From the NCBI GenBank assembly GCA_027492035.1, contig JAOZFT010000007.1, forward strand, positions 1 through 64,000: a stretch of DNA of 64,000 nt. Direction: 5' to 3'. Origin of the DNA: Thermoproteota archaeon. Lineage in GTDB: Archaea; Korarchaeota; JAOZGF01; JAOZFZ01. The notes below the pieces were generated by a model, which was given only the letters and a program-made list of their open reading frames with translations, was not told the DNA's origin and did not search any database. A program made the position numbers and the translations under genes. Within the stretch, counting starts at the first letter, position 1. Each line of letters opens with the position of its first letter. Below, one piece after another: positions 1 through 64,000 of the stretch.

Positions 1-1173
1 TTAAAATTTGTCCCTGACAACCTTAACGAATACATTATGGACTACAGTAAACTTTACAAGTCTATTTTAAGGACAAGAGATCTAGAGGGGCACCTGCCTT
101 ACAGTGACTGGTTTAAACATCCCTTAACTGCTGTTTTTACATTGAAAGGGTGTCCTTTTAACTGTGTAACTTGTGGAGGATCCAGTTACTCCTTTAAAAA
201 CTTTTACTGTAGAAAGAAACCTGTTTTTAAAACAGCTGAACAATTGTTTAAAGAAATTAAAATAATAAGTGACTACACAGATTCCCCTATTTTTGTAGTT
301 GGGGATATAAGATTAGCAGGTGAAGAAAGACTTAACAAATTCCTTAAACTCATAAAATCAGAAAAAATAAATAATCTCCTAGTTTACGAACTTTTCTATC
401 CAGCCTCTGAAAAATTCATAAAGGAAATAACCAAAGCTTCTGAAGTTGGAATAGAGATAAGTCCTGAAAGCCACGAAGACAAAGTCAGGTTAAGTCAAGG
501 AAGAAATTACACAACCAAAGAACTTAAAAAATGCATAAAAAAGGCTTTAGAATCTGATGTAAAAAAATTCGACATTTTCTTCATGGCAGGATTGCCTCAG
601 CAAACAATTGATTCAGTTAAAGAAACGGTTTACTTCATTGAAAAATTAATCAAAGAAAATAAGGGTGATGAGAGAATTCACCCTTTCCTAGCTCCTCTTG
701 CCCCTTTCCTAGATCCTGGGAGCTTGGCTTTTGAAAACCCTCAAAAATACGGGTATAAAAGATTTTGTACAACATTGGAAGACCATGTAGAAGCTTTGCT
801 TAAGCCAAGCTGGAAATATTTCCTAAATTACGAAACGAAATGGATGTCAAGGAACGAAATAGTTGAGGCAACCTATGAAAGTGCATACCTTCTTAATGAA
901 GTAAAGTTAAAACATGGTTTAATAACCGAAAAAGAAGCTAGAGAGGTAGAGGATAGAATAAATCTATCCTACCAAATAATACGGGAAGTTGATAACATAC
1001 TCAAGGAAGGTGATTTAGAGAACCAGAAAGAGAAGTTGTCAACTTTATATGCAGAAATAAAAACAGATGAAGTAATTTGTCAAAAAGATGAACTTTGGCC
1101 TGACTACGTTTCCACAACCCAGCTGAAAATAGCTGCAGCTTTCATCAGGAAAAAATTAAAAGAAATACTTTAA
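1..1173 (+). CDS. Radical SAM protein, C-terminal part (5' end outside window)
   Basis: Radical S-adenosylmethionine enzyme of unknown substrate. The frame is open from base 1, so the gene starts upstream; an ATG at 37 is probably internal. The cluster-binding motif CPFNCVTC (CX3CX2C) lies about 40 residues after that ATG and is followed by a GGSS stretch, as expected for [4Fe-4S] and SAM binding. Later segments (SPESHEDKVR, FFMAGLPQQT) fit the TIM-barrel strands of B12-binding-type radical SAM proteins, in which a B12-like domain precedes the barrel; here that domain would lie off the left edge. It resembles the Ta0216-like archaeal group, an attribution made from memory of motif spacing. 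The reaction cannot be named. It converges on a small ORF on the other strand. Confidence 0.8.
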   Translation, partial: LKFVPDNLNEYIMDYSKLYKSILRTRDLEGHLPYSDWFKHPLTAVFTLKGCPFNCVTCGGSSYSFKNFYCRKKPVFKTAEQLFKEIKIISDYTDSPIFVVGDIRLAGEERLNKFLKLIKSEKINNLLVYELFYPASEKFIKEITKASEVGIEISPESHEDKVRLSQGRNYTTKELKKCIKKALESDVKKFDIFFMAGLPQQTIDSVKETVYFIEKLIKENKGDERIHPFLAPLAPFLDPGSLAFENPQKYGYKRFCTTLEDHVEALLKPSWKYFLNYETKWMSRNEIVEATYESAYLLNEVKLKHGLITEKEAREVEDRINLSYQIIREVDNILKEGDLENQKEKLSTLYAEIKTDEVICQKDELWPDYVSTTQLKIAAAFIRKKLKEIL

Positions 1174-1203
1174 GTGAAAACCTTTTGCAAAATTTTTGAG
1201 TTT

Positions 1204-1428
1204 TTAATGCATGGCTTTCCTTAACTTGAAAGGGTCGCAAGTATGGATTTCTTTCAACTTGTTAGATACGGTGAAAAGTAAATTTTCAATTTCATCTACA
1301 AATTTTTCATCTTTTAATTTTAGATACGTTCTCTCCATTTCCTCCTTAATTCGCGAAAGTTCTTCTTCATCTGTGGAAGAAAAAACTTTCTCCTTCCATA
1401 GCCTAATTTTATTCTCCATTTCCTCCAT
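1204..1428 (-). CDS. Small charged helical protein, unknown function
   Basis: A 74-residue product, rich in Glu and Lys, with heptad-like patterning from start to finish (LWKEKVF, EELSRIKEEMERTYLKLKDEK), so probably a helical hairpin or coiled coil. The overlapping plus-strand frame is Ser/Phe-rich and looks like its shadow. It ends 31 bases from the stop of the radical SAM gene, tail to tail. I do not recognise a family; the composition supports a real protein but no function. Confidence 0.5.
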   Translation of the reverse strand: MEEMENKIRLWKEKVFSSTDEEELSRIKEEMERTYLKLKDEKFVDEIENLLFTVSNKLKEIHTCDPFKLRKAMH

Positions 1429-1737
1429 TTCGTCAGCCTCAAGGGTTTATTTAATAAACACTTTTATTTTAAAAATACACCCTCTGTCAAAAATGAAGCA
1501 ACACAGGTTACGTTGCTAGGCTGTTTAAGCAGGAAAACATGAGTTTGTATTCATAAACTTTTCTCATCATCCCTTCAGTTAAGTTAATGATTATAATAAG
1601 GTACTTTAACGACCATGCAACCATTTGTCTGGAAATTTAAAGGTAGTTGATGTTTCTCTGTTAACATTTTAACATGTAATGTAACCTTATGGATTTCCTT
1701 AGGGTAAAGGTTTATACTGCTTTTTAAAATAAGTGAG
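1429..1737. other. Intergenic stretch, no gene seen
   Basis: About 310 bases between the small helical ORF and the decayed vapC. It holds AT-rich sequence that could carry the promoter of the minus-strand small ORF (TTATTTAATAAA at about 1446-1457). A short inverted repeat lies at 1497-1517 (arms AGCAAC and GTTGCT, 9-base spacer). No open frame or RNA gene was recognised. Confidence 0.4.
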
Positions 1738-2169
1738 TCAAAATTTAAGTTGACGTGGATCTGATCATCTTATTCCTTTGACTGAACCATAAACTTTACC
1801 TGTTGAGACTATTATATGACCAGGGACACTGACACTTAAAGCTGAGCTGCATATATTGCATCAAAGATCGATGAAAAACCGTAGACATCTATGATATTGA
1901 GGGTAGTTAGGTAAATCATAGAATCAGGTTTAATGAATTTTATGTGTTTAATTGTAGCTATTTTAGCTTCATTAATTATGATAGTGTGTATTGGGACATA
2001 ATCTGAGAAAACATAATTATATTTCATGGAAAATCTCGGTAGAAGCATGCGTAGGAGGCAACCTTCCGTTTTCAACGGCTTCAATTATTGCTGTAGCTGT
2101 ATCCTTCAGCCAATCTTCTTTCTTTATATAAGCAATGAAAATATCAGATTCAAGCAGCAATTCATCCAC
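1738..2169 (-). pseudogene. vapC: Decayed VapC-type PIN-domain toxin
   Basis: Read on the minus strand, a PIN ribonuclease can be followed through three frames. Piece one begins at GTG 2169, overlapping the vapB stop, and reads VDELLLESDIFIAYIKK then HASTEIFHEI before a stop. Piece two continues one frame over with YVFSDYVPIHTIIINEAKIA and IYLTTLNIIDVYGFSSIFDA. Piece three reads ALSVSVPGHIIVSTGKVYG, then GIR, an in-frame TGA, and SDPRQLKF. In PIN proteins the late motif is usually STD; here it is STG, so an acidic active-site residue also appears lost. The total span (about 144 codons) matches a normal VapC. At least two frameshifts plus a stop make this a pseudogene unless the assembly is wrong. 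The partner antitoxin upstream is intact. Confidence 0.75.
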
Positions 2170-2398
2170 CTGCAGCTGCGCCATGTTTCCTTATTTTTGC
2201 AATTGCCTCTTGTTTAGCCTTTTTCTCAGCTCTTTCTTTCAGTTTTTCCTTTGAAACAGGGACTTTCACCTCAATTATCTTCTCCGGAATAGGTATTAAC
2301 AAAAAAGAAGTGCCGAAGGGAATCATTATAGCCTTCCTTCCTTTAAATGTTATTTCCTTCGGGATGTAGATCCTCCTTTGTGAGTCTATTTTTACCAC
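2162..2398 (-). CDS. vapB: AbrB/VapB-type antitoxin
   Basis: A 78-residue protein. Residues 1-45 form a swapped-hairpin AbrB/SpoVT fold (VKIDSQRRIYIPKEITF, then KAIMIPFGTSFLLIPIP), the DNA-binding half of many VapB antitoxins. The Lys/Glu-rich helical tail (KEKLKERAEKKAKQEAIAKI) is the usual toxin-binding region. The stop overlaps the GTG start of a PIN-domain toxin that has decayed, so this is now an antitoxin without a working partner in the window. It may still bind its own promoter (AT-rich upstream region, 2400-2460) or neutralise toxins from other loci; both are inference. Confidence 0.8.
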   Translation of the reverse strand: MVKIDSQRRIYIPKEITFKGRKAIMIPFGTSFLLIPIPEKIIEVKVPVSKEKLKERAEKKAKQEAIAKIRKHGAAAGG

Positions 2399-2583
2399 AG
2401 CCGATTTTTTATCAAAATAAAGATATTTTTGGGTAATATATAAAACTTTTTGGAAAACTCAAAAACTAGTGATTACTGTAAAGCATTGTAAATATTTAAG
2501 GGATCTGAAGTTGGGTCCTAAATAAGATTATATTGATTCAAAAAAAGGAGGAAAGGAAAGGTTTTTGTATAGGTTTAAGTTGT

Positions 2584-4251
2584 TCAGGTTGCTCTTTTCC
2601 TTAATTCCTCTTCTTTTAGTACTCTTCTCAAAACTTTACCAACCATAGATTTCGGAAGTTCTTCTCTGAACTCTATCTCTGTGGGTACTTTAAAAACTGC
2701 CATGTTTTCTCTGCAGTGTTTCTTTATGTCGTCAGCTGTTACTTTCCCTTTGTATGCCTCTTTTAAGACAATGAATGCTTTAACTGTTTCTCCACGGTAA
2801 GGGTGAGGGACACCTATCACTGCTGCTTCTTTCACAGCTGGATGCATATAAAGTACTTCTTCAACTTCTCTGGGCCAAACTTTTAACCCTGAAGCATCTA
2901 TCATGTCTTTCTTTCTGTCAACAATATAAAAATAGCCATCTTCATCAACTTTAGCAATGTCCCCTGTTAAAAGCCAACCATCCCTCAGGGCCTTTGCAGT
3001 TTCCTCAGGTTTGTTCCAGTAACCTTTCATTACTTGAGGGCCCTTAACAGCTAATTCTCCAACTTCACCAGGGGGCAATGTTTTCGTCCCTGTCTCTAAA
3101 TCAACGATTTTTGCATCTGTGTCAGGGAAAGGAATGCCGATGGAACCAGGCTTAACCTTTTTCATGTCATCTAATGGGTTACAGTGAGTCACGGGGCTTG
3201 CTTCAGTCAATCCATAACCTTCAACCAAGTTTCCTTTTGTTATTTCATTGAATTTATGCATAACAGCTTCTGGTAGGGGAGCAGCGCCTGAAATGCATCT
3301 CCTTATAGAAGTTAAATCGTACTTGGTTAATTCAGGTGAATTTAGGAGGGCGATGTAGATAGTTGGCACTCCAGGAAAAATTGTTACTTTATATTTTTCG
3401 ATTGCCTTGAGTACTGTCTTCACTTCAAACCTTGGATAAAGAATTTGAGTGGCTCCAGCCAGTATCCCTGTGTTCATGTCTACTGTTAACCCGTAAACAT
3501 GGAAAAAGGGAAGAACAGAAAGAATTATGTCATTTTCCTTAACAGGCATCCAGTTTTTGGCTTGGTAAGCATTGGTTAAAAGGTTGAAATGAGTCAACAT
3601 AGCCCCTTTAGGTATTCCAGTTGTCCCTCCAGTATAGAGAAGAATAGCTATGTCTTCTTTAGGTTTAATTTTTACTTCAGGTGATTTTGGTGGATATTTC
3701 CTCAGTAATTCTATGAAATCAATTGTTCCTGGGTGATGAATTTTCTTTATCCCCTTGAAAGAAGCCAAGAAACCTATTAAACTGGGCATGTAATCCTTTA
3801 AACTCGTAGTTATTACTTTTTCAACCTTTGTTTTCCCTCTTATTTTTTCAAAGTTTTTGTAAAGCATGTCTAAAGCAACAATAACACTTGCCTCTGAGTC
3901 AGTTAACAAATACTCAAGCTCTCTAGCTTTGTACATGGGGTTACATAAAGTTATGTGCGCCCCTGTTTTTAGGGCACCGAAGAAAGCAATAACAAATTGG
4001 GGCATGTTAGGCAAGTAAACAGCTACACAATCCCCCTTCCCTACTCCCATGTCAGTAAGAGCAGCTGCAAATTTGTCAGAAGCTATTTCTAACTGTTTAA
4101 AAGTTAACTTTTTCCCATAAAAAACCAAGGCTGTTTTATTCGGAAACTTGGAAGCAGAGTTATCAAGAATATGGAACAAAGGAACTTCAGGGTAATCTAT
4201 TGACTTCGGGGTTTCAGCAGGCCAAAATTTAAACCAGGGTTTCTCTTCCAT
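2584..4251 (-). CDS. Acyl-CoA synthetase (AMP-forming, long-chain fatty acid-CoA ligase type)
   Basis: A cytoplasmic ANL-superfamily enzyme that activates a carboxylic acid with ATP and then forms the CoA thioester. All core motifs are present in 555 residues: the P-loop-like LLYTGGTTGIPKG near residue 210, GYGLTEASPVTH near 345, the hinge region GDIAKVDEDGYFYIVDRKKDMID near 435-455, and the C-terminal catalytic-lysine motif PKSMVGKVLRR near 535. Length and motif wording are typical of FadD-like ligases, so a medium- or long-chain fatty acid is likely, though specificity cannot be read. A ribosome-binding site GGGAGAT lies 6 bases before the ATG. It is divergent from an Lrp-type regulator, with an inverted repeat at 4317-4337 between them, so regulation by that protein is plausible. 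Confidence 0.9.
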   Translation of the reverse strand: MEEKPWFKFWPAETPKSIDYPEVPLFHILDNSASKFPNKTALVFYGKKLTFKQLEIASDKFAAALTDMGVGKGDCVAVYLPNMPQFVIAFFGALKTGAHITLCNPMYKARELEYLLTDSEASVIVALDMLYKNFEKIRGKTKVEKVITTSLKDYMPSLIGFLASFKGIKKIHHPGTIDFIELLRKYPPKSPEVKIKPKEDIAILLYTGGTTGIPKGAMLTHFNLLTNAYQAKNWMPVKENDIILSVLPFFHVYGLTVDMNTGILAGATQILYPRFEVKTVLKAIEKYKVTIFPGVPTIYIALLNSPELTKYDLTSIRRCISGAAPLPEAVMHKFNEITKGNLVEGYGLTEASPVTHCNPLDDMKKVKPGSIGIPFPDTDAKIVDLETGTKTLPPGEVGELAVKGPQVMKGYWNKPEETAKALRDGWLLTGDIAKVDEDGYFYIVDRKKDMIDASGLKVWPREVEEVLYMHPAVKEAAVIGVPHPYRGETVKAFIVLKEAYKGKVTADDIKKHCRENMAVFKVPTEIEFREELPKSMVGKVLRRVLKEEELRKRAT

Positions 4252-4316
4252 AGAAGCATCTCCCTTAAAAAGGTTTCAAATAAAAGTTAAAAAGATAAAT
4301 TATTCTTTAAAAATAT

Positions 4317-4337
4317 TTAAGCTATTTTGCAGCTTAA
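4317..4337. promoter_or_regulatory. Operator-like inverted repeat in divergent promoter region
   Basis: Perfect 7-base arms TTAAGCT and AGCTTAA flank a 7-base spacer. The site sits between the divergent acyl-CoA ligase and Lrp-type genes and overlaps an AT-rich TATA-like stretch on the ligase side. Dyads of this size are usual for Lrp/AsnC dimers; binding is not shown. Confidence 0.4.
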
Positions 4338-4536
4338 GAATGGGAAGGTTTAAAGGGAGGCGTGAATATTAAAAAAGAGCTCTGGTTCAAAGTCTCTATG
4401 TCCTTGCAAAAACCTTTACAAATAGTAAAAAATCCTATTTATACCTTTCAAAAATGAATAAATTTTTAATTGAAAAAAGACTCTTTTTTTGAAGTATCTC
4501 TCATTCACTGTAAAAATTATTTAAGGAGGGGAAGCA

Positions 4537-4995
4537 ATGGATTATAAACTAGATGAACTGGATAAAAAAATTTTGAGAATGCTTGAAAAGGATTGTAGAA
4601 CTCCCTTAGAGGAAATAGCTAAAGAAATAGGTACTTCTAAATCCACAGTATATTACAGAGTAAAAAAACTAGAAAGCCAAGGGGTTATCAAAGGATGCTT
4701 CGCGTTTTTAGATGCTGAAAAAGTAAACAGAGACTATGTCACAATAACCTTCATAAGAGCCAAGTACGGCCCCGGCTATCATGAGAAGGTTGGTAAAAAA
4801 CTATCAGAAATAGAAGGAGTATGGGCTGTGTATTACATTTTCGGAGAAATTGATTTCATAATTTTAATGAGGTCAAATAACAGGGAAGACTACTTAAAGA
4901 AACTGGAGAAAATAATGAACATGAAGGAAATAGAAAGGACAAGCACTCAAATAGTAGCAAAAACCTACAAAGAAGATCCAAGAGTAGAGCTCTAA
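4537..4995 (+). CDS. Lrp/AsnC-family transcriptional regulator
   Basis: A 152-residue DNA-binding regulator of the feast/famine type. Residues 1-55 are the winged helix (LDELDKKILRMLEKDCRTPL, then IAKEIGTSKSTVYYRVKKLE); residues 65-145 form the RAM ligand-binding and oligomerisation domain (FIRAKYGPGYHEKVGKKL, IDFIILMRS). A strong ribosome-binding site GGAGGGG lies just before the ATG. A TATA-like TATTTATA at about 4433-4440 could be its promoter. It is divergent from the acyl-CoA ligase and upstream of ilvD, both plausible targets for an amino-acid- or acyl-responsive regulator. Confidence 0.9.
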   Translation: MDYKLDELDKKILRMLEKDCRTPLEEIAKEIGTSKSTVYYRVKKLESQGVIKGCFAFLDAEKVNRDYVTITFIRAKYGPGYHEKVGKKLSEIEGVWAVYYIFGEIDFIILMRSNNREDYLKKLEKIMNMKEIERTSTQIVAKTYKEDPRVEL

Positions 4996-5494
4996 ACTCA
5001 AAAAACTAAGTAAGCGATACAAAAGCTCAATATTTGTTCAAACTGGAAGTTGATTTTCTATTTTCTAGAAAAATTTACAGGTTTAACAATTCTGGGGGGG
5101 CATGAAGAAAACAATTAAAAGAGAAACTAGACAGAAAAGATTTACCCTCAAAGAGTAATACTTTCTTAAGAATAAGGAAAGGCTTTTTATTAAAATAGAA
5201 GCAGTTAAATTCCATATTAAAAAATAAAAAATGCAGTAGTCTATTTTATAGAAAAATACAAGAGAGAGAACGGAAAAGTTTAGAGTTGCGAATATAAGGA
5301 ACATTTAGTGAAACTTCAAGAATAATTAAGAGGGTTGATTTCCGAAAAACACCTCCTCTAACCAGGCTACTTCTTTGCACGTGTCTCTTCCCTTCTTTTC
5401 TAAAAATTTTTAAACGGTGACTTTACTTACTACATACTTTTCCTAAAAAATTTTTAGGGGGACTAAAAGGTAAAATAAAAACTTGGTGGGTCGA
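4996..5494. other. Intergenic region upstream of ilvD
   Basis: About 500 AT-rich bases. A minus-strand open frame at 5083-5304 encodes mostly Phe, Leu and Tyr and is judged spurious. The last 100 bases hold two AT-rich palindromic elements, TAAAAATTTTTA near 5401 and a longer one at 5442-5458, likely the promoter and operator zone for ilvD. Nothing else was recognised. Confidence 0.4.
5442..5458. promoter_or_regulatory. Palindrome upstream of ilvD
   Basis: Arms CCTAAAAA and TTTTTAGG around a single central A, 36 bases before the preferred ilvD start. It belongs to a set of similar CTAAAA/TTTTAG dyads found in other intergenic regions of this window. Its position fits an operator or core promoter overlap. 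Confidence 0.4.
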
Positions 5495-7162
5495 ATGAAA
5501 AAATTCAGGAGTGTGATTGTCCGTGAAGGAGTTGAGAAAGCCCCCCACAGGTCTCTTTTTAAGGCAGTGGGGTTGTCAGAGGAAGATCTAAACAAGCCTT
5601 TGATAGCAGTGGTTAATTCTTGGAATGAAATAGTGCCTGGGCATATTCATTTAGACAAAATTGCGAGTTTTGTGAAAAAGGGAATTAAAGAAGCTGGAGG
5701 AACCCCTTTAGAGTTTAACACAATAGCTATTTGTGACGGAATAGCCATGGGGCATAAAGGAATGCTTTATTCCCTCCCCAGTAGAGAATTAATTGCCGCT
5801 TCTGTTGAATCAATGATTCAGGCCCACATGTTCGATGCAATGGTTTTAATTGCTTCTTGCGACAAAATCTTGCCAGGAATGATGATGGCAGCAGCGAGAA
5901 TTAACATTCCCACTGTTTTCGTTACAGGTGGAAACATGCTTCCAGGCATCTATAAAGGAGAAAAAGTAGGTGTAAGCAGTGTTTTTGAGGCTGTGAGCCT
6001 AGTTAAAGCAGGTAAAATGTCTCTAAATGAAATCAAAGAACTTGAGAGTTTTGCTTGTCCAGGAGCTGGTTCTTGTTCAGGTATGTACACTGCTAACACA
6101 GTTTCATGTTTAATAGAAGCTTTAGGAATGTCTCTACCATACTGCGGCGCAACTCCTGCAGTTAATGCTTTAAAATACAGGTTGGCGGAGGAAAGTGGAA
6201 GAAAAGTGGTTGAACTTTTAGAAAGAAACATTAAACCCTCCGATATCTTAACAGACGAGGCTTTTGAAAATGCAGTAAGGGTTGACATGGCCCTGGGAGG
6301 ATCCACAAACTCTGTTTTGCATTTAATGGCAATAGCTCACGAAACCGGTGTGAAACTGCCTCTTGAAAAATTTGATGAATTAAGCAGAGAAACACCTCAC
6401 CTTTGCAACATGAACCCTGCAGGCCCCTATTTCTTGTCTGATTTGTTTGAAGCCGGAGGCGTACCTGCGTTAATGAAGGAGCTTAAACCTTTACTTAACT
6501 TGAATGTTTTAACAGTCACCGGCAAAACCCTGAAAGAAAACATTGAAAAAGCCAAAGTACTTAACAGAGGCGTCATAAAACCCTTAAACAACCCTTTGCA
6601 TAAAGAAGGCGGAATAGCTATTTTAAAAGGCAACTTAGCCCCTGAAGGAGCGGTTGTGAAACAATCAGCAGTTGATGCTTCAATGCTTAAATTTGTAGGG
6701 GAAGCTAAAGTTTTTAATAGTGAAGAAGAAGCTGTGGAGGCTGTGCTGAACAAAAAGGTGGAAAGCGGCCAAGTTGTTGTAATAAGATTTGAAGGACCCA
6801 AGGGAGGGCCTGGGATGCGTGAAATGTTGACAGTAACTTCTGCAATCATAGGGATGGGTCTAAGTAAATCTGTAGCCTTAATTACAGATGGAAGATTTTC
6901 AGGAGCTACTAGAGGACCTGCGATTGGCCATGTTTCACCTGAAGCCGCTGAAGGTGGTCCTATAGCATTAGTTGAGGACGGGGATAAAATAAAAATAGAC
7001 ATTCCTAAAAGGACACTTACTCTCGCTGTAGAAGAAAAGGTTTTAAAGGAGAGATTGAATGGGTGGAAACCTCCAAAACCCAAAGTAAGAAGAGGATATC
7101 TTTACTGGTATTCAAAAATTGCTGGTTCAGCTTCTAAAGGGGCTATTTGGAAAAAAATTTAA
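5495..7162 (+). CDS. ilvD: Dihydroxy-acid dehydratase
   Basis: Converts 2,3-dihydroxy-isovalerate and 2,3-dihydroxy-3-methylvalerate to the 2-oxo acids in valine, isoleucine and CoA-precursor synthesis; a cytoplasmic Fe-S enzyme. The three cluster cysteine segments are visible: [23 protein letters not shown] and [15 protein letters not shown]. The C-terminal swivel domain contains [14 protein letters not shown] and [20 protein letters not shown] with the catalytic serine region. Length (555 residues from this start) is standard. The frame also allows TTG 5483 and GTG 5486, but GGTGGG at 5485-5490 is placed as the ribosome-binding site for ATG 5495. It stands alone, downstream of an Lrp-type gene. 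Confidence 0.93.
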
Positions 7163-7367
7163 AGAAAGAGGAATGGGTCATTTGGTAAACTTTAACATCC
7201 AAACTTTTAGAGAAACCCTTGTAAAGATTGCCTCTATACCTCTAATAACTCTTTAAAATTGCTGCAACTTTAGTTACAACCCTCATAAACATGTACTTTC
7301 TCTATGTTTTTTAAAAAGTTCTTTGAAGCATCGTTAAAAATATACCCTTTTACACATAAATCTTGCT

Positions 7368-8267
7368 ATGCATTTTAACTCTGTCTCCGCCGGAATATTT
7401 AAACAAGAAAAACGTTTCTATGAGGGGGAAAGGGGTGAATTTTTGCTAAGTTCAAGTTCTAAAATTAATCTTTTGAAAAATTTCATCCATGAAAAAGGGA
7501 GAAACGGTGTAGTTATTGCTTTTTCAGGAGGAGTGGATAGCTCCACCCTCGCTAAATTATCTTACGATGTGTTAAAAGAAAAAGCTGTTGCAGTAACAAT
7601 TGATTCCCCCGTTTATTCAAGGCATGAAATTTCACAAGCTGTGAAAATAGCTAAACAAATAGGTATAAAACATTACTTGGTTAAAGCAAATGAACTAGAA
7701 GACAAAAATTTTGTTTTAAATAATTTAAACAGGTGCTACATCTGCAAGAAGAACTTGATTTTTCAATTGAAAAAATTTGCTGCAAAAATAAATTTCAAAG
7801 TAATTTTTGAAGGTACAAACGCTAGTGAACTAAAGGGACATAGGCCAGGATATAGGGCTGTCCAGGAAGAGAGGGGAGTATATAGTCCATGGGCAGAATT
7901 CAACTTCACCAAAGAAGAAATAAGGGAAATAGCTAAAAGACTGAAACTTGCAAATTACTCTAAGCCTCCAAATGCATGTTTAGCTTCAAGGATACCTTTT
8001 GGTCAAAAAATAACTTTAGAAAAGCTTAAAAGAATTGAAGAAGCAGAAAACTACATCAAAAAACTTACAAAAGTTAAATTGGTTAGAGTCAGGGACCATA
8101 ATGGCTTAGCAAGAATAGAAGTAGGTAAAAACGAAAAAACAAAGCTTTTAGATCCAGAAATTATAGAAAAGATAAATTGGAAACTGAAACAAGTAGGGTT
8201 CAAATTTGTTACTTTAGATCTAGAGGGTTACCGGACTGGAAGCTTATTGGAGGGAAGAGATAAATAA
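7368..8267 (+). CDS. larE: LarE-like ATP-dependent sacrificial sulfur transferase (PP-loop)
   Basis: A PP-loop ATP pyrophosphatase of the LarE/ExsB-like family. LarE adenylates and sulfurises a nicotinate-derived cofactor for the nickel-pincer nucleotide of lactate racemase-like enzymes. Seen: SGGVDSS at residues 53-59, RCYICKK with Cys123 and Cys126, EGTNASELKGHRPG, and ACLASRIPFG with Cys204, the type of site where LarE gives up its sulfur. The three cysteines could alternatively hold a [4Fe-4S] cluster. The start is uncertain: the first 25 residues look unconserved, and TTG 7443 has a GGGGTG site 6 bases before it, whereas ATG 7368 would be leaderless behind a TATA-like AAAAATATAC near 7336. 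No larA, larB or larC lies in the window, so the exact acceptor is unknown. Confidence 0.8.
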   Translation: MHFNSVSAGIFKQEKRFYEGERGEFLLSSSSKINLLKNFIHEKGRNGVVIAFSGGVDSSTLAKLSYDVLKEKAVAVTIDSPVYSRHEISQAVKIAKQIGIKHYLVKANELEDKNFVLNNLNRCYICKKNLIFQLKKFAAKINFKVIFEGTNASELKGHRPGYRAVQEERGVYSPWAEFNFTKEEIREIAKRLKLANYSKPPNACLASRIPFGQKITLEKLKRIEEAENYIKKLTKVKLVRVRDHNGLARIEVGKNEKTKLLDPEIIEKINWKLKQVGFKFVTLDLEGYRTGSLLEGRDK

Positions 8268-8433
8268 GAATGTATTCTTAAACTTTTCAAGTGTTTCCTG
8301 AAAAGAAAAACATCACTTGTTAATAATTTAAATTTTAGTTTTTCTCAAAATATTTTTCACAGAAAACTTTGAAGGTGGTTTGTTTTTAAAAGGTAACGTT
8401 TCTGGATTAATTAATCAAAATAAGGGGTGGGAT

Positions 8434-8679
8434 ATGATTGAAACAGTCCTTTTCGTTTTAGGTTTCTTGCTTATATTCATAGGTACAATTGTGATTCTGA
8501 TTTCTCTACTTTCTGGAAGCTGGAAAATCGGGGGAAAAGGGAAAGTGAAAGGAGGGGGGGTGGTTCTTATAGGTCCTATCCCAATTATTTTTGGAGACAA
8601 AGAAAGCTTGAAATTGGTTATTGTGTTAGCTTTCATCTTAACAATTACTCTTTTCCTTTTTTACCTCTGGTCGAGGTGA
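8434..8679 (+). CDS. Small membrane protein of the TIGR00304/DUF131 type
   Basis: An 81-residue archaeal membrane protein with two helices (residues 4-27 and about 58-78) separated by a loop carrying GGVVLIGPIPIIFGD, the signature of the small DUF131 family; its function is unknown. The longer frame from 8380 is rejected because GGGGTGGG sits immediately before ATG 8434. The stop overlaps the GTG of the next gene (GTGA), so the two are co-transcribed and probably work together in the membrane. Confidence 0.75.
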   Translation: MIETVLFVLGFLLIFIGTIVILISLLSGSWKIGGKGKVKGGGVVLIGPIPIIFGDKESLKLVIVLAFILTITLFLFYLWSR

Positions 8680-9125
8680 AAAACTTGCCCGTGACCTACT
8701 GCGAAATCTGTGGAAAATATCCAGCTAAATATGTCTGCCAAAACTGCGGAGCCAGAGTTTGCACATTCGATTTCAATAAAGAGACAGGCTTATGCAGTAA
8801 ATGTTTAAAAGAAGTGAAACTAAAGGAGAAACCGATTTCCTTAAACCAAGCCCCCTTTTTTACTTTTAACAAAGGGTTTATGCTAGGTTTTACTCTAGTA
8901 TTTATAGGTTTCATCTTGATCATGTTTTCTTTCCTCTTTACAAGCCTTAAACTGTCTGTTAACAAAACAGGTGAAGTAGGAATATTTATCTTCCCCTTTT
9001 TCTTTTTTACAGGCACTAAAGGACCTTTAACTACTTTACTCCTTATACTAACTCTGGCACTCTTCCTGGTTTTTCTAATTATCCCTTTCGTACTTTTTTA
9101 CCGTTCTTATCTAGGGAAAAACTAA
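8676..9125 (+). CDS. Zinc-finger membrane protein
   Basis: A 149-residue protein with an N-terminal cytoplasmic-type zinc finger holding four Cys pairs or near-pairs (CEICGK, CQNCGARVC, CSKCLKE, residues 9-45), similar in layout to HIT or B-box fingers, followed by two long hydrophobic helices (about 68-92 and 118-145) around a Phe-rich segment. It overlaps the upstream DUF131 gene by GTGA. A TTG at 8685 is an alternative start. The pairing with a DUF131 protein suggests a two-part membrane complex, but no activity can be assigned. Confidence 0.7.
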   Translation: MKNLPVTYCEICGKYPAKYVCQNCGARVCTFDFNKETGLCSKCLKEVKLKEKPISLNQAPFFTFNKGFMLGFTLVFIGFILIMFSFLFTSLKLSVNKTGEVGIFIFPFFFFTGTKGPLTTLLLILTLALFLVFLIIPFVLFYRSYLGKN

Positions 9126-9164
9126 ACTGTCAAGTAAACAACTTAAGCCTTCTTAGTTAAAGAG

Positions 9165-10154
9165 TTAAGGTAAATGAAAGAGGCCTATAACAAAATAAAA
9201 AAGGCAGGAAAGGAAAGAAGAACATGGAAAAGTTACTATCCAACTGAAAAAGATCCGTTTCAGAGTTTCTACATTAACCCAAATCCTTTTAATGAAACCA
9301 ACTCCAGCTATTGAACTAATCAACACGTGTGTACCTGACAGAGGCAAACCTAAAGATGTTCCAACTGCAAGGGTTAAAGCAACAGTTAATTGGATTGTGA
9401 AAGACATTGAAGGATTTAATTCAATTAGGGACTTGCCAACTTTCCCGACTAAGTTACGTCCTGTAAAAAATAATCCGGTAGCAATCCCAACACCCACTAT
9501 GAAACGTGCAATGAAAAGGTCACCACATAACAGCCCTAGAAAAGCCGTAGCATTTGCTGCGTCATTACCTCCCTTGAAAAAAGCAGTTACAATAGATGAA
9601 ATAAGTAGAAGCAAAGCTGAAATCTTTGTAACTTTTAACCTTACAAATAAACCTGTAACCCTCTCCAAAACAATTTTTTCAAAAATTTTATAAACTACAA
9701 TGGCCCCAAGAAAACCTGAAACGATTGAGGCTGCCCATCCAGCAATTACAAATGTTAAAGGCGTCCACGCTACTCCTTTAAAACCGTATTTCACCAAACC
9801 TAAACCTAAAACTGCCCCTATAGTTGCATGAGTAGTTGAGACAGGCCATTTCTTTTTTGAGGAAAAGAAAAGCCAAGTAGCAACTGAGAAAAAAAGTATG
9901 AATACATCAAATAACTCTATCCTTCCTGCAACCAAGTTTTCTCCAATTGTTTTCTCTACTTTTCCAGAATAAAAAAGGGCCCCTAAAAAATCCATTAATG
10001 CACCAAGTAACACTGTTAAGTTAAGAGTGAAGAAACCGCTCCCGAACAATGGAGACATTGTTTCATCATTTGAACCTATAGAGAAAGCAATGTAAAAAGC
10101 AATTACAGAGCTGAAAACAGTTAAAAATTGCAAAAATAACACCTTTCCCGTCAA
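9165..10154 (-). CDS. PiT-family inorganic phosphate transporter
   Basis: A multi-pass secondary transporter for phosphate with H+ or Na+. The inverted-repeat PHO-4 signatures are present twice: GSNDETMSP with KWPVSTTHATIGAVLG in the first half, and FKGGNDAANATA with LGLPLSGTHVLISSIAGVG in the second. The 329 residues correspond to the compact archaeal form of about ten helices. The start is TTG 10154; GTG 10142 is an alternative. It is divergent from the pyrophosphatase gene, and a pairing of phosphate import with a pyrophosphate-hydrolysing pump would make sense for phosphate balance, although that is inference. Confidence 0.9.
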   Translation of the reverse strand: MTGKVLFLQFLTVFSSVIAFYIAFSIGSNDETMSPLFGSGFFTLNLTVLLGALMDFLGALFYSGKVEKTIGENLVAGRIELFDVFILFFSVATWLFFSSKKKWPVSTTHATIGAVLGLGLVKYGFKGVAWTPLTFVIAGWAASIVSGFLGAIVVYKIFEKIVLERVTGLFVRLKVTKISALLLLISSIVTAFFKGGNDAANATAFLGLLCGDLFIARFIVGVGIATGLFFTGRNLVGKVGKSLIELNPSMSFTIQLTVALTLAVGTSLGLPLSGTHVLISSIAGVGFIKRIWVNVETLKRIFFSWIVTFPCSSFLSCLFYFVIGLFHLP

Positions 10155-10320
10155 AACTGCGAAAATGTTTCAGGTTTCCTATTTAAAAAGCTTTACAGGT
10201 TTTTCTTTAAATAAACTGGACTAAACCATTGACATGGTGAAAAGCAACATTTAAAAAAGGACACTATTTCCCTTTTTACGAAATTCATGGGTTTCAGATT
10301 AAAAATAATGTTGGTGAATA

Positions 10321-12351
10321 ATGATGGATTTAGCTTTCACGCCTTTAATTGCAGGAAGCGTAGCGATGATTACAGTCGGTTATTTAGTTTGGTCCCTGTT
10401 GAAAGTTGATCAAGGAACAGATAAAATGAAAGAAATTGCTTCATTCATAAAAATAGGAGCAGAAACTTTTCTTAAAAGAGAATTCAAAACAATATCCTAC
10501 TTTATAATAATTTTAGCTGTTCTGCTTTTCGTGTTCCTTAGGTGGGAAATAAGTGCAGGTTTCATTTTAGGTTCAACATTTTCCTGTTTAGCAGCATACA
10601 TAGGAATGAGTATTGCAGTGAGGGTAAACGTTAGAACAGCTAACACAACGAGAAAGGAACCTGAAAAGTCAGTTATGTTGGCTTTCAGAGGAGGTGCAGT
10701 TACAGGTTTATCAATTGTGGGAATGAGCTTGATAGGTTTAGGTTTACTTTTCCTTTTTTTCAACCGTAAACCAAGTTTAGTTGTTGGTTTCGGAGTGGGT
10801 GCAAGTTTAGCAGCGTTATTTGCACAATTGGGGGGAGGAATCTACACTAAAGCAGCAGATGTCGGAGCTGATCTTGTTGGTAAAGTTGAAGCAAAAATAC
10901 CTGAAGATGACCCGAGAAACCCTGCAGTAATAGCTGACCAAGTAGGGGATAATGTTGGAGATTGTGCAGGCAGAGGAGCAGACTTGTTTGAGTCCTTCTC
11001 TGACAACATAATAGGAACCATGATTTTAGGAATAGCTTTTGCAGCTTTTTACGGTGTAAACGCAGTAATTTATCCATTAGTTGCTCAATCTATAGGTGCA
11101 GTAGCAGCAATTATTGGAACATTTGTTGTCAGACCAAGCAAAAACCCAACTAAACCAATATATTTATCCTTCCTGGTTTCAGGAATAATAAACCTGATAG
11201 GTTACTACATTGTAACTGTTTATTTACTGAATGAACTATCTCTTTTTTACTGTGCAGCATTAGGTTTAGCTGCAAGTTTAATAGTGGCTTTACTTGTTCT
11301 TTACTATACAGGAACAGGTAAAAAAGTAACTGTTGAAATAGCTAAGTCTTCTCAAAGCGGCCCAGCCCTAAACATAATTACAGGTTTAGCTTATGGTTTA
11401 GAAAGTTCAGTTTCTCCATTGTTTTTAGTTGCTGTTGTAACTACTCTTTCTTATTATTTAGCAGGAGGAGGATTGAAGGGGGTTTTCGGTATAGCTACCG
11501 CTGCATTAGGTATATTATCTTCAACAGGTATAATAATGGCTTCTGACACTTTCGGCCCAATAGCTGACAACGCAGACGGAATAGCTGAAATGTCAGGGAT
11601 CAGTTCAGAAGTAGGGCAAGCACTTGAAGCCTTAGACTCAGTAGGCAACGTTACAAAAGCAGTTACTAAAGGGTATGCCATGGCCACTATGATGTTAACT
11701 TCTGTCACAATAATCTTTGCTTACTTCGCTGAAGCAGCTGGAAAAACAGGGATACAACTGAGCAACATAAACTCAATTATTGTTAATCTTGCTAACCCAA
11801 TTACAATAGTTGTTTGCATAGTAGGGGCTTTAATACCATTCCTTTTTTCAGCTTTAGCCATTTTAGCTGTAGGTAAAACAGCTAACCAAATGGTGGAAGA
11901 GGTGAGGAGGCAATTTAAAAAAATAAAAGGATTGCTTGAAGGAACAGCGAAACCTGATTATGCAGCCTGCGTAGATATTTCAACAAAAAACGCTTTAAAA
12001 GAAATGATCCCTCCTACATTGCTTGCATTGATGAGTCCAATAATTGTAGGTTTCCTGTTTGGAGTATGGAAACTAGCTGCTTACTTAATAACTGTAACAA
12101 TTGTCTCAGGGTTGCTTGCCATTTTCATGATAAATGCAGGAGGAGCCTGGGATAACGCAAAAAAATATATTGAATTAGGAAACCTTGGAGGTAAAGGAAC
12201 AGCTACTCATGCAGCGTCAGTTATAGGTGATACGGTTGGAGATCCTCTTAAAGACACTGCAGGCCCTTCTTTACATATACTCGTAAAACTTCAAAGTATT
12301 TTAGCCATAACTCTTCTTCCGTTGTTTTTCAAGTATGCTTTAAACCTTTAA
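10321..12351 (+). CDS. hppA: Membrane-bound ion-pumping pyrophosphatase, K+-independent type
   Basis: Hydrolyses pyrophosphate and pumps H+ (or Na+) across the membrane, conserving energy from PPi made by ligases such as acyl-CoA synthetase. The substrate-site signature is intact: GGGIYTKAADVGADLVGKVE, then IPEDDPRNPAVIADQVGDNV and GDCAGRGADLFESF; the late loop reads GDTVGDPLKDTAGPSLHIL. The residue that separates K+-dependent (Ala) from K+-independent (Lys) enzymes lies in GNVTKAVTKGYA and is Lys, so the K+-independent class is predicted. Length (676) and roughly 16 helices are normal. ATG 10321 is followed by ATG 10324, which is better spaced from GGTGA at 10313. Confidence 0.93.
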   Translation: MMDLAFTPLIAGSVAMITVGYLVWSLLKVDQGTDKMKEIASFIKIGAETFLKREFKTISYFIIILAVLLFVFLRWEISAGFILGSTFSCLAAYIGMSIAVRVNVRTANTTRKEPEKSVMLAFRGGAVTGLSIVGMSLIGLGLLFLFFNRKPSLVVGFGVGASLAALFAQLGGGIYTKAADVGADLVGKVEAKIPEDDPRNPAVIADQVGDNVGDCAGRGADLFESFSDNIIGTMILGIAFAAFYGVNAVIYPLVAQSIGAVAAIIGTFVVRPSKNPTKPIYLSFLVSGIINLIGYYIVTVYLLNELSLFYCAALGLAASLIVALLVLYYTGTGKKVTVEIAKSSQSGPALNIITGLAYGLESSVSPLFLVAVVTTLSYYLAGGGLKGVFGIATAALGILSSTGIIMASDTFGPIADNADGIAEMSGISSEVGQALEALDSVGNVTKAVTKGYAMATMMLTSVTIIFAYFAEAAGKTGIQLSNINSIIVNLANPITIVVCIVGALIPFLFSALAILAVGKTANQMVEEVRRQFKKIKGLLEGTAKPDYAACVDISTKNALKEMIPPTLLALMSPIIVGFLFGVWKLAAYLITVTIVSGLLAIFMINAGGAWDNAKKYIELGNLGGKGTATHAASVIGDTVGDPLKDTAGPSLHILVKLQSILAITLLPLFFKYALNL

Positions 12352-12503
12352 ACTTTCCAGTTTCTTGTTAAATCCTAAAAGTGGTTAATTTTGCTCGATT
12401 AAATAAACCCACCAAATAAGCCCCATTTTGTTGTTGAAGAAATGGTTAAAGAAACAGTTCATAAACACTTGTCAAAATACTACAGCAAGTTTTTAGGGAA
12501 GCT

Positions 12504-13625
12504 TTAATTGTTTAGTTTAAATTCCCTGCTTAGTTCCTTCAGTAACTCTTTCTGTCTAGCTGTGAGTTTTGTAGGTATTTCTATTTTTATTTTCACTAAT
12601 TCGTCTCCTCTACGCCATGAGCCCTTTATTCCCTTCCCTTTAAGTCTGAAAATTGTTCCAGGCTGTGTTCCGGGTGGAATTCTTAATTCGGTTTCGCCGT
12701 TAAGTGTAGGAACTGTGACCTTCGCTCCTAATATCGCTTGAATGAAGTTTATTTTTGTTTCATAGATTATATCTTTTCCTCTTCTTTCAAACAAGGGATG
12801 GGGCTTTACATGAACCACTACATATAAATCTCCGGGTGAAGCTCCTTTGGTAGCATCTCCTTGGTTAGCTACTCTTAAAATAGTACCTTCATCAACGCCT
12901 GGTGGTATGTTGACAATTATTCTCCTTGTAGCTTTCTCTAACCCTGTCCCTTTACATTTGGGGCATGGGGTGTTTATAATTACTCCTTTGCCTTTACATG
13001 TTGGGCAGGTTGTTGTTTGTATTATTTGTGTAAACCCTATTCTTCTCATGTCACTTATTACTCCTCTACCGTTGCAACGGGGACATTTCTTTAGCGAAGT
13101 TCCTGGTTGCATCCCCGTTCCCTGGCATAAACTGCATTTTTCAAGATGCTTTATTTCTATTTCTTTGGAGACGCCATTTGCCACTTCTTCCAAGGTAAGA
13201 CTTAAATCATATCTTATGTCTCTGCCTTTCCTTTCTGCTTTTCCCCAGAAGCTCTCATCTCTGAACTCTTCCTCTCCGAAACCGAAGTCGAAGCCGAAAT
13301 CCCTAAAAAATCTTTTAAAAATTTCGTTGAAGCTTCTAAACCCTAAATCCTTGAATATTTCGTCAAAATCTGCTCCTCTGAAGATATCCTCTGCTGTGTA
13401 TCTTCCATGTATTCCTTCACTCCCGTACATGTCGTATTCTCTACGTTTCTCGTCATCTGATAACACCGCATAGGCTTCAGATATTTCTTTAAATTTTTCT
13501 TCAGCGTCTGGGGACTTATTTCTATCTGGGTGATACTTTAAAGCTAACCTCCTGAACGCTTTTTTTATTTCCTCTTTTGTAGCATTCCTTGGAACTCCTA
13601 GTATTTTGTAGTAGTCTTTACCCAC
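12504..13625 (-). CDS. dnaJ: Chaperone DnaJ (Hsp40)
   Basis: Co-chaperone that delivers unfolded clients to DnaK and stimulates its ATPase. Seen in order: the J domain with the HPD tripeptide (LKYHPDRNK, residues 29-37), a short Gly/Phe segment ([12 protein letters not shown]), the zinc domain with all four CxxCxGxG-type motifs ([32 protein letters not shown]), and the C-terminal substrate-binding region ([15 protein letters not shown]). The 373 residues match the bacterial full-length form. It is the last gene of grpE-dnaK-dnaJ, 17 bases after dnaK, starting with GTG in weak context. This set is thought to have reached archaea from bacteria. Confidence 0.93.
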
Positions 13626-13642
13626 CTAAACCACTTACTTCT

Positions 13643-15532
13643 TTACTTTTTATCCCCCACTACTTTATAGTCAGCGTCAACAACTTTCTTTTTGTCTTTT
13701 TCATTCTTTGAGGATTGCTCTTTACTTGAAGAAGCTCCAGGTGTTGATTGGTAAGCAGTTGCAGCTGTTTTTTGATAAAGCGTTGTACCTACTTCTTGTA
13801 AAACTTTTGAAAGTTCATCCATTTTTGTTTTGACTTCATCCACTTTTCTTTGATTGATTAATTTCCTTAATTCTTCAGTAAGCTTCTCAATTCTTTCTTT
13901 GTCGTTTTTGCTTATTTTTTCCCCTAGTTCTTTAATTGTTTTTTCAGCTGTGTAAACTATGGAGTCTGCTTTGTTAAGCAATTCAGCTTCTTCTCTTGCT
14001 TTCCTGTCTTCTTCAGCATATTTTTCAGCTTCTCTTATCATTCTTTCCTTTTCTTCCTCTGAAAGCTTAGTTGAAGCTGTAATGGTTATTTTTGCTTCTT
14101 TGTTGGTGGCTAAGTCTTTAGCTGTAACATGTAATATCCCATCTGCATCTATGTCAAAAGTGACTTCTATTTGAGGCACTCCCCTAGGCGCCGGCGGGAT
14201 CCCCGTTAAATTGAACATTCCAAGAGAAATGTTATCTTTCGCCATAGCTCTTTCCCCTTGCAAAACATGTATAGTGACTGCTGTTTGGAAGTCTGAGGCT
14301 GTTGTGAATATTTTACTTCTCCTCACTGGAATAGTTGTGTTTCTTTCTATGATTTTTGTAAAAACTCCACCTAGGGTTTCAACTCCTAATGAAAGAGGTG
14401 TTACATCTAACAAAACAATGTTTGATATTTCTCCAGCCAAAACTGCACCTTGAATAGCAGCTCCTATTGCAACACATTCCATTGGGTCAACTCCTCTCTC
14501 TGCGGGTTTACCTAAAAGTTCTTCGATAAATCTCCTGACTAGGGGCATTCTTGTCTGTCCCCCTATCAATATTATTTTGTCTATGTCTTTTGGTTCCAGT
14601 TTAGCGTCTTTTAACACGTTTAAGACAGGTTCCCTTATTTTCTCCACTATTGGAGTTGCTAATTGTTCAAGTTTAGCCCTTGTTAATGTGTAATGTAAAT
14701 GCTTAGGCCCTGTTGAATCTGAAGCTATGAAAGGTAAGTCTATGTCTGTAGTGTAAAGGGTTGAAAGTTCTATTTTAGCTTTTTCCGCCGCCTCTTTAAG
14801 TCTAGCCATGGCTTGCAAGTCATTTCGTAAATCTATTCCTGTGTCTTTTTTGAATTCCTCAACTAAATAATCCACTATGGCTTCATCTATGTTTGCCCCC
14901 CCTATTTCTGTGTCTCCACTTGTGGCAAGAACCTGAAATACTCCTTCACCGAATTCCATCACTGTAGTGTCATTTGTTCCACCTCCGAAACTGAAAACAA
15001 GGATTTTCATTGTTTTCTCCATTTTATCTAAGCCATAAGCAAGGGCTGCAGCTGTGGGTTCATTTATTATCCTTGCAACTTTGAAGCCTGCTATTTCCGC
15101 AGCATCTTTTGTTGCTTGTCGAGCGTTGTCATCGAAATGAGCCGGTACAGTAATAACTGCTTTGTTAATTTTTTCACTTAAATAAGCCTCAGCGTCCCTC
15201 TTAATTTTTTGAAGAATGAAAGCTGAAATTTGTTGAGGAGTATACTCTTTCCCATAAATTTTAACTCTGTAATTGGTTCCCATTTTCCTTTTTATTTCCC
15301 TAACTGTTCCTTCAGGATTAGTTACAGCTTGACGTCTTGCCGGTTCACCCACAAGGAGTCTACCATCTTTTGTGAAAGCTACTACACTTGGAAACATTTT
15401 ACCAGCTACAGTAGGCCCTTCAGCACTTGGAATGACAACAGAGCGGCCGCCTATCATGACCGCAGCCGCTGAGTTAGTAGTTCCCAAGTCAATACCTAAT
15501 ATTTTCTCTCTTTCCTTCTTTTCACTGCTCAT
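13643..15532 (-). CDS. dnaK: Chaperone DnaK (Hsp70) with altered ATPase residue
   Basis: ATP-driven chaperone that binds and releases exposed hydrophobic peptides. The N-terminal actin-like domain has [10 protein letters not shown] (residues 14-23), Lys81 in REIKRKMG, and Glu158 in [13 protein letters not shown]. The phosphate-2 motif, usually YDLGGGTFD, reads FSFGGGTND: Ser181 replaces the Asp equivalent to E. coli Asp194 (codon AGT at 14990-14992), while the second Asp is kept as Asp188. The substrate domain ([20 protein letters not shown]) and a helical lid with a charged tail follow. The start overlaps the grpE stop (ATGA) behind GGTGATAAAGG. Length (629) is normal, so this looks like a working but possibly slow ATPase. 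Confidence 0.94.
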
Positions 15533-16080
15533 CCTTTATCACCTTTGGAAACTTTCACCAAGGCAGGTCTAATAAGTCTATTTTTAAATTTGAAACCGCT
15601 TCTGACCTCTTCCACAACTACACCTTCCCCATATTTTGTACTAGGAACCAATAAAACAGCATCGTGCAATTCAGGATTAAATAATTCCCCTTCAGTAGGG
15701 ATTTTTTCAAGGCCTTCCTTACCCATTACATCCATTAATTTCTTAAACACTAACTCCACTCCTTCCAAGAAAGCTTGGAAATCATGGTGATTTCTCGCGT
15801 TTTTAATAGCTAACTCCAAATCATCTATTACTGGAAGGAGTTTCTTAACAAGTTCAGCGTTACCTCTTTCAATCACCACCTCAATTTCCTTCTTGGTTCT
15901 TTTTCTGAAGTTTTCAAAATCGGCTTGAAGGTATTTTAACTGGTTAAGGTAAGTTTCAGATTTCTTTTTCTCACTTGCTAAGGACTCTTCCAAAACCTTA
16001 ATCCTCTCTTTTAAAGCTTTGATTTCTTTTTCTAAGGTTTTGTCCTTTTTAGATCTTTTAGAGGTTGATTTTCTGACCAT
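15529..16080 (-). CDS. grpE: Nucleotide exchange factor GrpE
   Basis: Exchanges ADP for ATP on DnaK. A Lys-rich N-terminus is followed by a long coiled coil (residues about 15-75, [20 protein letters not shown]), the signature [11 protein letters not shown], the four-helix region, and the C-terminal beta domain ([20 protein letters not shown], then [10 protein letters not shown]). ATG 16080 is chosen because GGTGGG lies just before it; TTG 16095 is the longer alternative. It is the first gene of grpE-dnaK-dnaJ. The upstream region has a TATA-like TAAATATTTTT on the minus strand near 16120. Confidence 0.92.
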
Positions 16081-16688
16081 TTTCTTTCCCACCAAGCAAT
16101 GTATGAACTAAAAAACACAAAAATATTTAGTTTTCTGAAAAAATCTAACTCCTCATTCTTTAACGGTAAAAAAGAAACTCTTATCCTTCAGAAACAAAAC
16201 TAAAAAAGCACATGATTCTTTATTAAGATTTAATTAATCTAAAGTTTTTCCCTCACAAATTTCTCTTCAACTTTATTTACTCTTCAAAAGAAAAATAAAC
16301 TTGAACAAAAATAAATTTTTCTCTTCTAGAAAAAATGCGACAGCCACTTTGAATTTCAATCAAGCTTTTACGTGCATCATAAACCTACTCTTCCGGTTTT
16401 TTCATAAAAATCTTCGAAACAATTTCTGGATTTCCTTAACGGAAAACGAGAAAATAGCAACCTAACTTTCATTGTTTCCTAAACAAGAAAATCTTGCAGT
16501 ACTCTTCTTCACTAAAACTTTTTTAGGCGGGACGGGATCTTTAAGTGAGGAAGTAAAAACGTAACAATTTTTATTTAACTTTGAACCATTACTTTTTTAA
16601 ATTTTAAGGTTTAACCTTAAAAGTACACTATAAATTTCTTGTCTTTTCAAAGGGGAGGAACAAGAAAACTTTCGGTCGGTGTTACAAA
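16081..16688. other. Divergent intergenic region between grpE and the PAC2 gene
   Basis: About 600 bases without a convincing open frame. It should hold the promoters of the chaperone operon (leftward) and of the PAC2 gene (rightward; TATA-like CTATAAATTT at 16629-16638). A dyad CTAAAAC-TTTTTTAG at 16512-16526 resembles palindromes elsewhere in the window. No RNA gene was recognised. Confidence 0.4.
16512..16526. promoter_or_regulatory. CTAAAA/TTTTAG dyad near heat-shock genes
   Basis: Arms CTAAAA and TTTTAG around CTT, between the divergent grpE operon and PAC2 gene. It is one of four similar elements in this window (5442, 16512, 18037, 33461). The AT-rich background makes a chance origin possible. 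Confidence 0.25.
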
Positions 16689-17444
16689 TTGAGCAGGGAG
16701 GATTCAATAAGAGTGGTTGAGGAATGTAAAGTTGAAGTTAAAAATCCAATTCTAGTTTTTGCTTTACCTGGCACTGGATTAGTTGGGTCCATTTCTGCCC
16801 TTCATCTTGTTCAAAACTTAAAAATGGAATACGTAGGTTACATTGAAACCCCGTTCACAAACCCTATCTTTTTCATACATAAAGGGAAGGTAACTGAACC
16901 AATAAGGATTTTTCGTAAAGGGAATGTTTTAGTTATTCTTTCAGAAATCCCGATTCCTCCGAATGCTTCAGAACCTTTACTTAAAAAAGTTATTGAATGG
17001 TGTAAAGGTAAAGGATGTAAATTAATCGTAACCTTGGGAGGCATCCCCATACCTAACAGGGTTGACGTTGAAAAACCTAGATGCTTCGCTGTCACAACTA
17101 ATGGAGGAGCTGACGAAATCATTAAGAAGTTAAACATTGAAAAACTAATTGAAGGAATAATTGTTGGCCCTTACCCCATAATCTTAAGAGAAGCAAGGAA
17201 GGTAGGTATCACAGCTATCACCTTACTCGGCGAATCCTTTAGAGACATACCTGACCCCGGTTCAGCAGCTTCAGTGCTTGACTCATTAGGCAGAATCTTA
17301 AATGTTAAGATAGATACTCAAGATCTTTTAGAGAAAGCTGAAGAAATAAGGATAAAAACCAGGGACTTGATGAGGAAAACTTCACAAACTATGCAGGGCA
17401 TGGGAAAGAAAAGAGAAATGGAAGTACCTTTAATGTATGTTTAA
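16689..17444 (+). CDS. PAC2-family protein (proteasome assembly chaperone homologue)
   Basis: A 251-residue member of the archaeal PAC2 (COG2047) family, homologues of the eukaryotic proteasome-assembly chaperone 2. Characteristic segments are the nucleotide-phosphorylase-like ALPGTGLVGSISALHLVQ near residue 28, YVGYIETP, EIPIPPNASEPL, TLGGIP, IIVGPYP and LLGESFRDIPDPGSAASVLD. The TTG start follows GGTCGGTG; GTG 16713 behind GGGAGG is an alternative. Its place next to chaperone and Hsp20 genes fits a role in protein-complex assembly, though the archaeal function is not proved. Confidence 0.85.
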   Translation: MSREDSIRVVEECKVEVKNPILVFALPGTGLVGSISALHLVQNLKMEYVGYIETPFTNPIFFIHKGKVTEPIRIFRKGNVLVILSEIPIPPNASEPLLKKVIEWCKGKGCKLIVTLGGIPIPNRVDVEKPRCFAVTTNGGADEIIKKLNIEKLIEGIIVGPYPIILREARKVGITAITLLGESFRDIPDPGSAASVLDSLGRILNVKIDTQDLLEKAEEIRIKTRDLMRKTSQTMQGMGKKREMEVPLMYV

Positions 17445-17473
17445 AATGAAATAAATAAAGGAGATGAACCATT

Positions 17474-17941
17474 TTGACAAATGAACATATAGATTTTGAT
17501 TATTTCGAAGATGAATTTGAAAAGTTTTTCAGAAGAATAAGGAGAAGATTTCAAGAAGCTTTCTCAGATTTAGGTTTCTTTGAACCAGAGGAAAAACCTC
17601 TTTGGGACGCAGAAACCTGCTGCTTAGAACCCTTAGTTGAAGTACATAATAAACCGGAGGAAATAGTTGTGATTGCTGATCTGCCTTTTGTCAAACACAA
17701 GGGAGACATAGAACTCAATTTAATAGGTGACGTTCTTGAAATAAAAGCTAAACTCAAAAGACCCTACAGGTTTGAACACTGGGGAACTGTCCAAAAAGAT
17801 ATAGATTTCCAGACCTTCCAGAAACACATTAAATTACCTGAAGAAGTTAACCCGGAGGAAGTGGAAGCTGTCTTTAGAAATAGTGTCCTGAAAGTCACTT
17901 TGAAAAAGAAAATCAAGAGGAAAAGAATAGAAATAAAGTAG
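17474..17941 (+). CDS. Hsp20/alpha-crystallin-family small heat-shock protein
   Basis: ATP-independent holdase that keeps unfolding proteins soluble. An acidic N-terminal arm (EDEFEKFFRRIRRRFQEAF) precedes the crystallin domain (residues 50-145: PLVEVHNKPEEIVVIADLPF, GDVLEIKAK, FQKHIKLPEEVNPEEVEAVF, then NSVLKVTLKK). The tail ends in IEI, fitting the IxI oligomerisation motif. The TTG start follows GGAGATGA. It lies 29 bases after the PAC2 gene in the same direction and is likely co-transcribed with it. Confidence 0.88.
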   Translation: MTNEHIDFDYFEDEFEKFFRRIRRRFQEAFSDLGFFEPEEKPLWDAETCCLEPLVEVHNKPEEIVVIADLPFVKHKGDIELNLIGDVLEIKAKLKRPYRFEHWGTVQKDIDFQTFQKHIKLPEEVNPEEVEAVFRNSVLKVTLKKKIKRKRIEIK

Positions 17942-18036
17942 TACCCTGAAAACAAATTAAAGATATGGGGAAGAAACCCTTCTGGAAAACAATTTGGTGA
18001 AAAAAAGTTACAGGAGTTAAAGACTTTCCCAAAAAC

Positions 18037-18054
18037 AACTAAAATTTTTTAGTT
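18037..18054. promoter_or_regulatory. CTAAAA/TTTTAG palindrome between hsp20 and dtdA
   Basis: Arms AACTAAAA and TTTTAGTT around TT. Bases 18039-18055 are identical, over 17 bases, to the element at 33461-33477. The site lies about 180 bases before dtdA and 100 bases after hsp20, so it may be an operator or a terminator-region element. Confidence 0.3.
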
Positions 18055-18237
18055 TCCAAGTAAACATTGAAACCTGAAACAATCATTTCACGCTTCCTTT
18101 TCCGATTTCATTTGAAAATATTCTTCTAAACCTTAAGGGGCAGAAATGTTCAGACCAGCAGCGCCCAGCAGGTAATCAACAAAAACCTTTTAAGAGGTTC
18201 CGGTTTCGTTTCTTAATTTTTAAATAGGTTCCAAAAA

Positions 18238-19044
18238 ATGTTTGAAGACAAGGTTATAATTGTTTATTCAGTTAAGGATGCTGCAGGTGTAAACATATCA
18301 AGAAACATGCTTTCTTTAGGGAAATGGAGGGAAATTAAGAGAGGAGGAGAAACCTTTTTTGAACATGGAGAAATGATTCTTTACCGTGTAAAAAAGGACA
18401 TCATTTACACGGATTATCTTTCAAAGAAATTTAACCCTGAATTCTTTGTTTTTATTTCTAAACACAAGTCGGAGTCGGGTTTCAAATGCTTCACAACCCA
18501 CACCCCTGGCAACTGGTTAGGAGAAGCAACTCATGGGGGGAAAGGGAAAAGTTTAGCTGTTTCAAACCCTTTACTTCAGTATCTCTTCCTTAAAAACTTG
18601 AGAAATAACCCTTTCTCAATCGAAGCTACTTTAGAGGTTTCCCATCACGGACCTACTGAACTTAAAAAACCTGTCACATTTATTGAAATAGGTAGCACTA
18701 AGCATGAATGGGGAATAGAAGAGTATGGGAGATTTGTTGCAGAAACAGTGATTAAATCCTTAGAAGAATACAGGAAAAGATTGAATTTGAAGGTAGCAGT
18801 GGGGATAGGGGGTCCTCATTATGCTCCAAAATTTACAAAGTACATGGAGGAGAAAGATGTGGCGATTGGCCACATCATTCCAAAATATGTATTAGATAAC
18901 CTTGACATGGGAATGATTAAGGAATCCGTTGAAAAAACCTCCGGCAGAATCAACTATTTCTTAATTGACTGGAAAGGGGTTAAGCGAAAAAGTGAAATAT
19001 TAAAGGAAATTTCAGAACTTGGTTATGACTACATAAAAATATAA
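18238..19044 (+). CDS. dtdA: D-aminoacyl-tRNA deacylase, archaeal/plant type
   Basis: Removes D-amino acids wrongly attached to tRNA, recycling the tRNA; a cytoplasmic zinc enzyme. Family features are visible throughout: VYSVKDAAGVNISRNML at the start, FVFISKHKSESG, TTHTPGNWLGEATHGGK, LEVSHHGPTEL, FIEIGSTKHEWGIEEYG and AVGIGGPHYAPKFTK. The His-rich segments fit the metal site and the peptidyl-tRNA-hydrolase-like fold of DtdA/GEK1. The 268 residues are typical. The ATG has no clear ribosome-binding site. It neighbours protein-quality genes. Confidence 0.92.
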   Translation: MFEDKVIIVYSVKDAAGVNISRNMLSLGKWREIKRGGETFFEHGEMILYRVKKDIIYTDYLSKKFNPEFFVFISKHKSESGFKCFTTHTPGNWLGEATHGGKGKSLAVSNPLLQYLFLKNLRNNPFSIEATLEVSHHGPTELKKPVTFIEIGSTKHEWGIEEYGRFVAETVIKSLEEYRKRLNLKVAVGIGGPHYAPKFTKYMEEKDVAIGHIIPKYVLDNLDMGMIKESVEKTSGRINYFLIDWKGVKRKSEILKEISELGYDYIKI

Positions 19045-19081
19045 AAGGGAGGGAGTCTCGTGTTCTTGGAAAGGTGGTTTT

Positions 19082-20194
19082 ATGGTTTTTGTGGAAGAAT
19101 TCGAGAAAGTGAAGCCTTTACCTGCCAAAGACTACGTTAGAGTAAGTCATTATGAGCTGAAGAGGTTTGTTTCTGAAGTTTTTATTAAATTAGACGTGCC
19201 TGTCAGTGACGCTAAAATAGTAGCTGACAATTTGGTTTCTGCAGACCTTAAAGGCATAGAGTCTCATGGTGTAGCTAGACTTAAAAGGTACATTGATGGA
19301 ATATTGAATGGTGTAGTAAAGACTAAACCTAAAATAAGGATAATTAGGGAAGGGCCTGTACATGTTCTAGTGGATGGTGACTACGGCCTTGGACAAGTTG
19401 TTGCCTACAAAGTCATGCAGAAAATTATTGAAAAAGCTGAAAAGAATTTTTTTGGAGTGGCAGCTGTAAAGAAAAGCAACCATTTCGGGATAGCTGGTTA
19501 CTATGCTGAACTTGCTTTGAAAAAAGATTTTATAGGTGTTGCAATGACTAACTCAAGACCTTTAGTGGCACATACAGGGGCTCTGGGAAGAAGTATTGGA
19601 ACCAACCCTTTAGCTTTCGCTGCACCTACTAGAAAGGAGCCTCCCTTTCTTTTAGATATGGCAACCTCTATTGTTCCCATGGGCAAAATCGAAACTTACA
19701 GTAGGAAGGGGGAGAAGACACCTCAAGGCTTAGCTATAGATGAAGAAGGAAAAGTAACAACTGACCCTGGAACAATTATGGAAAAGGGTGCTTTACTTCC
19801 ATTAGGAGGTTTAGGGGAGAAGTTAGGAGGACACAAAGGGTATGGTTTATCTGTGATGATTGATGTTTTATCTGGTGTTTTAAGCGGAGCTAATTGGGGC
19901 CTAAAAGTTGGTCCTACTCAAGGCCCTAAACCAAGTAATGTAGGCCACTTCTTTGCAGCTTTAAACATTGAGGCGTTTATGCCCTTAAATGAATTTAAGG
20001 ATAGGATGGAACAATTTAAGGAGGAGTTGAAATCTGCTAAGTTACACCCTGAATTTGAAAGGATTTGGGTTCATGGCGAAAAGTCTTGGTTGACAAGGAA
20101 GACAAGGGAGAAGATAGGAGTACCTGTTTACAAGAAAACCATGAAAGTGCTGAAAGAAGTTTCTGAAATAGTAGGGGTGGAATTTCCTTTCTGA
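19082..20194 (+). CDS. Ldh2-family NAD(P)-dependent malate/L-lactate/sulfolactate dehydrogenase
   Basis: A 370-residue oxidoreductase of the LDH2/MDH2 fold, unrelated to classical lactate dehydrogenase. Seen: LVSADLKGIESHGVARLKRY, the catalytic His region KKSNHFGIAGYYAELAL, NSRPLVAHTGALGRSIGTNP for cofactor, LDMATSIVPMGKI, and LGGHKGYGLSVMIDVLSGVL. Family members oxidise malate, lactate, sulfolactate, ureidoglycolate or related 2-hydroxyacids; the substrate cannot be told. The neighbouring hydantoinase genes make a ureide-derived 2-hydroxyacid such as ureidoglycolate worth considering. A GGAAAGGTGG site precedes the ATG. Confidence 0.87.
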   Translation: MVFVEEFEKVKPLPAKDYVRVSHYELKRFVSEVFIKLDVPVSDAKIVADNLVSADLKGIESHGVARLKRYIDGILNGVVKTKPKIRIIREGPVHVLVDGDYGLGQVVAYKVMQKIIEKAEKNFFGVAAVKKSNHFGIAGYYAELALKKDFIGVAMTNSRPLVAHTGALGRSIGTNPLAFAAPTRKEPPFLLDMATSIVPMGKIETYSRKGEKTPQGLAIDEEGKVTTDPGTIMEKGALLPLGGLGEKLGGHKGYGLSVMIDVLSGVLSGANWGLKVGPTQGPKPSNVGHFFAALNIEAFMPLNEFKDRMEQFKEELKSAKLHPEFERIWVHGEKSWLTRKTREKIGVPVYKKTMKVLKEVSEIVGVEFPF

Positions 20195-20281
20195 AAAACA
20201 TAAAGAACATTTTTTTATTTGGAGAAGAGGAGATAAAACTGTTAATTTTTCTTTTTAAGGTTTTATCTAAACAGGAATGAG

Positions 20282-22390
20282 GTGTTTTATACCTTGTCTT
20301 TCAGAGTCGGGGTGGATGTTGGTGGAACCTTCACAGATTTAGTGGCTTTAAACAATGAAACAGGGGAGTTAATGAATATTAAAGTTCCTACAGTGACTAA
20401 GAAAATTTCTGAAGGAGTTGCTGATGCTTTAAAAGAATTCTTGAACTTAAAAGGATCTATAAAAATTTCTTTGCTGATACATGCCACCACAATCGCTACC
20501 AACGCCATAATTGGCCAGTTAGGTCTTGAACTGCCTAAGACTGTATTAATAACTACGAAAGGATTTAAGGATGTGATAGAGATTGGGAGACAGAACAGGC
20601 CTGAGCTATATAACTTGTTTGTGGAGAAACCAAAACCTTTAATACCTAGAAGATACAGATTTGAAGTTTCTGAAAGGATAGGAGCTAAAGGAGAAATTAT
20701 TGAGCCATTAAATAAGCAGGAGCTTGGAGAAATTGTTTCGAAAATAATGAAGGAGGGAATATCCACTATAGCCATTGGGCTTTTAAACTCTTACATAAAC
20801 CCGAAACATGAAAGGGAAATAGAGGAATTTTTGAAGAAGAAAATAAGAAACATTTTCATTTCTCCCTCTTATAAAGTGTCACCTGAATATAGGGAGTATG
20901 AAAGATTCAGTTCAACCGTTGTCAACGCTGTTTTAAGGCCTATAGTGTCTGTCTACATAGATGAGTTAATTGAAGAAATTAAAAGGGTTATGGGTGAGAT
21001 AGGTTTCTACATCATGCAATCGAATGGTGGGATGGCTTCAGCCTCTTCAGTCAGCATGAAACCTATTTCAATAATTGAGTCAGGTCCAGCAGCTGGAGTT
21101 GTAGCTGCAGCCTACTATGGAGAACTTTTAGGGTTAAAAAATATTCTAAGTTTTGACATGGGTGGAACCACAGCTAAAGCAGGTATAATTATTGAGAACA
21201 GGCCTATGTTGACTCATGAATATGAAGTTGGAGGGAGGGTTCATAAAGGAAGAATTGTTAAGGGAAGCGGTTACCCCGTAAGGTTCCCTTTTGTGGATTT
21301 AGCTGAATGCAGCGCGGGAGGAGGAACAATTGCATGGGTTGATGAAGGAGGCGCTTTAAGAGTTGGCCCCTTGAGTGCAGGTGCAGACCCTGGGCCTGCT
21401 TGCTACGGCAAAGGAGGTGAAAACCCAACAGTTACAGATGCTAACTTGATCATTGGAAGACTGAACCCTAATTACCTCTTAAATGGGAAAATGAAGATTT
21501 ATAGGGAGTTAGCAGAGAAAACATTGAAGAGCAAAATCTGTGAAGAAACAGGTTTAGATGTGGAGGAAGCAGCTATTGGCATAATAGAGATAGCTAATTC
21601 AGAAATGGCTAAAATTTTGAGAATTGTTTCGGTTGAAAGGGGGAATGATCCAAGGATTTTCAGTATGGTAGCTTTTGGAGGAGCAGGGCCTATGCATGCA
21701 TGTCCCTTAGCTGAAGAGTTGGAAATTTCAAGAATAATAATTCCTTTAAACCCTGGTTTATTTTCAGCTTTAGGCCTCTTAACTTCAGATCTCTCCTACA
21801 GTTTCAGTAAAGCTGTAATGGAGAAAATTAGTGAAGTTGAACCTGAAAAACTTGAGGAAATCTTCACGGAAATGGAGGAGAAAGGTAGGGAGCTGCTTGC
21901 CCGTGAAGGAATACCTGAGGAAAAAATGGTTTATTTGAGGAAAACTGATGCCAGATACCTGGGCCAATCATACGAGTTAACTGTTTCGGTTCCGAAGCCC
22001 ATTACAGAGAAAAACTTGGAGTCAGTTAAGAATTACTTCCACAAAAGACATAAAGCAGTTTATGGTTACTCTGTTGAAGAAGAGGAAGTTGAACTTGTTA
22101 ATGTAAGGCTCACAGCAATTGGTAAATTAGGGAAACCGAAACTGAAAGAAAAAAACTCTATTGTAAATAGAAGAGTGAATGTCCAACCAGAAATGAAAAG
22201 ACCTGTTTTCTTTGAAGGAACAGAGGAATATCTTGATTGTCCAATTTATTTGAGGGAGAAACTGCCACCTGGTTTTTCATTGGAAGGTCCTGCTATTTTT
22301 GAACAATACGACACTACCACAGTTATTTACCCTAAATGGGAAGCAAAAATAGATAAGTTTGGAAATGTAATCCTCAACTTGGTAGGGTGA
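20282..22390 (+). CDS. hyuA: Hydantoinase/oxoprolinase family, subunit A
   Basis: ATP-using subunit of the N-methylhydantoinase / 5-oxoprolinase / acetone-carboxylase superfamily. The actin-like phosphate loops are present: VGVDVGGTFTDLVAL at the start, HATTIATNAIIGQLG, SNGGMASASS, and SFDMGGTTAKAGII near 295, followed by SAGGGTIAWVDEGG and VAFGGAGPMHACPL. Length (702) is normal for HyuA. TTG 20294, behind GAGGTG at 20279-20284, may be the true start. It is followed after 7 bases by subunit B. Neighbouring creatininase and amino-acid/amide transporter genes favour a cyclic amide substrate, but the superfamily is broad. Confidence 0.9.
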   Translation: MFYTLSFRVGVDVGGTFTDLVALNNETGELMNIKVPTVTKKISEGVADALKEFLNLKGSIKISLLIHATTIATNAIIGQLGLELPKTVLITTKGFKDVIEIGRQNRPELYNLFVEKPKPLIPRRYRFEVSERIGAKGEIIEPLNKQELGEIVSKIMKEGISTIAIGLLNSYINPKHEREIEEFLKKKIRNIFISPSYKVSPEYREYERFSSTVVNAVLRPIVSVYIDELIEEIKRVMGEIGFYIMQSNGGMASASSVSMKPISIIESGPAAGVVAAAYYGELLGLKNILSFDMGGTTAKAGIIIENRPMLTHEYEVGGRVHKGRIVKGSGYPVRFPFVDLAECSAGGGTIAWVDEGGALRVGPLSAGADPGPACYGKGGENPTVTDANLIIGRLNPNYLLNGKMKIYRELAEKTLKSKICEETGLDVEEAAIGIIEIANSEMAKILRIVSVERGNDPRIFSMVAFGGAGPMHACPLAEELEISRIIIPLNPGLFSALGLLTSDLSYSFSKAVMEKISEVEPEKLEEIFTEMEEKGRELLAREGIPEEKMVYLRKTDARYLGQSYELTVSVPKPITEKNLESVKNYFHKRHKAVYGYSVEEEEVELVNVRLTAIGKLGKPKLKEKNSIVNRRVNVQPEMKRPVFFEGTEEYLDCPIYLREKLPPGFSLEGPAIFEQYDTTTVIYPKWEAKIDKFGNVILNLVG

Positions 22391-22397
22391 AAAGGAA

Positions 22398-24110
22398 ATG
22401 GTGGATCTAGTTACTGTAGAAGTTGTGAAGGGGGGGTTAGTTTACGCTGCCGAAGAAATGGGGATAGCTTTGAGAAACTCCTCTTATTCCCATAACATTA
22501 AGGAAAGAATGGATCACTCCTGTGCCATATTTGACAAAAATAAGAGATTGATTGCTCAAGCTGAACATATCCCCGTACATTTGGGTTCAATGGGTTTAGC
22601 TGTAAAGGAGGGTTTAAAAATTTATAAAGGGGATCTTCAAGAAGGGGATATGATCCTTTTCAATGATCCTTACATAAGTGGAACTCATTTACCAGACATA
22701 ACCCTTATAGCCCCTGTTTTCTATAGGGGAGAGATAATTGGTTACGTAGCCAATAAAGCTCATCATTCAGATGTGGGAGGAAAAGTCCCCGGAAGCCTTG
22801 CAGGCGATGCAACTGAACTTTTTCAAGAGGGAATAATAATTCCTCCAGTAAAGTTTGTGAAGAGGGGGTTTTTCGACGAAGAAATCTTAGAAATAATAAA
22901 ATTTAATGTAAGAGTCCCTGAGATAAGAGTAGGTGACTTAAGGGCTCAAGCCGCAGCTAACAATGTAGGTATAAACAGAATTCTAAGTTTAGTGGAAAGA
23001 TACGGCCTTGACAATTTTTATGAAGCAATTGAAGAAATTCTGAATTACTCCGAAAGAAGAATGAGAAGCGAAATTAAAAAAATGCCTGAAGGAGTTTATG
23101 TAGGAGAAGATTACCTTGAAAGCACAGGGGTGGAGGAAGAAAAGGTTAAAATAAGAGTTGAAATAACAATTAAAGGAAGCGAAATCACTTTTGATTACAC
23201 CGGCACGGATCCTCAAGTTAAGGGACCTTTAAATGCTCCGCTTGGAGTTACTATGTCAGGAGTGTATTACACGTTAATGGCTGTAACAGACCCAACGATC
23301 CCGATCAACGACGGCTGTTATAGACCTGTCAAGTTATATGTCCCAAAAGGGTGTTTAATGAACCCTGTTAAACCTGCACCTGTAGCTGGTGGAAATGTAG
23401 AAACTTCCCAAAGAAACGTCGACGTATTACTCAAAGCCTTTTCTAAAGTCATACCTGACAAAGTCTGTGCGGGAAGCCAAGGAACAATGAACAATGTATG
23501 CATAGGAGGAACTGTTGAAAACAACAAACTTTGGGCTTTGTATGAAACATTAGCTGGAGGAATGGGCGGAAGACCTGGGCTTGACGGGTTAGATGGGGTA
23601 CATGTCCATATGACAAACACTTTAAACACTCCCATAGAAGCTCTTGAAAAAAATTACCCCTTAAGATTTATTAGTTACAAATTGAGAAGTGACAGTGGAG
23701 GAGCAGGGAAATGGAGAGGAGGATGTGGAATTGAAAGAAGCTGGATGCTTACTTCTTCAAGAGCAACCCTTTCAATTTTAACTGAAAGAAACGTTATACC
23801 GCCGTGGGGGCTTAAAGGAGGTAAACCAGGGGCTAAAGGAGAATTTTATATAATTAAAGGTGGAAAAAAGAAAATTAAGCTCAAATCTAAATGTACAGTG
23901 ACCCTATCTGGAGGAGATGTATTTTTAGCTAAGACCCCTGGTGGAGGAGGTTATGGGAACCCTTTTGAAAGGGACCCTGAAAGAGTGCTGCAGGATGTAT
24001 TGAATGGTTTAGTTTCCGAAAAATCAGCTAGGAAAGAGTACGGTGTAGTGGTGAGGAAAGGGGAGTTGAACTTGGAAGAAACTATGAAATTGAGGGAGGG
24101 AAAGGTTTAA
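22398..24110 (+). CDS. hyuB: Hydantoinase/oxoprolinase family, subunit B
   Basis: Partner of HyuA; together they open cyclic amides with ATP. Typical segments: LRNSSYSHNIKERMDHSCAI, the metal-site regions AEHIPVHLGSMG, FNDPYISGTHLPDITLIAPV and ANKAHHSDVGGKVPGS, then DYTGTDPQVKGPLNAPLG, and a Gly-rich C-terminus (SGGDVFLAKTPGGGGYGNPF). Length (570) is normal. The ATG follows GGTGAAAAGG. The 3' end meets the livF stop (24107) tail to tail with a 4-base overlap. Confidence 0.9.
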   Translation: MVDLVTVEVVKGGLVYAAEEMGIALRNSSYSHNIKERMDHSCAIFDKNKRLIAQAEHIPVHLGSMGLAVKEGLKIYKGDLQEGDMILFNDPYISGTHLPDITLIAPVFYRGEIIGYVANKAHHSDVGGKVPGSLAGDATELFQEGIIIPPVKFVKRGFFDEEILEIIKFNVRVPEIRVGDLRAQAAANNVGINRILSLVERYGLDNFYEAIEEILNYSERRMRSEIKKMPEGVYVGEDYLESTGVEEEKVKIRVEITIKGSEITFDYTGTDPQVKGPLNAPLGVTMSGVYYTLMAVTDPTIPINDGCYRPVKLYVPKGCLMNPVKPAPVAGGNVETSQRNVDVLLKAFSKVIPDKVCAGSQGTMNNVCIGGTVENNKLWALYETLAGGMGGRPGLDGLDGVHVHMTNTLNTPIEALEKNYPLRFISYKLRSDSGGAGKWRGGCGIERSWMLTSSRATLSILTERNVIPPWGLKGGKPGAKGEFYIIKGGKKKIKLKSKCTVTLSGGDVFLAKTPGGGGYGNPFERDPERVLQDVLNGLVSEKSARKEYGVVVRKGELNLEETMKLREGKV

Positions 24111-24808
24111 ATGCCCAAATATGCTTTTTTAACCGTGTCGTTTTCTGCAAGTTGTTTACTTTCACCTTCCAGAGTTATTTTCCCATTTTCTAAAACATAA
24201 GCTCTGTCAGCTATTTTTAACGTTTTTTTAACGTTTTGCTCCACTAACAAAATAGTTATACCTTCCGAGTTCAATTTTTCCACAAGCTTAAAAACCTCGT
24301 TTGAAATTTTCGGAGCTAAACCTAGGGATGGTTCATCCAGCATTAACAGTTTAGGTTTAGACATTAGGCCCCGAGCTATAGCCAACATTTGTTGTTCACC
24401 GCCGCTGAGGGTTCTAGCTAACTGGTTCTTTCTTTCTTTCAGGATTGGGAAGTAGTTGTAGACCCATTTCATCCTATCCTCTAATTCTTCTTTATCAACA
24501 GTGTAACCCCCAACTAAAAGGTTCTCATAAACTGTTAAATTCCCAAAAAGTTCTCTTCTTTCAGGAATTAGGGAAAGGCCCCTTTTAACGATTTCGTGAG
24601 GAAGTAAACCGTTTAGTTTCTGTTTTAAGAAAACTATTTCGCCACTTGACGGTTCAATTAAGCCTGTTATTGTCTTTAATAGCGTTGATTTACCGGCTCC
24701 ATTAGCTCCGATAATTGCAACAAGTTCTCCTTCATTCACTTCAAGTGAAACATTCCATAAAACTTGTACGTCTTCATATTTCACGTCAAGATTTTTAACT
24801 TTTAACAA
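24107..24808 (-). CDS. livF: Branched-chain amino acid/amide ABC transporter ATPase LivF-type
   Basis: One of the two ATPases that power the importer. Walker A GANGAGKST, Q-loop region, signature LSGGEQQMLAIARGLM, Walker B LLMLDEPSLGL and the switch His region VEQNVKKTL are all present. The chosen TTG 24808 lies just after the livG stop and has GAGGAG ahead of it; the longer frame from ATG 24847 would overlap livG by 38 bases. It is the last gene of the livKHMGF set. Confidence 0.9.
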   Translation of the reverse strand: MLKVKNLDVKYEDVQVLWNVSLEVNEGELVAIIGANGAGKSTLLKTITGLIEPSSGEIVFLKQKLNGLLPHEIVKRGLSLIPERRELFGNLTVYENLLVGGYTVDKEELEDRMKWVYNYFPILKERKNQLARTLSGGEQQMLAIARGLMSKPKLLMLDEPSLGLAPKISNEVFKLVEKLNSEGITILLVEQNVKKTLKIADRAYVLENGKITLEGESKQLAENDTVKKAYLGI

Positions 24809-24809
24809 T

Positions 24810-25526
24810 TCACTCCTCACCAAAGTAAGCCTCAATAACTTTTTCATTTTCTCTTATTTGTTGCGGAGGGCCTTCAGCTATTTTTCTCCCTTCATGAAGT
24901 ACAATTATTCTTCCAGCTATGGGCATAATGGCTTGCATAACATGTTCAACAATGACTAAAGTTAATCCCTTCTTGTTTATTTCTTTAAGAATTTCAACTA
25001 ATTCCGCAACTTCAGCAGGAGTTAAGCCTGCAGCTATTTCGTCCAGTAACAAAATTTCAGGTTTAGTAGCTATAGCCCTAGCCAACTCCAAAGATCTTTG
25101 ATCAGCAGGGGTTAAGTTTCCAGCTAAAACATTTTCTTTTCCTTCCAAACCAACAGTCTTAATAACTTCCTTAGCGAACTTCACAGCCTCATTTTTTCTA
25201 CTTGACTTAAGTAAGGCCCCTATCAAAACGTTATCCAACACTGAAAGAGATTTAAAAGCCCTTATTAACTGGAAAGTTTTTGTTAAACCCATCTGGCATA
25301 TTTTATGAGGCTTTAAACCAGTTATTTCTTTTCCTTTATAGAAAACCTTGCCTTCAACAGGTTTATAAAAGCCTGTTACACAATTAAGTAAGGTAGTTTT
25401 TCCGGCACCGTTAGGACCAATTAAACCAATTACTTCATTGTTTTTAACCGTGAATGAAACATTTTTTAAAGCTTGTAAACCTCCAAAACGCATAGAGACA
25501 TTTTCAATTCTGAGAAGGGTTTCCAT
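24810..25526 (-). CDS. livG: Branched-chain amino acid/amide ABC transporter ATPase LivG-type
   Basis: Second ATPase of the importer: Walker A GPNGAGKTT, the LivG-specific insert CQMGLTKTFQLIRAFKSLSV, signature LTPADQRSLELARAIA (with DQR in place of the usual GQQ), Walker B LLLDEIAAGL and switch His VEHVM. The C-terminal tail KIAEGPPQQIRENEKVIEAY is typical of LivG. The ATG overlaps the livM stop (TAATG). The divergent signature motif keeps LxPxxQR and is common in LivG. Confidence 0.9.
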   Translation of the reverse strand: METLLRIENVSMRFGGLQALKNVSFTVKNNEVIGLIGPNGAGKTTLLNCVTGFYKPVEGKVFYKGKEITGLKPHKICQMGLTKTFQLIRAFKSLSVLDNVLIGALLKSSRKNEAVKFAKEVIKTVGLEGKENVLAGNLTPADQRSLELARAIATKPEILLLDEIAAGLTPAEVAELVEILKEINKKGLTLVIVEHVMQAIMPIAGRIIVLHEGRKIAEGPPQQIRENEKVIEAYFGEE

Positions 25527-26509
25527 TAATGATCTCCCCTAATTCTTGGTAATTTGTGATAAATTTTTCCAATCAACTTTATTAATCCGTGAGGGTAAAG
25601 TACACAAATTAATATTATTAGAGAGCCAAGGACTATTAGATCTAAACCACTCCTAGCTCCTAAAAAGGCTCTTGTGTATTCCATGAGCGGAACCATTATA
25701 AAAGCCCCTATTAAGGAGCCATAGATTGTGCCCGCACCACCTAAAATTGCAACGATCACTATTTGGACGGTTAAAATATCTGAAAGAACAGTTTCAGGAG
25801 CTATGTAACCGACAAAGAAGGCGTAAAGAGTACCCGCCAAAGAAGTGAAAGCAGCACTTATTACAAAAGAAATTAATTTATACCTGAGGGTGTTAATGCC
25901 TAAACTTTCAGATGCAAGTTCATCCTCTCTGATAGCTACAAAGTAGTAACCAAGTTTAGACTTAACAATTTTTTCAGCCAAAAGAATTTCCGCAAAAAGG
26001 AAAATAAGCATTAGGTAACAATATGGTAATTTACTTTCGAACTGTAAATAAAACCATGGAACATGTGACTCCAAAGGAATAATTAAGCCTGTTGCTCCAC
26101 CTACAAGATCCCAATTAGTGAAAGAGTACCTCATTGCTACCAAAAAAGCTATTGAAGCTAAAAAAAAGAAGTGACCCCTTAAACCAAACCTGAAACAAAG
26201 GTAACCAATCAAGCCAGCGAAAAGAGCAGAAACCAAAGCTCCAATAAACATTGAAATATAGGGTGTAACCCTCCACCAAATGAAGAGAAGAGCTGAAGTG
26301 TAAGCTCCTAAACCGACAAATGCAGCGTGAACAAAGGAGCCTTGTCCTGTGTAGCCTCCTAGTAAGTCCCATGCAACACCTAAATAAGCAAAGTAGAGGA
26401 CGAGAAAAAGCGTTCTTCTAAAATAAGGAGAGGGATAGAGGGGAAGAAGAGAGAGTATAATTAAAATAATTAGCTTGTTTATTGCTGATTTCTCCAGTCT
26501 AACATTCAT
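25526..26509 (-). CDS. livM: Branched-chain amino acid/amide ABC transporter permease LivM-type
   Basis: Membrane permease of about nine helices. Family marks: DLLGGYTGQGSFVHAAFVGL near residue 48, the cytoplasmic EAA-like loop IREDELASESLGINTLRYKL near 200, and VAILGGAGTIYGSLIGAFI. Length (327) is usual. It overlaps livH by ATGA and livG by TAATG, showing translational coupling of the operon. Confidence 0.9.
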   Translation of the reverse strand: MNVRLEKSAINKLIILIILSLLPLYPSPYFRRTLFLVLYFAYLGVAWDLLGGYTGQGSFVHAAFVGLGAYTSALLFIWWRVTPYISMFIGALVSALFAGLIGYLCFRFGLRGHFFFLASIAFLVAMRYSFTNWDLVGGATGLIIPLESHVPWFYLQFESKLPYCYLMLIFLFAEILLAEKIVKSKLGYYFVAIREDELASESLGINTLRYKLISFVISAAFTSLAGTLYAFFVGYIAPETVLSDILTVQIVIVAILGGAGTIYGSLIGAFIMVPLMEYTRAFLGARSGLDLIVLGSLIILICVLYPHGLIKLIGKIYHKLPRIRGDH

Positions 26510-27381
26510 TTCCTCCCCCCTGTACCAAATATTCCTGTGGGTTTAAATAAAAGGATTAAGATGAAAACAACCATTGCAACCACTTCCTTCCATTGCGGCC
26601 CCACGAAAAGAGCTGAAAGAGACTCCAGTTCACCTATGATTAATCCACCTGCAAGGCTTCCTACAAAACTTCCCATTCCACCCAAAACCACTATTATGAA
26701 AGCTAAAAGGATAAATATGGAACCTACGGTTGGGTAGATGTAATAATAAAGTGAAATAAACACTCCAGCTACTCCCGCTAAGCCTGTTCCAATTCCAAAA
26801 GTTACCATTCTCATTTTTTTAACGTTTATGCCTACAAGTTCAGCTGCAATAGGGTTTTCGTCAACAGCCCTTATACCTGTACCCATTTTTGTCCTTGTCA
26901 AGAAAAAATGCAAAATAATTATGGTTACTACACTGCCTATGAAACCTATCAAGCGAGGGGTGCTAATATGTAAACTCCCCAACGAAATTAAGGGGAAGTT
27001 CAACCTTATTGCCCTGTAATCAGCACTCCAAAAAAAGTACGCAAGGTTTTGTAAAAGTAAAAGCAAACCGAAAGTAAGAACAGTCTGGATAAAAATATGA
27101 GCTTTAATAACTTTTTCTATAGTGACTCTTTCAAAGGCTGCACCTGCAAAAAAAAGAAGGGGGAAAACGATGGCTAGACTTAAAAGGGGGTGTAAACCTG
27201 TTAGGGTAAACAGCCAAAAAGCAATGTACATCCCAAGCATTATGAACTCTCCATGTGCAAAGTTTATTATTTCTAATACACCATAGATCATGTTTAATCC
27301 TAAAGTGAAGAGTGCATATATTCCACCAATTAATATTCCTTCAATGGCGACTTCTAAGAGATGCTGCAGCAAAGCAGACAA
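26506..27381 (-). CDS. livH: Branched-chain amino acid/amide ABC transporter permease LivH-type
   Basis: Second permease, with about eight helices. Seen: GGIYALFTLGLNMIYGVLEI then NFAHGEFIMLG, the EAA-like RAVDENPIAAELVGINVKK, and VVLGGMGSFVGSLAGGLIIG. It starts at TTG 27381, close behind a G-rich stretch; TTG 27372 is an alternative with better spacing. It lies 18 bases after the substrate-binding protein gene. Confidence 0.9.
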   Translation of the reverse strand: MSALLQHLLEVAIEGILIGGIYALFTLGLNMIYGVLEIINFAHGEFIMLGMYIAFWLFTLTGLHPLLSLAIVFPLLFFAGAAFERVTIEKVIKAHIFIQTVLTFGLLLLLQNLAYFFWSADYRAIRLNFPLISLGSLHISTPRLIGFIGSVVTIIILHFFLTRTKMGTGIRAVDENPIAAELVGINVKKMRMVTFGIGTGLAGVAGVFISLYYYIYPTVGSIFILLAFIIVVLGGMGSFVGSLAGGLIIGELESLSALFVGPQWKEVVAMVVFILILLFKPTGIFGTGGRK

Positions 27382-27399
27382 ACCCCCTATTCTAAACTT

Positions 27400-28716
27400 T
27401 TAACCTCCTCTTTCAGACCATGTAGGCATTGGGAAAACAACATCCCTAGTTGCAACATTCCAAGGCCAGATAGTGTAGGCTGTAGCGTTAAATGTTTGGG
27501 TCATTATTCCCTTCACAAGGATATTTTGTCCGTTTTCAGGGTTGAATTTGATTCCATCCCATGCTGTAGGAAGTTTCTCAGCCGGCCAGTTGGTTGCAAG
27601 TATAGCTTGCCTCAAGGCTTGGTGATCTGTCGAACCAGCTCTTTCAAGGACATCAGCTACCAAAAGTGCACCTACATAAGCTCTTATTGATGTACCGTCA
27701 AAGTGTTTACCGAACTTAGCATAGTAAGCATCATCAGCTTCTTTAGCAACAGGGTTTATTTTCTTCATGTCCGGTGCATAATTTTCTCTGTTAATTATGT
27801 AATCGCCATCTTTACCGACTGCTTTGAAGTAATCAGGGTGAGTGTAACCTACGTCTGTGGCTAAGATTATTTTCGGGTTTACGTCGTATTCTTTCATTGT
27901 TTTAGTGAAAAGTATGGCGTCAGTAACGTACGAAGTCAACATTAAAACATCAGGGTTTGCAGATTTTATTTTTGAAACTTCGGATGTAACGTCAGGGGTG
28001 TCGTGGCTGTAGGGGAGATCTAAAACAACTTGGTAACCGTGTTCAGCCGCATACTTCTTTTCTAGTTCACCCATGCTTGCCCCCCACAAAGTGTTCTCGT
28101 AAACTACAGCCACCGTTTTTAATGGTACATTAGGGTACTTCTTTGTTAAATCACTTAAGAACTCAAAGAAGTTCCTGGCGAAAAGGTCATCATCGGGGGT
28201 TATTCTGAAAAACCATTTAAATCCTTGCTGGATTAATTTAGGTGATGTTGATTCAGGATTAATCATAGGTATTTCATATTTTTCAGCTACTCTAGCTACA
28301 GTTAAAGTGTTGGAACTTGCATAGGCTCCTGCAAGCATGCATACATGCTCCTCGGTGATAAGTCTCTCAGCTTCAGCAGCAGCTGTTTCAGGGTCCCCTT
28401 TACTATCGGCAAAAACAAAAACAAGTTTTGCTCCTCCCAAGGATTTTATTCCACCTTCAGAGTTCACTTTATCTTGGACAAGAAGAAAAGCGTCTCTTGC
28501 ATCGGTTCCAGGTTTAGCTAGAGAACCTGTGAGCGGGTATACAACTCCAACTTTAACTTCTTTAACGGTAGGTGTTGGGGAAGGGGTTGCAGTTACAGTA
28601 GGAGAAGGTGTAGGAGAAGGAGTTGGGGAAGGAGGCTGCCCCACACATCCTGCAATCAATAGAAGTAATGTAGCCGCCAATATTAAGGGGATTTTTCTAT
28701 TTCCCCAACTTCTCAT
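27400..28716 (-). CDS. livK: Branched-chain amino acid/amide ABC transporter substrate-binding lipoprotein
   Basis: Extracytoplasmic ligand-binding protein of the Leu/Ile/Val and amide family. The signal peptide has basic residues, then PLILAATLLLLIAGC, whose Cys is the predicted lipid anchor. A Pro/Thr/Ser-rich linker of about 35 residues (repeats of PSPTP) follows and would hold the domain off the membrane. The periplasmic-binding fold type I begins at VKVGVVYPLTGSLAKPGTDA and includes AGAYASSNTLTVARVAEKY. ATG 28716 is chosen over GTG 28728 because GGGTG is well spaced from it. Ligand unknown: amino acids, urea and short amides are all possible in this family. Confidence 0.9.
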   Translation of the reverse strand: MRSWGNRKIPLILAATLLLLIAGCVGQPPSPTPSPTPSPTVTATPSPTPTVKEVKVGVVYPLTGSLAKPGTDARDAFLLVQDKVNSEGGIKSLGGAKLVFVFADSKGDPETAAAEAERLITEEHVCMLAGAYASSNTLTVARVAEKYEIPMINPESTSPKLIQQGFKWFFRITPDDDLFARNFFEFLSDLTKKYPNVPLKTVAVVYENTLWGASMGELEKKYAAEHGYQVVLDLPYSHDTPDVTSEVSKIKSANPDVLMLTSYVTDAILFTKTMKEYDVNPKIILATDVGYTHPDYFKAVGKDGDYIINRENYAPDMKKINPVAKEADDAYYAKFGKHFDGTSIRAYVGALLVADVLERAGSTDHQALRQAILATNWPAEKLPTAWDGIKFNPENGQNILVKGIMTQTFNATAYTIWPWNVATRDVVFPMPTWSERGG

Positions 28717-28782
28717 TTTTTTTGACACCCTTCTAAATTTTGTAATATTTAGTTTAGCTTGAGACGTTTTTATGCTTAAAAA

Positions 28783-28796
28783 TCTTTCTAGAAAGA
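28783..28796. promoter_or_regulatory. Perfect 14-base palindrome upstream of livK
   Basis: TCTTTCT followed by AGAAAGA, a perfect palindrome with no spacer, immediately upstream of a TATA-like TTTTTAAGC read on the minus strand (about 28774-28782). The placement suits an operator for the liv operon. Confidence 0.4.
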
Positions 28797-28805
28797 AAAA
28801 TTTTT

Positions 28806-28825
28806 AACTTTTTAATTAAAAAGTT
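28806..28825. promoter_or_regulatory. Perfect 20-base palindrome between creatininase gene and livK
   Basis: AACTTTTTAA followed by TTAAAAAGTT, perfectly symmetrical. It lies 42 bases downstream of the creatininase stop and about 90 bases before the livK start, in tandem with the palindrome at 28783-28796. It could be an operator or, in RNA, part of a weak AT-rich terminator. Confidence 0.4.
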
Positions 28826-28867
28826 GACAGTTTTTTATCTTCAAATTTTATTTAAAGAAAGACTGGA

Positions 28868-29641
28868 TTACGTTTTTTTGATAAGTTCCACAACGTTCTT
28901 TACCACTTTTTCATGGAAAATTTTCCCTTTTTCAAGACTTATTTTCGAGGGGTCCCCGCCTGTCCCGCCTGTTTCCCTGTATTTTTCAAGATTTTCCTTG
29001 GGAAGGTTAGGTACATAAATTACTGTATCTCTTAACAAGCTAGGGTCTGCAACAAAGAACTTTTTCAAACTTTCAACTTTACCCTTCACCTTCTCCAAAT
29101 TCACTAATTCCTTCTTTATGTAAAGCATGTGAGAAGTTTCTTGTTCATCTCCATGTGAAATAGGGCCGAAGCCAAGTTTTTGCGCTTCTTCTCTAACTAT
29201 ATAAGAGGGATCTATAACATAAACCTTCACTTCTGCTTCTTCTTGTATTTTATAAGCTGCTATCTGTAGCCAAGGTAGGTTAACTATTCTGTGGCCGTTT
29301 ATAACTACTATTTTTTTGAATCCGTGTTTGGCAAGAGACAGCCCTACATCTTTTAGGAGTTCAATTAAGACTTCAGGTCTTATGTTTATTGTTCCTGGAT
29401 AGGCCATGTGTTGAGGGGACCAGCCGAACCATAAGGGGGGAGTAACAACTGCTCCTGTTTCTTTTGCCACATCTTCAGATATTTTGATGGCTATAAAGGT
29501 GTCAGTTCCTTCAGGTAAATGTTTACCATGTTGCTCAGTGCTTCCTACAGGGACTATGGCTAACCCTACTTTACTTATTCTCTCCTTTACTTCTTCCCAA
29601 GTCATTTCCTGTAACCAAACTTTTTTATACAGGTTTATCAC
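28868..29641 (-). CDS. Creatininase/creatinine amidohydrolase-family protein
   Basis: A metal-dependent amidohydrolase of the creatininase superfamily, whose archaeal members include creatinine amidohydrolases and formylamide hydrolases of flavin/F420 synthesis (ArfB). The metal ligands are present in PVGSTEQHGKHLPEGTD (Glu, His, Asp, residues 32-48) and HGDEQETSHM near 175. The middle motif, usually NGHGGN, reads NGHRIVN. GTG 29641 is the longest start; GAGGTGAT overlaps it, so the true start is uncertain. It lies directly upstream of livK on the same strand, and hydantoinase genes sit at the far end of the liv operon, pointing to amide or ureide breakdown. Confidence 0.83.
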   Translation of the reverse strand: MINLYKKVWLQEMTWEEVKERISKVGLAIVPVGSTEQHGKHLPEGTDTFIAIKISEDVAKETGAVVTPPLWFGWSPQHMAYPGTINIRPEVLIELLKDVGLSLAKHGFKKIVVINGHRIVNLPWLQIAAYKIQEEAEVKVYVIDPSYIVREEAQKLGFGPISHGDEQETSHMLYIKKELVNLEKVKGKVESLKKFFVADPSLLRDTVIYVPNLPKENLEKYRETGGTGGDPSKISLEKGKIFHEKVVKNVVELIKKT

Positions 29642-29915
29642 CTCAAAAAAATCAATGGTTCCTTTTAGAAAGGGCCTTCAGTTACTTTTTGAACATGTTG
29701 AGAAATAATTTAAAGTTTTAGGGCTTGACGTTGTCGGTGTTTATCGATAAGGAACTATTTTCCTTTTCCTTACACCTGGTCCTTCCTCTGAATTTTGGTA
29801 ACATTTTTAAATAAATTTATGAATTTATTCCTTACTTTTTGAAACAAAACAGGAATTTGTTTAAAGGAAAATAACTGAAATCTTTAAAATCATTTTTGGT
29901 GAAGAGGTGAAGCTA

Positions 29916-31394
29916 ATGAGTATTTTAAAGGAAGTTAGGAGCCATTACGGGAAATTAAACCTTTTTATTAACGGAGAAGTTATTGAATCAGAATCTTCAG
30001 AGGTATACCCTGTCATGAACCCAGCTAAAGATGAAACAATTGCTAAGGTTCCGTTTGCAACTAAAGAAGAGGTTGATATAGCTGTTAAATCTGCAGCTGA
30101 GGCCTTTGAAAGATGGAAAGAACTCCCTATAACTACTAGAATCCGTTACATTTTCAAGATGAGGAATTTAATGGAGGCACATTTTGAAGAAATAGCTAGA
30201 ATAACTACACAAAACCATGGAAAAATTATAAGTGAGAGTAGGGGGGAGGTTAGAAGATTAGTTGAAAACATTGAGTCAGCCTGTGCAGTAGCCTATTCTT
30301 TGTCAAAAGGAGAAAATATGGATCAAATTGCTTCAGGTATTGACGAAACATTAATTAGGGAGCCTTTAGGTGTTTTTGCGATAATATGCCCATTTAATTT
30401 TCCAGCTATGGTTCCTTTCTGGTTTCTTCCTTACGCTGTTGTACTTGGTTGCCCTGTCATTGTTAAACCAAGCGAAATAACTCCTATAGCTACAGACTGG
30501 GCGTTTAAAATTATGAAAGAACTTAATCTACCACCAGGGGTTATTAACATGGTGCACGGCAGTAAAGAAGTTGTGGAGAGGTTGGTGACTCATCCTAAAA
30601 TAAAAGGTATAACTTTTGTAGGTTCTACGCGAGTAGGCAGTTACTTGTACAAGTTAGTTGGGGAACATGGGAAAAGGGCAATTATTCAAGCAGGTGCTAA
30701 AAACTTTATAGTGGTTATGCCTGATGCTGATTTAGAGAAAACAATTCCGGCCTTGCTTACGTCTTTCTATGGAAACACTGGGCAAAGATGCTTGTCAGGA
30801 GCTAATTTAGTGGCTGTAGGGGATGTTTATGAAAAATTAAAGGAAAAATTTGTTAAAGCAGCTTCTGAGTTAAAAATAGGGTACGGGTTAGATGAATCAG
30901 TAGAAATGGGGCCAGTAACTACAAAGAAAGCAAGGGAGAGAATAATTGGGTATATTGAGAAAGGCATAGAGGAAGGTGCGAAATTAATACTAGACGGACG
31001 GAAAGTTGAAGTTAAGGGTTACCCTAACGGTTACTTTCTTGGCCCTAGTATTTTTGACAATGTTACACCGGATATGGTTATAGCTAGAGACGAAATTTTC
31101 GGGCCTGTCGCCAATATTTTAAGAACTGAAAACCTAGAGGAAGCAATTGAAATCATAAATGAAAGCAATTATGGAAATGCTGCCTGTATTTTCACTTCAA
31201 GCGGCAAGTGGGCTAGAGAGTTCAGACGTAAAGTTGAAGCTGGAAATATAGGAATAAACATTGGAATAGCTGCGCCTATGGCTTTCTTCCCATTCGCTGG
31301 AAGAAAAGAATCTTTCTTCGGAGTTCTTCATGGACAAATAGACAGTGTAGATTTCTTCACAGACAAGAAGGTGGTTATCACAAGATGGTGGTAA
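29916..31394 (+). CDS. mmsA: CoA-acylating methylmalonate-semialdehyde-type dehydrogenase
   Basis: An NAD-dependent aldehyde dehydrogenase that would convert (methyl)malonate semialdehyde to propionyl- or acetyl-CoA. In hydrolytic ALDHs the stretch is ELGGK; here it reads QAGAKNFIVVMPDADLEK, the MGAKN-like wording typical of the CoA-acylating MMSDH group. The nucleophile is Cys in GNTGQRCLSGAN (about residue 292 of this start). Length (492) is normal. GGTGA precedes ATG 29916, preferred over GTG 29907. It suggests catabolism of valine, pyrimidines, beta-alanine or a related acid. A ferritin-like gene follows after 4 bases. Confidence 0.88.
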   Translation: MSILKEVRSHYGKLNLFINGEVIESESSEVYPVMNPAKDETIAKVPFATKEEVDIAVKSAAEAFERWKELPITTRIRYIFKMRNLMEAHFEEIARITTQNHGKIISESRGEVRRLVENIESACAVAYSLSKGENMDQIASGIDETLIREPLGVFAIICPFNFPAMVPFWFLPYAVVLGCPVIVKPSEITPIATDWAFKIMKELNLPPGVINMVHGSKEVVERLVTHPKIKGITFVGSTRVGSYLYKLVGEHGKRAIIQAGAKNFIVVMPDADLEKTIPALLTSFYGNTGQRCLSGANLVAVGDVYEKLKEKFVKAASELKIGYGLDESVEMGPVTTKKARERIIGYIEKGIEEGAKLILDGRKVEVKGYPNGYFLGPSIFDNVTPDMVIARDEIFGPVANILRTENLEEAIEIINESNYGNAACIFTSSGKWAREFRRKVEAGNIGINIGIAAPMAFFPFAGRKESFFGVLHGQIDSVDFFTDKKVVITRWW

Positions 31395-31398
31395 AAAA

Positions 31399-31842
31399 TT
31401 GGGTTCGCTGAGACTGAATTTCAACCAAATCATAAACTTGTTGATCAAGTTAGAAGAGGAAGTAATAAATTTTTACAATGAAGCAGCTACTAAAACCGAA
31501 AATCCAGAAATTAAAAAAACACTTGAATCATTAAGTAAGGAAAGCATGGAACATAAGACTTTATTGATTAAAACAAGTAGAGAAACTGTTACTGAAATGA
31601 CTTTAGAACCTGTTACGGGTTTAAATCTTGAAGAAAAATTAAATCTTTTAAAAAAGGAATTAAGGGAAGGGAAAGAGGACATTAAAACGAAACTTGTCAA
31701 AGTTGAGGAGACAATCAAAGAAATTTATTTGGAAACATCAAAAAAAATCATGTATATTTCCGGAGATACATCCTATTTACTTGAGAGATTCGCAAAGCAG
31801 TGCAACGAAAAAATTATGGAAATTAAGAAAATGGGAAAATGA
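31399..31842 (+). CDS. Ferritin-like (rubrerythrin-type) helical protein, degenerate metal site
   Basis: A 147-residue, almost wholly helical protein. The first helix pair has LIKLEEEVINFYNEAA and SLSKESMEHKTLLIK, matching the Glu and ExxH positions of rubrerythrin-like diiron proteins. The second pair (VEETIKEIYLETSKK, LLERFAKQCNEK) lacks a clear ExxH, so the metal site may be incomplete. The TTG start lies 4 bases after the dehydrogenase stop, so co-transcription is likely. A role in oxidative protection or metal handling is possible but unproven. Confidence 0.6.
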   Translation: MGSLRLNFNQIINLLIKLEEEVINFYNEAATKTENPEIKKTLESLSKESMEHKTLLIKTSRETVTEMTLEPVTGLNLEEKLNLLKKELREGKEDIKTKLVKVEETIKEIYLETSKKIMYISGDTSYLLERFAKQCNEKIMEIKKMGK

Positions 31843-31908
31843 ATTTCTTTAAGTATAAACCCTTTACTCTTTTTTGGTTTAATTAAGCAGTTTTTCCCTT
31901 TTCCAGCA

Positions 31909-32364
31909 TTAAAGAAATAAATATAGAACAAGGAGGAGATAAGAGGCAGCATTAGTGAGAAAAGAAACCTTTAGAAGATCTAGTTTAGGAAATTTGAAAA
32001 AAATCAAGTAAACAATAAATTCAATTAATGAAGAAGTTAGGAAGGCAACAATAAAAAACTTTATATACCTCGAAATTAAAGGAATGAATAATCCTGCGAA
32101 AGAACTAGTTAAATTAGCTACGCAAACAACAATTAAAATTTTTTTCAAAGAAGCATTTAAGCCTTTCTTAACTAAAACAAACTTGTTATACACTACAAAA
32201 ATTAAGAACTCTAAAATGAAAACAAAGGGAAGAAAAGGCAAATTGAAGAAAGTTAATGGAAAGGCAACATCTAGCAATATATTTCTTAAATTTGAAACAA
32301 AAATTAAAACTTTATTCAAAGAAAAATTTATCATAAGATAAATCAACCTTTTTCCTTTTAACAT
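31909..32364 (-). CDS. Four-to-five-helix membrane protein, unknown function
   Basis: A 151-residue hydrophobic protein with helices near 15-60, 77-100, 105-127 and 133-150, and polar loops such as NKFVLVKKGLNASLKK. The alternation of hydrophobic segments and short basic loops supports a real membrane protein; the plus-strand frame over the same DNA is Lys-rich and looks like a shadow. It is divergent from the DUF998-type gene with fewer than 50 bases between starts. No family recognised. Confidence 0.6.
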   Translation of the reverse strand: MLKGKRLIYLMINFSLNKVLIFVSNLRNILLDVAFPLTFFNLPFLPFVFILEFLIFVVYNKFVLVKKGLNASLKKILIVVCVANLTSSFAGLFIPLISRYIKFFIVAFLTSSLIEFIVYLIFFKFPKLDLLKVSFLTNAASYLLLVLYLFL

Positions 32365-32410
32365 TTAAAAGAAAGGTGTTTTAATTTTAAAACAGTTGGA
32401 AGTGATTATT

Positions 32411-32983
32411 GTGGATGCATCACTGGAAAACAAAAAAGTTGCAGGTCTACTTTTAATTATTGGTTCTATTATTTCTATACTGGGAATAATTGTCTCTGAA
32501 GCTTTATACCCTGGCTACAGCACCTCAAAAAATTACATTAGTGACTTAGGAGTTGGCCCTTCTGCAAACATATTTAATTCCTCCCTTGTTATCCTTGGTC
32601 TCTTAATATTTGGTAGCGTATATTCCCTGAGTAAATCATCAAAAAACAAAATTTTTCTTGCGCTGTTGTGTTTAGCAGGTGTAGGGGCAGTAGGGGTTGG
32701 AGTGTTTACAGAAGAAGCTGGAGTTCTTCATGGAATATTTTCGTTAATTGTTTTTCTTTTCGGAGGTTTAGCAGCTATAGCTTCTTATAAACTTCAAGAA
32801 CCGCCAACATCTTATTTTTCAGTGATTCTAGGAGTAATGGTGCTTTTGGCATTAATACTATTTACTTCACATAATTACTTAAACCTAGGTAAGGGAGGAA
32901 TGGAAAGACTTATTGCTTACCCAGCTTTGCTTTGGGGGATAGTTTTTGGTGGTTACCTTACTGGTGAAGGAAGCAAAGAATAA
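32411..32983 (+). CDS. DUF998-family membrane protein
   Basis: A 190-residue protein with six predicted helices. The hallmark of DUF998 appears after the first helix: SEALYPGYSTSKNYISDLGV, followed by a second helix (NSSLVILGLLIFGSVYSL). A later segment, GVGVFTEEAGVLHGIFSL, has the conserved His region of the family. GTG 32411 is preferred, with GGAAGTGAT 7 bases upstream; TTG 32396 is the longest alternative. Function of the family is unknown. A short divergent promoter separates it from another membrane protein gene. Confidence 0.8.
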   Translation: MDASLENKKVAGLLLIIGSIISILGIIVSEALYPGYSTSKNYISDLGVGPSANIFNSSLVILGLLIFGSVYSLSKSSKNKIFLALLCLAGVGAVGVGVFTEEAGVLHGIFSLIVFLFGGLAAIASYKLQEPPTSYFSVILGVMVLLALILFTSHNYLNLGKGGMERLIAYPALLWGIVFGGYLTGEGSKE

Positions 32984-33034
32984 AACCAGTTTATTCTTCA
33001 AAGTTTTCTTAACCTAGCTTAAGAGTTACTAACC

Positions 33035-33397
33035 TTAATACCTCCTTCTTCTTTTTCTTTTCACCCATCCTCTCCAGTAATTAGCCATGTTTTCTAATGC
33101 TTCTGAAAATGTTTCTGAAAGCCTGTATTCATTTTCTATCCTGTACACTAAACCCACAGCCCTCATTCTCTTCAACAGATAATAATAACTATTTAATGGC
33201 AAGTTTAGTTCTTTTGCTATCTTTTTATAGTTTGAACTGTTAACTTCTCTTTTGGCTATTTTATTCAATAACTTTTCTGCTTTCTCAGCCACAAAAGGTT
33301 TCTTAAAAAAAATTTTTTCTAAAATGTCTTTTACACTCAAAATTTCAGGATCTTTAACATTTATTTGAAGATAACCTTGTGTTTTCTTTGTGGGCAT
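33035..33397 (-). CDS. Small winged-helix DNA-binding protein
   Basis: A 120-residue basic protein. Residues 40-95 form a likely winged helix (LLNKIAKREVNSSNYKKIAK, LNLPLNSYYYLLKRMRAVGL, VYRIENEYRLSETF), and the C-terminus is a strongly basic tail (WVKRKRRRRY). It may be a local regulator. It ends tail to tail with the DUF998 gene and is divergent from the nuclease-fusion gene at 33540, with a CTAAAA/TTTTAG dyad at 33461 in the shared upstream region. Confidence 0.65.
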   Translation of the reverse strand: MPTKKTQGYLQINVKDPEILSVKDILEKIFFKKPFVAEKAEKLLNKIAKREVNSSNYKKIAKELNLPLNSYYYLLKRMRAVGLVYRIENEYRLSETFSEALENMANYWRGWVKRKRRRRY

Positions 33398-33460
33398 TTC
33401 CTTTCACATTATTACTGAAGAAAAGTTTATTGAGAAGGATTTATCCTAATCTTTTTAAAT

Positions 33461-33474
33461 CTAAAATTTTTTAG
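33461..33474. promoter_or_regulatory. CTAAAA/TTTTAG dyad between divergent genes
   Basis: Arms CTAAAA and TTTTAG around TT, about 65 bases upstream of each of two divergent starts (33397 and 33540). The 17 bases from 33461 match those at 18039 exactly, suggesting a shared regulator, although AT-rich sequence can repeat by chance. Confidence 0.35.
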
Positions 33475-33539
33475 TTTAGAAAATTAGAGTTTCGGTATTA
33501 ATTAAAGACTTTTTAATATGTTGGGGAAGAGGATGTATT

Positions 33540-34373
33540 TTGAAACTTGTCACTAGGGCCGATGGGTCGAAACAAATTTTTGACAGGAGGAAAGTAATAA
33601 ACACTTGTTTGAAGATGGGTTTAAACAAACGTGAAGCTGAAAATATAAGTTTAATGGTTGAAGAAGAATGTTACAATGGAATCTCAACTGGAGAAATACT
33701 TAAAAAAATTTTTACGTTAGCTGAGCAGTACAGGGAAGGGTTTAAGCATAGGTTAGACCTTAAATTTGCAATTTCTCTTTTACCTCCCAAACCTGAATTT
33801 GAATCATTCACCAGGTTACTTCTTCAAAGCCAAGGTTTTAATACTTCCCCTGGAGGGGTGTTTAAAGGGAAATGTGTTGAACATGAAATAGATGGTGTTT
33901 TAAGTAGAGAGGATATTACTTATTTGTTAGAAGTGAAACATCACTTAAACCACCACGCTTACACAGGTTTAGATGTATGTTTAGTAGCTTATTCAACTTT
34001 TAACGACTTAAACGCTGCATTTTTTGAAGGAATAAGTAAAATTTATTTTCAGAAAGTTTTGATAGTTTGTAATACTAAATTCTCTGCACATGCAAAAAAA
34101 TATGCTGCATGCAAAGGAATTGAATTGATAGGTTGGAAAACACCTGAAAACAAAGGTTTAGAGGAATTAATAAGAGAAAAAAAGCTTTATCCAGTGACTG
34201 TTCTAAATAGTTTAAGTCGGTTAGAGAGGAAAATTCTTTTAAAAGCTGGGTTCCTAACTTTAAAACAAATAATTAATCAAGACATTGATGAGTTGAAGAA
34301 GAAAGTTAAAATTAATGAATTAAGGCTTCGAAAGATAAGAAGTGAAGCTGAAAAAGTTTTTACTATTTATTAA
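33540..34373 (+). CDS. ATP-cone / Mrr-like nuclease / helix-hairpin-helix protein
   Basis: Three domains in 277 residues. Residues 1-85 are an ATP-cone (TRADGSKQIFDRRKVINTCL, then the hydrophobic core helices), the nucleotide-sensing domain also found in ribonucleotide reductase and NrdR. Residues 88-195 form a PD-(D/E)xK nuclease of the Mrr type: FTRLLLQSQGF, Asp in VEHEIDGVL, and the ExK motif in YLLEVKHH. Residues 210-277 look like helix-hairpin-helix DNA binding (LERKILLKAGFLTLKQIINQ). The nuclease/HhH part resembles the AF1548-type archaeal proteins, as far as I can recall. A GAGGATG site precedes the TTG start. It may be a nucleotide-gated DNA repair or defence nuclease; untested. Confidence 0.75.
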   Translation: MKLVTRADGSKQIFDRRKVINTCLKMGLNKREAENISLMVEEECYNGISTGEILKKIFTLAEQYREGFKHRLDLKFAISLLPPKPEFESFTRLLLQSQGFNTSPGGVFKGKCVEHEIDGVLSREDITYLLEVKHHLNHHAYTGLDVCLVAYSTFNDLNAAFFEGISKIYFQKVLIVCNTKFSAHAKKYAACKGIELIGWKTPENKGLEELIREKKLYPVTVLNSLSRLERKILLKAGFLTLKQIINQDIDELKKKVKINELRLRKIRSEAEKVFTIY

Positions 34374-34512
34374 CTAAAACATATTATAGTTTCATTTCTT
34401 ATTTACTCCACAAATTTTTTAAAAATCTTCTTTCAAAAAACAAGTTAGTAACCTTAAAACAAAGCAATTTTTAAGAGTTACTTTGAAATATTAAGTTTTC
34501 GAGGACTGGGTA

Positions 34513-35469
34513 ATGTTAAAAAAGGAGTTACTGCCATTACTTCTCCTTTTTCTTCCACTTTCTATTTTGCAGGTTGAAGCTGCACCCCCTACTCAAACTA
34601 AACTCCTTTTTTTACAATATAACATAACAATTGAACTGGATGAAATAGCACATGAAACGCTTAAGTTAAAACTGAAAAATTTAGGGAACAGTCCTGTTAA
34701 AGTTTTTAATTTCACAGTGTTAGTTGAAACTTCAAATTTTAAGGTTAAAGACGATTTTGGAAATGTGGAATTTGGTGAAAAAAAAGGCAAAACTATAGAA
34801 TGTTACTTAAACAAACCTATATTGCCAAATTCAGAAGCAAACCTAACTATCAGTTTCAACTCTCCAGATTTCATAGGTAAAATAAAAGATAAATACATTT
34901 TTGGGCTTGGGTACTTAGTTGAAGCAGAAACGAAAGTTTTTTGTTTAAGAGTTTCCCTTCCTGAAGGGATGGGGATAGTTTCCCCAAAGTTAAAAGGCAT
35001 ATCCTACCCATCAATTCATCCCCATCCTCAAAGACTCTACACTGACGGTAGACGAATAATTGTGGAATGGGAATACTTGAACCTTTCACGCAAAGAAAGT
35101 TTAGATTTTTCTGTGAAATATGAACCCATGTATAGAGGTAAAAACGTGCAAAGTGCTTTTCTAAACATGTCTTTTTTAATTTTATCCTTTATTTTTGGTT
35201 TATCACTTGGACTAGCCCCTTTTTTCCTAGTACTAAGGAAGAGAAAAACAGATTATCAACCACGGATCTTCACAATAAATAAAGCACATAAAGAAATATT
35301 GGACGCAATAAAAGAAAGAAATGGAGAAATTACTCAAGAAGAACTTTCTAAAATCCTCAACATGTCCAAATCAAAGATAAGCACAGCATTAACAGAGCTT
35401 GAAAGGGCGGGGGTAATTAAAAGAGAGCAGTTCGGTAAAACAAAGATGATTCATTTAGTAATTAGGTAA
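34513..35469 (+). CDS. Membrane-anchored winged-helix transcription regulator
   Basis: A 318-residue protein with a signal-like N-terminus (LLPLLLLFLPLSILQVEA), an extracytoplasmic beta-rich region with Asn-rich glycosylation-type sites (residues 25-215), one transmembrane helix (about 218-242, SFLILSFIFGLSLGLAPFFL), and a cytoplasmic winged helix (HKEILDAIKERNGEITQEEL, SKSKISTALTELERAGVIKR). This layout fits a one-component sensor that binds DNA from the membrane. It lies upstream of a secreted cell-wall-binding-repeat protein in the same direction, a natural candidate target. The signal it senses is unknown. Confidence 0.75.
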   Translation: MLKKELLPLLLLFLPLSILQVEAAPPTQTKLLFLQYNITIELDEIAHETLKLKLKNLGNSPVKVFNFTVLVETSNFKVKDDFGNVEFGEKKGKTIECYLNKPILPNSEANLTISFNSPDFIGKIKDKYIFGLGYLVEAETKVFCLRVSLPEGMGIVSPKLKGISYPSIHPHPQRLYTDGRRIIVEWEYLNLSRKESLDFSVKYEPMYRGKNVQSAFLNMSFLILSFIFGLSLGLAPFFLVLRKRKTDYQPRIFTINKAHKEILDAIKERNGEITQEELSKILNMSKSKISTALTELERAGVIKREQFGKTKMIHLVIR

Positions 35470-35709
35470 TTCCAAAAGAAATTCTGGAGTAGGATTTCGA
35501 CACCTAAGAACTAAATTTTTGGTAATTCTTTCTAAAAAACTTTTTTTGACCACTAAAAACCGTTCTGAAATGTTCTGAAAAGTATTAAGTGGAGGAAATA
35601 AATTTAATTTTTATTTCCATGTTTTTCTTAGAATTCACCGTGAGAAAACCTTAAATAAAATTTCTCAGTCTGTTTAAAGCCGAAAATTTTCAAAAAGGTG
35701 GAACAAGAA

Positions 35710-37164
35710 ATGAACAGGAAATTATTAACAATTTTAACCATTGCAATTTTGTTAACTGAAACATCAGCTATATTCCTAATTACTCCAATTTACAGTGAAC
35801 AAACAAGCAAAGCATTGGTTTTGGTAAGTGATAATGAAGCAGACTTAATAGTTGCAAAATATTTTGCTTCAGTAATTTCAGCCCAGATGCTAATTGTCCC
35901 TTGGGGAACCTTTCCCTCCAACATAGAGGAGGAAATAATGCAAGTAGCTCCTTTAAAAGTAGTAATAATAGGAGGAGTGTTAGCTGTACCTGAAGAAGCA
36001 GAGACATTTCTTAAAGAAATGAACATACCATTTATTAGGTTAGGGGGGAAAGACAGAGTTGAAACTTCTGCAGAAATATATAAATATTTAGTGGAGCAAG
36101 TTAACGTTACCCCAGATCAAGTAATCATCTTGGGAGGGTATGACTTTGTCGCTTTAAAGCAATTCAGTGAAGTTTCTAACCTTACCAATAAAACAGTTAT
36201 TGTTTATGCATCGCAACAATCAACAGTGCCGAAAGAAGTGCTTGACATAATGAAGACAAAACCTGTAAACAATATTAAAGTAGTACCTTCCCCCTTGCTA
36301 ACTACTTCATCAATTGAAAGTCAGATATCCTCAGCAGCTGCTGTTTCAGCTGCAGTAGAGTCTATCTTTGAGGAATCAAACAGTGTAAAAGCTTCTGAAA
36401 TGATTAAAGAAGCAGAAATAGCTATAGAGGAAGCAAATTCAACTATTCGGTCAAGTTTATCCTCTGAAAATGTAAGTGTAGCTTTGGCTATGCTTGAAGA
36501 AGCTGAGAAACTACTTAAGGAAGCAACTGAAATATATAAAAACAGTAATTACATTGAGGCCTATAAGTTAGCAATTTCAGCCAGAGATCTTGCATCAAAA
36601 GCTAAAGAAATTATTGAAGGCATTAATGTGAGACAAATAATTAAAGTTTATACAAAAGCCATCACTGAAATTCTTAAAGAAAAAATTGTAGCCATAAATA
36701 AAACAATTAAAACTAATATAAGCTCCGCCAATAAATCCACCAGTGCAGTGAACATAAGCAAAACTTTAGCTTCAGCAAAAAAAGAAGTAGAACAAGGGAA
36801 GTTGGTAGAAGCCGCTAAAAAAGTTTACAACACTTCAAAAACGACAAAAACAGAAACGACATCCCAATCTGCAAAGAGTTCTTCTTCATCTCAGCCGCAA
36901 TCAAGTTGCAAAGAAGCAGAAGAAAAAATGAAGGAAGCAAAGAAACTATTAGATGAAGCTGAAAAACTTTTATCAAACTATTTTGTTTCACCATTTGTTA
37001 TGCCTCCCGGCATAGCTGAGCTTGAATCAATGCTCAACCTGTCTCAAACTTACCTGAAAATTGCTCAAGATAAATACTCACAGAACAATTGCGGCTTAGC
37101 TATATCCTATGCTGAGAAGGTAATAGACCTTTGCAATAAAATAAAAGAGAAATTAACTAAGTAA
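35710..37164 (+). CDS. Secreted protein with cell-wall-binding repeat 2 domain and long helical stalk
   Basis: Begins with a signal peptide (LLTILTIAILLTETSAIFLI). Residues about 35-205 carry CW-binding-2-type repeats: VVIIGGVLAVPEEAETFLKE, then RLGGKDRVETSAEIYKYL and VIILGGYDF. In bacteria these repeats attach proteins to the cell wall; in archaea they occur on surface proteins. The rest is Ala/Glu/Lys/Ser-rich helix (EMIKEAEIAIEEANSTIRSS), a Ser/Thr-rich patch (SQSAKSSSSSQPQSS), then a final helical pair with two Cys. There is no C-terminal anchor. ATG 35710 follows GGTGG; GTG 35698 is longer. Likely a surface or S-layer-associated adhesin-like protein. Confidence 0.75.
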   Translation: MNRKLLTILTIAILLTETSAIFLITPIYSEQTSKALVLVSDNEADLIVAKYFASVISAQMLIVPWGTFPSNIEEEIMQVAPLKVVIIGGVLAVPEEAETFLKEMNIPFIRLGGKDRVETSAEIYKYLVEQVNVTPDQVIILGGYDFVALKQFSEVSNLTNKTVIVYASQQSTVPKEVLDIMKTKPVNNIKVVPSPLLTTSSIESQISSAAAVSAAVESIFEESNSVKASEMIKEAEIAIEEANSTIRSSLSSENVSVALAMLEEAEKLLKEATEIYKNSNYIEAYKLAISARDLASKAKEIIEGINVRQIIKVYTKAITEILKEKIVAINKTIKTNISSANKSTSAVNISKTLASAKKEVEQGKLVEAAKKVYNTSKTTKTETTSQSAKSSSSSQPQSSCKEAEEKMKEAKKLLDEAEKLLSNYFVSPFVMPPGIAELESMLNLSQTYLKIAQDKYSQNNCGLAISYAEKVIDLCNKIKEKLTK

Positions 37165-37171
37165 CAGTTCA

Positions 37172-37201
37172 TCCCTCTTTCCCTCTTTTTCTCGTTTTCT
37201 T
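37172..37201 (+). terminator. Pyrimidine-rich tract, probable terminator
   Basis: Starting 8 bases after the stop of the surface-protein gene, about 30 bases are almost all C and T, with a run of five T. Archaeal RNA polymerase stops at such T-rich tracts without a hairpin. Confidence 0.4.
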
Positions 37202-37633
37202 CAATAAGATAAATTAAGTTATTAAAAATTCTGGTGAATGATTATAATGACTGGAGATGTCAACATCTAGGAAAGTAGTAAATAAACTCTTCTCTATCTA
37301 AATTTGTTATAAAATAATTGTTAAAGCATTAGAAATTTCACAATTAAACTAAGGAACACAAAACTAAAAAAGTAAGGGAAGTAAATATGTTACAAGTAAC
37401 AATAGAAAGATAATATTTTCTATTTGAAGGACGGTAAATCTTCGTTTTAAAGAAGTAACTTTAATGAGAAATGTTCAATTTACTGAGTTATTCAATTTAC
37501 AATTTTTTTGCCCAGAATGCAGAGGCATTACTACTTCAGGTCAATTATTTTATTTACATTCTAAAAAATTTTTCACAAAGAATTAACCCCCTGTAATTAT
37601 TTTACCTAATGTGGTAATGAAGAGCATTTTTGT

Positions 37634-37653
37634 AAAATGACCCCGGTCATTTT
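37634..37653. promoter_or_regulatory. Isolated 20-base palindrome in long intergenic region
   Basis: Arms AAAATGACC and GGTCATTTT (9 bases, perfect) around CC. The GC core makes this stronger than the AT-only palindromes nearby. It is 355 bases from the next start, so it may regulate an unseen transcript or mark a protein-binding site. Confidence 0.45.
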
Positions 37654-38008
37654 CCGCACAGGATTAAGTTGAAGTTTATTTGGGTTTTCATTTCAATAAA
37701 AGGTTAAATGAAAAATAGTGAATAATTGTTTAAATTAAGTTTGGAGTTGAGTTGTCTTTCTGTTAATCGCGATTTATATGAGTAAACAAGGATTTAATAT
37801 CTGAAGTTAACCCTTTTTGTTCTTACGGGTTTAACTGGCGGTTTGTTGGATTCTAAATAGTTTTTAATTTACTAAGATCTTGATGTAGTTTAGGTCCTTA
37901 ATGTTTTCTTTTATATTTTTAAAAATAGTTAGGGGGATAGTTTCAAGTGGGAAGTAAATTTTTGTTTTTAAGGTAATCTTCCAACTTTAGGGAGATAGGT
38001 GTCAAGGT

Positions 38009-38686
38009 TTGATCTCTGTTGAAGCAGTAATTGAAGAAATTAAACGGAAACCTGAATTAGCTAAGAAACTTGCTGAGGCTTTAATTGAGGCTTCGCCGAG
38101 GCTGAGTATAATATTTCAATATGAAAATATACTCATGAACATTGAAAGCCTCAGAGGAGACTTCAACAGGATCCTAAAAAGAATGGAAGCGATTGAAAAT
38201 GAGCAGAGGAAACTCAGAGAAGACTTCAACAGAATAATTAAAGTCGTTGAGAACCTTCAAATTAGCCATAAAAGACTTGAAGAGAGGCTAAATTCATTGG
38301 CAGAATCCATGATTTATGGTTTCGGCCAGTTAAGTAAATTTGCTGGTTTAACGTTTGAGGAGTTTGTTAGGATGTTCCTTTCTGAATACCTGAGGGAGCA
38401 GGGTTTAATACCTAAAAATGAAAACCTTAAGAAGAAGGTTTTAGATGAAGAGGAAATAAACCTCTTCTTTGAAGACCCTTTGATAGTGGGTGAAGTTACA
38501 TCTTATGCAGGAGATAAGTCTAAAATTTTGAAACTTCTGAGAAAGGCAGAGTTAGCAAGAGAAAGGTACAATAAGGAACCTAAAAAATTCCTTATTATAT
38601 TAACTGCTGCGAAGGAGGCGTCGAAAGAGATAAGGAAATTAGCTGAGGAAAATGATGTCAAATTGATAATTGGCAAAACTTCTTAA
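38009..38686 (+). CDS. DUF3782-like coiled-coil/PD-(D/E)xK nuclease-fold protein
   Basis: A 225-residue protein. Residues 1-100 are a long coiled coil with a repeated pattern (LREDFNRIIKVVENLQ, LRGDFNRILKRMEAIE). Residues 110-225 match the restriction-endonuclease-like half of archaeal DUF3782 proteins: FAGLTFEEFVRMFLSEYLRE, EEINLFFEDPLIVGEVTSYA, KFLIILTAAKEAS. The usual ExK is EVT here, so catalysis may be altered or absent. Similar genes are multi-copy in many thermophilic archaea. The TTG start follows a GGTG site. Function unknown. Confidence 0.7.
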   Translation: MISVEAVIEEIKRKPELAKKLAEALIEASPRLSIIFQYENILMNIESLRGDFNRILKRMEAIENEQRKLREDFNRIIKVVENLQISHKRLEERLNSLAESMIYGFGQLSKFAGLTFEEFVRMFLSEYLREQGLIPKNENLKKKVLDEEEINLFFEDPLIVGEVTSYAGDKSKILKLLRKAELARERYNKEPKKFLIILTAAKEASKEIRKLAEENDVKLIIGKTS

Positions 38687-38742
38687 GGAACATTTCTACA
38701 TTTCTTCTCAGTTTCCTTCCCGCAAGTTTAGAAGGGGGTATT

Positions 38743-39636
38743 ATGCCTGGAAAATTTAAAGGTGTTTTTGTACCTCATGTTACCCCTTTCACAGTGAAGG
38801 GTGACATAGATAAAGAAAAATTGAAGAAGCTTATTCATTTTATAATGGACTCAGGTTGTAATGGACTTATTTCGTGCGGAAGTACAGGTGAAGCACCATT
38901 TTTAACATTTGAAGAAAGAAAAGAAATTATTGAGTTAGTTATGGATGAAGTAAGTGGAAAAATGGCTGTTATAGCTGGAACAGGCTCACCTAGCACTTCT
39001 GAAACGCTTAAAATAACAGAAGAGGCTCATGACCTAGGAGTCGACGCAGCCCTTATAATTACACCCTACTTTTTTAAACTAAGCGACAAAGAAGTTTTGG
39101 AACATTACAGAGTTATTATAGAGAAAATTGATTTACCTATTATAATTTATAACGTGCCAAAATTTACAGGTTACAATTTAAACCCCACGATTGTAACTGA
39201 ATTAGCTAAAGAGTACAGCCAAGTTGTGGGTGTAAAGGATTCAAGTGGTTCAATAAATCAAATCTCTAGATTAGTGGAATCCGTCGGAAACAAAATTTCT
39301 GTGTTAGCAGGCACAGGTGAAACCTTTTTCCCAACACTTACATTAGGGGGGCATGGTGGAGTCTTAGCCATAGCTAACGTAGCTCCTCACCTATGTACCC
39401 AAATATATAAATGTTTCAAAGCAGGAGAACTACAAAAAGCCCAACATCTCAATTTTCGATTATTAAAACTGAATGAGTTTTTAGTGAAAAAACACAATCA
39501 AGTAAGTTGCATAAAAACTGCCTTAAACATGATGGTTGAAGCAGGGGGATTACCTAGAAAACCTATTTTGCCTCCATCAATTGAAACAGAAAACAACATT
39601 TTCAAGCTTTTGAAGGAGACAGGTCTTGTAAAGTAA
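38743..39636 (+). CDS. DapA/NAL-family aldolase, substrate uncertain
   Basis: A TIM-barrel class I aldolase of the dihydrodipicolinate synthase / N-acetylneuraminate lyase family. The Schiff-base lysine is in VVGVKDSSG, the catalytic tyrosine in IIIYNVP, and the substrate-carboxylate loop reads GSTGEAP. The Arg that in true DapA follows the Tyr motif (NVPxRTG) is replaced: NVPKFTG. That argues against authentic dihydrodipicolinate synthase and for another 2-oxoacid aldolase such as a KDG or 4-hydroxy-2-oxo acid aldolase. Length 297 is normal. A GAAGGGGG site precedes the ATG. No other lysine-pathway gene is in the window. Confidence 0.85.
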   Translation: MPGKFKGVFVPHVTPFTVKGDIDKEKLKKLIHFIMDSGCNGLISCGSTGEAPFLTFEERKEIIELVMDEVSGKMAVIAGTGSPSTSETLKITEEAHDLGVDAALIITPYFFKLSDKEVLEHYRVIIEKIDLPIIIYNVPKFTGYNLNPTIVTELAKEYSQVVGVKDSSGSINQISRLVESVGNKISVLAGTGETFFPTLTLGGHGGVLAIANVAPHLCTQIYKCFKAGELQKAQHLNFRLLKLNEFLVKKHNQVSCIKTALNMMVEAGGLPRKPILPPSIETENNIFKLLKETGLVK

Positions 39637-39819
39637 AGTTCTAAGCCTTTCCGTAAAAAGCTTTATTAAATTCAAGACGAGAAAGAAGTTATGCCGTTGT
39701 TTGCTTAGCACAGGTGGAAACTGTGTTGAATTTTGTTAGAAAAAATAAATCTTTTTTCCTAATTATTCCTAAAATTCAGTAATTTTTCATAATTTATTTC
39801 CATGACAGTTAATTTGTCT

Positions 39820-39861
39820 AATATTTAAAAAAATAGGGTTTAACTCTGAGAAGTGAGGTGC
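39820..39861 (+). promoter_or_regulatory. Promoter and ribosome-binding site of the kor-hdr operon
   Basis: A TATA-like AATATTTAAAA at 39820-39830 lies about 25-30 bases before a likely start of transcription near 39850; GAGGTG at 39855-39860 is spaced 5 bases from the korD ATG. Inferred from position and consensus only. Confidence 0.4.
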
Positions 39862-39865
39862 TGTA

Positions 39866-40129
39866 ATGTTTACCAGAAAACCTTTGTTACCCCCTACTGC
39901 AAAAAAGCTTAGAGAAGTTGAGATAGTTATTCTTGAAGATAGATGTAAAGGATGTGGCTTTTGCATAGAGTTCTGCCCTAGGGAAGTGCTAAGTAAATCA
40001 GAAAAATTGAACTCAAGAGGTGTTCACCCTCCAAAAGTAAGTAACAAAGACTTATGCGTAGGTTGTGGTTTATGTGAAAAGATATGTCCTGACTTCGCTA
40101 TTTTTCTTGAGGAGTGTGATCAAACATGA
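39866..40129 (+). CDS. korD: 2-oxoacid:ferredoxin oxidoreductase, ferredoxin-like delta subunit
   Basis: An 87-residue two-cluster ferredoxin subunit, CKGCGFCIEFCP and CVGCGLCEKICP, carrying electrons from the thiamine site to ferredoxin. It is first in the order D-A-B-C, which is the order of 2-oxoglutarate:ferredoxin oxidoreductase in methanogens. The stop overlaps the korA ATG (ATGA). It starts a tightly packed seven-gene operon. Confidence 0.9.
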   Translation: MFTRKPLLPPTAKKLREVEIVILEDRCKGCGFCIEFCPREVLSKSEKLNSRGVHPPKVSNKDLCVGCGLCEKICPDFAIFLEECDQT

Positions 40130-41268
40130 GAAGAGACGTGTTGACAGGTGAGTACTTTACAGAAGGCGATATTGCTTGTGCAGAGGGGGCAATAGCTGCT
40201 GGTTGCCGTTTCTTTGCTGGGTACCCCATTACCCCCTCAAGTGAATTAGCTGAACACATGGCAGCAAGGCTTCCTGAAGTTGATGGAGTCTTTATTCAAA
40301 TGGAGGATGAACTCGGATCTATGGCAGCAGTTATAGGTGCAAGCTGGGCTGGAGTGAAATCTATGACAGCGACTTCAGGTCCAGGGTTCAGTTTAATGCA
40401 GGAAAACATAGGACTTGCAATTATGACAGAAACTCCCTGCGTAATAGTTAATATTATGAGAGGGGGACCAAGCACAGGGCAACCTACAAAATCAGGTCAA
40501 CAAGACGTTATGCAAGCTAAATGGGGGTCTCATGGAGATTATGAAATAATTGCAGTTTGTCCTTCAACAGTGCAGGAAATGTTCGACTTAACTATTGAAG
40601 CATTCAATTTGTCAGAAATTTACAGGGTTCCAGTTATAGTTTTAGGTGATGAAATTCTTGGGCATTTAACAGAGAAGCTGGTTATACCGCAACCGGAAGA
40701 AATAGAAATTGTAGAAAGAAGAAAACCGCCAATTAAAGAGGGATATTCTTGGTTTAAGTTCAATCCAGCTTCTATCCCAGCAATGGCCAGTTTCGGTGAA
40801 GGATTTAAAGTTTACGCAACAGGTTTAACTCATGACGAAACAGGGCATCCTGATATGTCTCCAGAAACTCAAACAAAGCTTGTCAAGTATTTATGTGATA
40901 AAGTGCGTAAGAATGCAGACAGAATAGTTAAGTACAAGGAAATAATGCTTGATGATGCAGAAATAGCCATAATAACTTACGGTTCACCAGTGAGATCGGC
41001 TTTAAGTGCAGTGAAAAGAGCAAGGAAAGAAGGGATAAAGGTAGGCCTACTTAAGTTGTCAATTGTTTGGCCATTTCCAGAAAAAATTGTTAAGAAGGTT
41101 TCAGAAGAAGTGGATACGGTAGTGGTGTTGGAAATGAATTATGGGCAAATTTTGCGAGAAGTTCAGAGAGTAGCTGGTTTAGAACGTGTAAAATTTCTCC
41201 CGAAATTCGGTGAAGATTTACATAAACCTGGTGAAGTACTGGAATTAGTTAGAAGGTGTAAAAAATGA
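40126..41268 (+). CDS. korA: 2-oxoacid:ferredoxin oxidoreductase, alpha subunit
   Basis: Pyrimidine-binding domain of the thiamine diphosphate enzyme that turns a 2-oxoacid (probably 2-oxoglutarate) plus CoA into acyl-CoA, CO2 and reduced ferredoxin, or runs in reverse for carbon fixation. Seen: GAIAAGCRFFAGYPITPSSE, IQMEDELGSMAAVIGASWAG, TATSGPGFSLMQENIGLA, VNIMRGGPSTGQPTKSGQQD and GSHGDYE. Length (380) and wording agree best with KorA. The next start overlaps the stop (ATGA). Confidence 0.9.
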   Translation: MRRDVLTGEYFTEGDIACAEGAIAAGCRFFAGYPITPSSELAEHMAARLPEVDGVFIQMEDELGSMAAVIGASWAGVKSMTATSGPGFSLMQENIGLAIMTETPCVIVNIMRGGPSTGQPTKSGQQDVMQAKWGSHGDYEIIAVCPSTVQEMFDLTIEAFNLSEIYRVPVIVLGDEILGHLTEKLVIPQPEEIEIVERRKPPIKEGYSWFKFNPASIPAMASFGEGFKVYATGLTHDETGHPDMSPETQTKLVKYLCDKVRKNADRIVKYKEIMLDDAEIAIITYGSPVRSALSAVKRARKEGIKVGLLKLSIVWPFPEKIVKKVSEEVDTVVVLEMNYGQILREVQRVAGLERVKFLPKFGEDLHKPGEVLELVRRCKK

Positions 41269-42143
41269 AAAGTACAATAAAATATGCAGCTGCACATCCA
41301 TTAGACCCTTACCTCAGGAAGGGAATGATTCCTCACATTTGGTGCACAGGCTGTGGAAACGGGGTAATTCTTAACTGTTTCATTCGGGCAGTAAGAGACT
41401 TAAATATAGACGTAAATAAAACGGTAGTGGTTTCAGGGATAGGGTGCATAGGAAGAATAACAGGGTACATAAACATGGATTCCTTCCACACCACACATGG
41501 CAGACCTATTGCTTTTGCGACAGGGGTGAAACTGGCAAAACCAGAACTTAATGTAGTAGTAATCAGTGGCGACGGTGACCTTTTTGCAATAGGTGGAAAC
41601 CATTTCATTCATGCTGCAAGAAGGAACATGGACCTTTTAGTTATTTGCGCCAATAACTTCAATTATGGTATGACAGGGGGCCAATATGCCCCCACAACTC
41701 CTTTAAACGCTAAAACAATGACCTCTCCTTACGGCAACATTGAACACCCTTTCAACCTGGTTCACTTGGCTTGGGCTTCTGGTGCAGTTTACGTTGCCAG
41801 ATGGACTACTGTGCATGTGACAAGGCTTCTCAAATCAATTAAGAAAGCATTGACAAAGAAGGGGTTTAGGTTTATAGAGGTAATAAGTCCATGTCCTGAA
41901 GTTTATGGTAGATACAACAAAATGGGAGACGCCTTGGAAATAATCAAATGGTTAAAGGAAAACTCAGTAATTCAACATTTCACAGACCCAAGTAAGGCAG
42001 AGATAGAATTGGGGGGAAAAATCACTGTCGGAGAATTCGTTGAGAAAGAGAAACCAGTATATAATGACTTAATTCTACATTTGAAAAGGAGAATAAAAGA
42101 GAAACTGGAGAAGGAGGGAAAGAGGACATTAGTTAAAATTTAA
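41265..42143 (+). CDS. korB: 2-oxoacid:ferredoxin oxidoreductase, beta subunit
   Basis: Holds the thiamine diphosphate and nearby Fe-S ligands: IPHIWCTGCGNGVILNCFIR, SGIGCIGRITGYINMDSFHT, THGRPIAFATGVKLAKPEL, the Mg/TPP motif VISGDGDLFAIGGNHFIHAA, and NNFNYGMTGGQYAPTTP. The 292 residues are standard. TPP and Cys motifs are intact, so the enzyme should be active. The Kor assignment over a pyruvate-type enzyme rests on subunit order and is not absolute. Confidence 0.9.
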   Translation: MKSTIKYAAAHPLDPYLRKGMIPHIWCTGCGNGVILNCFIRAVRDLNIDVNKTVVVSGIGCIGRITGYINMDSFHTTHGRPIAFATGVKLAKPELNVVVISGDGDLFAIGGNHFIHAARRNMDLLVICANNFNYGMTGGQYAPTTPLNAKTMTSPYGNIEHPFNLVHLAWASGAVYVARWTTVHVTRLLKSIKKALTKKGFRFIEVISPCPEVYGRYNKMGDALEIIKWLKENSVIQHFTDPSKAEIELGGKITVGEFVEKEKPVYNDLILHLKRRIKEKLEKEGKRTLVKI

Positions 42144-42166
42144 GCGTTTTGGAAAGGTGTTGAAAA

Positions 42167-42730
42167 ATGAAACTTGAAATTGTTATAGCAGGGTTCGGAG
42201 GCCAAGGCATCATTAAAGCTGGCTTAATAGTGGGTTCTGCAGCTTCGCTTTTCACAGGCTTAAATGCATGCTTTGTCAGATCCTATGGACCTGAAGCAAG
42301 GGGAGGAGCTTGTAAAGCTGAAGTTATAATTTCAGATGAGGAAATTGATTACCCGAAAATCGAGAAGCCAGATGTTTTAGTTGCAATGTCTCAAGAGGGT
42401 TACGAAAAATATGTTGAGAAAGTTAAAGAGAAGGGACTTATTATATTAGATCCTGACTTAGTTGAGCCATTCAAACCTGGAAGAATCTATAAAGTACCAG
42501 CTACAAGAATAGCTGAAAAACTAGGTAAAAAGATAGTTGCTAACGTTGTAATGATAGGGGCTTTAACACCATTAATCAAGGTTTTGAAACCGGAAGATGT
42601 GGAAAACTCACTTGTTAGAAATGTTCCTCCAGGCACCGAGAAACTAAACTTGAAAGCGTTCCGGGAAGGCTATGAATACGGAAAAATTTCATTAAAGCAG
42701 AAAGAACCGGTAAGAAGAATTAATTGTTAA
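42167..42730 (+). CDS. korC: 2-oxoacid:ferredoxin oxidoreductase, gamma subunit
   Basis: A 187-residue gamma subunit with GFGGQGIIKAGLIVGSAASL and SYGPEARGGACKAEVIISDE, both strongly conserved. It completes the four-subunit set. It lies 23 bases after korB behind GGTG and 30 bases before hdrA, so electron output from Kor and the Hdr-type complex are made together. Confidence 0.9.
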   Translation: MKLEIVIAGFGGQGIIKAGLIVGSAASLFTGLNACFVRSYGPEARGGACKAEVIISDEEIDYPKIEKPDVLVAMSQEGYEKYVEKVKEKGLIILDPDLVEPFKPGRIYKVPATRIAEKLGKKIVANVVMIGALTPLIKVLKPEDVENSLVRNVPPGTEKLNLKAFREGYEYGKISLKQKEPVRRINC

Positions 42731-42760
42731 GGGTGAGGAAGAAGAGGAAAAGGGGGTTAT

Positions 42761-45205
42761 ATGGAGACAAGAATAGGGGTGTATATCTGTCATTGCGGCA
42801 CAAACATAGGAGGAGTTTTGGATTGTGAAGCATTGGCAAAATTTGCTTCTAAACTTCCAAATGTAGTTGTGGCAAAAGATTATAAATACATGTGCGCTGA
42901 TCCAGGTCAAGAAATGATTAAAAAAGATATTAAAGAATTTAAATTGAACAGAGTGGTTGTGGCTTCTTGTTCCCCTCGAATGCATGAACCCACTTTTAGA
43001 AAATGTGTAGAGGAGGCAGGTTTAAACTCCTTCTTTTTTGAAATGGCTAACATTAGGGAACAAGTTAGTTGGTGCCATTACGATTCACCAAAACAGGCTT
43101 TTGATAAAGCTAAGGACTTAATAAAGGCAGCTGTAGCTAAGGCTAGGTTGCTTACACCCTTAACACCTCTTAAAGTTCCAGTTGAAAAGAGAGTTTTAGT
43201 GATAGGTGGAGGAGTAGCTGGCATACATGCTGCTCTTGACTTGGCAGATATGGGGTTTAAGGTTTACCTTGTAGAAAAAGAACCAACTATAGGGGGTTGG
43301 ATGGCTTTACTAGACAAAACATTCCCCACTCTTGATTGTTCAATCTGCATCCTTGGACCTAAAATGGTTGATGTAGCTAAACATTCTAACATTGAACTTT
43401 TCACCTACTCTGAAGTGTTAGATATAGAAGGGTTTGTTGGGAATTTCAAGGTTAGAATTCTTAAAAAACCAAGGTATGTGGAAGTTGATAAATGTAACGC
43501 ATGCAGTGAATGCGTGAACGTTTGCCCTGTAGAGGTTCCTAACAAGTTTGACGGTAACTTAGGTTGGAGAAAAGCAATATACATTCCCTTCCCTCAAGCT
43601 GTTCCACCAGCTTACTTGATCGATGAAGATGCCTGTTTAGGAATAACCCCTTTAGCTTGTGGCAAGTGCCAAGAAGTTTGCAGAGAAAAGGGAGGTGACG
43701 CAATCAATTTTGACATGCACCCTGAAGTGTTAGAAGTTAGTGTAGGCGCAATAATTGTTGCTACCGGCTATGAACTTTATGACCCCTCAAAAATTAAAGA
43801 ATACGGTTACGGTGTTTACCAAAACGTAATTACCTGTTTTGAACTTGAAAGGTTAATAAATTCATCAGGACCCACTTACGGAAAGGTTATAAGGCCTTCG
43901 GATGGAAAGGAACCGAAAAAAGTTGCTTTTATTCAATGCGTAGGTTCAAGGGATGAAAAAGCAAATGTTTACTGCTCAGGTTTCTGTTGCATGTACACAA
44001 TCAAAAACGCTATCCTTTTGAAGGAGAAACATCCTGAAACTGAAATATATATTTTTTATATAGACATAAGAGCCAATTTTAAGGGATATGAAGAATTTTA
44101 TAGAAGAGCCAGGGAGGAAGGAATAATTTTCATTAGAGGAAAACCTGCAGAAATTTCCGAGAATCCTTTAACCAAAAATTTAACAATTTATTGTGAAGAT
44201 TTAGGTTTAGGAAAAGTTATTTCACTTGAAGTTGATTTAGTTATTCTTTCAACAGCTGCGATACCAAGACATGGAAAAGACGAATTAGCTAGGAAGCTGA
44301 ACATTGTCACAGGATCTGACGGTTTTTACCTTGAGGCCCACCCTAAACTGAAACCTATTGATGCAGCTACTGACGGTGTTTTTCTTTGCGGGTCAGCTCA
44401 AGGACCAAAAGACATACCTTACAGTGTGTCACAAGCCAGTGCTGCAGCTGCAAGAGCTGCAAGGATTCTTTCAAAGGATTACTGGGAAATTGAACCAATA
44501 GTAGCGTACATAGATGAATCTAAATGTAGAAACCCAAAAACAAAGTGTGGAATATGTGCAACAAAATGTCCCTATGGAGCAATAACTGTAGAGCCAAACA
44601 AACCTGCCAGAGTTGAACCTGCAAAGTGTCATGGATGTGGCACCTGCGCAGCAGACTGCCCCGGTGACGCAATCACCCAGATGCATTTCACAGATGCCCA
44701 AATACTTTCTCAAATACACGCTATTTTGGAAGAGAACCCTGAAGAAAAAATACTTTGCTTCCTTTGCAATTGGTGCAGCTACGCCGGAGCAGATTTAGCA
44801 GGCACTTCAAGACTAACTTATCCACCCAACGCAAGGGCTGTAAGGGTGATGTGTTCAGGTAGAGTTGACAAAGATTTTGTGTTAGAAGCTTTCCGTTTAG
44901 GGGCTGGGATGGTTCTTGTCTCAGGCTGCAGGTTAACAGAGTTCGGAAGCGATTGCCACTACATTACAGGTAACGTAAACGCCAAGAAGAGAATGAAGAT
45001 AGTGGAGAAAATACTTGAAAAAGCAGGAATATCAAAGGAAAGATTCAGACTTGAATGGATATCTGCATCTGAAGGAGATAAATACGCTAAAATAATTAAA
45101 GAAATGGCTGAAAAGATGAAAAAACTTGGAAAAGAGAAAATAATTGAGGAAAATAGGAAAGCAGAGCCTTTCCTTGAAAAAATACTGAAGAAAAAAATTA
45201 CGTGA
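42761..45205 (+). CDS. hdrA: HdrA-type flavin/Fe-S subunit fused to MvhD-like domain
   Basis: The electron-bifurcating core of a heterodisulfide-reductase-like complex, 814 residues. In order: the N-terminal HdrA region (VYICHCGTNIGG, SCSPRMHEPTF); the FAD-binding Rossmann part (GGGVAGIHAALDLADMG) with the LDCSICILGP Cys; an inserted ferredoxin (CNACSECVNVCPVEV); a C-terminal two-cluster ferredoxin (CGICATKCPYGAI, CHGCGTCAADCPGDA); and from about residue 661 an MvhD/FlpD [2Fe-2S] domain (CFLCNWCSYAGAD, VRVMCSGRVD, SGCRLTEFGSDCHY). MvhD usually is separate and takes electrons from hydrogenase, formate dehydrogenase or F420 modules. GTGA couples it to hdrC. Confidence 0.92.
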   Translation: METRIGVYICHCGTNIGGVLDCEALAKFASKLPNVVVAKDYKYMCADPGQEMIKKDIKEFKLNRVVVASCSPRMHEPTFRKCVEEAGLNSFFFEMANIREQVSWCHYDSPKQAFDKAKDLIKAAVAKARLLTPLTPLKVPVEKRVLVIGGGVAGIHAALDLADMGFKVYLVEKEPTIGGWMALLDKTFPTLDCSICILGPKMVDVAKHSNIELFTYSEVLDIEGFVGNFKVRILKKPRYVEVDKCNACSECVNVCPVEVPNKFDGNLGWRKAIYIPFPQAVPPAYLIDEDACLGITPLACGKCQEVCREKGGDAINFDMHPEVLEVSVGAIIVATGYELYDPSKIKEYGYGVYQNVITCFELERLINSSGPTYGKVIRPSDGKEPKKVAFIQCVGSRDEKANVYCSGFCCMYTIKNAILLKEKHPETEIYIFYIDIRANFKGYEEFYRRAREEGIIFIRGKPAEISENPLTKNLTIYCEDLGLGKVISLEVDLVILSTAAIPRHGKDELARKLNIVTGSDGFYLEAHPKLKPIDAATDGVFLCGSAQGPKDIPYSVSQASAAAARAARILSKDYWEIEPIVAYIDESKCRNPKTKCGICATKCPYGAITVEPNKPARVEPAKCHGCGTCAADCPGDAITQMHFTDAQILSQIHAILEENPEEKILCFLCNWCSYAGADLAGTSRLTYPPNARAVRVMCSGRVDKDFVLEAFRLGAGMVLVSGCRLTEFGSDCHYITGNVNAKKRMKIVEKILEKAGISKERFRLEWISASEGDKYAKIIKEMAEKMKKLGKEKIIEENRKAEPFLEKILKKKIT

Positions 45206-45732
45206 AAGAGGAAGGGTGGAGAAAGGAATTGGAACAGGGGGAGAAATTAAGAAAATTAAAGGAAATAAAAAGAAAAGCCTTGATTTGTTTCCAATGTGGA
45301 GTATGTGTTGGAAGCTGTCCAGTCGCTTTCGTAAATGAAAAATATAATCCAAGAAGAATCTTAAGAAACTTCCTTTTCAACCAATCCCCGCCACAGCTAA
45401 ATCTAAGCAATTTACCTTGGCTATGCCTCCATTGTTATGCATGTCTCGAAAGATGCCCCCAAAATATAGGCCTATCAGAAGTTATGTTTAAGATTCAACA
45501 CCTTCAGTTTTTAAATGGAGAAATACCTTCCAGTTTCTTAAATGCAGTTAAACAAATAATTAAAACAGGCAGGGTTTCACCTGTGACGCCAATAACGGAA
45601 AGAAGAAGGGAGCAGCTTAATCTTCCAAAAATTGAAACCGAAACAGGAGTTGAGGAACTTAAGAAAATAATTAAAGAAACAGGTTTAAAAAAACTCCTGT
45701 TCAGTCAAGAAGAGGAGAAAAGAAGTGGCTGA
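45202..45732 (+). CDS. hdrC: HdrC-type iron-sulfur subunit
   Basis: A 176-residue soluble Fe-S subunit linking HdrA to HdrB, with two [4Fe-4S] motifs: CFQCGVCVGSCP near residue 30 and CLHCYACLERCP near 75. A charged N-terminal helix of about 25 residues precedes them. The GTG start overlaps the hdrA stop, and its 3' end overlaps hdrB by 8 bases, so translation is coupled through all three genes. The order A-C-B is found in several archaeal and bacterial Hdr-like sets. Confidence 0.9.
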   Translation: MKEEGWRKELEQGEKLRKLKEIKRKALICFQCGVCVGSCPVAFVNEKYNPRRILRNFLFNQSPPQLNLSNLPWLCLHCYACLERCPQNIGLSEVMFKIQHLQFLNGEIPSSFLNAVKQIIKTGRVSPVTPITERRREQLNLPKIETETGVEELKKIIKETGLKKLLFSQEEEKRSG

Positions 45733-46627
45733 AAGAGAAACCGGGCACAAGTATGCTTTCTTTCCAGGATGCTTAGTAACTACAAGGCTTCCTTACATAG
45801 AAGCTGCTGTAAGGAAGTCAATGAGGAGACTTGGTGCAGAACTGGTGGACATGCCTGAAACAACATGCTGCCCTGAACCAACCCTTACAAAAGCTTTAAA
45901 TCAAAAGACATGGTTAGCAATTGCAGCAAGAAATTTATCCATAGCTGAAGAAATAGGACTAGACATATTGACTCCATGTAACGGATGCTATGGAACATTT
46001 AAGACTGTAAATTATATCATTAAAACCAATGAAAAGGAAAGGGTTAAGATAAATGACACACTTAAAAAAGTGAATAGGGAATACAAAGGGAAAATACAAG
46101 TGAAACATGTGGTTGAAGCCCTTTACAAAGACATAGGTAAAGAAAGAATAAAGAAAGAAATCCAGAAACCCTTAAAAAACATTAAAATAGCAGTTCATTA
46201 CGGTTGTCACCTTTTAAGGCCAAGTGAAATAATTCAACTTGACGACCCTGAACAACCAACTTTCTTAGATGAATTAGTGGAAGTGTTAGGGGCTAAAAGT
46301 GTGGATTATGAAAGAAAAATGATGTGCTGTGGGGGAGAAGATTTAAAAATCCACCCCCAAACAGCCTACTCCATTTTAAAAGAAAAATTATCAAGTATAA
46401 AAGAAGCAGATCCAGATTGTATAGTGGTTACATGTCCCCTCTGCATGATTCAATTGGATGAAAACCAAGCTTTACTTCAAAGAAGGCACCGTCAAAACTT
46501 CAACATACCTGTGTTTTATTATTCTGAACTCTTATGTTTAGCCTTAAATATTAATTTAGGAGACCAACACTTTAAACTCCACCGAATAAAAGCAGATGAA
46601 GTAGTTAAGAAAATAGTTAAAAGTTGA
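45725..46627 (+). CDS. hdrB: HdrB-type disulfide reductase subunit
   Basis: Catalytic subunit with two CCG domains, each binding a non-cubane [4Fe-4S] cluster in known HdrB: FFPGCLVTTR with TTCCPEPTLT and TPCNGCYGT, then VHYGCHLLRPS with MMCCGGEDLK and TCPLCMIQLD. All cysteines for both clusters are present, so it should carry out disulfide (CoM-S-S-CoB-like) reduction or a related reaction; the natural substrate is unknown where no methanogenesis genes are seen. It ends the kor-hdr operon. Confidence 0.9.
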   Translation: MAERETGHKYAFFPGCLVTTRLPYIEAAVRKSMRRLGAELVDMPETTCCPEPTLTKALNQKTWLAIAARNLSIAEEIGLDILTPCNGCYGTFKTVNYIIKTNEKERVKINDTLKKVNREYKGKIQVKHVVEALYKDIGKERIKKEIQKPLKNIKIAVHYGCHLLRPSEIIQLDDPEQPTFLDELVEVLGAKSVDYERKMMCCGGEDLKIHPQTAYSILKEKLSSIKEADPDCIVVTCPLCMIQLDENQALLQRRHRQNFNIPVFYYSELLCLALNINLGDQHFKLHRIKADEVVKKIVKS

Positions 46628-46785
46628 AATTCTGCAACCGAAGAAACAGTGACACAAAACATTTTAAAGGTTTCTTCCACTCTTCTTAAAGGGAAGAAGT
46701 GAAGGGAACTCAGACCTTTCTTTCAAAAGTTTTTAAAAAGGACACGGAAAAAGGTTCTTGAAGAAAATACGAGGAAGAAAATAAA

Positions 46786-47922
46786 GTGGAAAGCGGAAAA
46801 ATAACTTTGCTTCTTGTTTCACTGTTTCACCTGCTGAATGACGCAAACGTTTTTCTTCTACCCGCTGTTTTTCCTTTAGTTATTCAAGAATTCAGTTTAT
46901 CCTTTTTCCAAACAAGTTTACTTGTCGGATGTTTAACATTTACTGTAACTTTTTTACAGATTATGATAGGTTACTTGTCGGATTTTTTAAGCCGAAAAAT
47001 ACTTTTAGGCTTAGGCCTCCTTATTGTTTCTTCAGCTTCCTTCTTAGCTGCCTACTCAACCAATTTTACAATTCTTCTTTTAAGTCAAGTTTTGTTAGGA
47101 ATAGGAGGAAGCTTTTATCACCCAATAGGGTACTCCTTAACAGTTAAAAAATTCCTTAAAAGCAGTAAAGGGAAAGCTTTAGGGGTACAGAGTAGTTTCG
47201 GAGATTTAGGAATACTTCTAATGCTTACTTCCACAGGAAGCTTGGTTCATTTCTTTAACTGGAGAACTCCTTTCATTCTTTGGGGTACCTTATCCCTGAT
47301 TTCTTCACCCTTATCCCTTTTTATGGAAGAAGAGAAAAACCTCAAAATAGAAAATCAGAAATTATTTTCTGAAAAAGTTTTTTTCTCCTCATTCCTGATC
47401 CTTTTCTTTATACTAGGTGGAATCTACCGGGTAATTTACACTTATATTCCCACTTATTTAACCTTTAGAGGATTAAATATTTCACTTTCAGATTTGCTTG
47501 CTTCCTTAATGACAGTGATTGGTCTGATAGGAAGCTTGGTTTCTGGTTATTTTTCAGACAAGTTCGGGTGCTTAAAAATTTTAATTCTGAACTTTGTATT
47601 CACCGGTTTCTTTTCCCTCTTCTTAACTTGGCTGTCAAATATCCCTTTATTAATAATTCTTGTTTTAGTTATAGGGTGGGGCGTTTATGGTGCATACCCT
47701 GCTGCCTACTCTTTATTTGCTGAGTTTTCAAATGTGGAAATAGCAGGTTTCCTCTACGGGATCATCTTATCAATGGGTATGCTTGGAGGTACAGTAAACA
47801 TTTTGATTGCTGGTTTAATAGCTGATAATTTTGGTTTGAACCAAATATTCATTTACACAGGACTAACTACTTTATTGACATTACCCCTTTTTAAGCTACT
47901 CAAAAAACCTGTTCGGTTATAA
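46786..47922 (+). CDS. MFS transporter, fosmidomycin-resistance-like
   Basis: A 12-helix major facilitator of 378 residues. The loop 2-3 motif reads GYLSDFLSRKILLGLGL and its repeat in the second half GYFSDKFGCLKILIL. The helix 4-5 region GGSFYHPIGYSLTVKKFL resembles the FSR branch, in which HP in this place is usual. It may export drugs or transport a small acid; the substrate is unknown. It starts at GTG 46786 without a strong ribosome-binding site, 158 bases after hdrB, and has its own AT-rich leader. Confidence 0.8.
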   Translation: MESGKITLLLVSLFHLLNDANVFLLPAVFPLVIQEFSLSFFQTSLLVGCLTFTVTFLQIMIGYLSDFLSRKILLGLGLLIVSSASFLAAYSTNFTILLLSQVLLGIGGSFYHPIGYSLTVKKFLKSSKGKALGVQSSFGDLGILLMLTSTGSLVHFFNWRTPFILWGTLSLISSPLSLFMEEEKNLKIENQKLFSEKVFFSSFLILFFILGGIYRVIYTYIPTYLTFRGLNISLSDLLASLMTVIGLIGSLVSGYFSDKFGCLKILILNFVFTGFFSLFLTWLSNIPLLIILVLVIGWGVYGAYPAAYSLFAEFSNVEIAGFLYGIILSMGMLGGTVNILIAGLIADNFGLNQIFIYTGLTTLLTLPLFKLLKKPVRL

Positions 47923-48113
47923 ATTTTCTTCTCAACGACAACATTACAGGAAGCCATTAGTTCGAAAAAAGTAGTGAAAAAGTGTAAGGGACTGGAAAGG
48001 AATAAACTCCGAGTCTAAAAGGAAATACGCAAGTGCTTGAAGGATTAAAGGGAATTTAAGAACCCTTTAGGAATTTAAAAAAATACTTAGAAAAGTTGGA
48101 TATATAGGTATGA

Positions 48114-48133
48114 ACTTATTTATATAAATAAGT
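48114..48133. repeat. Perfect 20-base AT palindrome
   Basis: ACTTATTTAT followed by ATAAATAAGT, perfectly symmetrical, directly before the decayed coding fragments. It contains a TATA-like core, so it may be an old promoter/operator or a protein-binding site. Confidence 0.4.
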
Positions 48134-48137
48134 ATGA

Positions 48138-48672
48138 ATAATTCTTACCATAAAATCTAACATTTTTACGGATGCCTCCTCCTCAAAATTTCACCAGGGA
48201 CTAATCCCTTTAATAGGCAGCACCGACAAAGAGAAATACCTATCGCAAGTGAAGGATTTGATAGGTAATTCTTAGTTTTAGAAAGTATCCAGGTAAATGC
48301 ACTGTTTTTTACTATGAACAATTTAATTCACCTCAGAAGGGGAGAACACAAAAACATTTAGTTCTGGAAAGGAACCTACTAACTTGCTAAGCAGACGTCA
48401 GCCTCTGAGGGCAGGTGTAGATACTTTATTTTTTAGCTCGCCACAAGATTTGTAACCTAGAGTTGAATTTAAGCAAGATCTTCCGATAAAAGGGTCTATT
48501 CTTGGATAGTACAGAATTTGTTGCAGTTCCTAAAATTAAAAAACTCACTAAAACGCACTTTCACACTTTACGAATTAGTACTCTTCCATTCTCTCACGTC
48601 AAAGTTTTTCAATTCTATAATTCTATTGATACACCTAGAAAGGAAAAATTGGAAGTAGTATCAAAGAAAACT
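48138..48672 (+). pseudogene. Probable decayed protein gene, family not identified
   Basis: Three protein-like pieces follow each other. Piece one (48138-48274) reads SNIFTDASSSKFHQGLIPLI then GSTDKEKYLSQVKDLIGNS and stops. Piece two, in another frame from 48283, reads KYPGKCTVFYYEQFNSPQKG then RTQKHLVLERNLLTC before TAA at 48388, with further stops at 48403, 48418 and 48487. Piece three, in the same frame as piece two (48490-48672), reads KGLFLDSTEFVAVPKIKKLT and ends NSIDTPRKEKLEVVSKKT. The amino-acid composition is coding-like and no start codon begins piece one. I cannot name the family. It could be a degraded gene or assembly errors in a live one. Confidence 0.4.
48237..48267. repeat. 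Inverted repeat, 8-base stem and 15-base loop
   Basis: Arms TACCTATC and GATAGGTA are perfect complements around 15 bases. It sits inside the first piece of the decayed gene, so it may be incidental to coding sequence. Confidence 0.35.
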
Positions 48673-49107
48673 TGAGTTGCTTCTTTTTTCTCCCCACAAT
48701 TTTTCGAAACAGTTTCCCTAAAATTCCAAAATCTCTTGGTTTTTATTAATGAAATGTTTAAGGTTCTTCGAGCAGCCTAGCTTTTTTTCTTAATAAAAAT
48801 AGCTTCTCCAAATTTAAGTAAAAATTTTATCAAATACTTAAATTCCTAAAGTCCTTAAAGTTTTCCTAATTGTTTTTTATAATATAAACTTTATATTCCT
48901 TATTTACTTTAAGTTCAATATGTGCAATAAGAATACCTTATTTCTGGAATAACGGAAAATAGTCCATGAAAAAGGAGGGGGTTCGAAGGTTACAGTAGTA
49001 TGAAATTAAGATTTTACTTTTTCGTATTTATTAATCTGATTTTTCACTAAAAACTAGGAAAAATTTTTAACTAACTAATCTCTCTTTTTATTAAGTTTTT
49101 TGGAGAG

Positions 49108-49608
49108 GTGAAGGTACAGTTGTTGTTAGTTGGTGAAGCGTTAGTTGGTGAAGGGAATGAAGTGGCTCACATAGATTTATTGATAGGTGACAAGGATGGC
49201 CCGGTTGGCTATGCCTTCAGCAATTCATTAGCTTCACCTAGAGAAGGGCACACTCCTTTGTTAGCTGTCTTGGAACCTAATCTTCAACCTAAACCTTCCA
49301 CTTTAATTATAAATAAAGTTACAATAAAAAATTCGGCTCAAGCTGTGTTGATGTTTGGTCCTGCTCAAGCAGCAGTAGCTAAAGCTGTAGCTGACAGCGT
49401 AGAGGAAGGAGTTATTCCGAGAGACATGGCTGAAGATCTTGTTGTAATAGTTTCAGTTTTTATTCACTGGAAAGCCAGAGATAAAAAGAAAATTTACGAC
49501 TACAATTACGAAGCCACAAAACTTGCAATTAAAAGAGCATTTAAGGAAGAGCCTTCAGTGGAAGAGGTTTTGTCCAAGAAAGATAAGGCCAAGCATCCAT
49601 TTGCATAA
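49108..49608 (+). CDS. fae: Formaldehyde-activating enzyme
   Basis: Speeds the condensation of formaldehyde with tetrahydromethanopterin to methylene-H4MPT. The conserved N-terminal block [20 protein letters not shown] contains the catalytic His; next come [20 protein letters not shown] and [20 protein letters not shown]. The 166 residues equal a stand-alone Fae, not fused to hexulose-phosphate synthase. GTG 49108 is the long start; TTG 49120 is better spaced from GGAGAGGTG and matches the usual short N-terminus. Genes for H4MPT biosynthesis lie 4 kb downstream. Confidence 0.93.
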
Positions 49609-49630
49609 ATTTACCTTAGTTGCCACCAAC

Positions 49631-49645
49631 TCTTTTCCTTTTTTT
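49631..49645 (+). terminator. T-rich tract after fae
   Basis: TCTTTTCC followed by seven T, 22 bases after the fae stop, in keeping with archaeal intrinsic termination at poly-T. Confidence 0.4.
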
Positions 49646-49880
49646 AAAAACTGGGAAGAAATTTGCAGACCCTGTTAACTCTTTTTTACATTTCTATACA
49701 AAATTTTAGTTAAAAAAAGGTTTTTACATTTTAGACATGAGAATCGGGAAAATTAAATTTGTTTTCTTCCTTTTCCATGTTTTTCCACAAAAGTCCTTTT
49801 TTACCTTTTTCCCAGGATTTAAAAAGTGGAAAAATTTATAAACAGCCTAAACAAAATCTTTAGGTGGTGGATTCTTTAAT

Positions 49881-50717
49881 ATGTCGTTTGAAATCCAGGA
49901 GCTTCCTGACATCATTAAACTAGTTATTCTACTAAGTTTCAATAGGGAAGAGAGTTTAACAAGGTCTCAATTGAAAAATAAACTTGAACATTATTTAGAA
50001 AGAAGAGGCTCTATTGATTTAGCTGATTTAGAAGAAGCTTTAGAAGAATTAATTTCTGAAGGCCTCATTGTGAAACTTAATGGCAAATATGGTTTAACAA
50101 AGGAAGGAGTTAAATTAAGCAGTAAATGGAGGAGTCTATTAACTAGTAGAAGCCCTATTCTGGAGTTCATTGCCGGATTAACTGATGGAGCTGTTACAGG
50201 TTTAGTTATTGTGTTTTCAGCTTTTCTAGCTCATTTAGCCTTAAAAACAGTGATTTACTCTTCTATTTTAACTTTAACTGCTGTTTCCATAACGAATTTT
50301 TCAAGTTTCTTATTAGGCGGAAAAACTGAAGATATAGCAAATGCTCTTTCCTTCAAAACATTAGTTGAATTCAGTTTAAGAGACATCTCTGATAAAGCGG
50401 AGAGAAGAAAATCTTTCAAATTAGTTAAGCGTTTATTTTCAATTTTGAAGAAGGAAATATCTAAAACTAACTTTTTATCTGCTGCAACAGGTGCAATTAC
50501 AACTTTTGCTTCAGGTATTGTTCCAGTAGCTGCATTTATTTTTTTGAAGACACCTCTAAACATTTTCTTTTCATTGATTGCTTTAAGCGTAATAGTAGTT
50601 TTTCTAATTTACTATCGTGTCAAGAAATCTAAGGAGAAGTGGAAAACAACAGTTTCTGAAACGCTGTTAATCCTTACCCTGGCATCGATTGCTTCATTGA
50701 TGATTAGTTCCCTGTAA
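49881..50717 (+). CDS. Winged-helix domain fused to VIT1/CCC1-like membrane protein
   Basis: A 278-residue fusion. Residues 1-95 look like a winged helix (LVILLSFNREESLTRSQLKN, DLEEALEELISEGLIVKLNG, KYGLTKEGVKL). Residues 98-278 hold five likely helices of the VIT/CCC1 type; the diagnostic first-helix sequence is FIAGLTDGAVTGLVIVFSAF, then ITNFSSFLLGGKTEDIANAL, a charged loop, and three more helices. VIT1/CCC1 proteins export iron or manganese from the cytoplasm. The metal-binding Glu-rich loop of plant VIT1 is shorter here. The fused domain could sense metal or bind DNA. Own promoter: AAAATTTATAAAC near 49832. Confidence 0.75.
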   Translation: MSFEIQELPDIIKLVILLSFNREESLTRSQLKNKLEHYLERRGSIDLADLEEALEELISEGLIVKLNGKYGLTKEGVKLSSKWRSLLTSRSPILEFIAGLTDGAVTGLVIVFSAFLAHLALKTVIYSSILTLTAVSITNFSSFLLGGKTEDIANALSFKTLVEFSLRDISDKAERRKSFKLVKRLFSILKKEISKTNFLSAATGAITTFASGIVPVAAFIFLKTPLNIFFSLIALSVIVVFLIYYRVKKSKEKWKTTVSETLLILTLASIASLMISSL

Positions 50718-50738
50718 ACACTTCAATTAAATATTTAA

Positions 50739-52595
50739 TTAATTGTAGGGGTAATTCTTTTCAGATAAAGGTATTTGACGGTAGATGTAACCTAAAGGAA
50801 TCCCTAGGCTCCATGCTTGGGGGTAAACTTGTTTCGCGTGGTTATTAACTGCTAACCGGTAGAAAAGCTTGTATCTAGCGTCAACATCCACATTAGGCTT
50901 AAACCTATCCCAAACGTTTTTGCATTGGCAGTAAGGATTATGCCAGTTATCCCAGGGTACACCACCCCAGGTGTATCCCCGCAGGTCCTTGTAGGTTTCC
51001 ATGTTCAGTATAATGTCTTGTTCGTAAGGGTTTGTTCTCCATACTTTGTCTCTTGGGTTGTAATAAACTGGAAATGCATGTCCTAAAGTACCTATGATTG
51101 CTGGGACGTTAACGTAGCGAAGAAGAAGCGATTGAATATACGCATTATCCATGCATGCACCTATGAATTTTCCTGTTTTTGTGAAGTAACTCCAGTACCA
51201 TTCTATGTGGAAAGGACAACGGAATTCTCCTACAATTACTCTACCATTAACAATTATTTCTTCTGGCACATCAAAATCCACGTGTTCATTGTTGATGAAG
51301 AAATAATCATCTAGGTTTGCTGCTAACCTATCTATTTTTGTGAGGTATCTGAAAAGGTACTTCTTCTGCATACTTTTATAAGGCATGTTGATTTCTACAG
51401 GTTCATTTTCCCCCAGGAATTCTTTAACCATAAATTCCCTCCCTTTGAAGCTGAAATTTCCAGCTATTAAAAACATGAAGTCGTTAATGTTTTGTGGCCT
51501 CTTTAAAACCCCTGAATAAATGTAATGCCAGTTCCAAACACCCCAATTGCCTGTTTTATCGGTTATTTCTTTGAAATTAGGGTAAAATTGCCCGGGAAAA
51601 TCCCAAACTAATGCTATATCTGCTTCTAATGGGTAGTTTTTGGCTTGCCAGTCTCCACCGTATTTCTTTATTATTTGGTCGGTTTCAATGACAAAATCTA
51701 AAATTTTGGGGACGTAGTGCATGATCGCTACAGTTACTTTGTCATCACTTATAGTGCTAAGTGCACCGTAATCTATACTGCAGGCTAAAACAATTCGGTA
51801 ATAACTTTCAGGAATCTCCCTATCTTCAACTAAATGAAGTAAAACTTGCAGTTGGGTGTTGTATCTAGGAACTTTAAAACTGAACCTACTTTCATCCGGT
51901 AAACCGTATTCGTCAATAAGGTAGAGTCCCTTCTTTACTTGGTAATCTTTTTTTGAAACATTTATAATTTGCTCTAACTGCTTTATAGCTGCCAATTCCT
52001 TAGAAGAAACACCATCCTTAATTTCCGGCAACTCAAGCAGATCATCTGTTAAATACCCCAAATTGTAAGGAGAGGCCTTTTTTGAATATGTAATATTTAA
52101 TTTTGATAGATCTCCTTCATCGACACCATCCAAAACATACTTAGAAACAAGTACCCTAAACAAGTCTTTTTTCTTAAGTGCTAACTGGAAAAATTTCTCT
52201 TCCAAACTGGAAATCTTTTTATCTTCAAAGAACAAGCCTGTTTCAAGAATCCATTGAGCAGCGTTACGGTTTTTAGATTCAGCTTTCTTGATTAAGTCAA
52301 TATATTTCAATACCTCTGTGAGATTTGCTTTTTCGGAGTAGACTTCAGGCATTTTTAACAAGCAAGGAGCCATATCACCCAAGCTAGAAGCTTTCTCAAT
52401 AACTAATTTGCCATATTCATCTAAACCATTTCTTGTAAGTTCAGAGTAGTAAGGGTTGTTTGTGTATAGCCACTCCACGAATCTAGGGTTTAGTTTATAA
52501 ATTCTTCCTAAAAAGGGGGTTGAATTTGCCACTGCAAAAAAGAAGATGGGAATGAATAACAGTACAAGCCACGTAACCAGCAGCAAGTACTTCAT
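50739..52595 (-). CDS. Secreted or membrane-tethered transglutaminase-like protein
   Basis: A 618-residue protein with one hydrophobic N-terminal segment (YLLLVTWLVLLFIPIFFFAV), either a signal peptide or anchor. The long middle has no recognised domain. Near residue 495-540 is a transglutaminase-like core: GKFIGACMDNAYIQSLLLRY (nucleophile Cys), VNVPAIIGTLGHAFPVYYNP (catalytic His), and DKVWRT, matching the Cys-His order of that fold. Many archaeal homologues are extracellular proteases or cross-linking enzymes. It ends 22 bases from the winged-helix/VIT gene, tail to tail. Its substrate is unknown. Confidence 0.65.
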   Translation of the reverse strand: MKYLLLVTWLVLLFIPIFFFAVANSTPFLGRIYKLNPRFVEWLYTNNPYYSELTRNGLDEYGKLVIEKASSLGDMAPCLLKMPEVYSEKANLTEVLKYIDLIKKAESKNRNAAQWILETGLFFEDKKISSLEEKFFQLALKKKDLFRVLVSKYVLDGVDEGDLSKLNITYSKKASPYNLGYLTDDLLELPEIKDGVSSKELAAIKQLEQIINVSKKDYQVKKGLYLIDEYGLPDESRFSFKVPRYNTQLQVLLHLVEDREIPESYYRIVLACSIDYGALSTISDDKVTVAIMHYVPKILDFVIETDQIIKKYGGDWQAKNYPLEADIALVWDFPGQFYPNFKEITDKTGNWGVWNWHYIYSGVLKRPQNINDFMFLIAGNFSFKGREFMVKEFLGENEPVEINMPYKSMQKKYLFRYLTKIDRLAANLDDYFFINNEHVDFDVPEEIIVNGRVIVGEFRCPFHIEWYWSYFTKTGKFIGACMDNAYIQSLLLRYVNVPAIIGTLGHAFPVYYNPRDKVWRTNPYEQDIILNMETYKDLRGYTWGGVPWDNWHNPYCQCKNVWDRFKPNVDVDARYKLFYRLAVNNHAKQVYPQAWSLGIPLGYIYRQIPLSEKNYPYN

Positions 52596-52902
52596 TTTTA
52601 AATCAAGCCTTCTTTTACAAAGATTAAGTTACTGTGAAAAAGTAATGACGCATTGCCCTTTAAAGTTTTTACATCCAAATATTTTATTAAAGTCTTTTAA
52701 GTTTCTATGTCTTTAAAGTGAAAGAAGGCTCTCTATAATTTCTTTTAGAAGGAGAAAATAATATTGATTCGATTTTGCAATGAAGAATTTTCTTTTTAAT
52801 CTAATTTTAGCTTTGCTTTGATTTTAAGAAGAGATAAAAATTTTTACTGCAAATACTCCCTCTGAATCGTTTTTCCAAACTTTTCAAGTTTTTGCAGGGA
52901 GG
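52596..52902. other. Divergent intergenic region before DUF447 gene
   Basis: About 300 AT-rich bases that should carry promoters for the transglutaminase-like gene (leftward) and the DUF447-mptG pair (rightward; GGGAGG at 52897 is the ribosome-binding site). TATA-like AGATAAAAATTTTTAC near 52831. No gene or RNA seen. Confidence 0.4.
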
Positions 52903-53601
52903 TTGTTGAAAGGAGTAACAAAGTTGCTGGAGGTGATTGGGATTTCCAGTTGGGGTTTCATGCTTAAAGAGCTTGGTTTCAGAGATTATTCCTTTGTCGA
53001 AACAGTTGTTTCAACTTATTCAGGAAATATAAAGAATTTCGCGCCTATTGGAGTAGTTAAAAAGGGGAGGAATCTTTATTTAAAACTTTTTAAAATAACA
53101 AAAACCTACAGAAACATTTCGGAAAACAAGGAATGCGTAATAAACGTAGTTAGCGACGTTGAAATATTTTATTTAGCTCTTTTCAAGGAAAAACTGGGTG
53201 TGAATAAACGTTTTCCGAATTTTTTCCTTCCTAGTTTAACTGTGGATGCACCAAGGGTGAAAGGAGCTGATGCATATGTGGAGGCTGAAGCTGAAAACTT
53301 TAAAACTTTGACTAATGGAAAAGTTGAGGTTAAGTTGAGGATTAAATTTGTTGAAATAGTGAACCCTAGACCTAAAGTTTTCTGCAGATGCGATTTTGCA
53401 GTGATCGAAAGCTTAATTCATTTAACACGAATTCCTGTATTTGTTTCTCAAAAGAGATGGGTAGAGGCTGAGAAGCTGATTAAATTAATTGAGTACTACA
53501 AGGAGTTGGTTGAAAGAGTTTGTCCAAAGTCAGAACATATAAAAATAATGGGTAAGGTGGCTGAAGAAAATGAGCAATGGAAGAAAAAAATTGCTGGTTG
53601 A
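52903..53601 (+). CDS. DUF447-family protein, methanopterin-associated
   Basis: A 232-residue member of DUF447 (COG2457), whose known structures resemble FMN-binding split barrels. Typical parts: GFRDYSFVETVVSTYSGN at residues 25-42, NFAPIGVVKKGRNLYLKLFK, and NVVSDVEIFYLALF. It occurs with Fae and H4MPT synthesis genes in methanogens and methylotrophic bacteria, which matches its place just before mptG with a 32-base overlap. The step is unknown. TTG 52903 or TTG 52906 is the start. Confidence 0.85.
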   Translation: MLKGVTKLLEVIGISSWGFMLKELGFRDYSFVETVVSTYSGNIKNFAPIGVVKKGRNLYLKLFKITKTYRNISENKECVINVVSDVEIFYLALFKEKLGVNKRFPNFFLPSLTVDAPRVKGADAYVEAEAENFKTLTNGKVEVKLRIKFVEIVNPRPKVFCRCDFAVIESLIHLTRIPVFVSQKRWVEAEKLIKLIEYYKELVERVCPKSEHIKIMGKVAEENEQWKKKIAG

Positions 53602-54547
53602 CACACCTTCACGGCTTCATTTTGGGATGATTGATTTGAAAGGGGACTTAGGAAGGTTGTATGGTTCATTAGGGTTAGCGTTAAAAAAACCAGGATATAA
53701 AATAAAGGTTGAGGAAAGTGAAGAATTAACAGTAAAGGGATTTCAAGGTAGAAGAGCCTTAGTGATACTTAAAAAATTACTTGAAAGAATGAATGTAAAA
53801 AGAAAGTTTTTGGTGAGCATTGACGAAGCTATACCTGAACATGTGGGGTTGGGTTCCGGCACCCAATTAACTTTAGGTTTAGGTTTGGCTGTAGCGAAAG
53901 TGCTCAATATTAAAATTGACGTAGAAGAAATTGCTGCTTTAACAGGAAGAGGGGAAGAATCAGGGGTTGGGATCTATGTTTTCAAACATGGAGGATTTGT
54001 TTTAGATGGAGGTAAGAATATAAGAGAGAAGAGAGGCATTCCTCCCTTACTTTTGAGGATTCCCTTCCCTGAGAACTGGTTCTTTATAGTTGCAACTCCG
54101 GAAATAGAGAGGGGAGTGTCTGGAATTAAGGAGAAAGAAATTTTTAGGGAGCCATTCAAGTGGTTGAGTTCTGATTTACCAAGGAAAAAGTCACATTTAC
54201 TTCTTATGAAAATGATTCCTGCATTAGTAGAGAAAGAAATTGAAGTGTTCGGAGAAGCATTGACGGAGTTTGAGAAATTGACAGGTGAATCTTTCTTACG
54301 GTTCCAGGAAGGTATTTACAGACACCCAATAATAAGGAAGGGTGTAGAGTTACTTTTAGAAAATGGTTGTGTAGCCGCTGGACAAAGCTCTTGGGGCCCC
54401 ACCTTCTATGGTTTAACGGATAATTTGAAAAAAGGCAGGAACTTAGCTAAGGCTATAAAGGATCTTTTTGCTAAAGAGAAAGTAAAAGGAGTTGTTTTTG
54501 TCAGTAAAGCACGTAATGAAGGTGCTAAAATTAAAACAATAAGCTGA
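53570..54547 (+). CDS. mptG: Beta-ribofuranosylaminobenzene 5'-phosphate synthase
   Basis: Joins 4-hydroxybenzoate (or 4-aminobenzoate) with phosphoribosyl pyrophosphate in an early committed step of methanopterin biosynthesis. A GHMP-kinase-like protein: DTPSRLHFGMIDLKGDLGRL at the start, the phosphate loop HVGLGSGTQLTLGLGLAVAK near 105-125, and GQSSWGPTFYGLTD near the end. Length (325) is standard. It overlaps the DUF447 frame by 32 bases and should be translated from the same mRNA. It makes full H4MPT supply for Fae likely. Confidence 0.9.
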   Translation: MSNGRKKLLVDTPSRLHFGMIDLKGDLGRLYGSLGLALKKPGYKIKVEESEELTVKGFQGRRALVILKKLLERMNVKRKFLVSIDEAIPEHVGLGSGTQLTLGLGLAVAKVLNIKIDVEEIAALTGRGEESGVGIYVFKHGGFVLDGGKNIREKRGIPPLLLRIPFPENWFFIVATPEIERGVSGIKEKEIFREPFKWLSSDLPRKKSHLLLMKMIPALVEKEIEVFGEALTEFEKLTGESFLRFQEGIYRHPIIRKGVELLLENGCVAAGQSSWGPTFYGLTDNLKKGRNLAKAIKDLFAKEKVKGVVFVSKARNEGAKIKTIS

Positions 54548-54599
54548 AAGCCAGAAGGGACAAACTGTTTGATCTCTTACCTCTATAACGCAGGAACTG

Positions 54600-55631
54600 T
54601 TAAGGTTTGAAACCGTTAAGTATAGCTAAGTAGATCGTGTTAGCTGTTAAATCGGCTGTTGTTCCAGGGTTCAACTTCTTTTGTTTCAATTCTTCATCTA
54701 ACTTCTCTATTTCCCTCCTTCCCTCTTTAGTTTTCAGTCCTCCGAGCTTAAGAATTTCCTTTGCCCTCTTACTTACCTCGATGGAGGTTTTTAACCCCTT
54801 TTTTACAGCCTCCTTTATATCCCTCACGCCACTTCTCAAACCTACTTTTCTAGCAATGAAAGTGTCAGGGTGGGAAGCCAAAATTTTCAAGAAAGTGTGG
54901 ACAGTTGCTGTGTTCACACTCCCTGTTTCATTTAAAACTTTAAAAAATGTTTTTAGCCCTGTTTGGAAAGAAATATTCATTTTTGAAACCCATTCACGGG
55001 AGATATTGTCCCATGAACTTGAAATCTCCATTACTTCATAGAGAGTCAATTTCTCCTTCATTATTTCTTCTTTAAAATTTTCTTTGTTTATATCTGGAGC
55101 TTTAACATTTACTAATTCACCTAGGGTAGTTGAAGAAACTTCATATATGCCTTGATAAACACTTATAGTATCTTCAACTGTGGTTGAAGACACTATTTGG
55201 GAAAAGTTTTCCTTTAAATCAAGTAAACTTGCCCTTTTTAATGAGGAGCATATTCCAACAGCAGCTGTTAAGGGTATGAAAAGCAAAATTACTCCAAGAT
55301 GAGTATTACCTCCCCTATGCCAACTTTTAACTTCTCTCAGTGACCTCAAAATCAGCTCCCCTACCTTAACGCTTCTAAGTTTCTTATTTTTAATCCCTAC
55401 TCTGTATCCCCTCAAAAAGGCCTCCTTCACAGCCGGGGCTAAAGCTATACTCCCAGCAATGAATTCCTCAAAAGTGGTATCTTTAAAATCACTTGTTCTG
55501 TGGATATTTCCAGGTTTTGGATAACCACTTACTTCCAAAGCTGCAGCTAACTGAGCAGCTAAAGCCACGTTTTGGCTGACTTTAGACAAGCTGCCGTCAA
55601 GAAATTTTTCGCACAGAAATAATTGTTTCAT
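54600..55631 (-). CDS. CitG/MdcB-like triphosphoribosyl-dephospho-CoA synthase-family protein
   Basis: A 343-residue protein of the family that in bacteria makes 2'-(5''-triphosphoribosyl)-3'-dephospho-CoA. Hallmarks: LEVSGYPKPGNIHRTSDFKD, the phosphate-binding HRGGNTHLGVILLFIPLTAA, and SHPDTFIARKVG. In archaea and methylotrophs this branch appears with H4MPT genes, not with citrate lyase, so a role in methanopterin or a related cofactor is inferred. It converges on mptG. An AAAGGGAT site precedes the ATG. Confidence 0.85.
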   Translation of the reverse strand: MKQLFLCEKFLDGSLSKVSQNVALAAQLAAALEVSGYPKPGNIHRTSDFKDTTFEEFIAGSIALAPAVKEAFLRGYRVGIKNKKLRSVKVGELILRSLREVKSWHRGGNTHLGVILLFIPLTAAVGICSSLKRASLLDLKENFSQIVSSTTVEDTISVYQGIYEVSSTTLGELVNVKAPDINKENFKEEIMKEKLTLYEVMEISSSWDNISREWVSKMNISFQTGLKTFFKVLNETGSVNTATVHTFLKILASHPDTFIARKVGLRSGVRDIKEAVKKGLKTSIEVSKRAKEILKLGGLKTKEGRREIEKLDEELKQKKLNPGTTADLTANTIYLAILNGFKP

Positions 55632-55694
55632 TTAAAATCCCTTTCTAAGTTTCTAGGTGGAGAAATATGCTTAAGCTTTAATAAAGCTTTAAAT

Positions 55695-55829
55695 ATGCCT
55701 CAACATGTTTGGGTTAAAAAGGTAGAGGTAAAGGTAGAGGTACCCTTAATTTTTCTGAAAAAAGTTTCTTTAAATTTATTGAAGGTTTCTGAAGGTGAAA
55801 AAATAAAAAACTGGTTATTCTTGAAGTAG
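55695..55829 (+). CDS. Possible small ORF, doubtful
   Basis: A 44-codon frame rich in Val and Lys (VWVKKVEVKVEVPLIFLKKV) between the CitG-like and CAAX-protease genes, divergent from the former. There is no clear ribosome-binding site; a repeated AAGGTAGAGGTA sequence makes part of the frame. The frame is open further upstream to 55623. It could be a real short beta-strand protein or chance. Confidence 0.2.
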   Translation: MPQHVWVKKVEVKVEVPLIFLKKVSLNLLKVSEGEKIKNWLFLK

Positions 55830-55855
55830 TGAAGCAGTGTAAAGGATGAAAATAA

Positions 55856-56635
55856 ATGACTGAGACCAAAGGTGGAAATGAAGTATTAGGTAATGGAAAA
55901 CTAGTTTTTTATGCTTTTTTAGTGTTTATAGGTGCAATGGTTTTACAAGGCTTACTTGAAGGTTTATTGATTATATCTTACGCTTACTTACAAGGTTTAA
56001 ATATCTTAACTCACACCGAAGAACTTTTTAATGTTTTGAAGAAGTTAATGAAAGTCTTAGTTTTAATTACAGATTTTGTTTTTATCTTTTCCTCATTGAT
56101 GGTTTTCAGAAGAATTTATAATCCGAAAGTGAAATTATTTCCTGAGAAAAAAACTAAATTACTTCTTGGTTTAGTGGCTGCTTTTCTAGGTTTTCTCTCC
56201 GCCGTGCTGGTTACTTACCTCTTCGCTTTCATTCTTAAATTTAAGGTTCCAAAGTGGTTTGTAGAAGTTTCTAAGCCGGTAGATTTGCCAGATTTCATTT
56301 GCTGGCTTGGTATTATTTGGTTAACTGTTGGACCAGCTGAGGAACTTTTCTTTAGAGGAGTTATTCAAGAATATTTTACTAAATGGGGAGGTGAAGTCTC
56401 AGGAATTATTTTCTCGTCCCTATTCTTTGCTTTAGCCCATACACAGTTTAATTTATGGGTTAGGTTCCCTGGCCCGTTTGTTACTAGTCTAGTTTACAGT
56501 TACTTCTATACTAAAACAAAAAGTTTAGCTCCTGTTTGGTTAGCTCATTCTTTACATGACACCATTGCTTACGCTTTGCTCTTTTTTACCTCGGTTGATC
56601 CTATTAAAATCTTAAATGTTCTTTTCTCTGCTTAG
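55856..56635 (+). CDS. CPBP-family CAAX-type intramembrane protease
   Basis: A 259-residue membrane protein with about seven helices. The glutamate metalloprotease motifs of the CPBP/Abi family are present: GPAEELFFRGVIQEY (EExxxR), FFALAHTQFNLW (the first His), and WLAHSLHDTIAYA (second His region). In eukaryotes such enzymes cut prenylated CAAX tails; in prokaryotes the targets are mostly unknown. AAAGGATGA precedes the ATG. The 3' end overlaps the ABC ATPase gene by 32 bases, tail to tail. Confidence 0.85.
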   Translation: MTETKGGNEVLGNGKLVFYAFLVFIGAMVLQGLLEGLLIISYAYLQGLNILTHTEELFNVLKKLMKVLVLITDFVFIFSSLMVFRRIYNPKVKLFPEKKTKLLLGLVAAFLGFLSAVLVTYLFAFILKFKVPKWFVEVSKPVDLPDFICWLGIIWLTVGPAEELFFRGVIQEYFTKWGGEVSGIIFSSLFFALAHTQFNLWVRFPGPFVTSLVYSYFYTKTKSLAPVWLAHSLHDTIAYALLFFTSVDPIKILNVLFSA

Positions 56636-58169
56636 GGTTCCTGTTAGGTCTTATCCCCCCCATCATTAAACCTATTTCCTCTATCGTAAATTCTTCCGGC
56701 TTTCCAATCCCTAAAAATTCTCCTTCATACATTACAGCTACTCTACTGCTTAATTCTAAGGCTTCCTCTAGATCTGCTGAAACAAGCAGTATTGCTTTTC
56801 CTTGATCCCTCATTTTAAGCAGCAACTCTCTTATGTAAAGAGTTGAAGCTATATCTAACCCCCTTGTTGGGTGAGCTGCAATAATTAAGGATGGTTCTTT
56901 GCTTAACTCTCTACCCACTATTAATTTCTGCTGATTCCCACCACTTAGGCTTCGTGCAGGTATTTTCAAGCTTGTGGTTACTACATTAAATTTTTTAATC
57001 ATTTCTTTCGCGAAGTTCGTTATAGCTGACCAGTTTAATTTGCCCAGTGCCTGCGTAAACCTGGGTTCAAATTGTCTACCTAACACGCTGTTCTCTAAAA
57101 TTGTGAAGTCAAGCACTAACCCATACTTTTGTCTGTCCTCAGGAATGTTTGAAACACCTTGACTGTAGATAAACTTGGGATCTGGTTTCTCTATTTTTCT
57201 CCCATTAAGGAATATCTCTCCGGTTTCAGCTGGTCTGAGACCTGTAAGAGCCTGTAAAAGTTCTGTTTGGCCATTTCCCTCTACCCCTACTACACCAAAG
57301 ATTTCCCTTTCTTTAACTTCAAACGAAACACCTTTAACAGCTGGTCTCCCGCTGTCATCCAAAACTGTTAAGTTTTTAACTATAAGAACAGGTTTCCCCA
57401 CTTCAATTCTTTCTTTCCTTATTTTCAATTCTATTTCTTCCCCAACCATCATTTTTGCAAGTTCTTCAGGTGTTGCCTTGCTTGTTTCTATTCTTCCAGT
57501 AACCTTTCCTTGCCTGAGAACAGTTACTCTATCTGTTACTTCGATAGCTTCCTTTAGTTTATGGGTTATAAAAACGATGGATTTCCCTTTTTCACGCATA
57601 CTTTTCAGAACTTTAAAGAGTTCTTTGACTTCAAGAGGAGTTAGAAAGGAAGTCGGTTCATCTAGTATCAACACGTTAGCGCCCTTGTAAAGGAGTTTAA
57701 GGATTTCAACCCTTTGTTGCACACCTAAAGGAAGTTTTTCCACTGGAGTATTCGGGGGAACTTTAAGCCCTGTTTCATTCATTAAGCGTTGAAATATCTT
57801 TTCAGCCTTTTTGAGGTTTAATGTTGAGAAAGGAATCAATAACCCTTTGCCTTTTCTCTCTAACCCAAGTATAAGGTTTTCTACGGGTGTGTACATTGGT
57901 ACCAGTGAGAAATGTTGGTGAACCATTCCTATTCCGAGTTTTAAGGCATCAGAAGGGTTTTTAAAATCAACCTTCTCTCCATTAATAAATATTTCTCCTG
58001 CAGTGGGTCTAAGCAACCCCGAAAGAATTTTCATAAGGGTTGTTTTACCCGCCCCATTTTCACCCAATAAACCCACAATTTCACTTTCCCCTACACTAAA
58101 ATTCACACCTTTAAGAGCCACTGTACCGTCAGGGTAAATTTTCTTTATACCTCTCATTTCAATTTTCAT
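56604..58169 (-). CDS. Nucleoside/sugar-type ABC transporter ATPase (two ABC domains)
   Basis: A duplicated ATPase of 521 residues. First half: Walker A GENGAGKTT, signature LPLGVQQRVEILKLLYKG, Walker B LILDEPTSFLTP. Second half: GVEGNGQTE in the Walker A place (degenerate, no GKT/S), signature LSGGNQQKLIVGRELS, and LIIAAHPTRGLDI for Walker B. One full and one reduced site is normal in the RbsA/NupO type. It belongs with the divergent permease and lipoprotein genes at 58329-61883. AAGGAAGT precedes the ATG. Confidence 0.9.
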   Translation of the reverse strand: MKIEMRGIKKIYPDGTVALKGVNFSVGESEIVGLLGENGAGKTTLMKILSGLLRPTAGEIFINGEKVDFKNPSDALKLGIGMVHQHFSLVPMYTPVENLILGLERKGKGLLIPFSTLNLKKAEKIFQRLMNETGLKVPPNTPVEKLPLGVQQRVEILKLLYKGANVLILDEPTSFLTPLEVKELFKVLKSMREKGKSIVFITHKLKEAIEVTDRVTVLRQGKVTGRIETSKATPEELAKMMVGEEIELKIRKERIEVGKPVLIVKNLTVLDDSGRPAVKGVSFEVKEREIFGVVGVEGNGQTELLQALTGLRPAETGEIFLNGRKIEKPDPKFIYSQGVSNIPEDRQKYGLVLDFTILENSVLGRQFEPRFTQALGKLNWSAITNFAKEMIKKFNVVTTSLKIPARSLSGGNQQKLIVGRELSKEPSLIIAAHPTRGLDIASTLYIRELLLKMRDQGKAILLVSADLEEALELSSRVAVMYEGEFLGIGKPEEFTIEEIGLMMGGIRPNRNPKQRKEHLRF

Positions 58170-58328
58170 ACTTCCTTAAACCTCACTGAAAAAAAAGAAA
58201 GATGTGGAGTCTGCTCGAGAAAAATCGGGACCTTTTTTAAAGTGAACAGTGAGTAACCATTAAGAAAATTTTTAAAACTTTTGTGGTTTTGATAACTAAA
58301 TTCCTTAAAAAAGAGAGGGAGGGTAAAT

Positions 58329-59372
58329 GTGAAAGAGTATAATCCGTTACTGCTTTCAATCGGACAATCCATTCTTGCAATTGCAATAGGTTTGTTGATA
58401 GGAAGTGCATTGATTGCTTTTTTTGGTTACGACCCTTTGAAGGCTTTTATAATGCTTTTTAAGGGTGCTTTCGGAGGACTGTCTGAAACCCTTGAAACCC
58501 TTGCATATTCTGTTCCGTTCATGCTCACAGCTATACCCTTCGCAATAGGCATGCAAGCAGGCCTTTTTAACATAGGAGCTGAAGGACAAATGTACTTGGG
58601 AGCTGTAGCTGCTGTTGCAGTCGGAGGAGCTCTTTCTTTGCCTCCTTACATTCACTTAATTTGTGCAACAGTTTTTTCAATGGTTGCCGGTGCATTGTGG
58701 GCTTATCCAGCTGCGGTTTTAAAAATTAAAAGGGGAGTTCATGAAGTTATTTCAACAATAATGCTTAATTGGATAGCCTTCTATCTCTCAATTTATTTGA
58801 TAGTTTACCATTTAGCACAACCCGGAAGAGCTGAGAGAAGCTTACCTATTCTCCCAACATCAAGGTATGCTGTTTTATATTCTGGTTCCACACTTACCAC
58901 CGTCATATTTGTAGCTGTTGGTTTCTGCATCCTCCTTCATTTCTTCCTTAAGGGAACAAGGATAGGGTATGAAATGAGAGCAGCTGGCTCAAACCCTGAC
59001 GCCGCCAGATACGCAGGCATAAACATTAACAAAGTCATAATACTCAGTTTTATCATTGGAGGCATGGCTTCAGGCTTGGCTGGTGCAAGTCAAATACTTG
59101 GCAGGCCACCTGCGTGGGCTCTCTACGCAACTCTTGGAAACATAGTGAACATAGGTTTTGACGGAATAGGAGTGGCGTTAATAGGTAGGAATAATCCAAT
59201 TGGAGGAATATTTGCTGCTATTTTTTATGGTGCCCTTTTAAATGGAGGGAGGTCTATGGAGTATTACGTAGGTGTACCATCCGAACTTGTCCGTGCAGTA
59301 AACGGTTTAATAGTGTTAGCTCTTGCATCACCAGAAATAATAAGTATTGTAAGGAGGAAGATTAAGAAATGA
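58329..59372 (+). CDS. Nucleoside-type ABC transporter permease 1
   Basis: A permease of about ten helices (347 residues) of the BmpB/YufP-like group that imports nucleosides. Marks: [20 protein letters not shown] near 80, [18 protein letters not shown], and [20 protein letters not shown] (cytoplasmic coupling loop). The GTG start follows GAGGGAGGG. It is first of three genes on this strand and is divergent from its ATPase with 159 bases between starts. A TATA-like AAAATTTTTAAAAC lies near 58265. Confidence 0.9.
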
Positions 59373-60355
59373 GAAATGTGAAAGTTAAAACCTGGGCAAA
59401 AGCAGCTTCTCTAATAATTTTCTTTGCAGTTTTCTATTTGATCCTTAAAATTTTCAATCTTAAACCTGTATCGTTGCTTGAAGCGGGACTCTTAGCCATG
59501 ACCCCTTTAACTTTTGCAGCTGTTGGTGAATCAATAAATGAGAAAGCAGGCCTTGTAAACATCGGAATAGAGGGAATATTTCTGATTTCAGCTGTTGCAG
59601 GAGTTTTTGGGGCTGAAGTTTTCAATAACGGCTATGCTGGTTTGTTAGTGGGTTTGTTAGCCGGAGCTTTTATAGGTTTGATTTTAGGGGTAGTAAGTGT
59701 TTATTTGAAAGCAGATCAAATCATAGCCGGGATGGGGATAAACATCTTTGCCCTTGGAATGGTTTCTTTTCTTTTAATGGTTCTTTGGGCTTTTCCAGGT
59801 ATACATGTGTTTCCGAAAGAGTTAATGGTCCCCTCATTTTACACAGTGATTGGCAGAGTGAGTCCTGTTACAGTATTAGCTATTATAACTGCTTTCGCTG
59901 GTCATTTTTTTCTTTATAAAACGGTTTTGGGTTTCAGAATAAGGGCGGCAGGTGAAGAACCTGAAGCAGTTGATATAGCGGGAGTGAGAGTAGACAGGAT
60001 AAGAATTTTTACTTCTGTTTTAGGGGGTGCACTGGCGGGAGTAGGAGGGGCTTTTATGCCACTTTGCTGGTTCGGTGCACTTGTAAAAGAGGTTTCGGCA
60101 GGAAGAGGTTTCATAGCTCTTGCATGTGTAGTTTTTGCAGGGTTAGAGCCTCTATTATCACTAGTTGCAGCTTTTATATTTGGTTTTAGTGAAGGATTAG
60201 CTTACTCTACTGCAATCACCCCAGGAGTAAAAGAAGTAGTACCTTTCTACTTTGTCCAAATGATCCCTTACATAACAACTTTAGCTGTTGTGACAGTAAC
60301 AATAGGCAGAAAAAGATTTCCCAAAGCGATAGGGAAGCCTTACTCTAGAGAGTAA
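59369..60355 (+). CDS. Nucleoside-type ABC transporter permease 2
   Basis: Second permease (328 residues): [20 protein letters not shown] near 50, [20 protein letters not shown], and [20 protein letters not shown] as the coupling loop. Its ATG overlaps the stop of permease 1 (ATGA). It pairs with permease 1 to form the channel. Confidence 0.9.
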
Positions 60356-60509
60356 ATGCCTTTTTTCAAAGGCGACTTGTTACACCTTACTTAAGCTGAG
60401 AATATTAAATTTTGGCATTCACTCAAAAATTAGTTAAAGTGGAAAACTTTATAAATGCGGGAGGACGCAAAGAAATTAAGGCACCTTCTTTTAGAAGTGA
60501 AGGGAGGAG

Positions 60510-61883
60510 ATGTTTTTGCATCTATTAAGAAGTTTCAAGGTTTCGCTTGCATTCTCAGCTATAGCCCTTCTTTTGTTAGCCGGCTGCCTAGGTCAACCAA
60601 CGCCCACGGCCACACCTGCACCTACAGCAACACCTACCGCAACCGTAACCCCTACGGCAACCCCCACACCTAAACCGAAACCCATCAAAATAGCAGTTGT
60701 GTCAGATATAGGAGGAAGAGGAGATTTAAGTTTTAATGACATGGCCTTTAAAGGAGGAGAAGAAGCAGAGAAAGATTTTGGAGTCAAAATGGTTGAGTTA
60801 ATAAGTAAAGTTGAAGCTGACTATATTCCAAACTTAAGGACAGCTGCAAAAGACCCTGACGTAAAATTGATAGTTGGAGTAGGTTTCTTATTAAGTGATG
60901 CATTAGCAGAAGTTGCAAGAGAATACCCAGATAAAAACTTCGTTGGCATAGACACTTACGCACAGTCTATAATAAAGGATAAGTACCCAGGTGAGTATCC
61001 CCTACCCAATTTAATGGACATATCCTTTGAAGAACACAAAGGAAGCGCCTTAGTAGGAGCATTAGCAGCTTTATTGGCAATACACTACAACAAGCCACAT
61101 GTAGGGGTAGTTTTGGGAATAGAAATACCTGTCCTGTGGAAATTCGAAATAGGGTACAAGTGGGGAGTAGATTGGGGCATAAAATGGTATGAACAGAAAT
61201 TCGGTAAAAAAGCGCCAGGAATAGGGCAGGTACCAGTTAAATCAAGAGTGTTATGGACATACACAGGCACATTCAGTGACATAACAAAAGGGTATCTGGC
61301 ATCAAAGGACATGTATGCAAAAGATGCAGTAGCCGTATACAATGTTGCAGGCCCACTAGGTTTAGGGATTAATCAAGCCGTGGAAGAAATAGCTGCAGAG
61401 AAAAACCTTACAATGGGGCCACCGTTCTGGATTGGAGTAGATGCGGATCAAGACTGGATAAATCCAGGCTTCGTAATCGCTAGCATGATGAAAAGAGTTG
61501 ACAGAGGGGTATACTACGCCACTAAATTACTTATGGAAAATAAATTCAGAGAGGTAGTCAATGAGACTTCAGGTGTAATGGTGCTTGGAATAGGAACAAA
61601 AGTCGCTGGAATTCCCATGGAAGGAATTTCCGTTAGTACATTAACTGACTTGGATGAATTCATTCAAATGGGTGTAAACGCAGAGAAGCTAACTGGCAAA
61701 AAAGTTTTACCTGCCACACCTGACGAAATAAAGAGTAAAGTTAAAGCTATGCGTGAATCTGTTCCATCATGGATTTGGGATGCGGTTTCAGAGCTTGAAT
61801 CAAAAATAAGAAGTGGTGAAGTGGAAGTACCAATGGTTATGACTAAGGACCTAGTTGACCACTGGAGAGGCATACTTGGCTAA
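60510..61883 (+). CDS. BmpA/Med-family nucleoside-binding lipoprotein
   Basis: Extracytoplasmic ligand-binding lipoprotein of the nucleoside importer. A signal sequence with lipobox (AIALLLLAGC) is followed by a Pro/Thr/Ala linker (PTATPAPTATPTATVTPT). The binding fold starts at KIAVVSDIGGRGDLSFNDMA and includes VGVGFLLSDALAEVAREYPD and FEEHKGSALVGALAALLAIH, all typical of BmpA. The ligand is most likely a purine nucleoside, by family. Start ATG 60510 is very close to GGGAGGAG; TTG 60516 has better spacing. The linker style matches that of the LivK lipoprotein in this window. Confidence 0.9.
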   Translation: MFLHLLRSFKVSLAFSAIALLLLAGCLGQPTPTATPAPTATPTATVTPTATPTPKPKPIKIAVVSDIGGRGDLSFNDMAFKGGEEAEKDFGVKMVELISKVEADYIPNLRTAAKDPDVKLIVGVGFLLSDALAEVAREYPDKNFVGIDTYAQSIIKDKYPGEYPLPNLMDISFEEHKGSALVGALAALLAIHYNKPHVGVVLGIEIPVLWKFEIGYKWGVDWGIKWYEQKFGKKAPGIGQVPVKSRVLWTYTGTFSDITKGYLASKDMYAKDAVAVYNVAGPLGLGINQAVEEIAAEKNLTMGPPFWIGVDADQDWINPGFVIASMMKRVDRGVYYATKLLMENKFREVVNETSGVMVLGIGTKVAGIPMEGISVSTLTDLDEFIQMGVNAEKLTGKKVLPATPDEIKSKVKAMRESVPSWIWDAVSELESKIRSGEVEVPMVMTKDLVDHWRGILG

Positions 61884-61888
61884 ACCTA

Positions 61889-61905
61889 CCCCTTTCCTTT
61901 TTCTT
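61889..61905 (+). terminator. Pyrimidine-rich tract after BmpA-type gene
   Basis: Starting 6 bases past the stop, a CCCCTTTCCTTTTTCTT tract could end transcription of the transporter genes. Inferred from base composition. Confidence 0.35.
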
Positions 61906-62172
61906 AAAAAGTTTCAATGAAGACCAAACACTGTTTCTAAAAAGCCCATAAAGCAAATTTAATCCCTCTACAGAATCATATAAAACAAATGTAGTTACCA
62001 TATAAACTAGGCTCAGAAATATAAGAAATTGGGCTGTAAATGGAGAAGCAAAAGACAGAAACCTAACGTGAATTTAAAGAAAACGAAAGATTTTTAAAGA
62101 AAAATGTACAAGCCTAAACTTTATTAGTAAACTTTTAACTTGAATATTTTTAACTTTGTAAGGTGAAAAATT

Positions 62173-62922
62173 TTGTTAATGAACTCGTCAAAGGAAGGAA
62201 GTGCTAAGTCTAGGTTAATAGCTTTTTTGGCTATTTCAACAGCATTAGTTGCTGCAGCAACAATGGTTTTTCAGTTATATATACCCTCCACCAGAGGATA
62301 TTTCAACATTGGTGAAGTTATGGTTTACACAACCGCCTTGCTTTTTGGACCCTTTATAGGAGGGTTCGCCGGAGGGGTGGGGTCTGCTTTAGCTGATGTT
62401 TTCACTGGTTACTTCGTTTATGCACCTGCAACTTTAGTTATTAAGGGTGTTGAGGGGTTTCTTGTTGGTTTTTTAACTACCCAAAACATCCCAGGGAGCA
62501 GGAAGAAATGGTTCATGTTTACTTTCCTTCTAGCCTTGATTGTTTCATTAATTACTTATTTTGTAGGAGTTAACTTCTATGTGGGAGCTGCAGAGTTTTC
62601 TATTGGTTTATTTAGTGCTCAAACCACGTTATCAATTTTCATTCCTGAAGTTTTCTGGGTTGTTCTTTCTGTGGTTTTGTTTTTGGTCATTGTAGTTGCA
62701 GGTTTTTTGGTGGAGCCGCAAATAGGTTGGGTTGTTTTTTCAGTGGTTATAGGGGGGGTTGAAATGGTGCTTGGTTATTTTTTGTATGAGCAGTTTGTTC
62801 TGGGTTACTATGCTTTTCTGGAGGTTCCATTTAACATAGCTCAGGCAGTAATTGGCTTAATAATTTCTATACCTCTATATAAGATCGTTAAAAAAGTAAC
62901 TGAGGGAAGGGTCTCTCTTTAA
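62173..62922 (+). CDS. ECF-type transporter S component (substrate unknown)
   Basis: A 249-residue membrane protein resembling the substrate-capturing subunit of energy-coupling-factor importers. The first helix begins SRLIAFLAISTALVAAATMV with Ala-x-x-x-Ala spacing; then FNIGEVMVYTTALLFGPFIG, GGFAGGVGSALADVFTGYFV and PATLVIKGVEGFLVGFLTTQ follow the usual S-component pattern for vitamins. Two more helices than usual lie after residue 150. The energising genes are not in the window, so it presumably shares a module elsewhere. GGTGA precedes TTG 62173 and ATG 62179. It lies before a PLP-enzyme gene in the same direction. Confidence 0.75.
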   Translation: MLMNSSKEGSAKSRLIAFLAISTALVAAATMVFQLYIPSTRGYFNIGEVMVYTTALLFGPFIGGFAGGVGSALADVFTGYFVYAPATLVIKGVEGFLVGFLTTQNIPGSRKKWFMFTFLLALIVSLITYFVGVNFYVGAAEFSIGLFSAQTTLSIFIPEVFWVVLSVVLFLVIVVAGFLVEPQIGWVVFSVVIGGVEMVLGYFLYEQFVLGYYAFLEVPFNIAQAVIGLIISIPLYKIVKKVTEGRVSL

Positions 62923-63043
62923 ACCTAGAATTCCTTATTTTTATAAATTAAAGAAACAGAAATTTCAGGGTATTTGGGTTTAAGTGAGTCTTTTAAAAGG
63001 CAACTTTACACAGTTCAAGATTTAAGTTCGGCAGGAGGTTTTT

Positions 63044-64000
63044 TTGAAAAATAACGGAGATGTTTTGAAACTTCAATGTTTAAAATGTGGAAGGGAATAC
63101 CCCCTATTTCCTCCTAGGCATAAATGCGCTAAATGCGGTGGTTTATTAGAATATGTTTACGATTACTCTGAGTTGAGAGATAAACTTTTTTTTGAAGGCC
63201 CTCTTTCCCAGTGGAGGTATAGAAGTGTTTTTCCTCCTATTAATGAAAATAGAGTAGTTAGTTTAGGTGAGGGAGGTACTCCTCTCCAGCACTCAAAACG
63301 TTTAGCGGAGAAAATAGGCTTAGAAAACTTATTTTTTAAAGATGAAACTAGGAACCCAACTTACTCATTTAGGGACCGCTGCGCCTCGGTTATGGTTTCA
63401 AATGCTTTAGATCTTTCCTATTTCTCTGTTTTATGCGCTTCTAATGGTAATTTAGGTGCGTCTATTGCAGCTTACTCGTCAAAAGCTGGTTTAGAATGTC
63501 ATGTAGTTGTTCCAGCGGAAGTGGATGAAGGTAAACTTGCTCAAATGATGATTTATGAAGTTGACCTTATAAGGGGCGGATGGACGATAGAAGAGGCTAT
63601 TAAAAAGGCTGCTCAGGTAGAGAGTGAAACAGGCTGGTATCAGGCAACTGCTGACTTAAATCCATTAGTTATAGAAGCCCAAAAGGTTATCTCTTACGAA
63701 ATTTATGAGCAAGGCATTTCACCTGATTTCTTGGTTGTGCCTGTGGGAAGCGGTGGCACTATTTACTCTGTTTGGAAGGGGTTTAATGAACTTAAGGAGA
63801 TGGGTTTAATTGATTCAGTTCCTAAGATGGTTTGTGTTCAACCTGAAGCCTGTTCACCTGTTGTTGCTGCTTACAATAAGAAACCTGTGAAAGTCGAAAA
63901 CAGGGTTAAGCCTAGAACTGTGGTTTTAGCTGTGTTAGTATCTAATCCTGTTTATGGAGAGAAAGCTTTATTAGCTGTAGAGAAGTCAGGAGGTTCAGCT
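63044..64000 (+). CDS. Threonine-synthase-like PLP-fold protein lacking the PLP lysine (3' end outside window)
   Basis: The frame begins at TTG 63044 behind AGGAGG and stays open to base 64000, so the gene is cut by the edge (319 residues seen). A zinc-ribbon-like N-terminus (QCLKCGREYP, KCAKCGGLLEY) precedes a fold-type II PLP domain as in threonine synthase: GEGGTPL, the Asn loop ASNGNLGAS, and the phosphate-binding PVGSGGT. The motif NPTGSFKDR, whose Lys forms the aldimine with PLP, reads NPTYSFRDR: Arg110, codon AGG at 63371-63373. It may be a regulatory or differently acting paralogue. Threonine synthase activity is doubtful; the fold assignment is firm. Confidence 0.8.
   Translation, partial: MKNNGDVLKLQCLKCGREYPLFPPRHKCAKCGGLLEYVYDYSELRDKLFFEGPLSQWRYRSVFPPINENRVVSLGEGGTPLQHSKRLAEKIGLENLFFKDETRNPTYSFRDRCASVMVSNALDLSYFSVLCASNGNLGASIAAYSSKAGLECHVVVPAEVDEGKLAQMMIYEVDLIRGGWTIEEAIKKAAQVESETGWYQATADLNPLVIEAQKVISYEIYEQGISPDFLVVPVGSGGTIYSVWKGFNELKEMGLIDSVPKMVCVQPEACSPVVAAYNKKPVKVENRVKPRTVVLAVLVSNPVYGEKALLAVEKSGGSA

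Follow-up and report, generated by a model that had tools for sequence, protein, structure and literature searches.

Does a 2-oxoacid:ferredoxin oxidoreductase (Kor) that shares an operon with Hdr genes work together with them, or do the two only share regulation? The question arises from seven genes at positions 39866-46627 of the window, by which we mean the whole 64,000-nucleotide stretch of DNA that we analyzed (contig JAOZFT010000007.1, from an uncultured korarchaeote). They lie on the + strand in the order korD-korA-korB-korC-hdrA~mvhD-hdrC-hdrB, and they overlap or are closely spaced, as the first-pass annotation had described: the junctions are -4 nucleotides (korD/korA), -4 (korA/korB), +23 (korB/korC), +30 (korC/hdrA), -4 (hdrA/hdrC), and -8 (hdrC/hdrB). 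Profiles from Pfam and NCBIfam confirmed the identities of all seven genes. The features are as follows.

39866..40129, + strand: korD, 87-amino-acid delta subunit with two CxxCxxCxxxC [4Fe-4S] motifs
40126..41268, + strand: korA, 380-amino-acid alpha subunit (POR_N and PFOR_II)
41265..42143, + strand: korB, 292-amino-acid beta subunit (TPP_enzyme_C), with the TPP motif GDGD...NN at residue 102 and six cysteines, including a CxxC near the N terminus
42167..42730, + strand: korC, 187-amino-acid gamma subunit (POR)
42761..45205, + strand: hdrA~mvhD, 814 amino acids, HdrA2 type, with the HdrA core at residues 2-656 and MvhD/FlpD at residues 664-790
43847..43849, + strand: Glu363 codon of HdrA, equivalent to the bifurcation residue E356 of Methanothermococcus thermolithotrophicus HdrA (alignment to 5odc_A)
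44003..44005, + strand: Lys415 codon of HdrA, equivalent to K409 of the same protein (alignment to 5odc_A)
44750..45130, + strand: MvhD (FlpD) domain of HdrA, with five cysteines that are invariant in 17 fused homologues
45202..45732, + strand: hdrC, 176 amino acids, with two [4Fe-4S] motifs (CxxCxxCxxxC)
45725..46627, + strand: hdrB, 300 amino acids, with two complete CCG motifs (non-cubane cluster ligands)

The first four genes encode a four-subunit 2-oxoacid:ferredoxin oxidoreductase of the Kor type: the alpha, beta, gamma, and delta subunits are all present, with the TPP motif and the delta-subunit clusters. KorA passes the generic 2-oxoacid alpha-subunit model NF006412 (567.8 bits; the cutoff is 411), but the OGOR-specific NCBIfam models were not reached (KorB, 273 of 364 for NF007207; KorA, 381 of 579 for NF007206; KorD, 71 of 125 for NF042987), so the substrate is not fixed as 2-oxoglutarate. 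The nearest solved structures are 1yd7, the alpha subunit of a 2-keto acid:ferredoxin oxidoreductase, for KorA, and 8ys5_C for KorB. The host genome contains two further kor sets, and because both lie away from hdr, the set in the window looks specialized.

The HdrA in the window exceeds the cutoff of the NCBIfam model for HdrA2 (NF040770; 1157.3 bits versus 1100), and its residues 664-790 match FlpD/MvhD in Pfam (2.7e-48), which bears out the proposed C-terminal MvhD domain. Both of the bifurcation residues at the FAD site, E363 and K415, are kept, and both are invariant in 17 fused HdrA2 homologues; in M. thermolithotrophicus, E356 is the bifurcation residue and K409 contacts N5 of the FAD (PMC12054007). 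An AlphaFold model of the monomer (pLDDT 83.8) matches 5odc_A and MvhD chains, with 59% identity to 5odc_A in the Foldseek alignment. HdrB and HdrC are close to solved HdrB and HdrC structures, and their cluster ligand motifs are intact.

What might the other partner of this complex be? Hydrogenase genes, including mvhG and mvhA, are absent from the operon, as had been claimed, and the window lacks a flx NADH module. Nor does the operon encode an F420- or NAD-binding partner, so an acceptor for confurcation is missing from its anatomy. We considered whether a hydrogenase-linked Hdr elsewhere in the genome might be the real partner. The one clear [NiFe] hydrogenase is on contig C38 and not next to any hdr gene, and FrhB-like genes adjoin the two remaining hdrA loci. 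With all three hdrA loci free of an adjacent hydrogenase, we rejected this explanation. A role in methanogenesis was also rejected because mcrA is absent from the host genome. The F420 ligase family and the ComA family are both represented (ComA in the host genome), and the window also contains genes of amino-acid uptake types.

The linkage of kor to hdr, whose conservation the first-pass annotation had left to a genome search, is widespread. A shared operon for kor and hdrA turned up in 36 archaeal genomes, of which 22 belong to the host phylum (Korarchaeota) or to Asgard lineages and 14 to the Thermoproteota. Thus, the pairing is not a feature of the host genome alone. In a simple simulation with the same genome size and copy number, a KorA/HdrA pair on the same strand within 3 kb arose by chance in about 1.4% of genomes; chance adjacency can be ruled out because the pairing recurs in 36 genomes with junctions that are nearly always near zero. 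On the HdrA tree, the kor-linked HdrAs fall into about five clades (six label changes, at least five of them forced by starred branches, versus a mean of 31 when shuffled), which implies that the pairing arose or moved repeatedly.

Across these loci, Kor and HdrA stay constant while the third partner varies. It may be an MvhGA hydrogenase, a Flx-like NAD(H) module (as in the relatives L164-L166 and L178), an HdrC~GltD-like NAD(P)H protein, a double-core HdrA with HdrC~HdrB (followed in one locus by EtfA), or HdrC and HdrB alone (the window, L055, and L162). The exact form in the window occurs in one other archaeon (L055); a relative from the same family has a truncated version, and an Asgard genome has the same form on a different HdrA branch. 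G017 (L140) was considered as another example of the window type and was rejected, as the HdrA tree groups it with the Hermodarchaeota form. Three loci (L216-L218) have kor with mvhDGA and without hdrA, so HdrA is not required for Kor to pair with the electron module. Most of the fused HdrA2 relatives, including Bathyarchaeota loci, are not linked to kor; related fused HdrA2 genes adjoin other low-potential oxidoreductases, namely Fwd in Bathyarchaeota and AOR in Chloroflexota and Actinomycetes.

HdrA2 proteins have been described before. In Methanosarcina acetivorans, HdrA2B2C2 (type Ia HdrA) likewise combines HdrC and HdrB with an HdrA that has a C-terminal MvhD, but the window differs by having kor in the same operon and a host without mcrA. 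The methanogen complexes HdrABC-MvhAGD (5odc) and HdrABC-Fdh-Fmd (7bkb) share the HdrABC core and the MvhD domain, but the window lacks MvhGA and Fdh subunits, and the low-potential partner, which is Fmd in 7bkb, is replaced by Kor. The HdrA2 operons with Fwd (Bathyarchaeota L054 and L059) or AOR belong to the same clade of MvhD-fused HdrAs and have a low-potential oxidoreductase in or beside the operon, but it acts on another carbon substrate than Kor does. The closest published precedent is bacterial: in gammaproteobacteria (Endoriftia, the Escarpia symbiont, and Thioflavicoccus), korABCD lies among flx/hdr genes (PMC6315080, PMC11636981). These clusters share the four-subunit OGOR genes interspersed with hdrABC, but they include Flx (NADH) proteins and genes of the reverse TCA (rTCA) cycle, whereas in the window flx is lacking, MvhD is fused to HdrA, and we saw no rTCA genes among the neighbors. 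In Endoriftia, kor is coexpressed with hdr-flx (PMC11636981), and direct electron transfer has already been proposed (PMC6315080, PMC11636981). Neither of two papers on HdrA2 refers to adjacent kor genes (PMC5296606, PMC12054007), and we found no description of an archaeal Kor-Hdr operon in the literature that we searched, which included little from subscription journals. The archaeal operon therefore adds to an already published bacterial precedent. The earlier interpretation holds for the complete operon, the MvhD fusion, the lack of hydrogenase, and the conserved linkage; the pairing is neither confined to this host nor wholly new.

Coupling of a 2-oxoacid oxidoreductase to the flavin chemistry of HdrA is the most likely role of the complex. 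As an explanation of the whole locus, we propose, with about an even chance of being right, that the seven genes form one dedicated electron-transfer system that runs from Kor through HdrA to a mid-potential acceptor. In this scheme, whose direct electron transfer, confurcating mode, direction, acceptor, and disulfide we infer, KorABC and the two-cluster KorD would form acyl-CoA and CO2 by oxidizing a 2-oxoacid that probably derives from amino-acid breakdown. Either KorD or free ferredoxin would carry the low-potential electrons to the ferredoxin-type domains of HdrA; the FAD of HdrA would merge them with dithiol electrons from HdrB and HdrC; and electron pairs would leave through the fused MvhD to a mid-potential acceptor, with F420 and NAD(P) as candidates. 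In favor of a joint system, we counted the recurrence of the pairing in 36 genomes and about five HdrA clades, the constancy of Kor and HdrA while the third module changes, the tight seven-gene operon, the conserved E363 and K415, the separation of the other two kor sets of the host from hdr, the Fwd or AOR beside related HdrA2 genes, the coupling of ferredoxin, F420H2, and a disulfide by HdrA2 of Methanosarcina (PMC5296606), and the coexpression in Endoriftia. Against it, we counted that gene adjacency is not contact, that the operon encodes no F420- or NAD-binding partner, that mcrA is absent, that L216-L218 have kor without hdrA, and that most HdrA2 relatives are free of kor.

Kor enzymes are reversible, and the same machine running in reverse could drive reductive carboxylation. 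In one unlikely alternative, a mid-potential donor supplies electrons that HdrA bifurcates between a disulfide and Kor, and Kor uses its share to carboxylate acyl-CoA to a 2-oxoacid and so fixes CO2. The rTCA cycle of tubeworm symbionts has been modeled with this direction, with operon-level coexpression in Endoriftia (PMC6315080, PMC11636981), and the electrons could come from the H2 modules that many archaeal loci have. However, the host genome has no demonstrated autotrophy or rTCA gene set, and two observations point weakly to catabolism: in L140 and L141, kor has an acyl-CoA synthetase of the NDP-forming type nearby, and the window contains the uptake genes. No more probable is a plain ferredoxin:disulfide oxidoreductase, in which Kor reduces ferredoxin and HdrABC spends the electrons on a disulfide with neither bifurcation nor confurcation. 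Such a route was proposed for HdrA2B2C2 in acetate-grown Methanosarcina, and this complex has ferredoxin:CoM-S-S-CoB activity (PMC5296606); the route would suit an operon with no mid-potential module and with intact HdrB and HdrC. But it would waste a large potential drop, and it fits poorly with the retained bifurcation residues or with the H2 or NAD(P)H modules at the same place in sister loci. Finally, it is quite improbable that Kor and Hdr are merely coregulated because both handle ferredoxin: soluble ferredoxin is used by both as a rule, and kor occurs alone in many genomes, but the pairing recurs across about five clades of HdrA, the kor/hdrA junctions measure a few nucleotides, and variants in gene order still keep Kor and HdrA together.

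Returning to the joint system, we tentatively suggest a broader view, which we consider somewhat less probable than the scheme for this locus. Archaea may possess a bifurcating or confurcating 2-oxoacid oxidoreductase complex with KorDABC and HdrA as its invariant core, in which one third partner has often been replaced by another, the choices being H2, NAD(P)H, ETF, F420, and a bare disulfide. Such a complex would serve anaerobic archaea in general, those of Asgard lineages among them, as a means of energy coupling. The oxidation of 2-oxoacids in anaerobic archaea is usually drawn with free reduced ferredoxin as the end point. If Kor is wired to HdrA, then flavin chemistry inside the complex would recover or direct part of the energy of this oxidation. 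Yield estimates for peptide-fermenting Asgard archaea, Korarchaeota, and Thermoproteota would then shift, with a bearing on Asgard-based models of syntrophy. A prediction that can be tested directly follows from the way in which hydrogenase, NAD(P)H, and disulfide modules replace one another while Kor and HdrA remain paired, and the recurrence of the pair suggests a possible general coupling of amino-acid (2-oxoacid) metabolism to energy saving.

The first-pass annotation described a seven-gene operon that joins a 2-oxoacid:ferredoxin oxidoreductase (Kor) to an Hdr-type complex, and the genome comparison bears out this linkage: kor and hdrA lie in one operon in 36 archaeal genomes, as counted by comparing the positions of KorA and HdrA across genomes and then retrieving the loci. 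These are 5 genomes of the host phylum group (the window, L034, L055, L140, and L141; L055, with no stated classification, was assigned by sequence), 17 Asgard genomes, and 14 from the phylum to which a Bathyarchaeota MAG belongs. Outside the 36, Asgard genomes G162 and G163 also show the linkage, by coordinates only. We left out L168, where kor and hdrA are back to back; the trees scored it as linked. Among the 80 loci with the closest HdrAs, kor was nearby only in L055, which has the full window gene order, and L056, which is on the same contig as L034 of genome G001. In the window, we noted these features:

39866-46627 (+ strand): korD-korA-korB-korC-hdrA~mvhD-hdrC-hdrB (~, fusion), seven genes, all on the + strand as annotated
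38743-39636: DHDPS-family aldolase/lyase gene, 230 nt 5' of korD (none is 5' of kor in L034)
10321-12351: membrane-bound H+-pyrophosphatase gene
20282-28728: hydantoinase/oxoprolinase A and B genes adjoining a putative ABC transporter of the branched-chain amino-acid type (Pfam confirms the binding protein), which may hint at amino-acid catabolism

The operon's junctions, from korD through hdrB, are -4, -4, +23, +30, -4, and -8 nt, and domain scans recovered KorD, KorA, KorB, KorC, HdrA, HdrC, and HdrB. They also place a FlpD/MvhD domain at the C terminus of HdrA, confirming the proposed fusion. This HdrA scores above the threshold of the curated model for HdrA2; Methanothermococcus HdrA (5odc) aligns along the full length of its core, and separate MvhD chains align with its tail. 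The AlphaFold model (pLDDT 83.8, pTM 0.75) matches these HdrA and MvhD chains, and its MvhD domain matches 8rvu_F at 1.3 Angstrom. K409 and E356 of HdrA serve as marks of bifurcation in PMC12054007; the equivalents by alignment, K415 and E363, are invariant across 17 MvhD-fused homologues. Two full CCG motifs in HdrB and the TPP motif in KorB are intact, and HdrC and KorD have two [4Fe-4S] motifs each.

The operon takes several forms. Form A is korDABC-hdrA-mvhD-mvhG-mvhA, with hdrCB in front in Hermodarchaeota (L156, L157, L167, and L169); it also occurs in L141, L163, L170, L171, L173, L174, and L179, and L204 is a broken copy of this kind. Form B is the window's gene order, shared with L055 and Asgard L162 (which has a KorB~KorC fusion at L162:4935-6449), and is cut off by the contig end in G001. 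Form C (L160 and L201-L203; domains checked in L160 and L201) has, in this order, a fusion of HdrC to a pyridine-nucleotide oxidoreductase resembling GltD, hdrA~mvhD, and korDABC:

L201:2712-4136: HdrC~GltD-like fusion, adjoining hdrA~mvhD and kor
L160:5470-6900: the same

L161 resembles form C, with its upstream gene cut off. Form D (L164-L166 and L178) is korDABC-mvhD, three Flx-like genes (domains checked in L164 only), and then hdrA. In form F (L206-L214), korDABC precedes a double-core (type II) HdrA with MvhD, of about 1130-1150 amino acids, followed in L207 by a fused HdrC~HdrB and a gene for ETF alpha. L205 is korDABC-hdrA-mvhD, and L140 stops inside hdrA. Three Thermoproteota genomes (L216, at 1204-6476, L217, and L218) have korABC and then mvhD-mvhG-mvhA without hdrA, possibly a Kor-hydrogenase unit that lacks the flavin subunit.

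In a 122-row HdrA tree, the kor-linked label required 6 changes, of which starred branches force at least 5, versus 31 when shuffled, a count that is approximate because the tree was built by a quick method and has some long branches. Kor-linked rows form about five groups; the window's lies within MvhD-fused HdrA2, beside Fwd-linked and AOR-linked relatives. The linked rows cluster in the same way on KorA trees, with 6 changes versus 17 shuffled in a careful tree and 7 versus 24 in a larger, quick one. The KorA nearest to the window's is from G001, followed by those of forms B and C. In Chloroflexota/Actinomycetes MAGs, a single codon interrupts hdrA~mvhD near residue 198 (L067, L070, L072, L074-L077, L099, and L124), with an AOR gene nearby. 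The codon is TGA in both genomes where the stop was read, and is probably selenocysteine.

The window is part of contig C20 of a 1.87-Mb MAG, which has three hdrA-mvhD loci. The other two (C9 and C13) have unfused mvhD and a FrhB-like gene (a PF04432 match on C9; a weak Fe-S match only on C13). Two of the three KorA-type genes are distant from hdr. This genome has one clear [NiFe] hydrogenase (C38), which is probably not of the Mvh type because its small subunit bears NiFe_hyd_SSU_C. It has no mcrA, and the F420-ligase family is represented. This mcrA-less genome also has a ComA-family gene (coenzyme M synthesis type; C22:13785-14510), whereas a check of 11 other genomes found none.

HdrA2 has already been described (PMC5296606, PMC12054007). 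Kor with hdr-flx has been published for gammaproteobacteria, with co-expression and an equivalent proposal that electrons pass directly (PMC6315080, PMC11636981). In the Asgard papers found, Hdr, Mvh, and Kor are each mentioned on their own (PMC8163825, PMC11291895). Searches of an open-access literature collection turned up no description of an archaeal Kor-Hdr operon, which does not prove novelty.

Across the forms, Kor and HdrA are retained together, and the module for mid-potential electrons or the disulfide is the variable part. Such a pattern would be expected if Kor served an HdrA flavin machine as its low-potential partner, in the place that Fwd/Fmd occupy in methanogen complexes. As no third partner lies within the window operon, F420 and NAD(P), reached through MvhD, are inferred candidates for its acceptor. 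An NDP-forming acyl-CoA synthetase gene near kor in L140 and L141, along with the window's genes of the amino-acid uptake type, weakly favors the oxidative direction.
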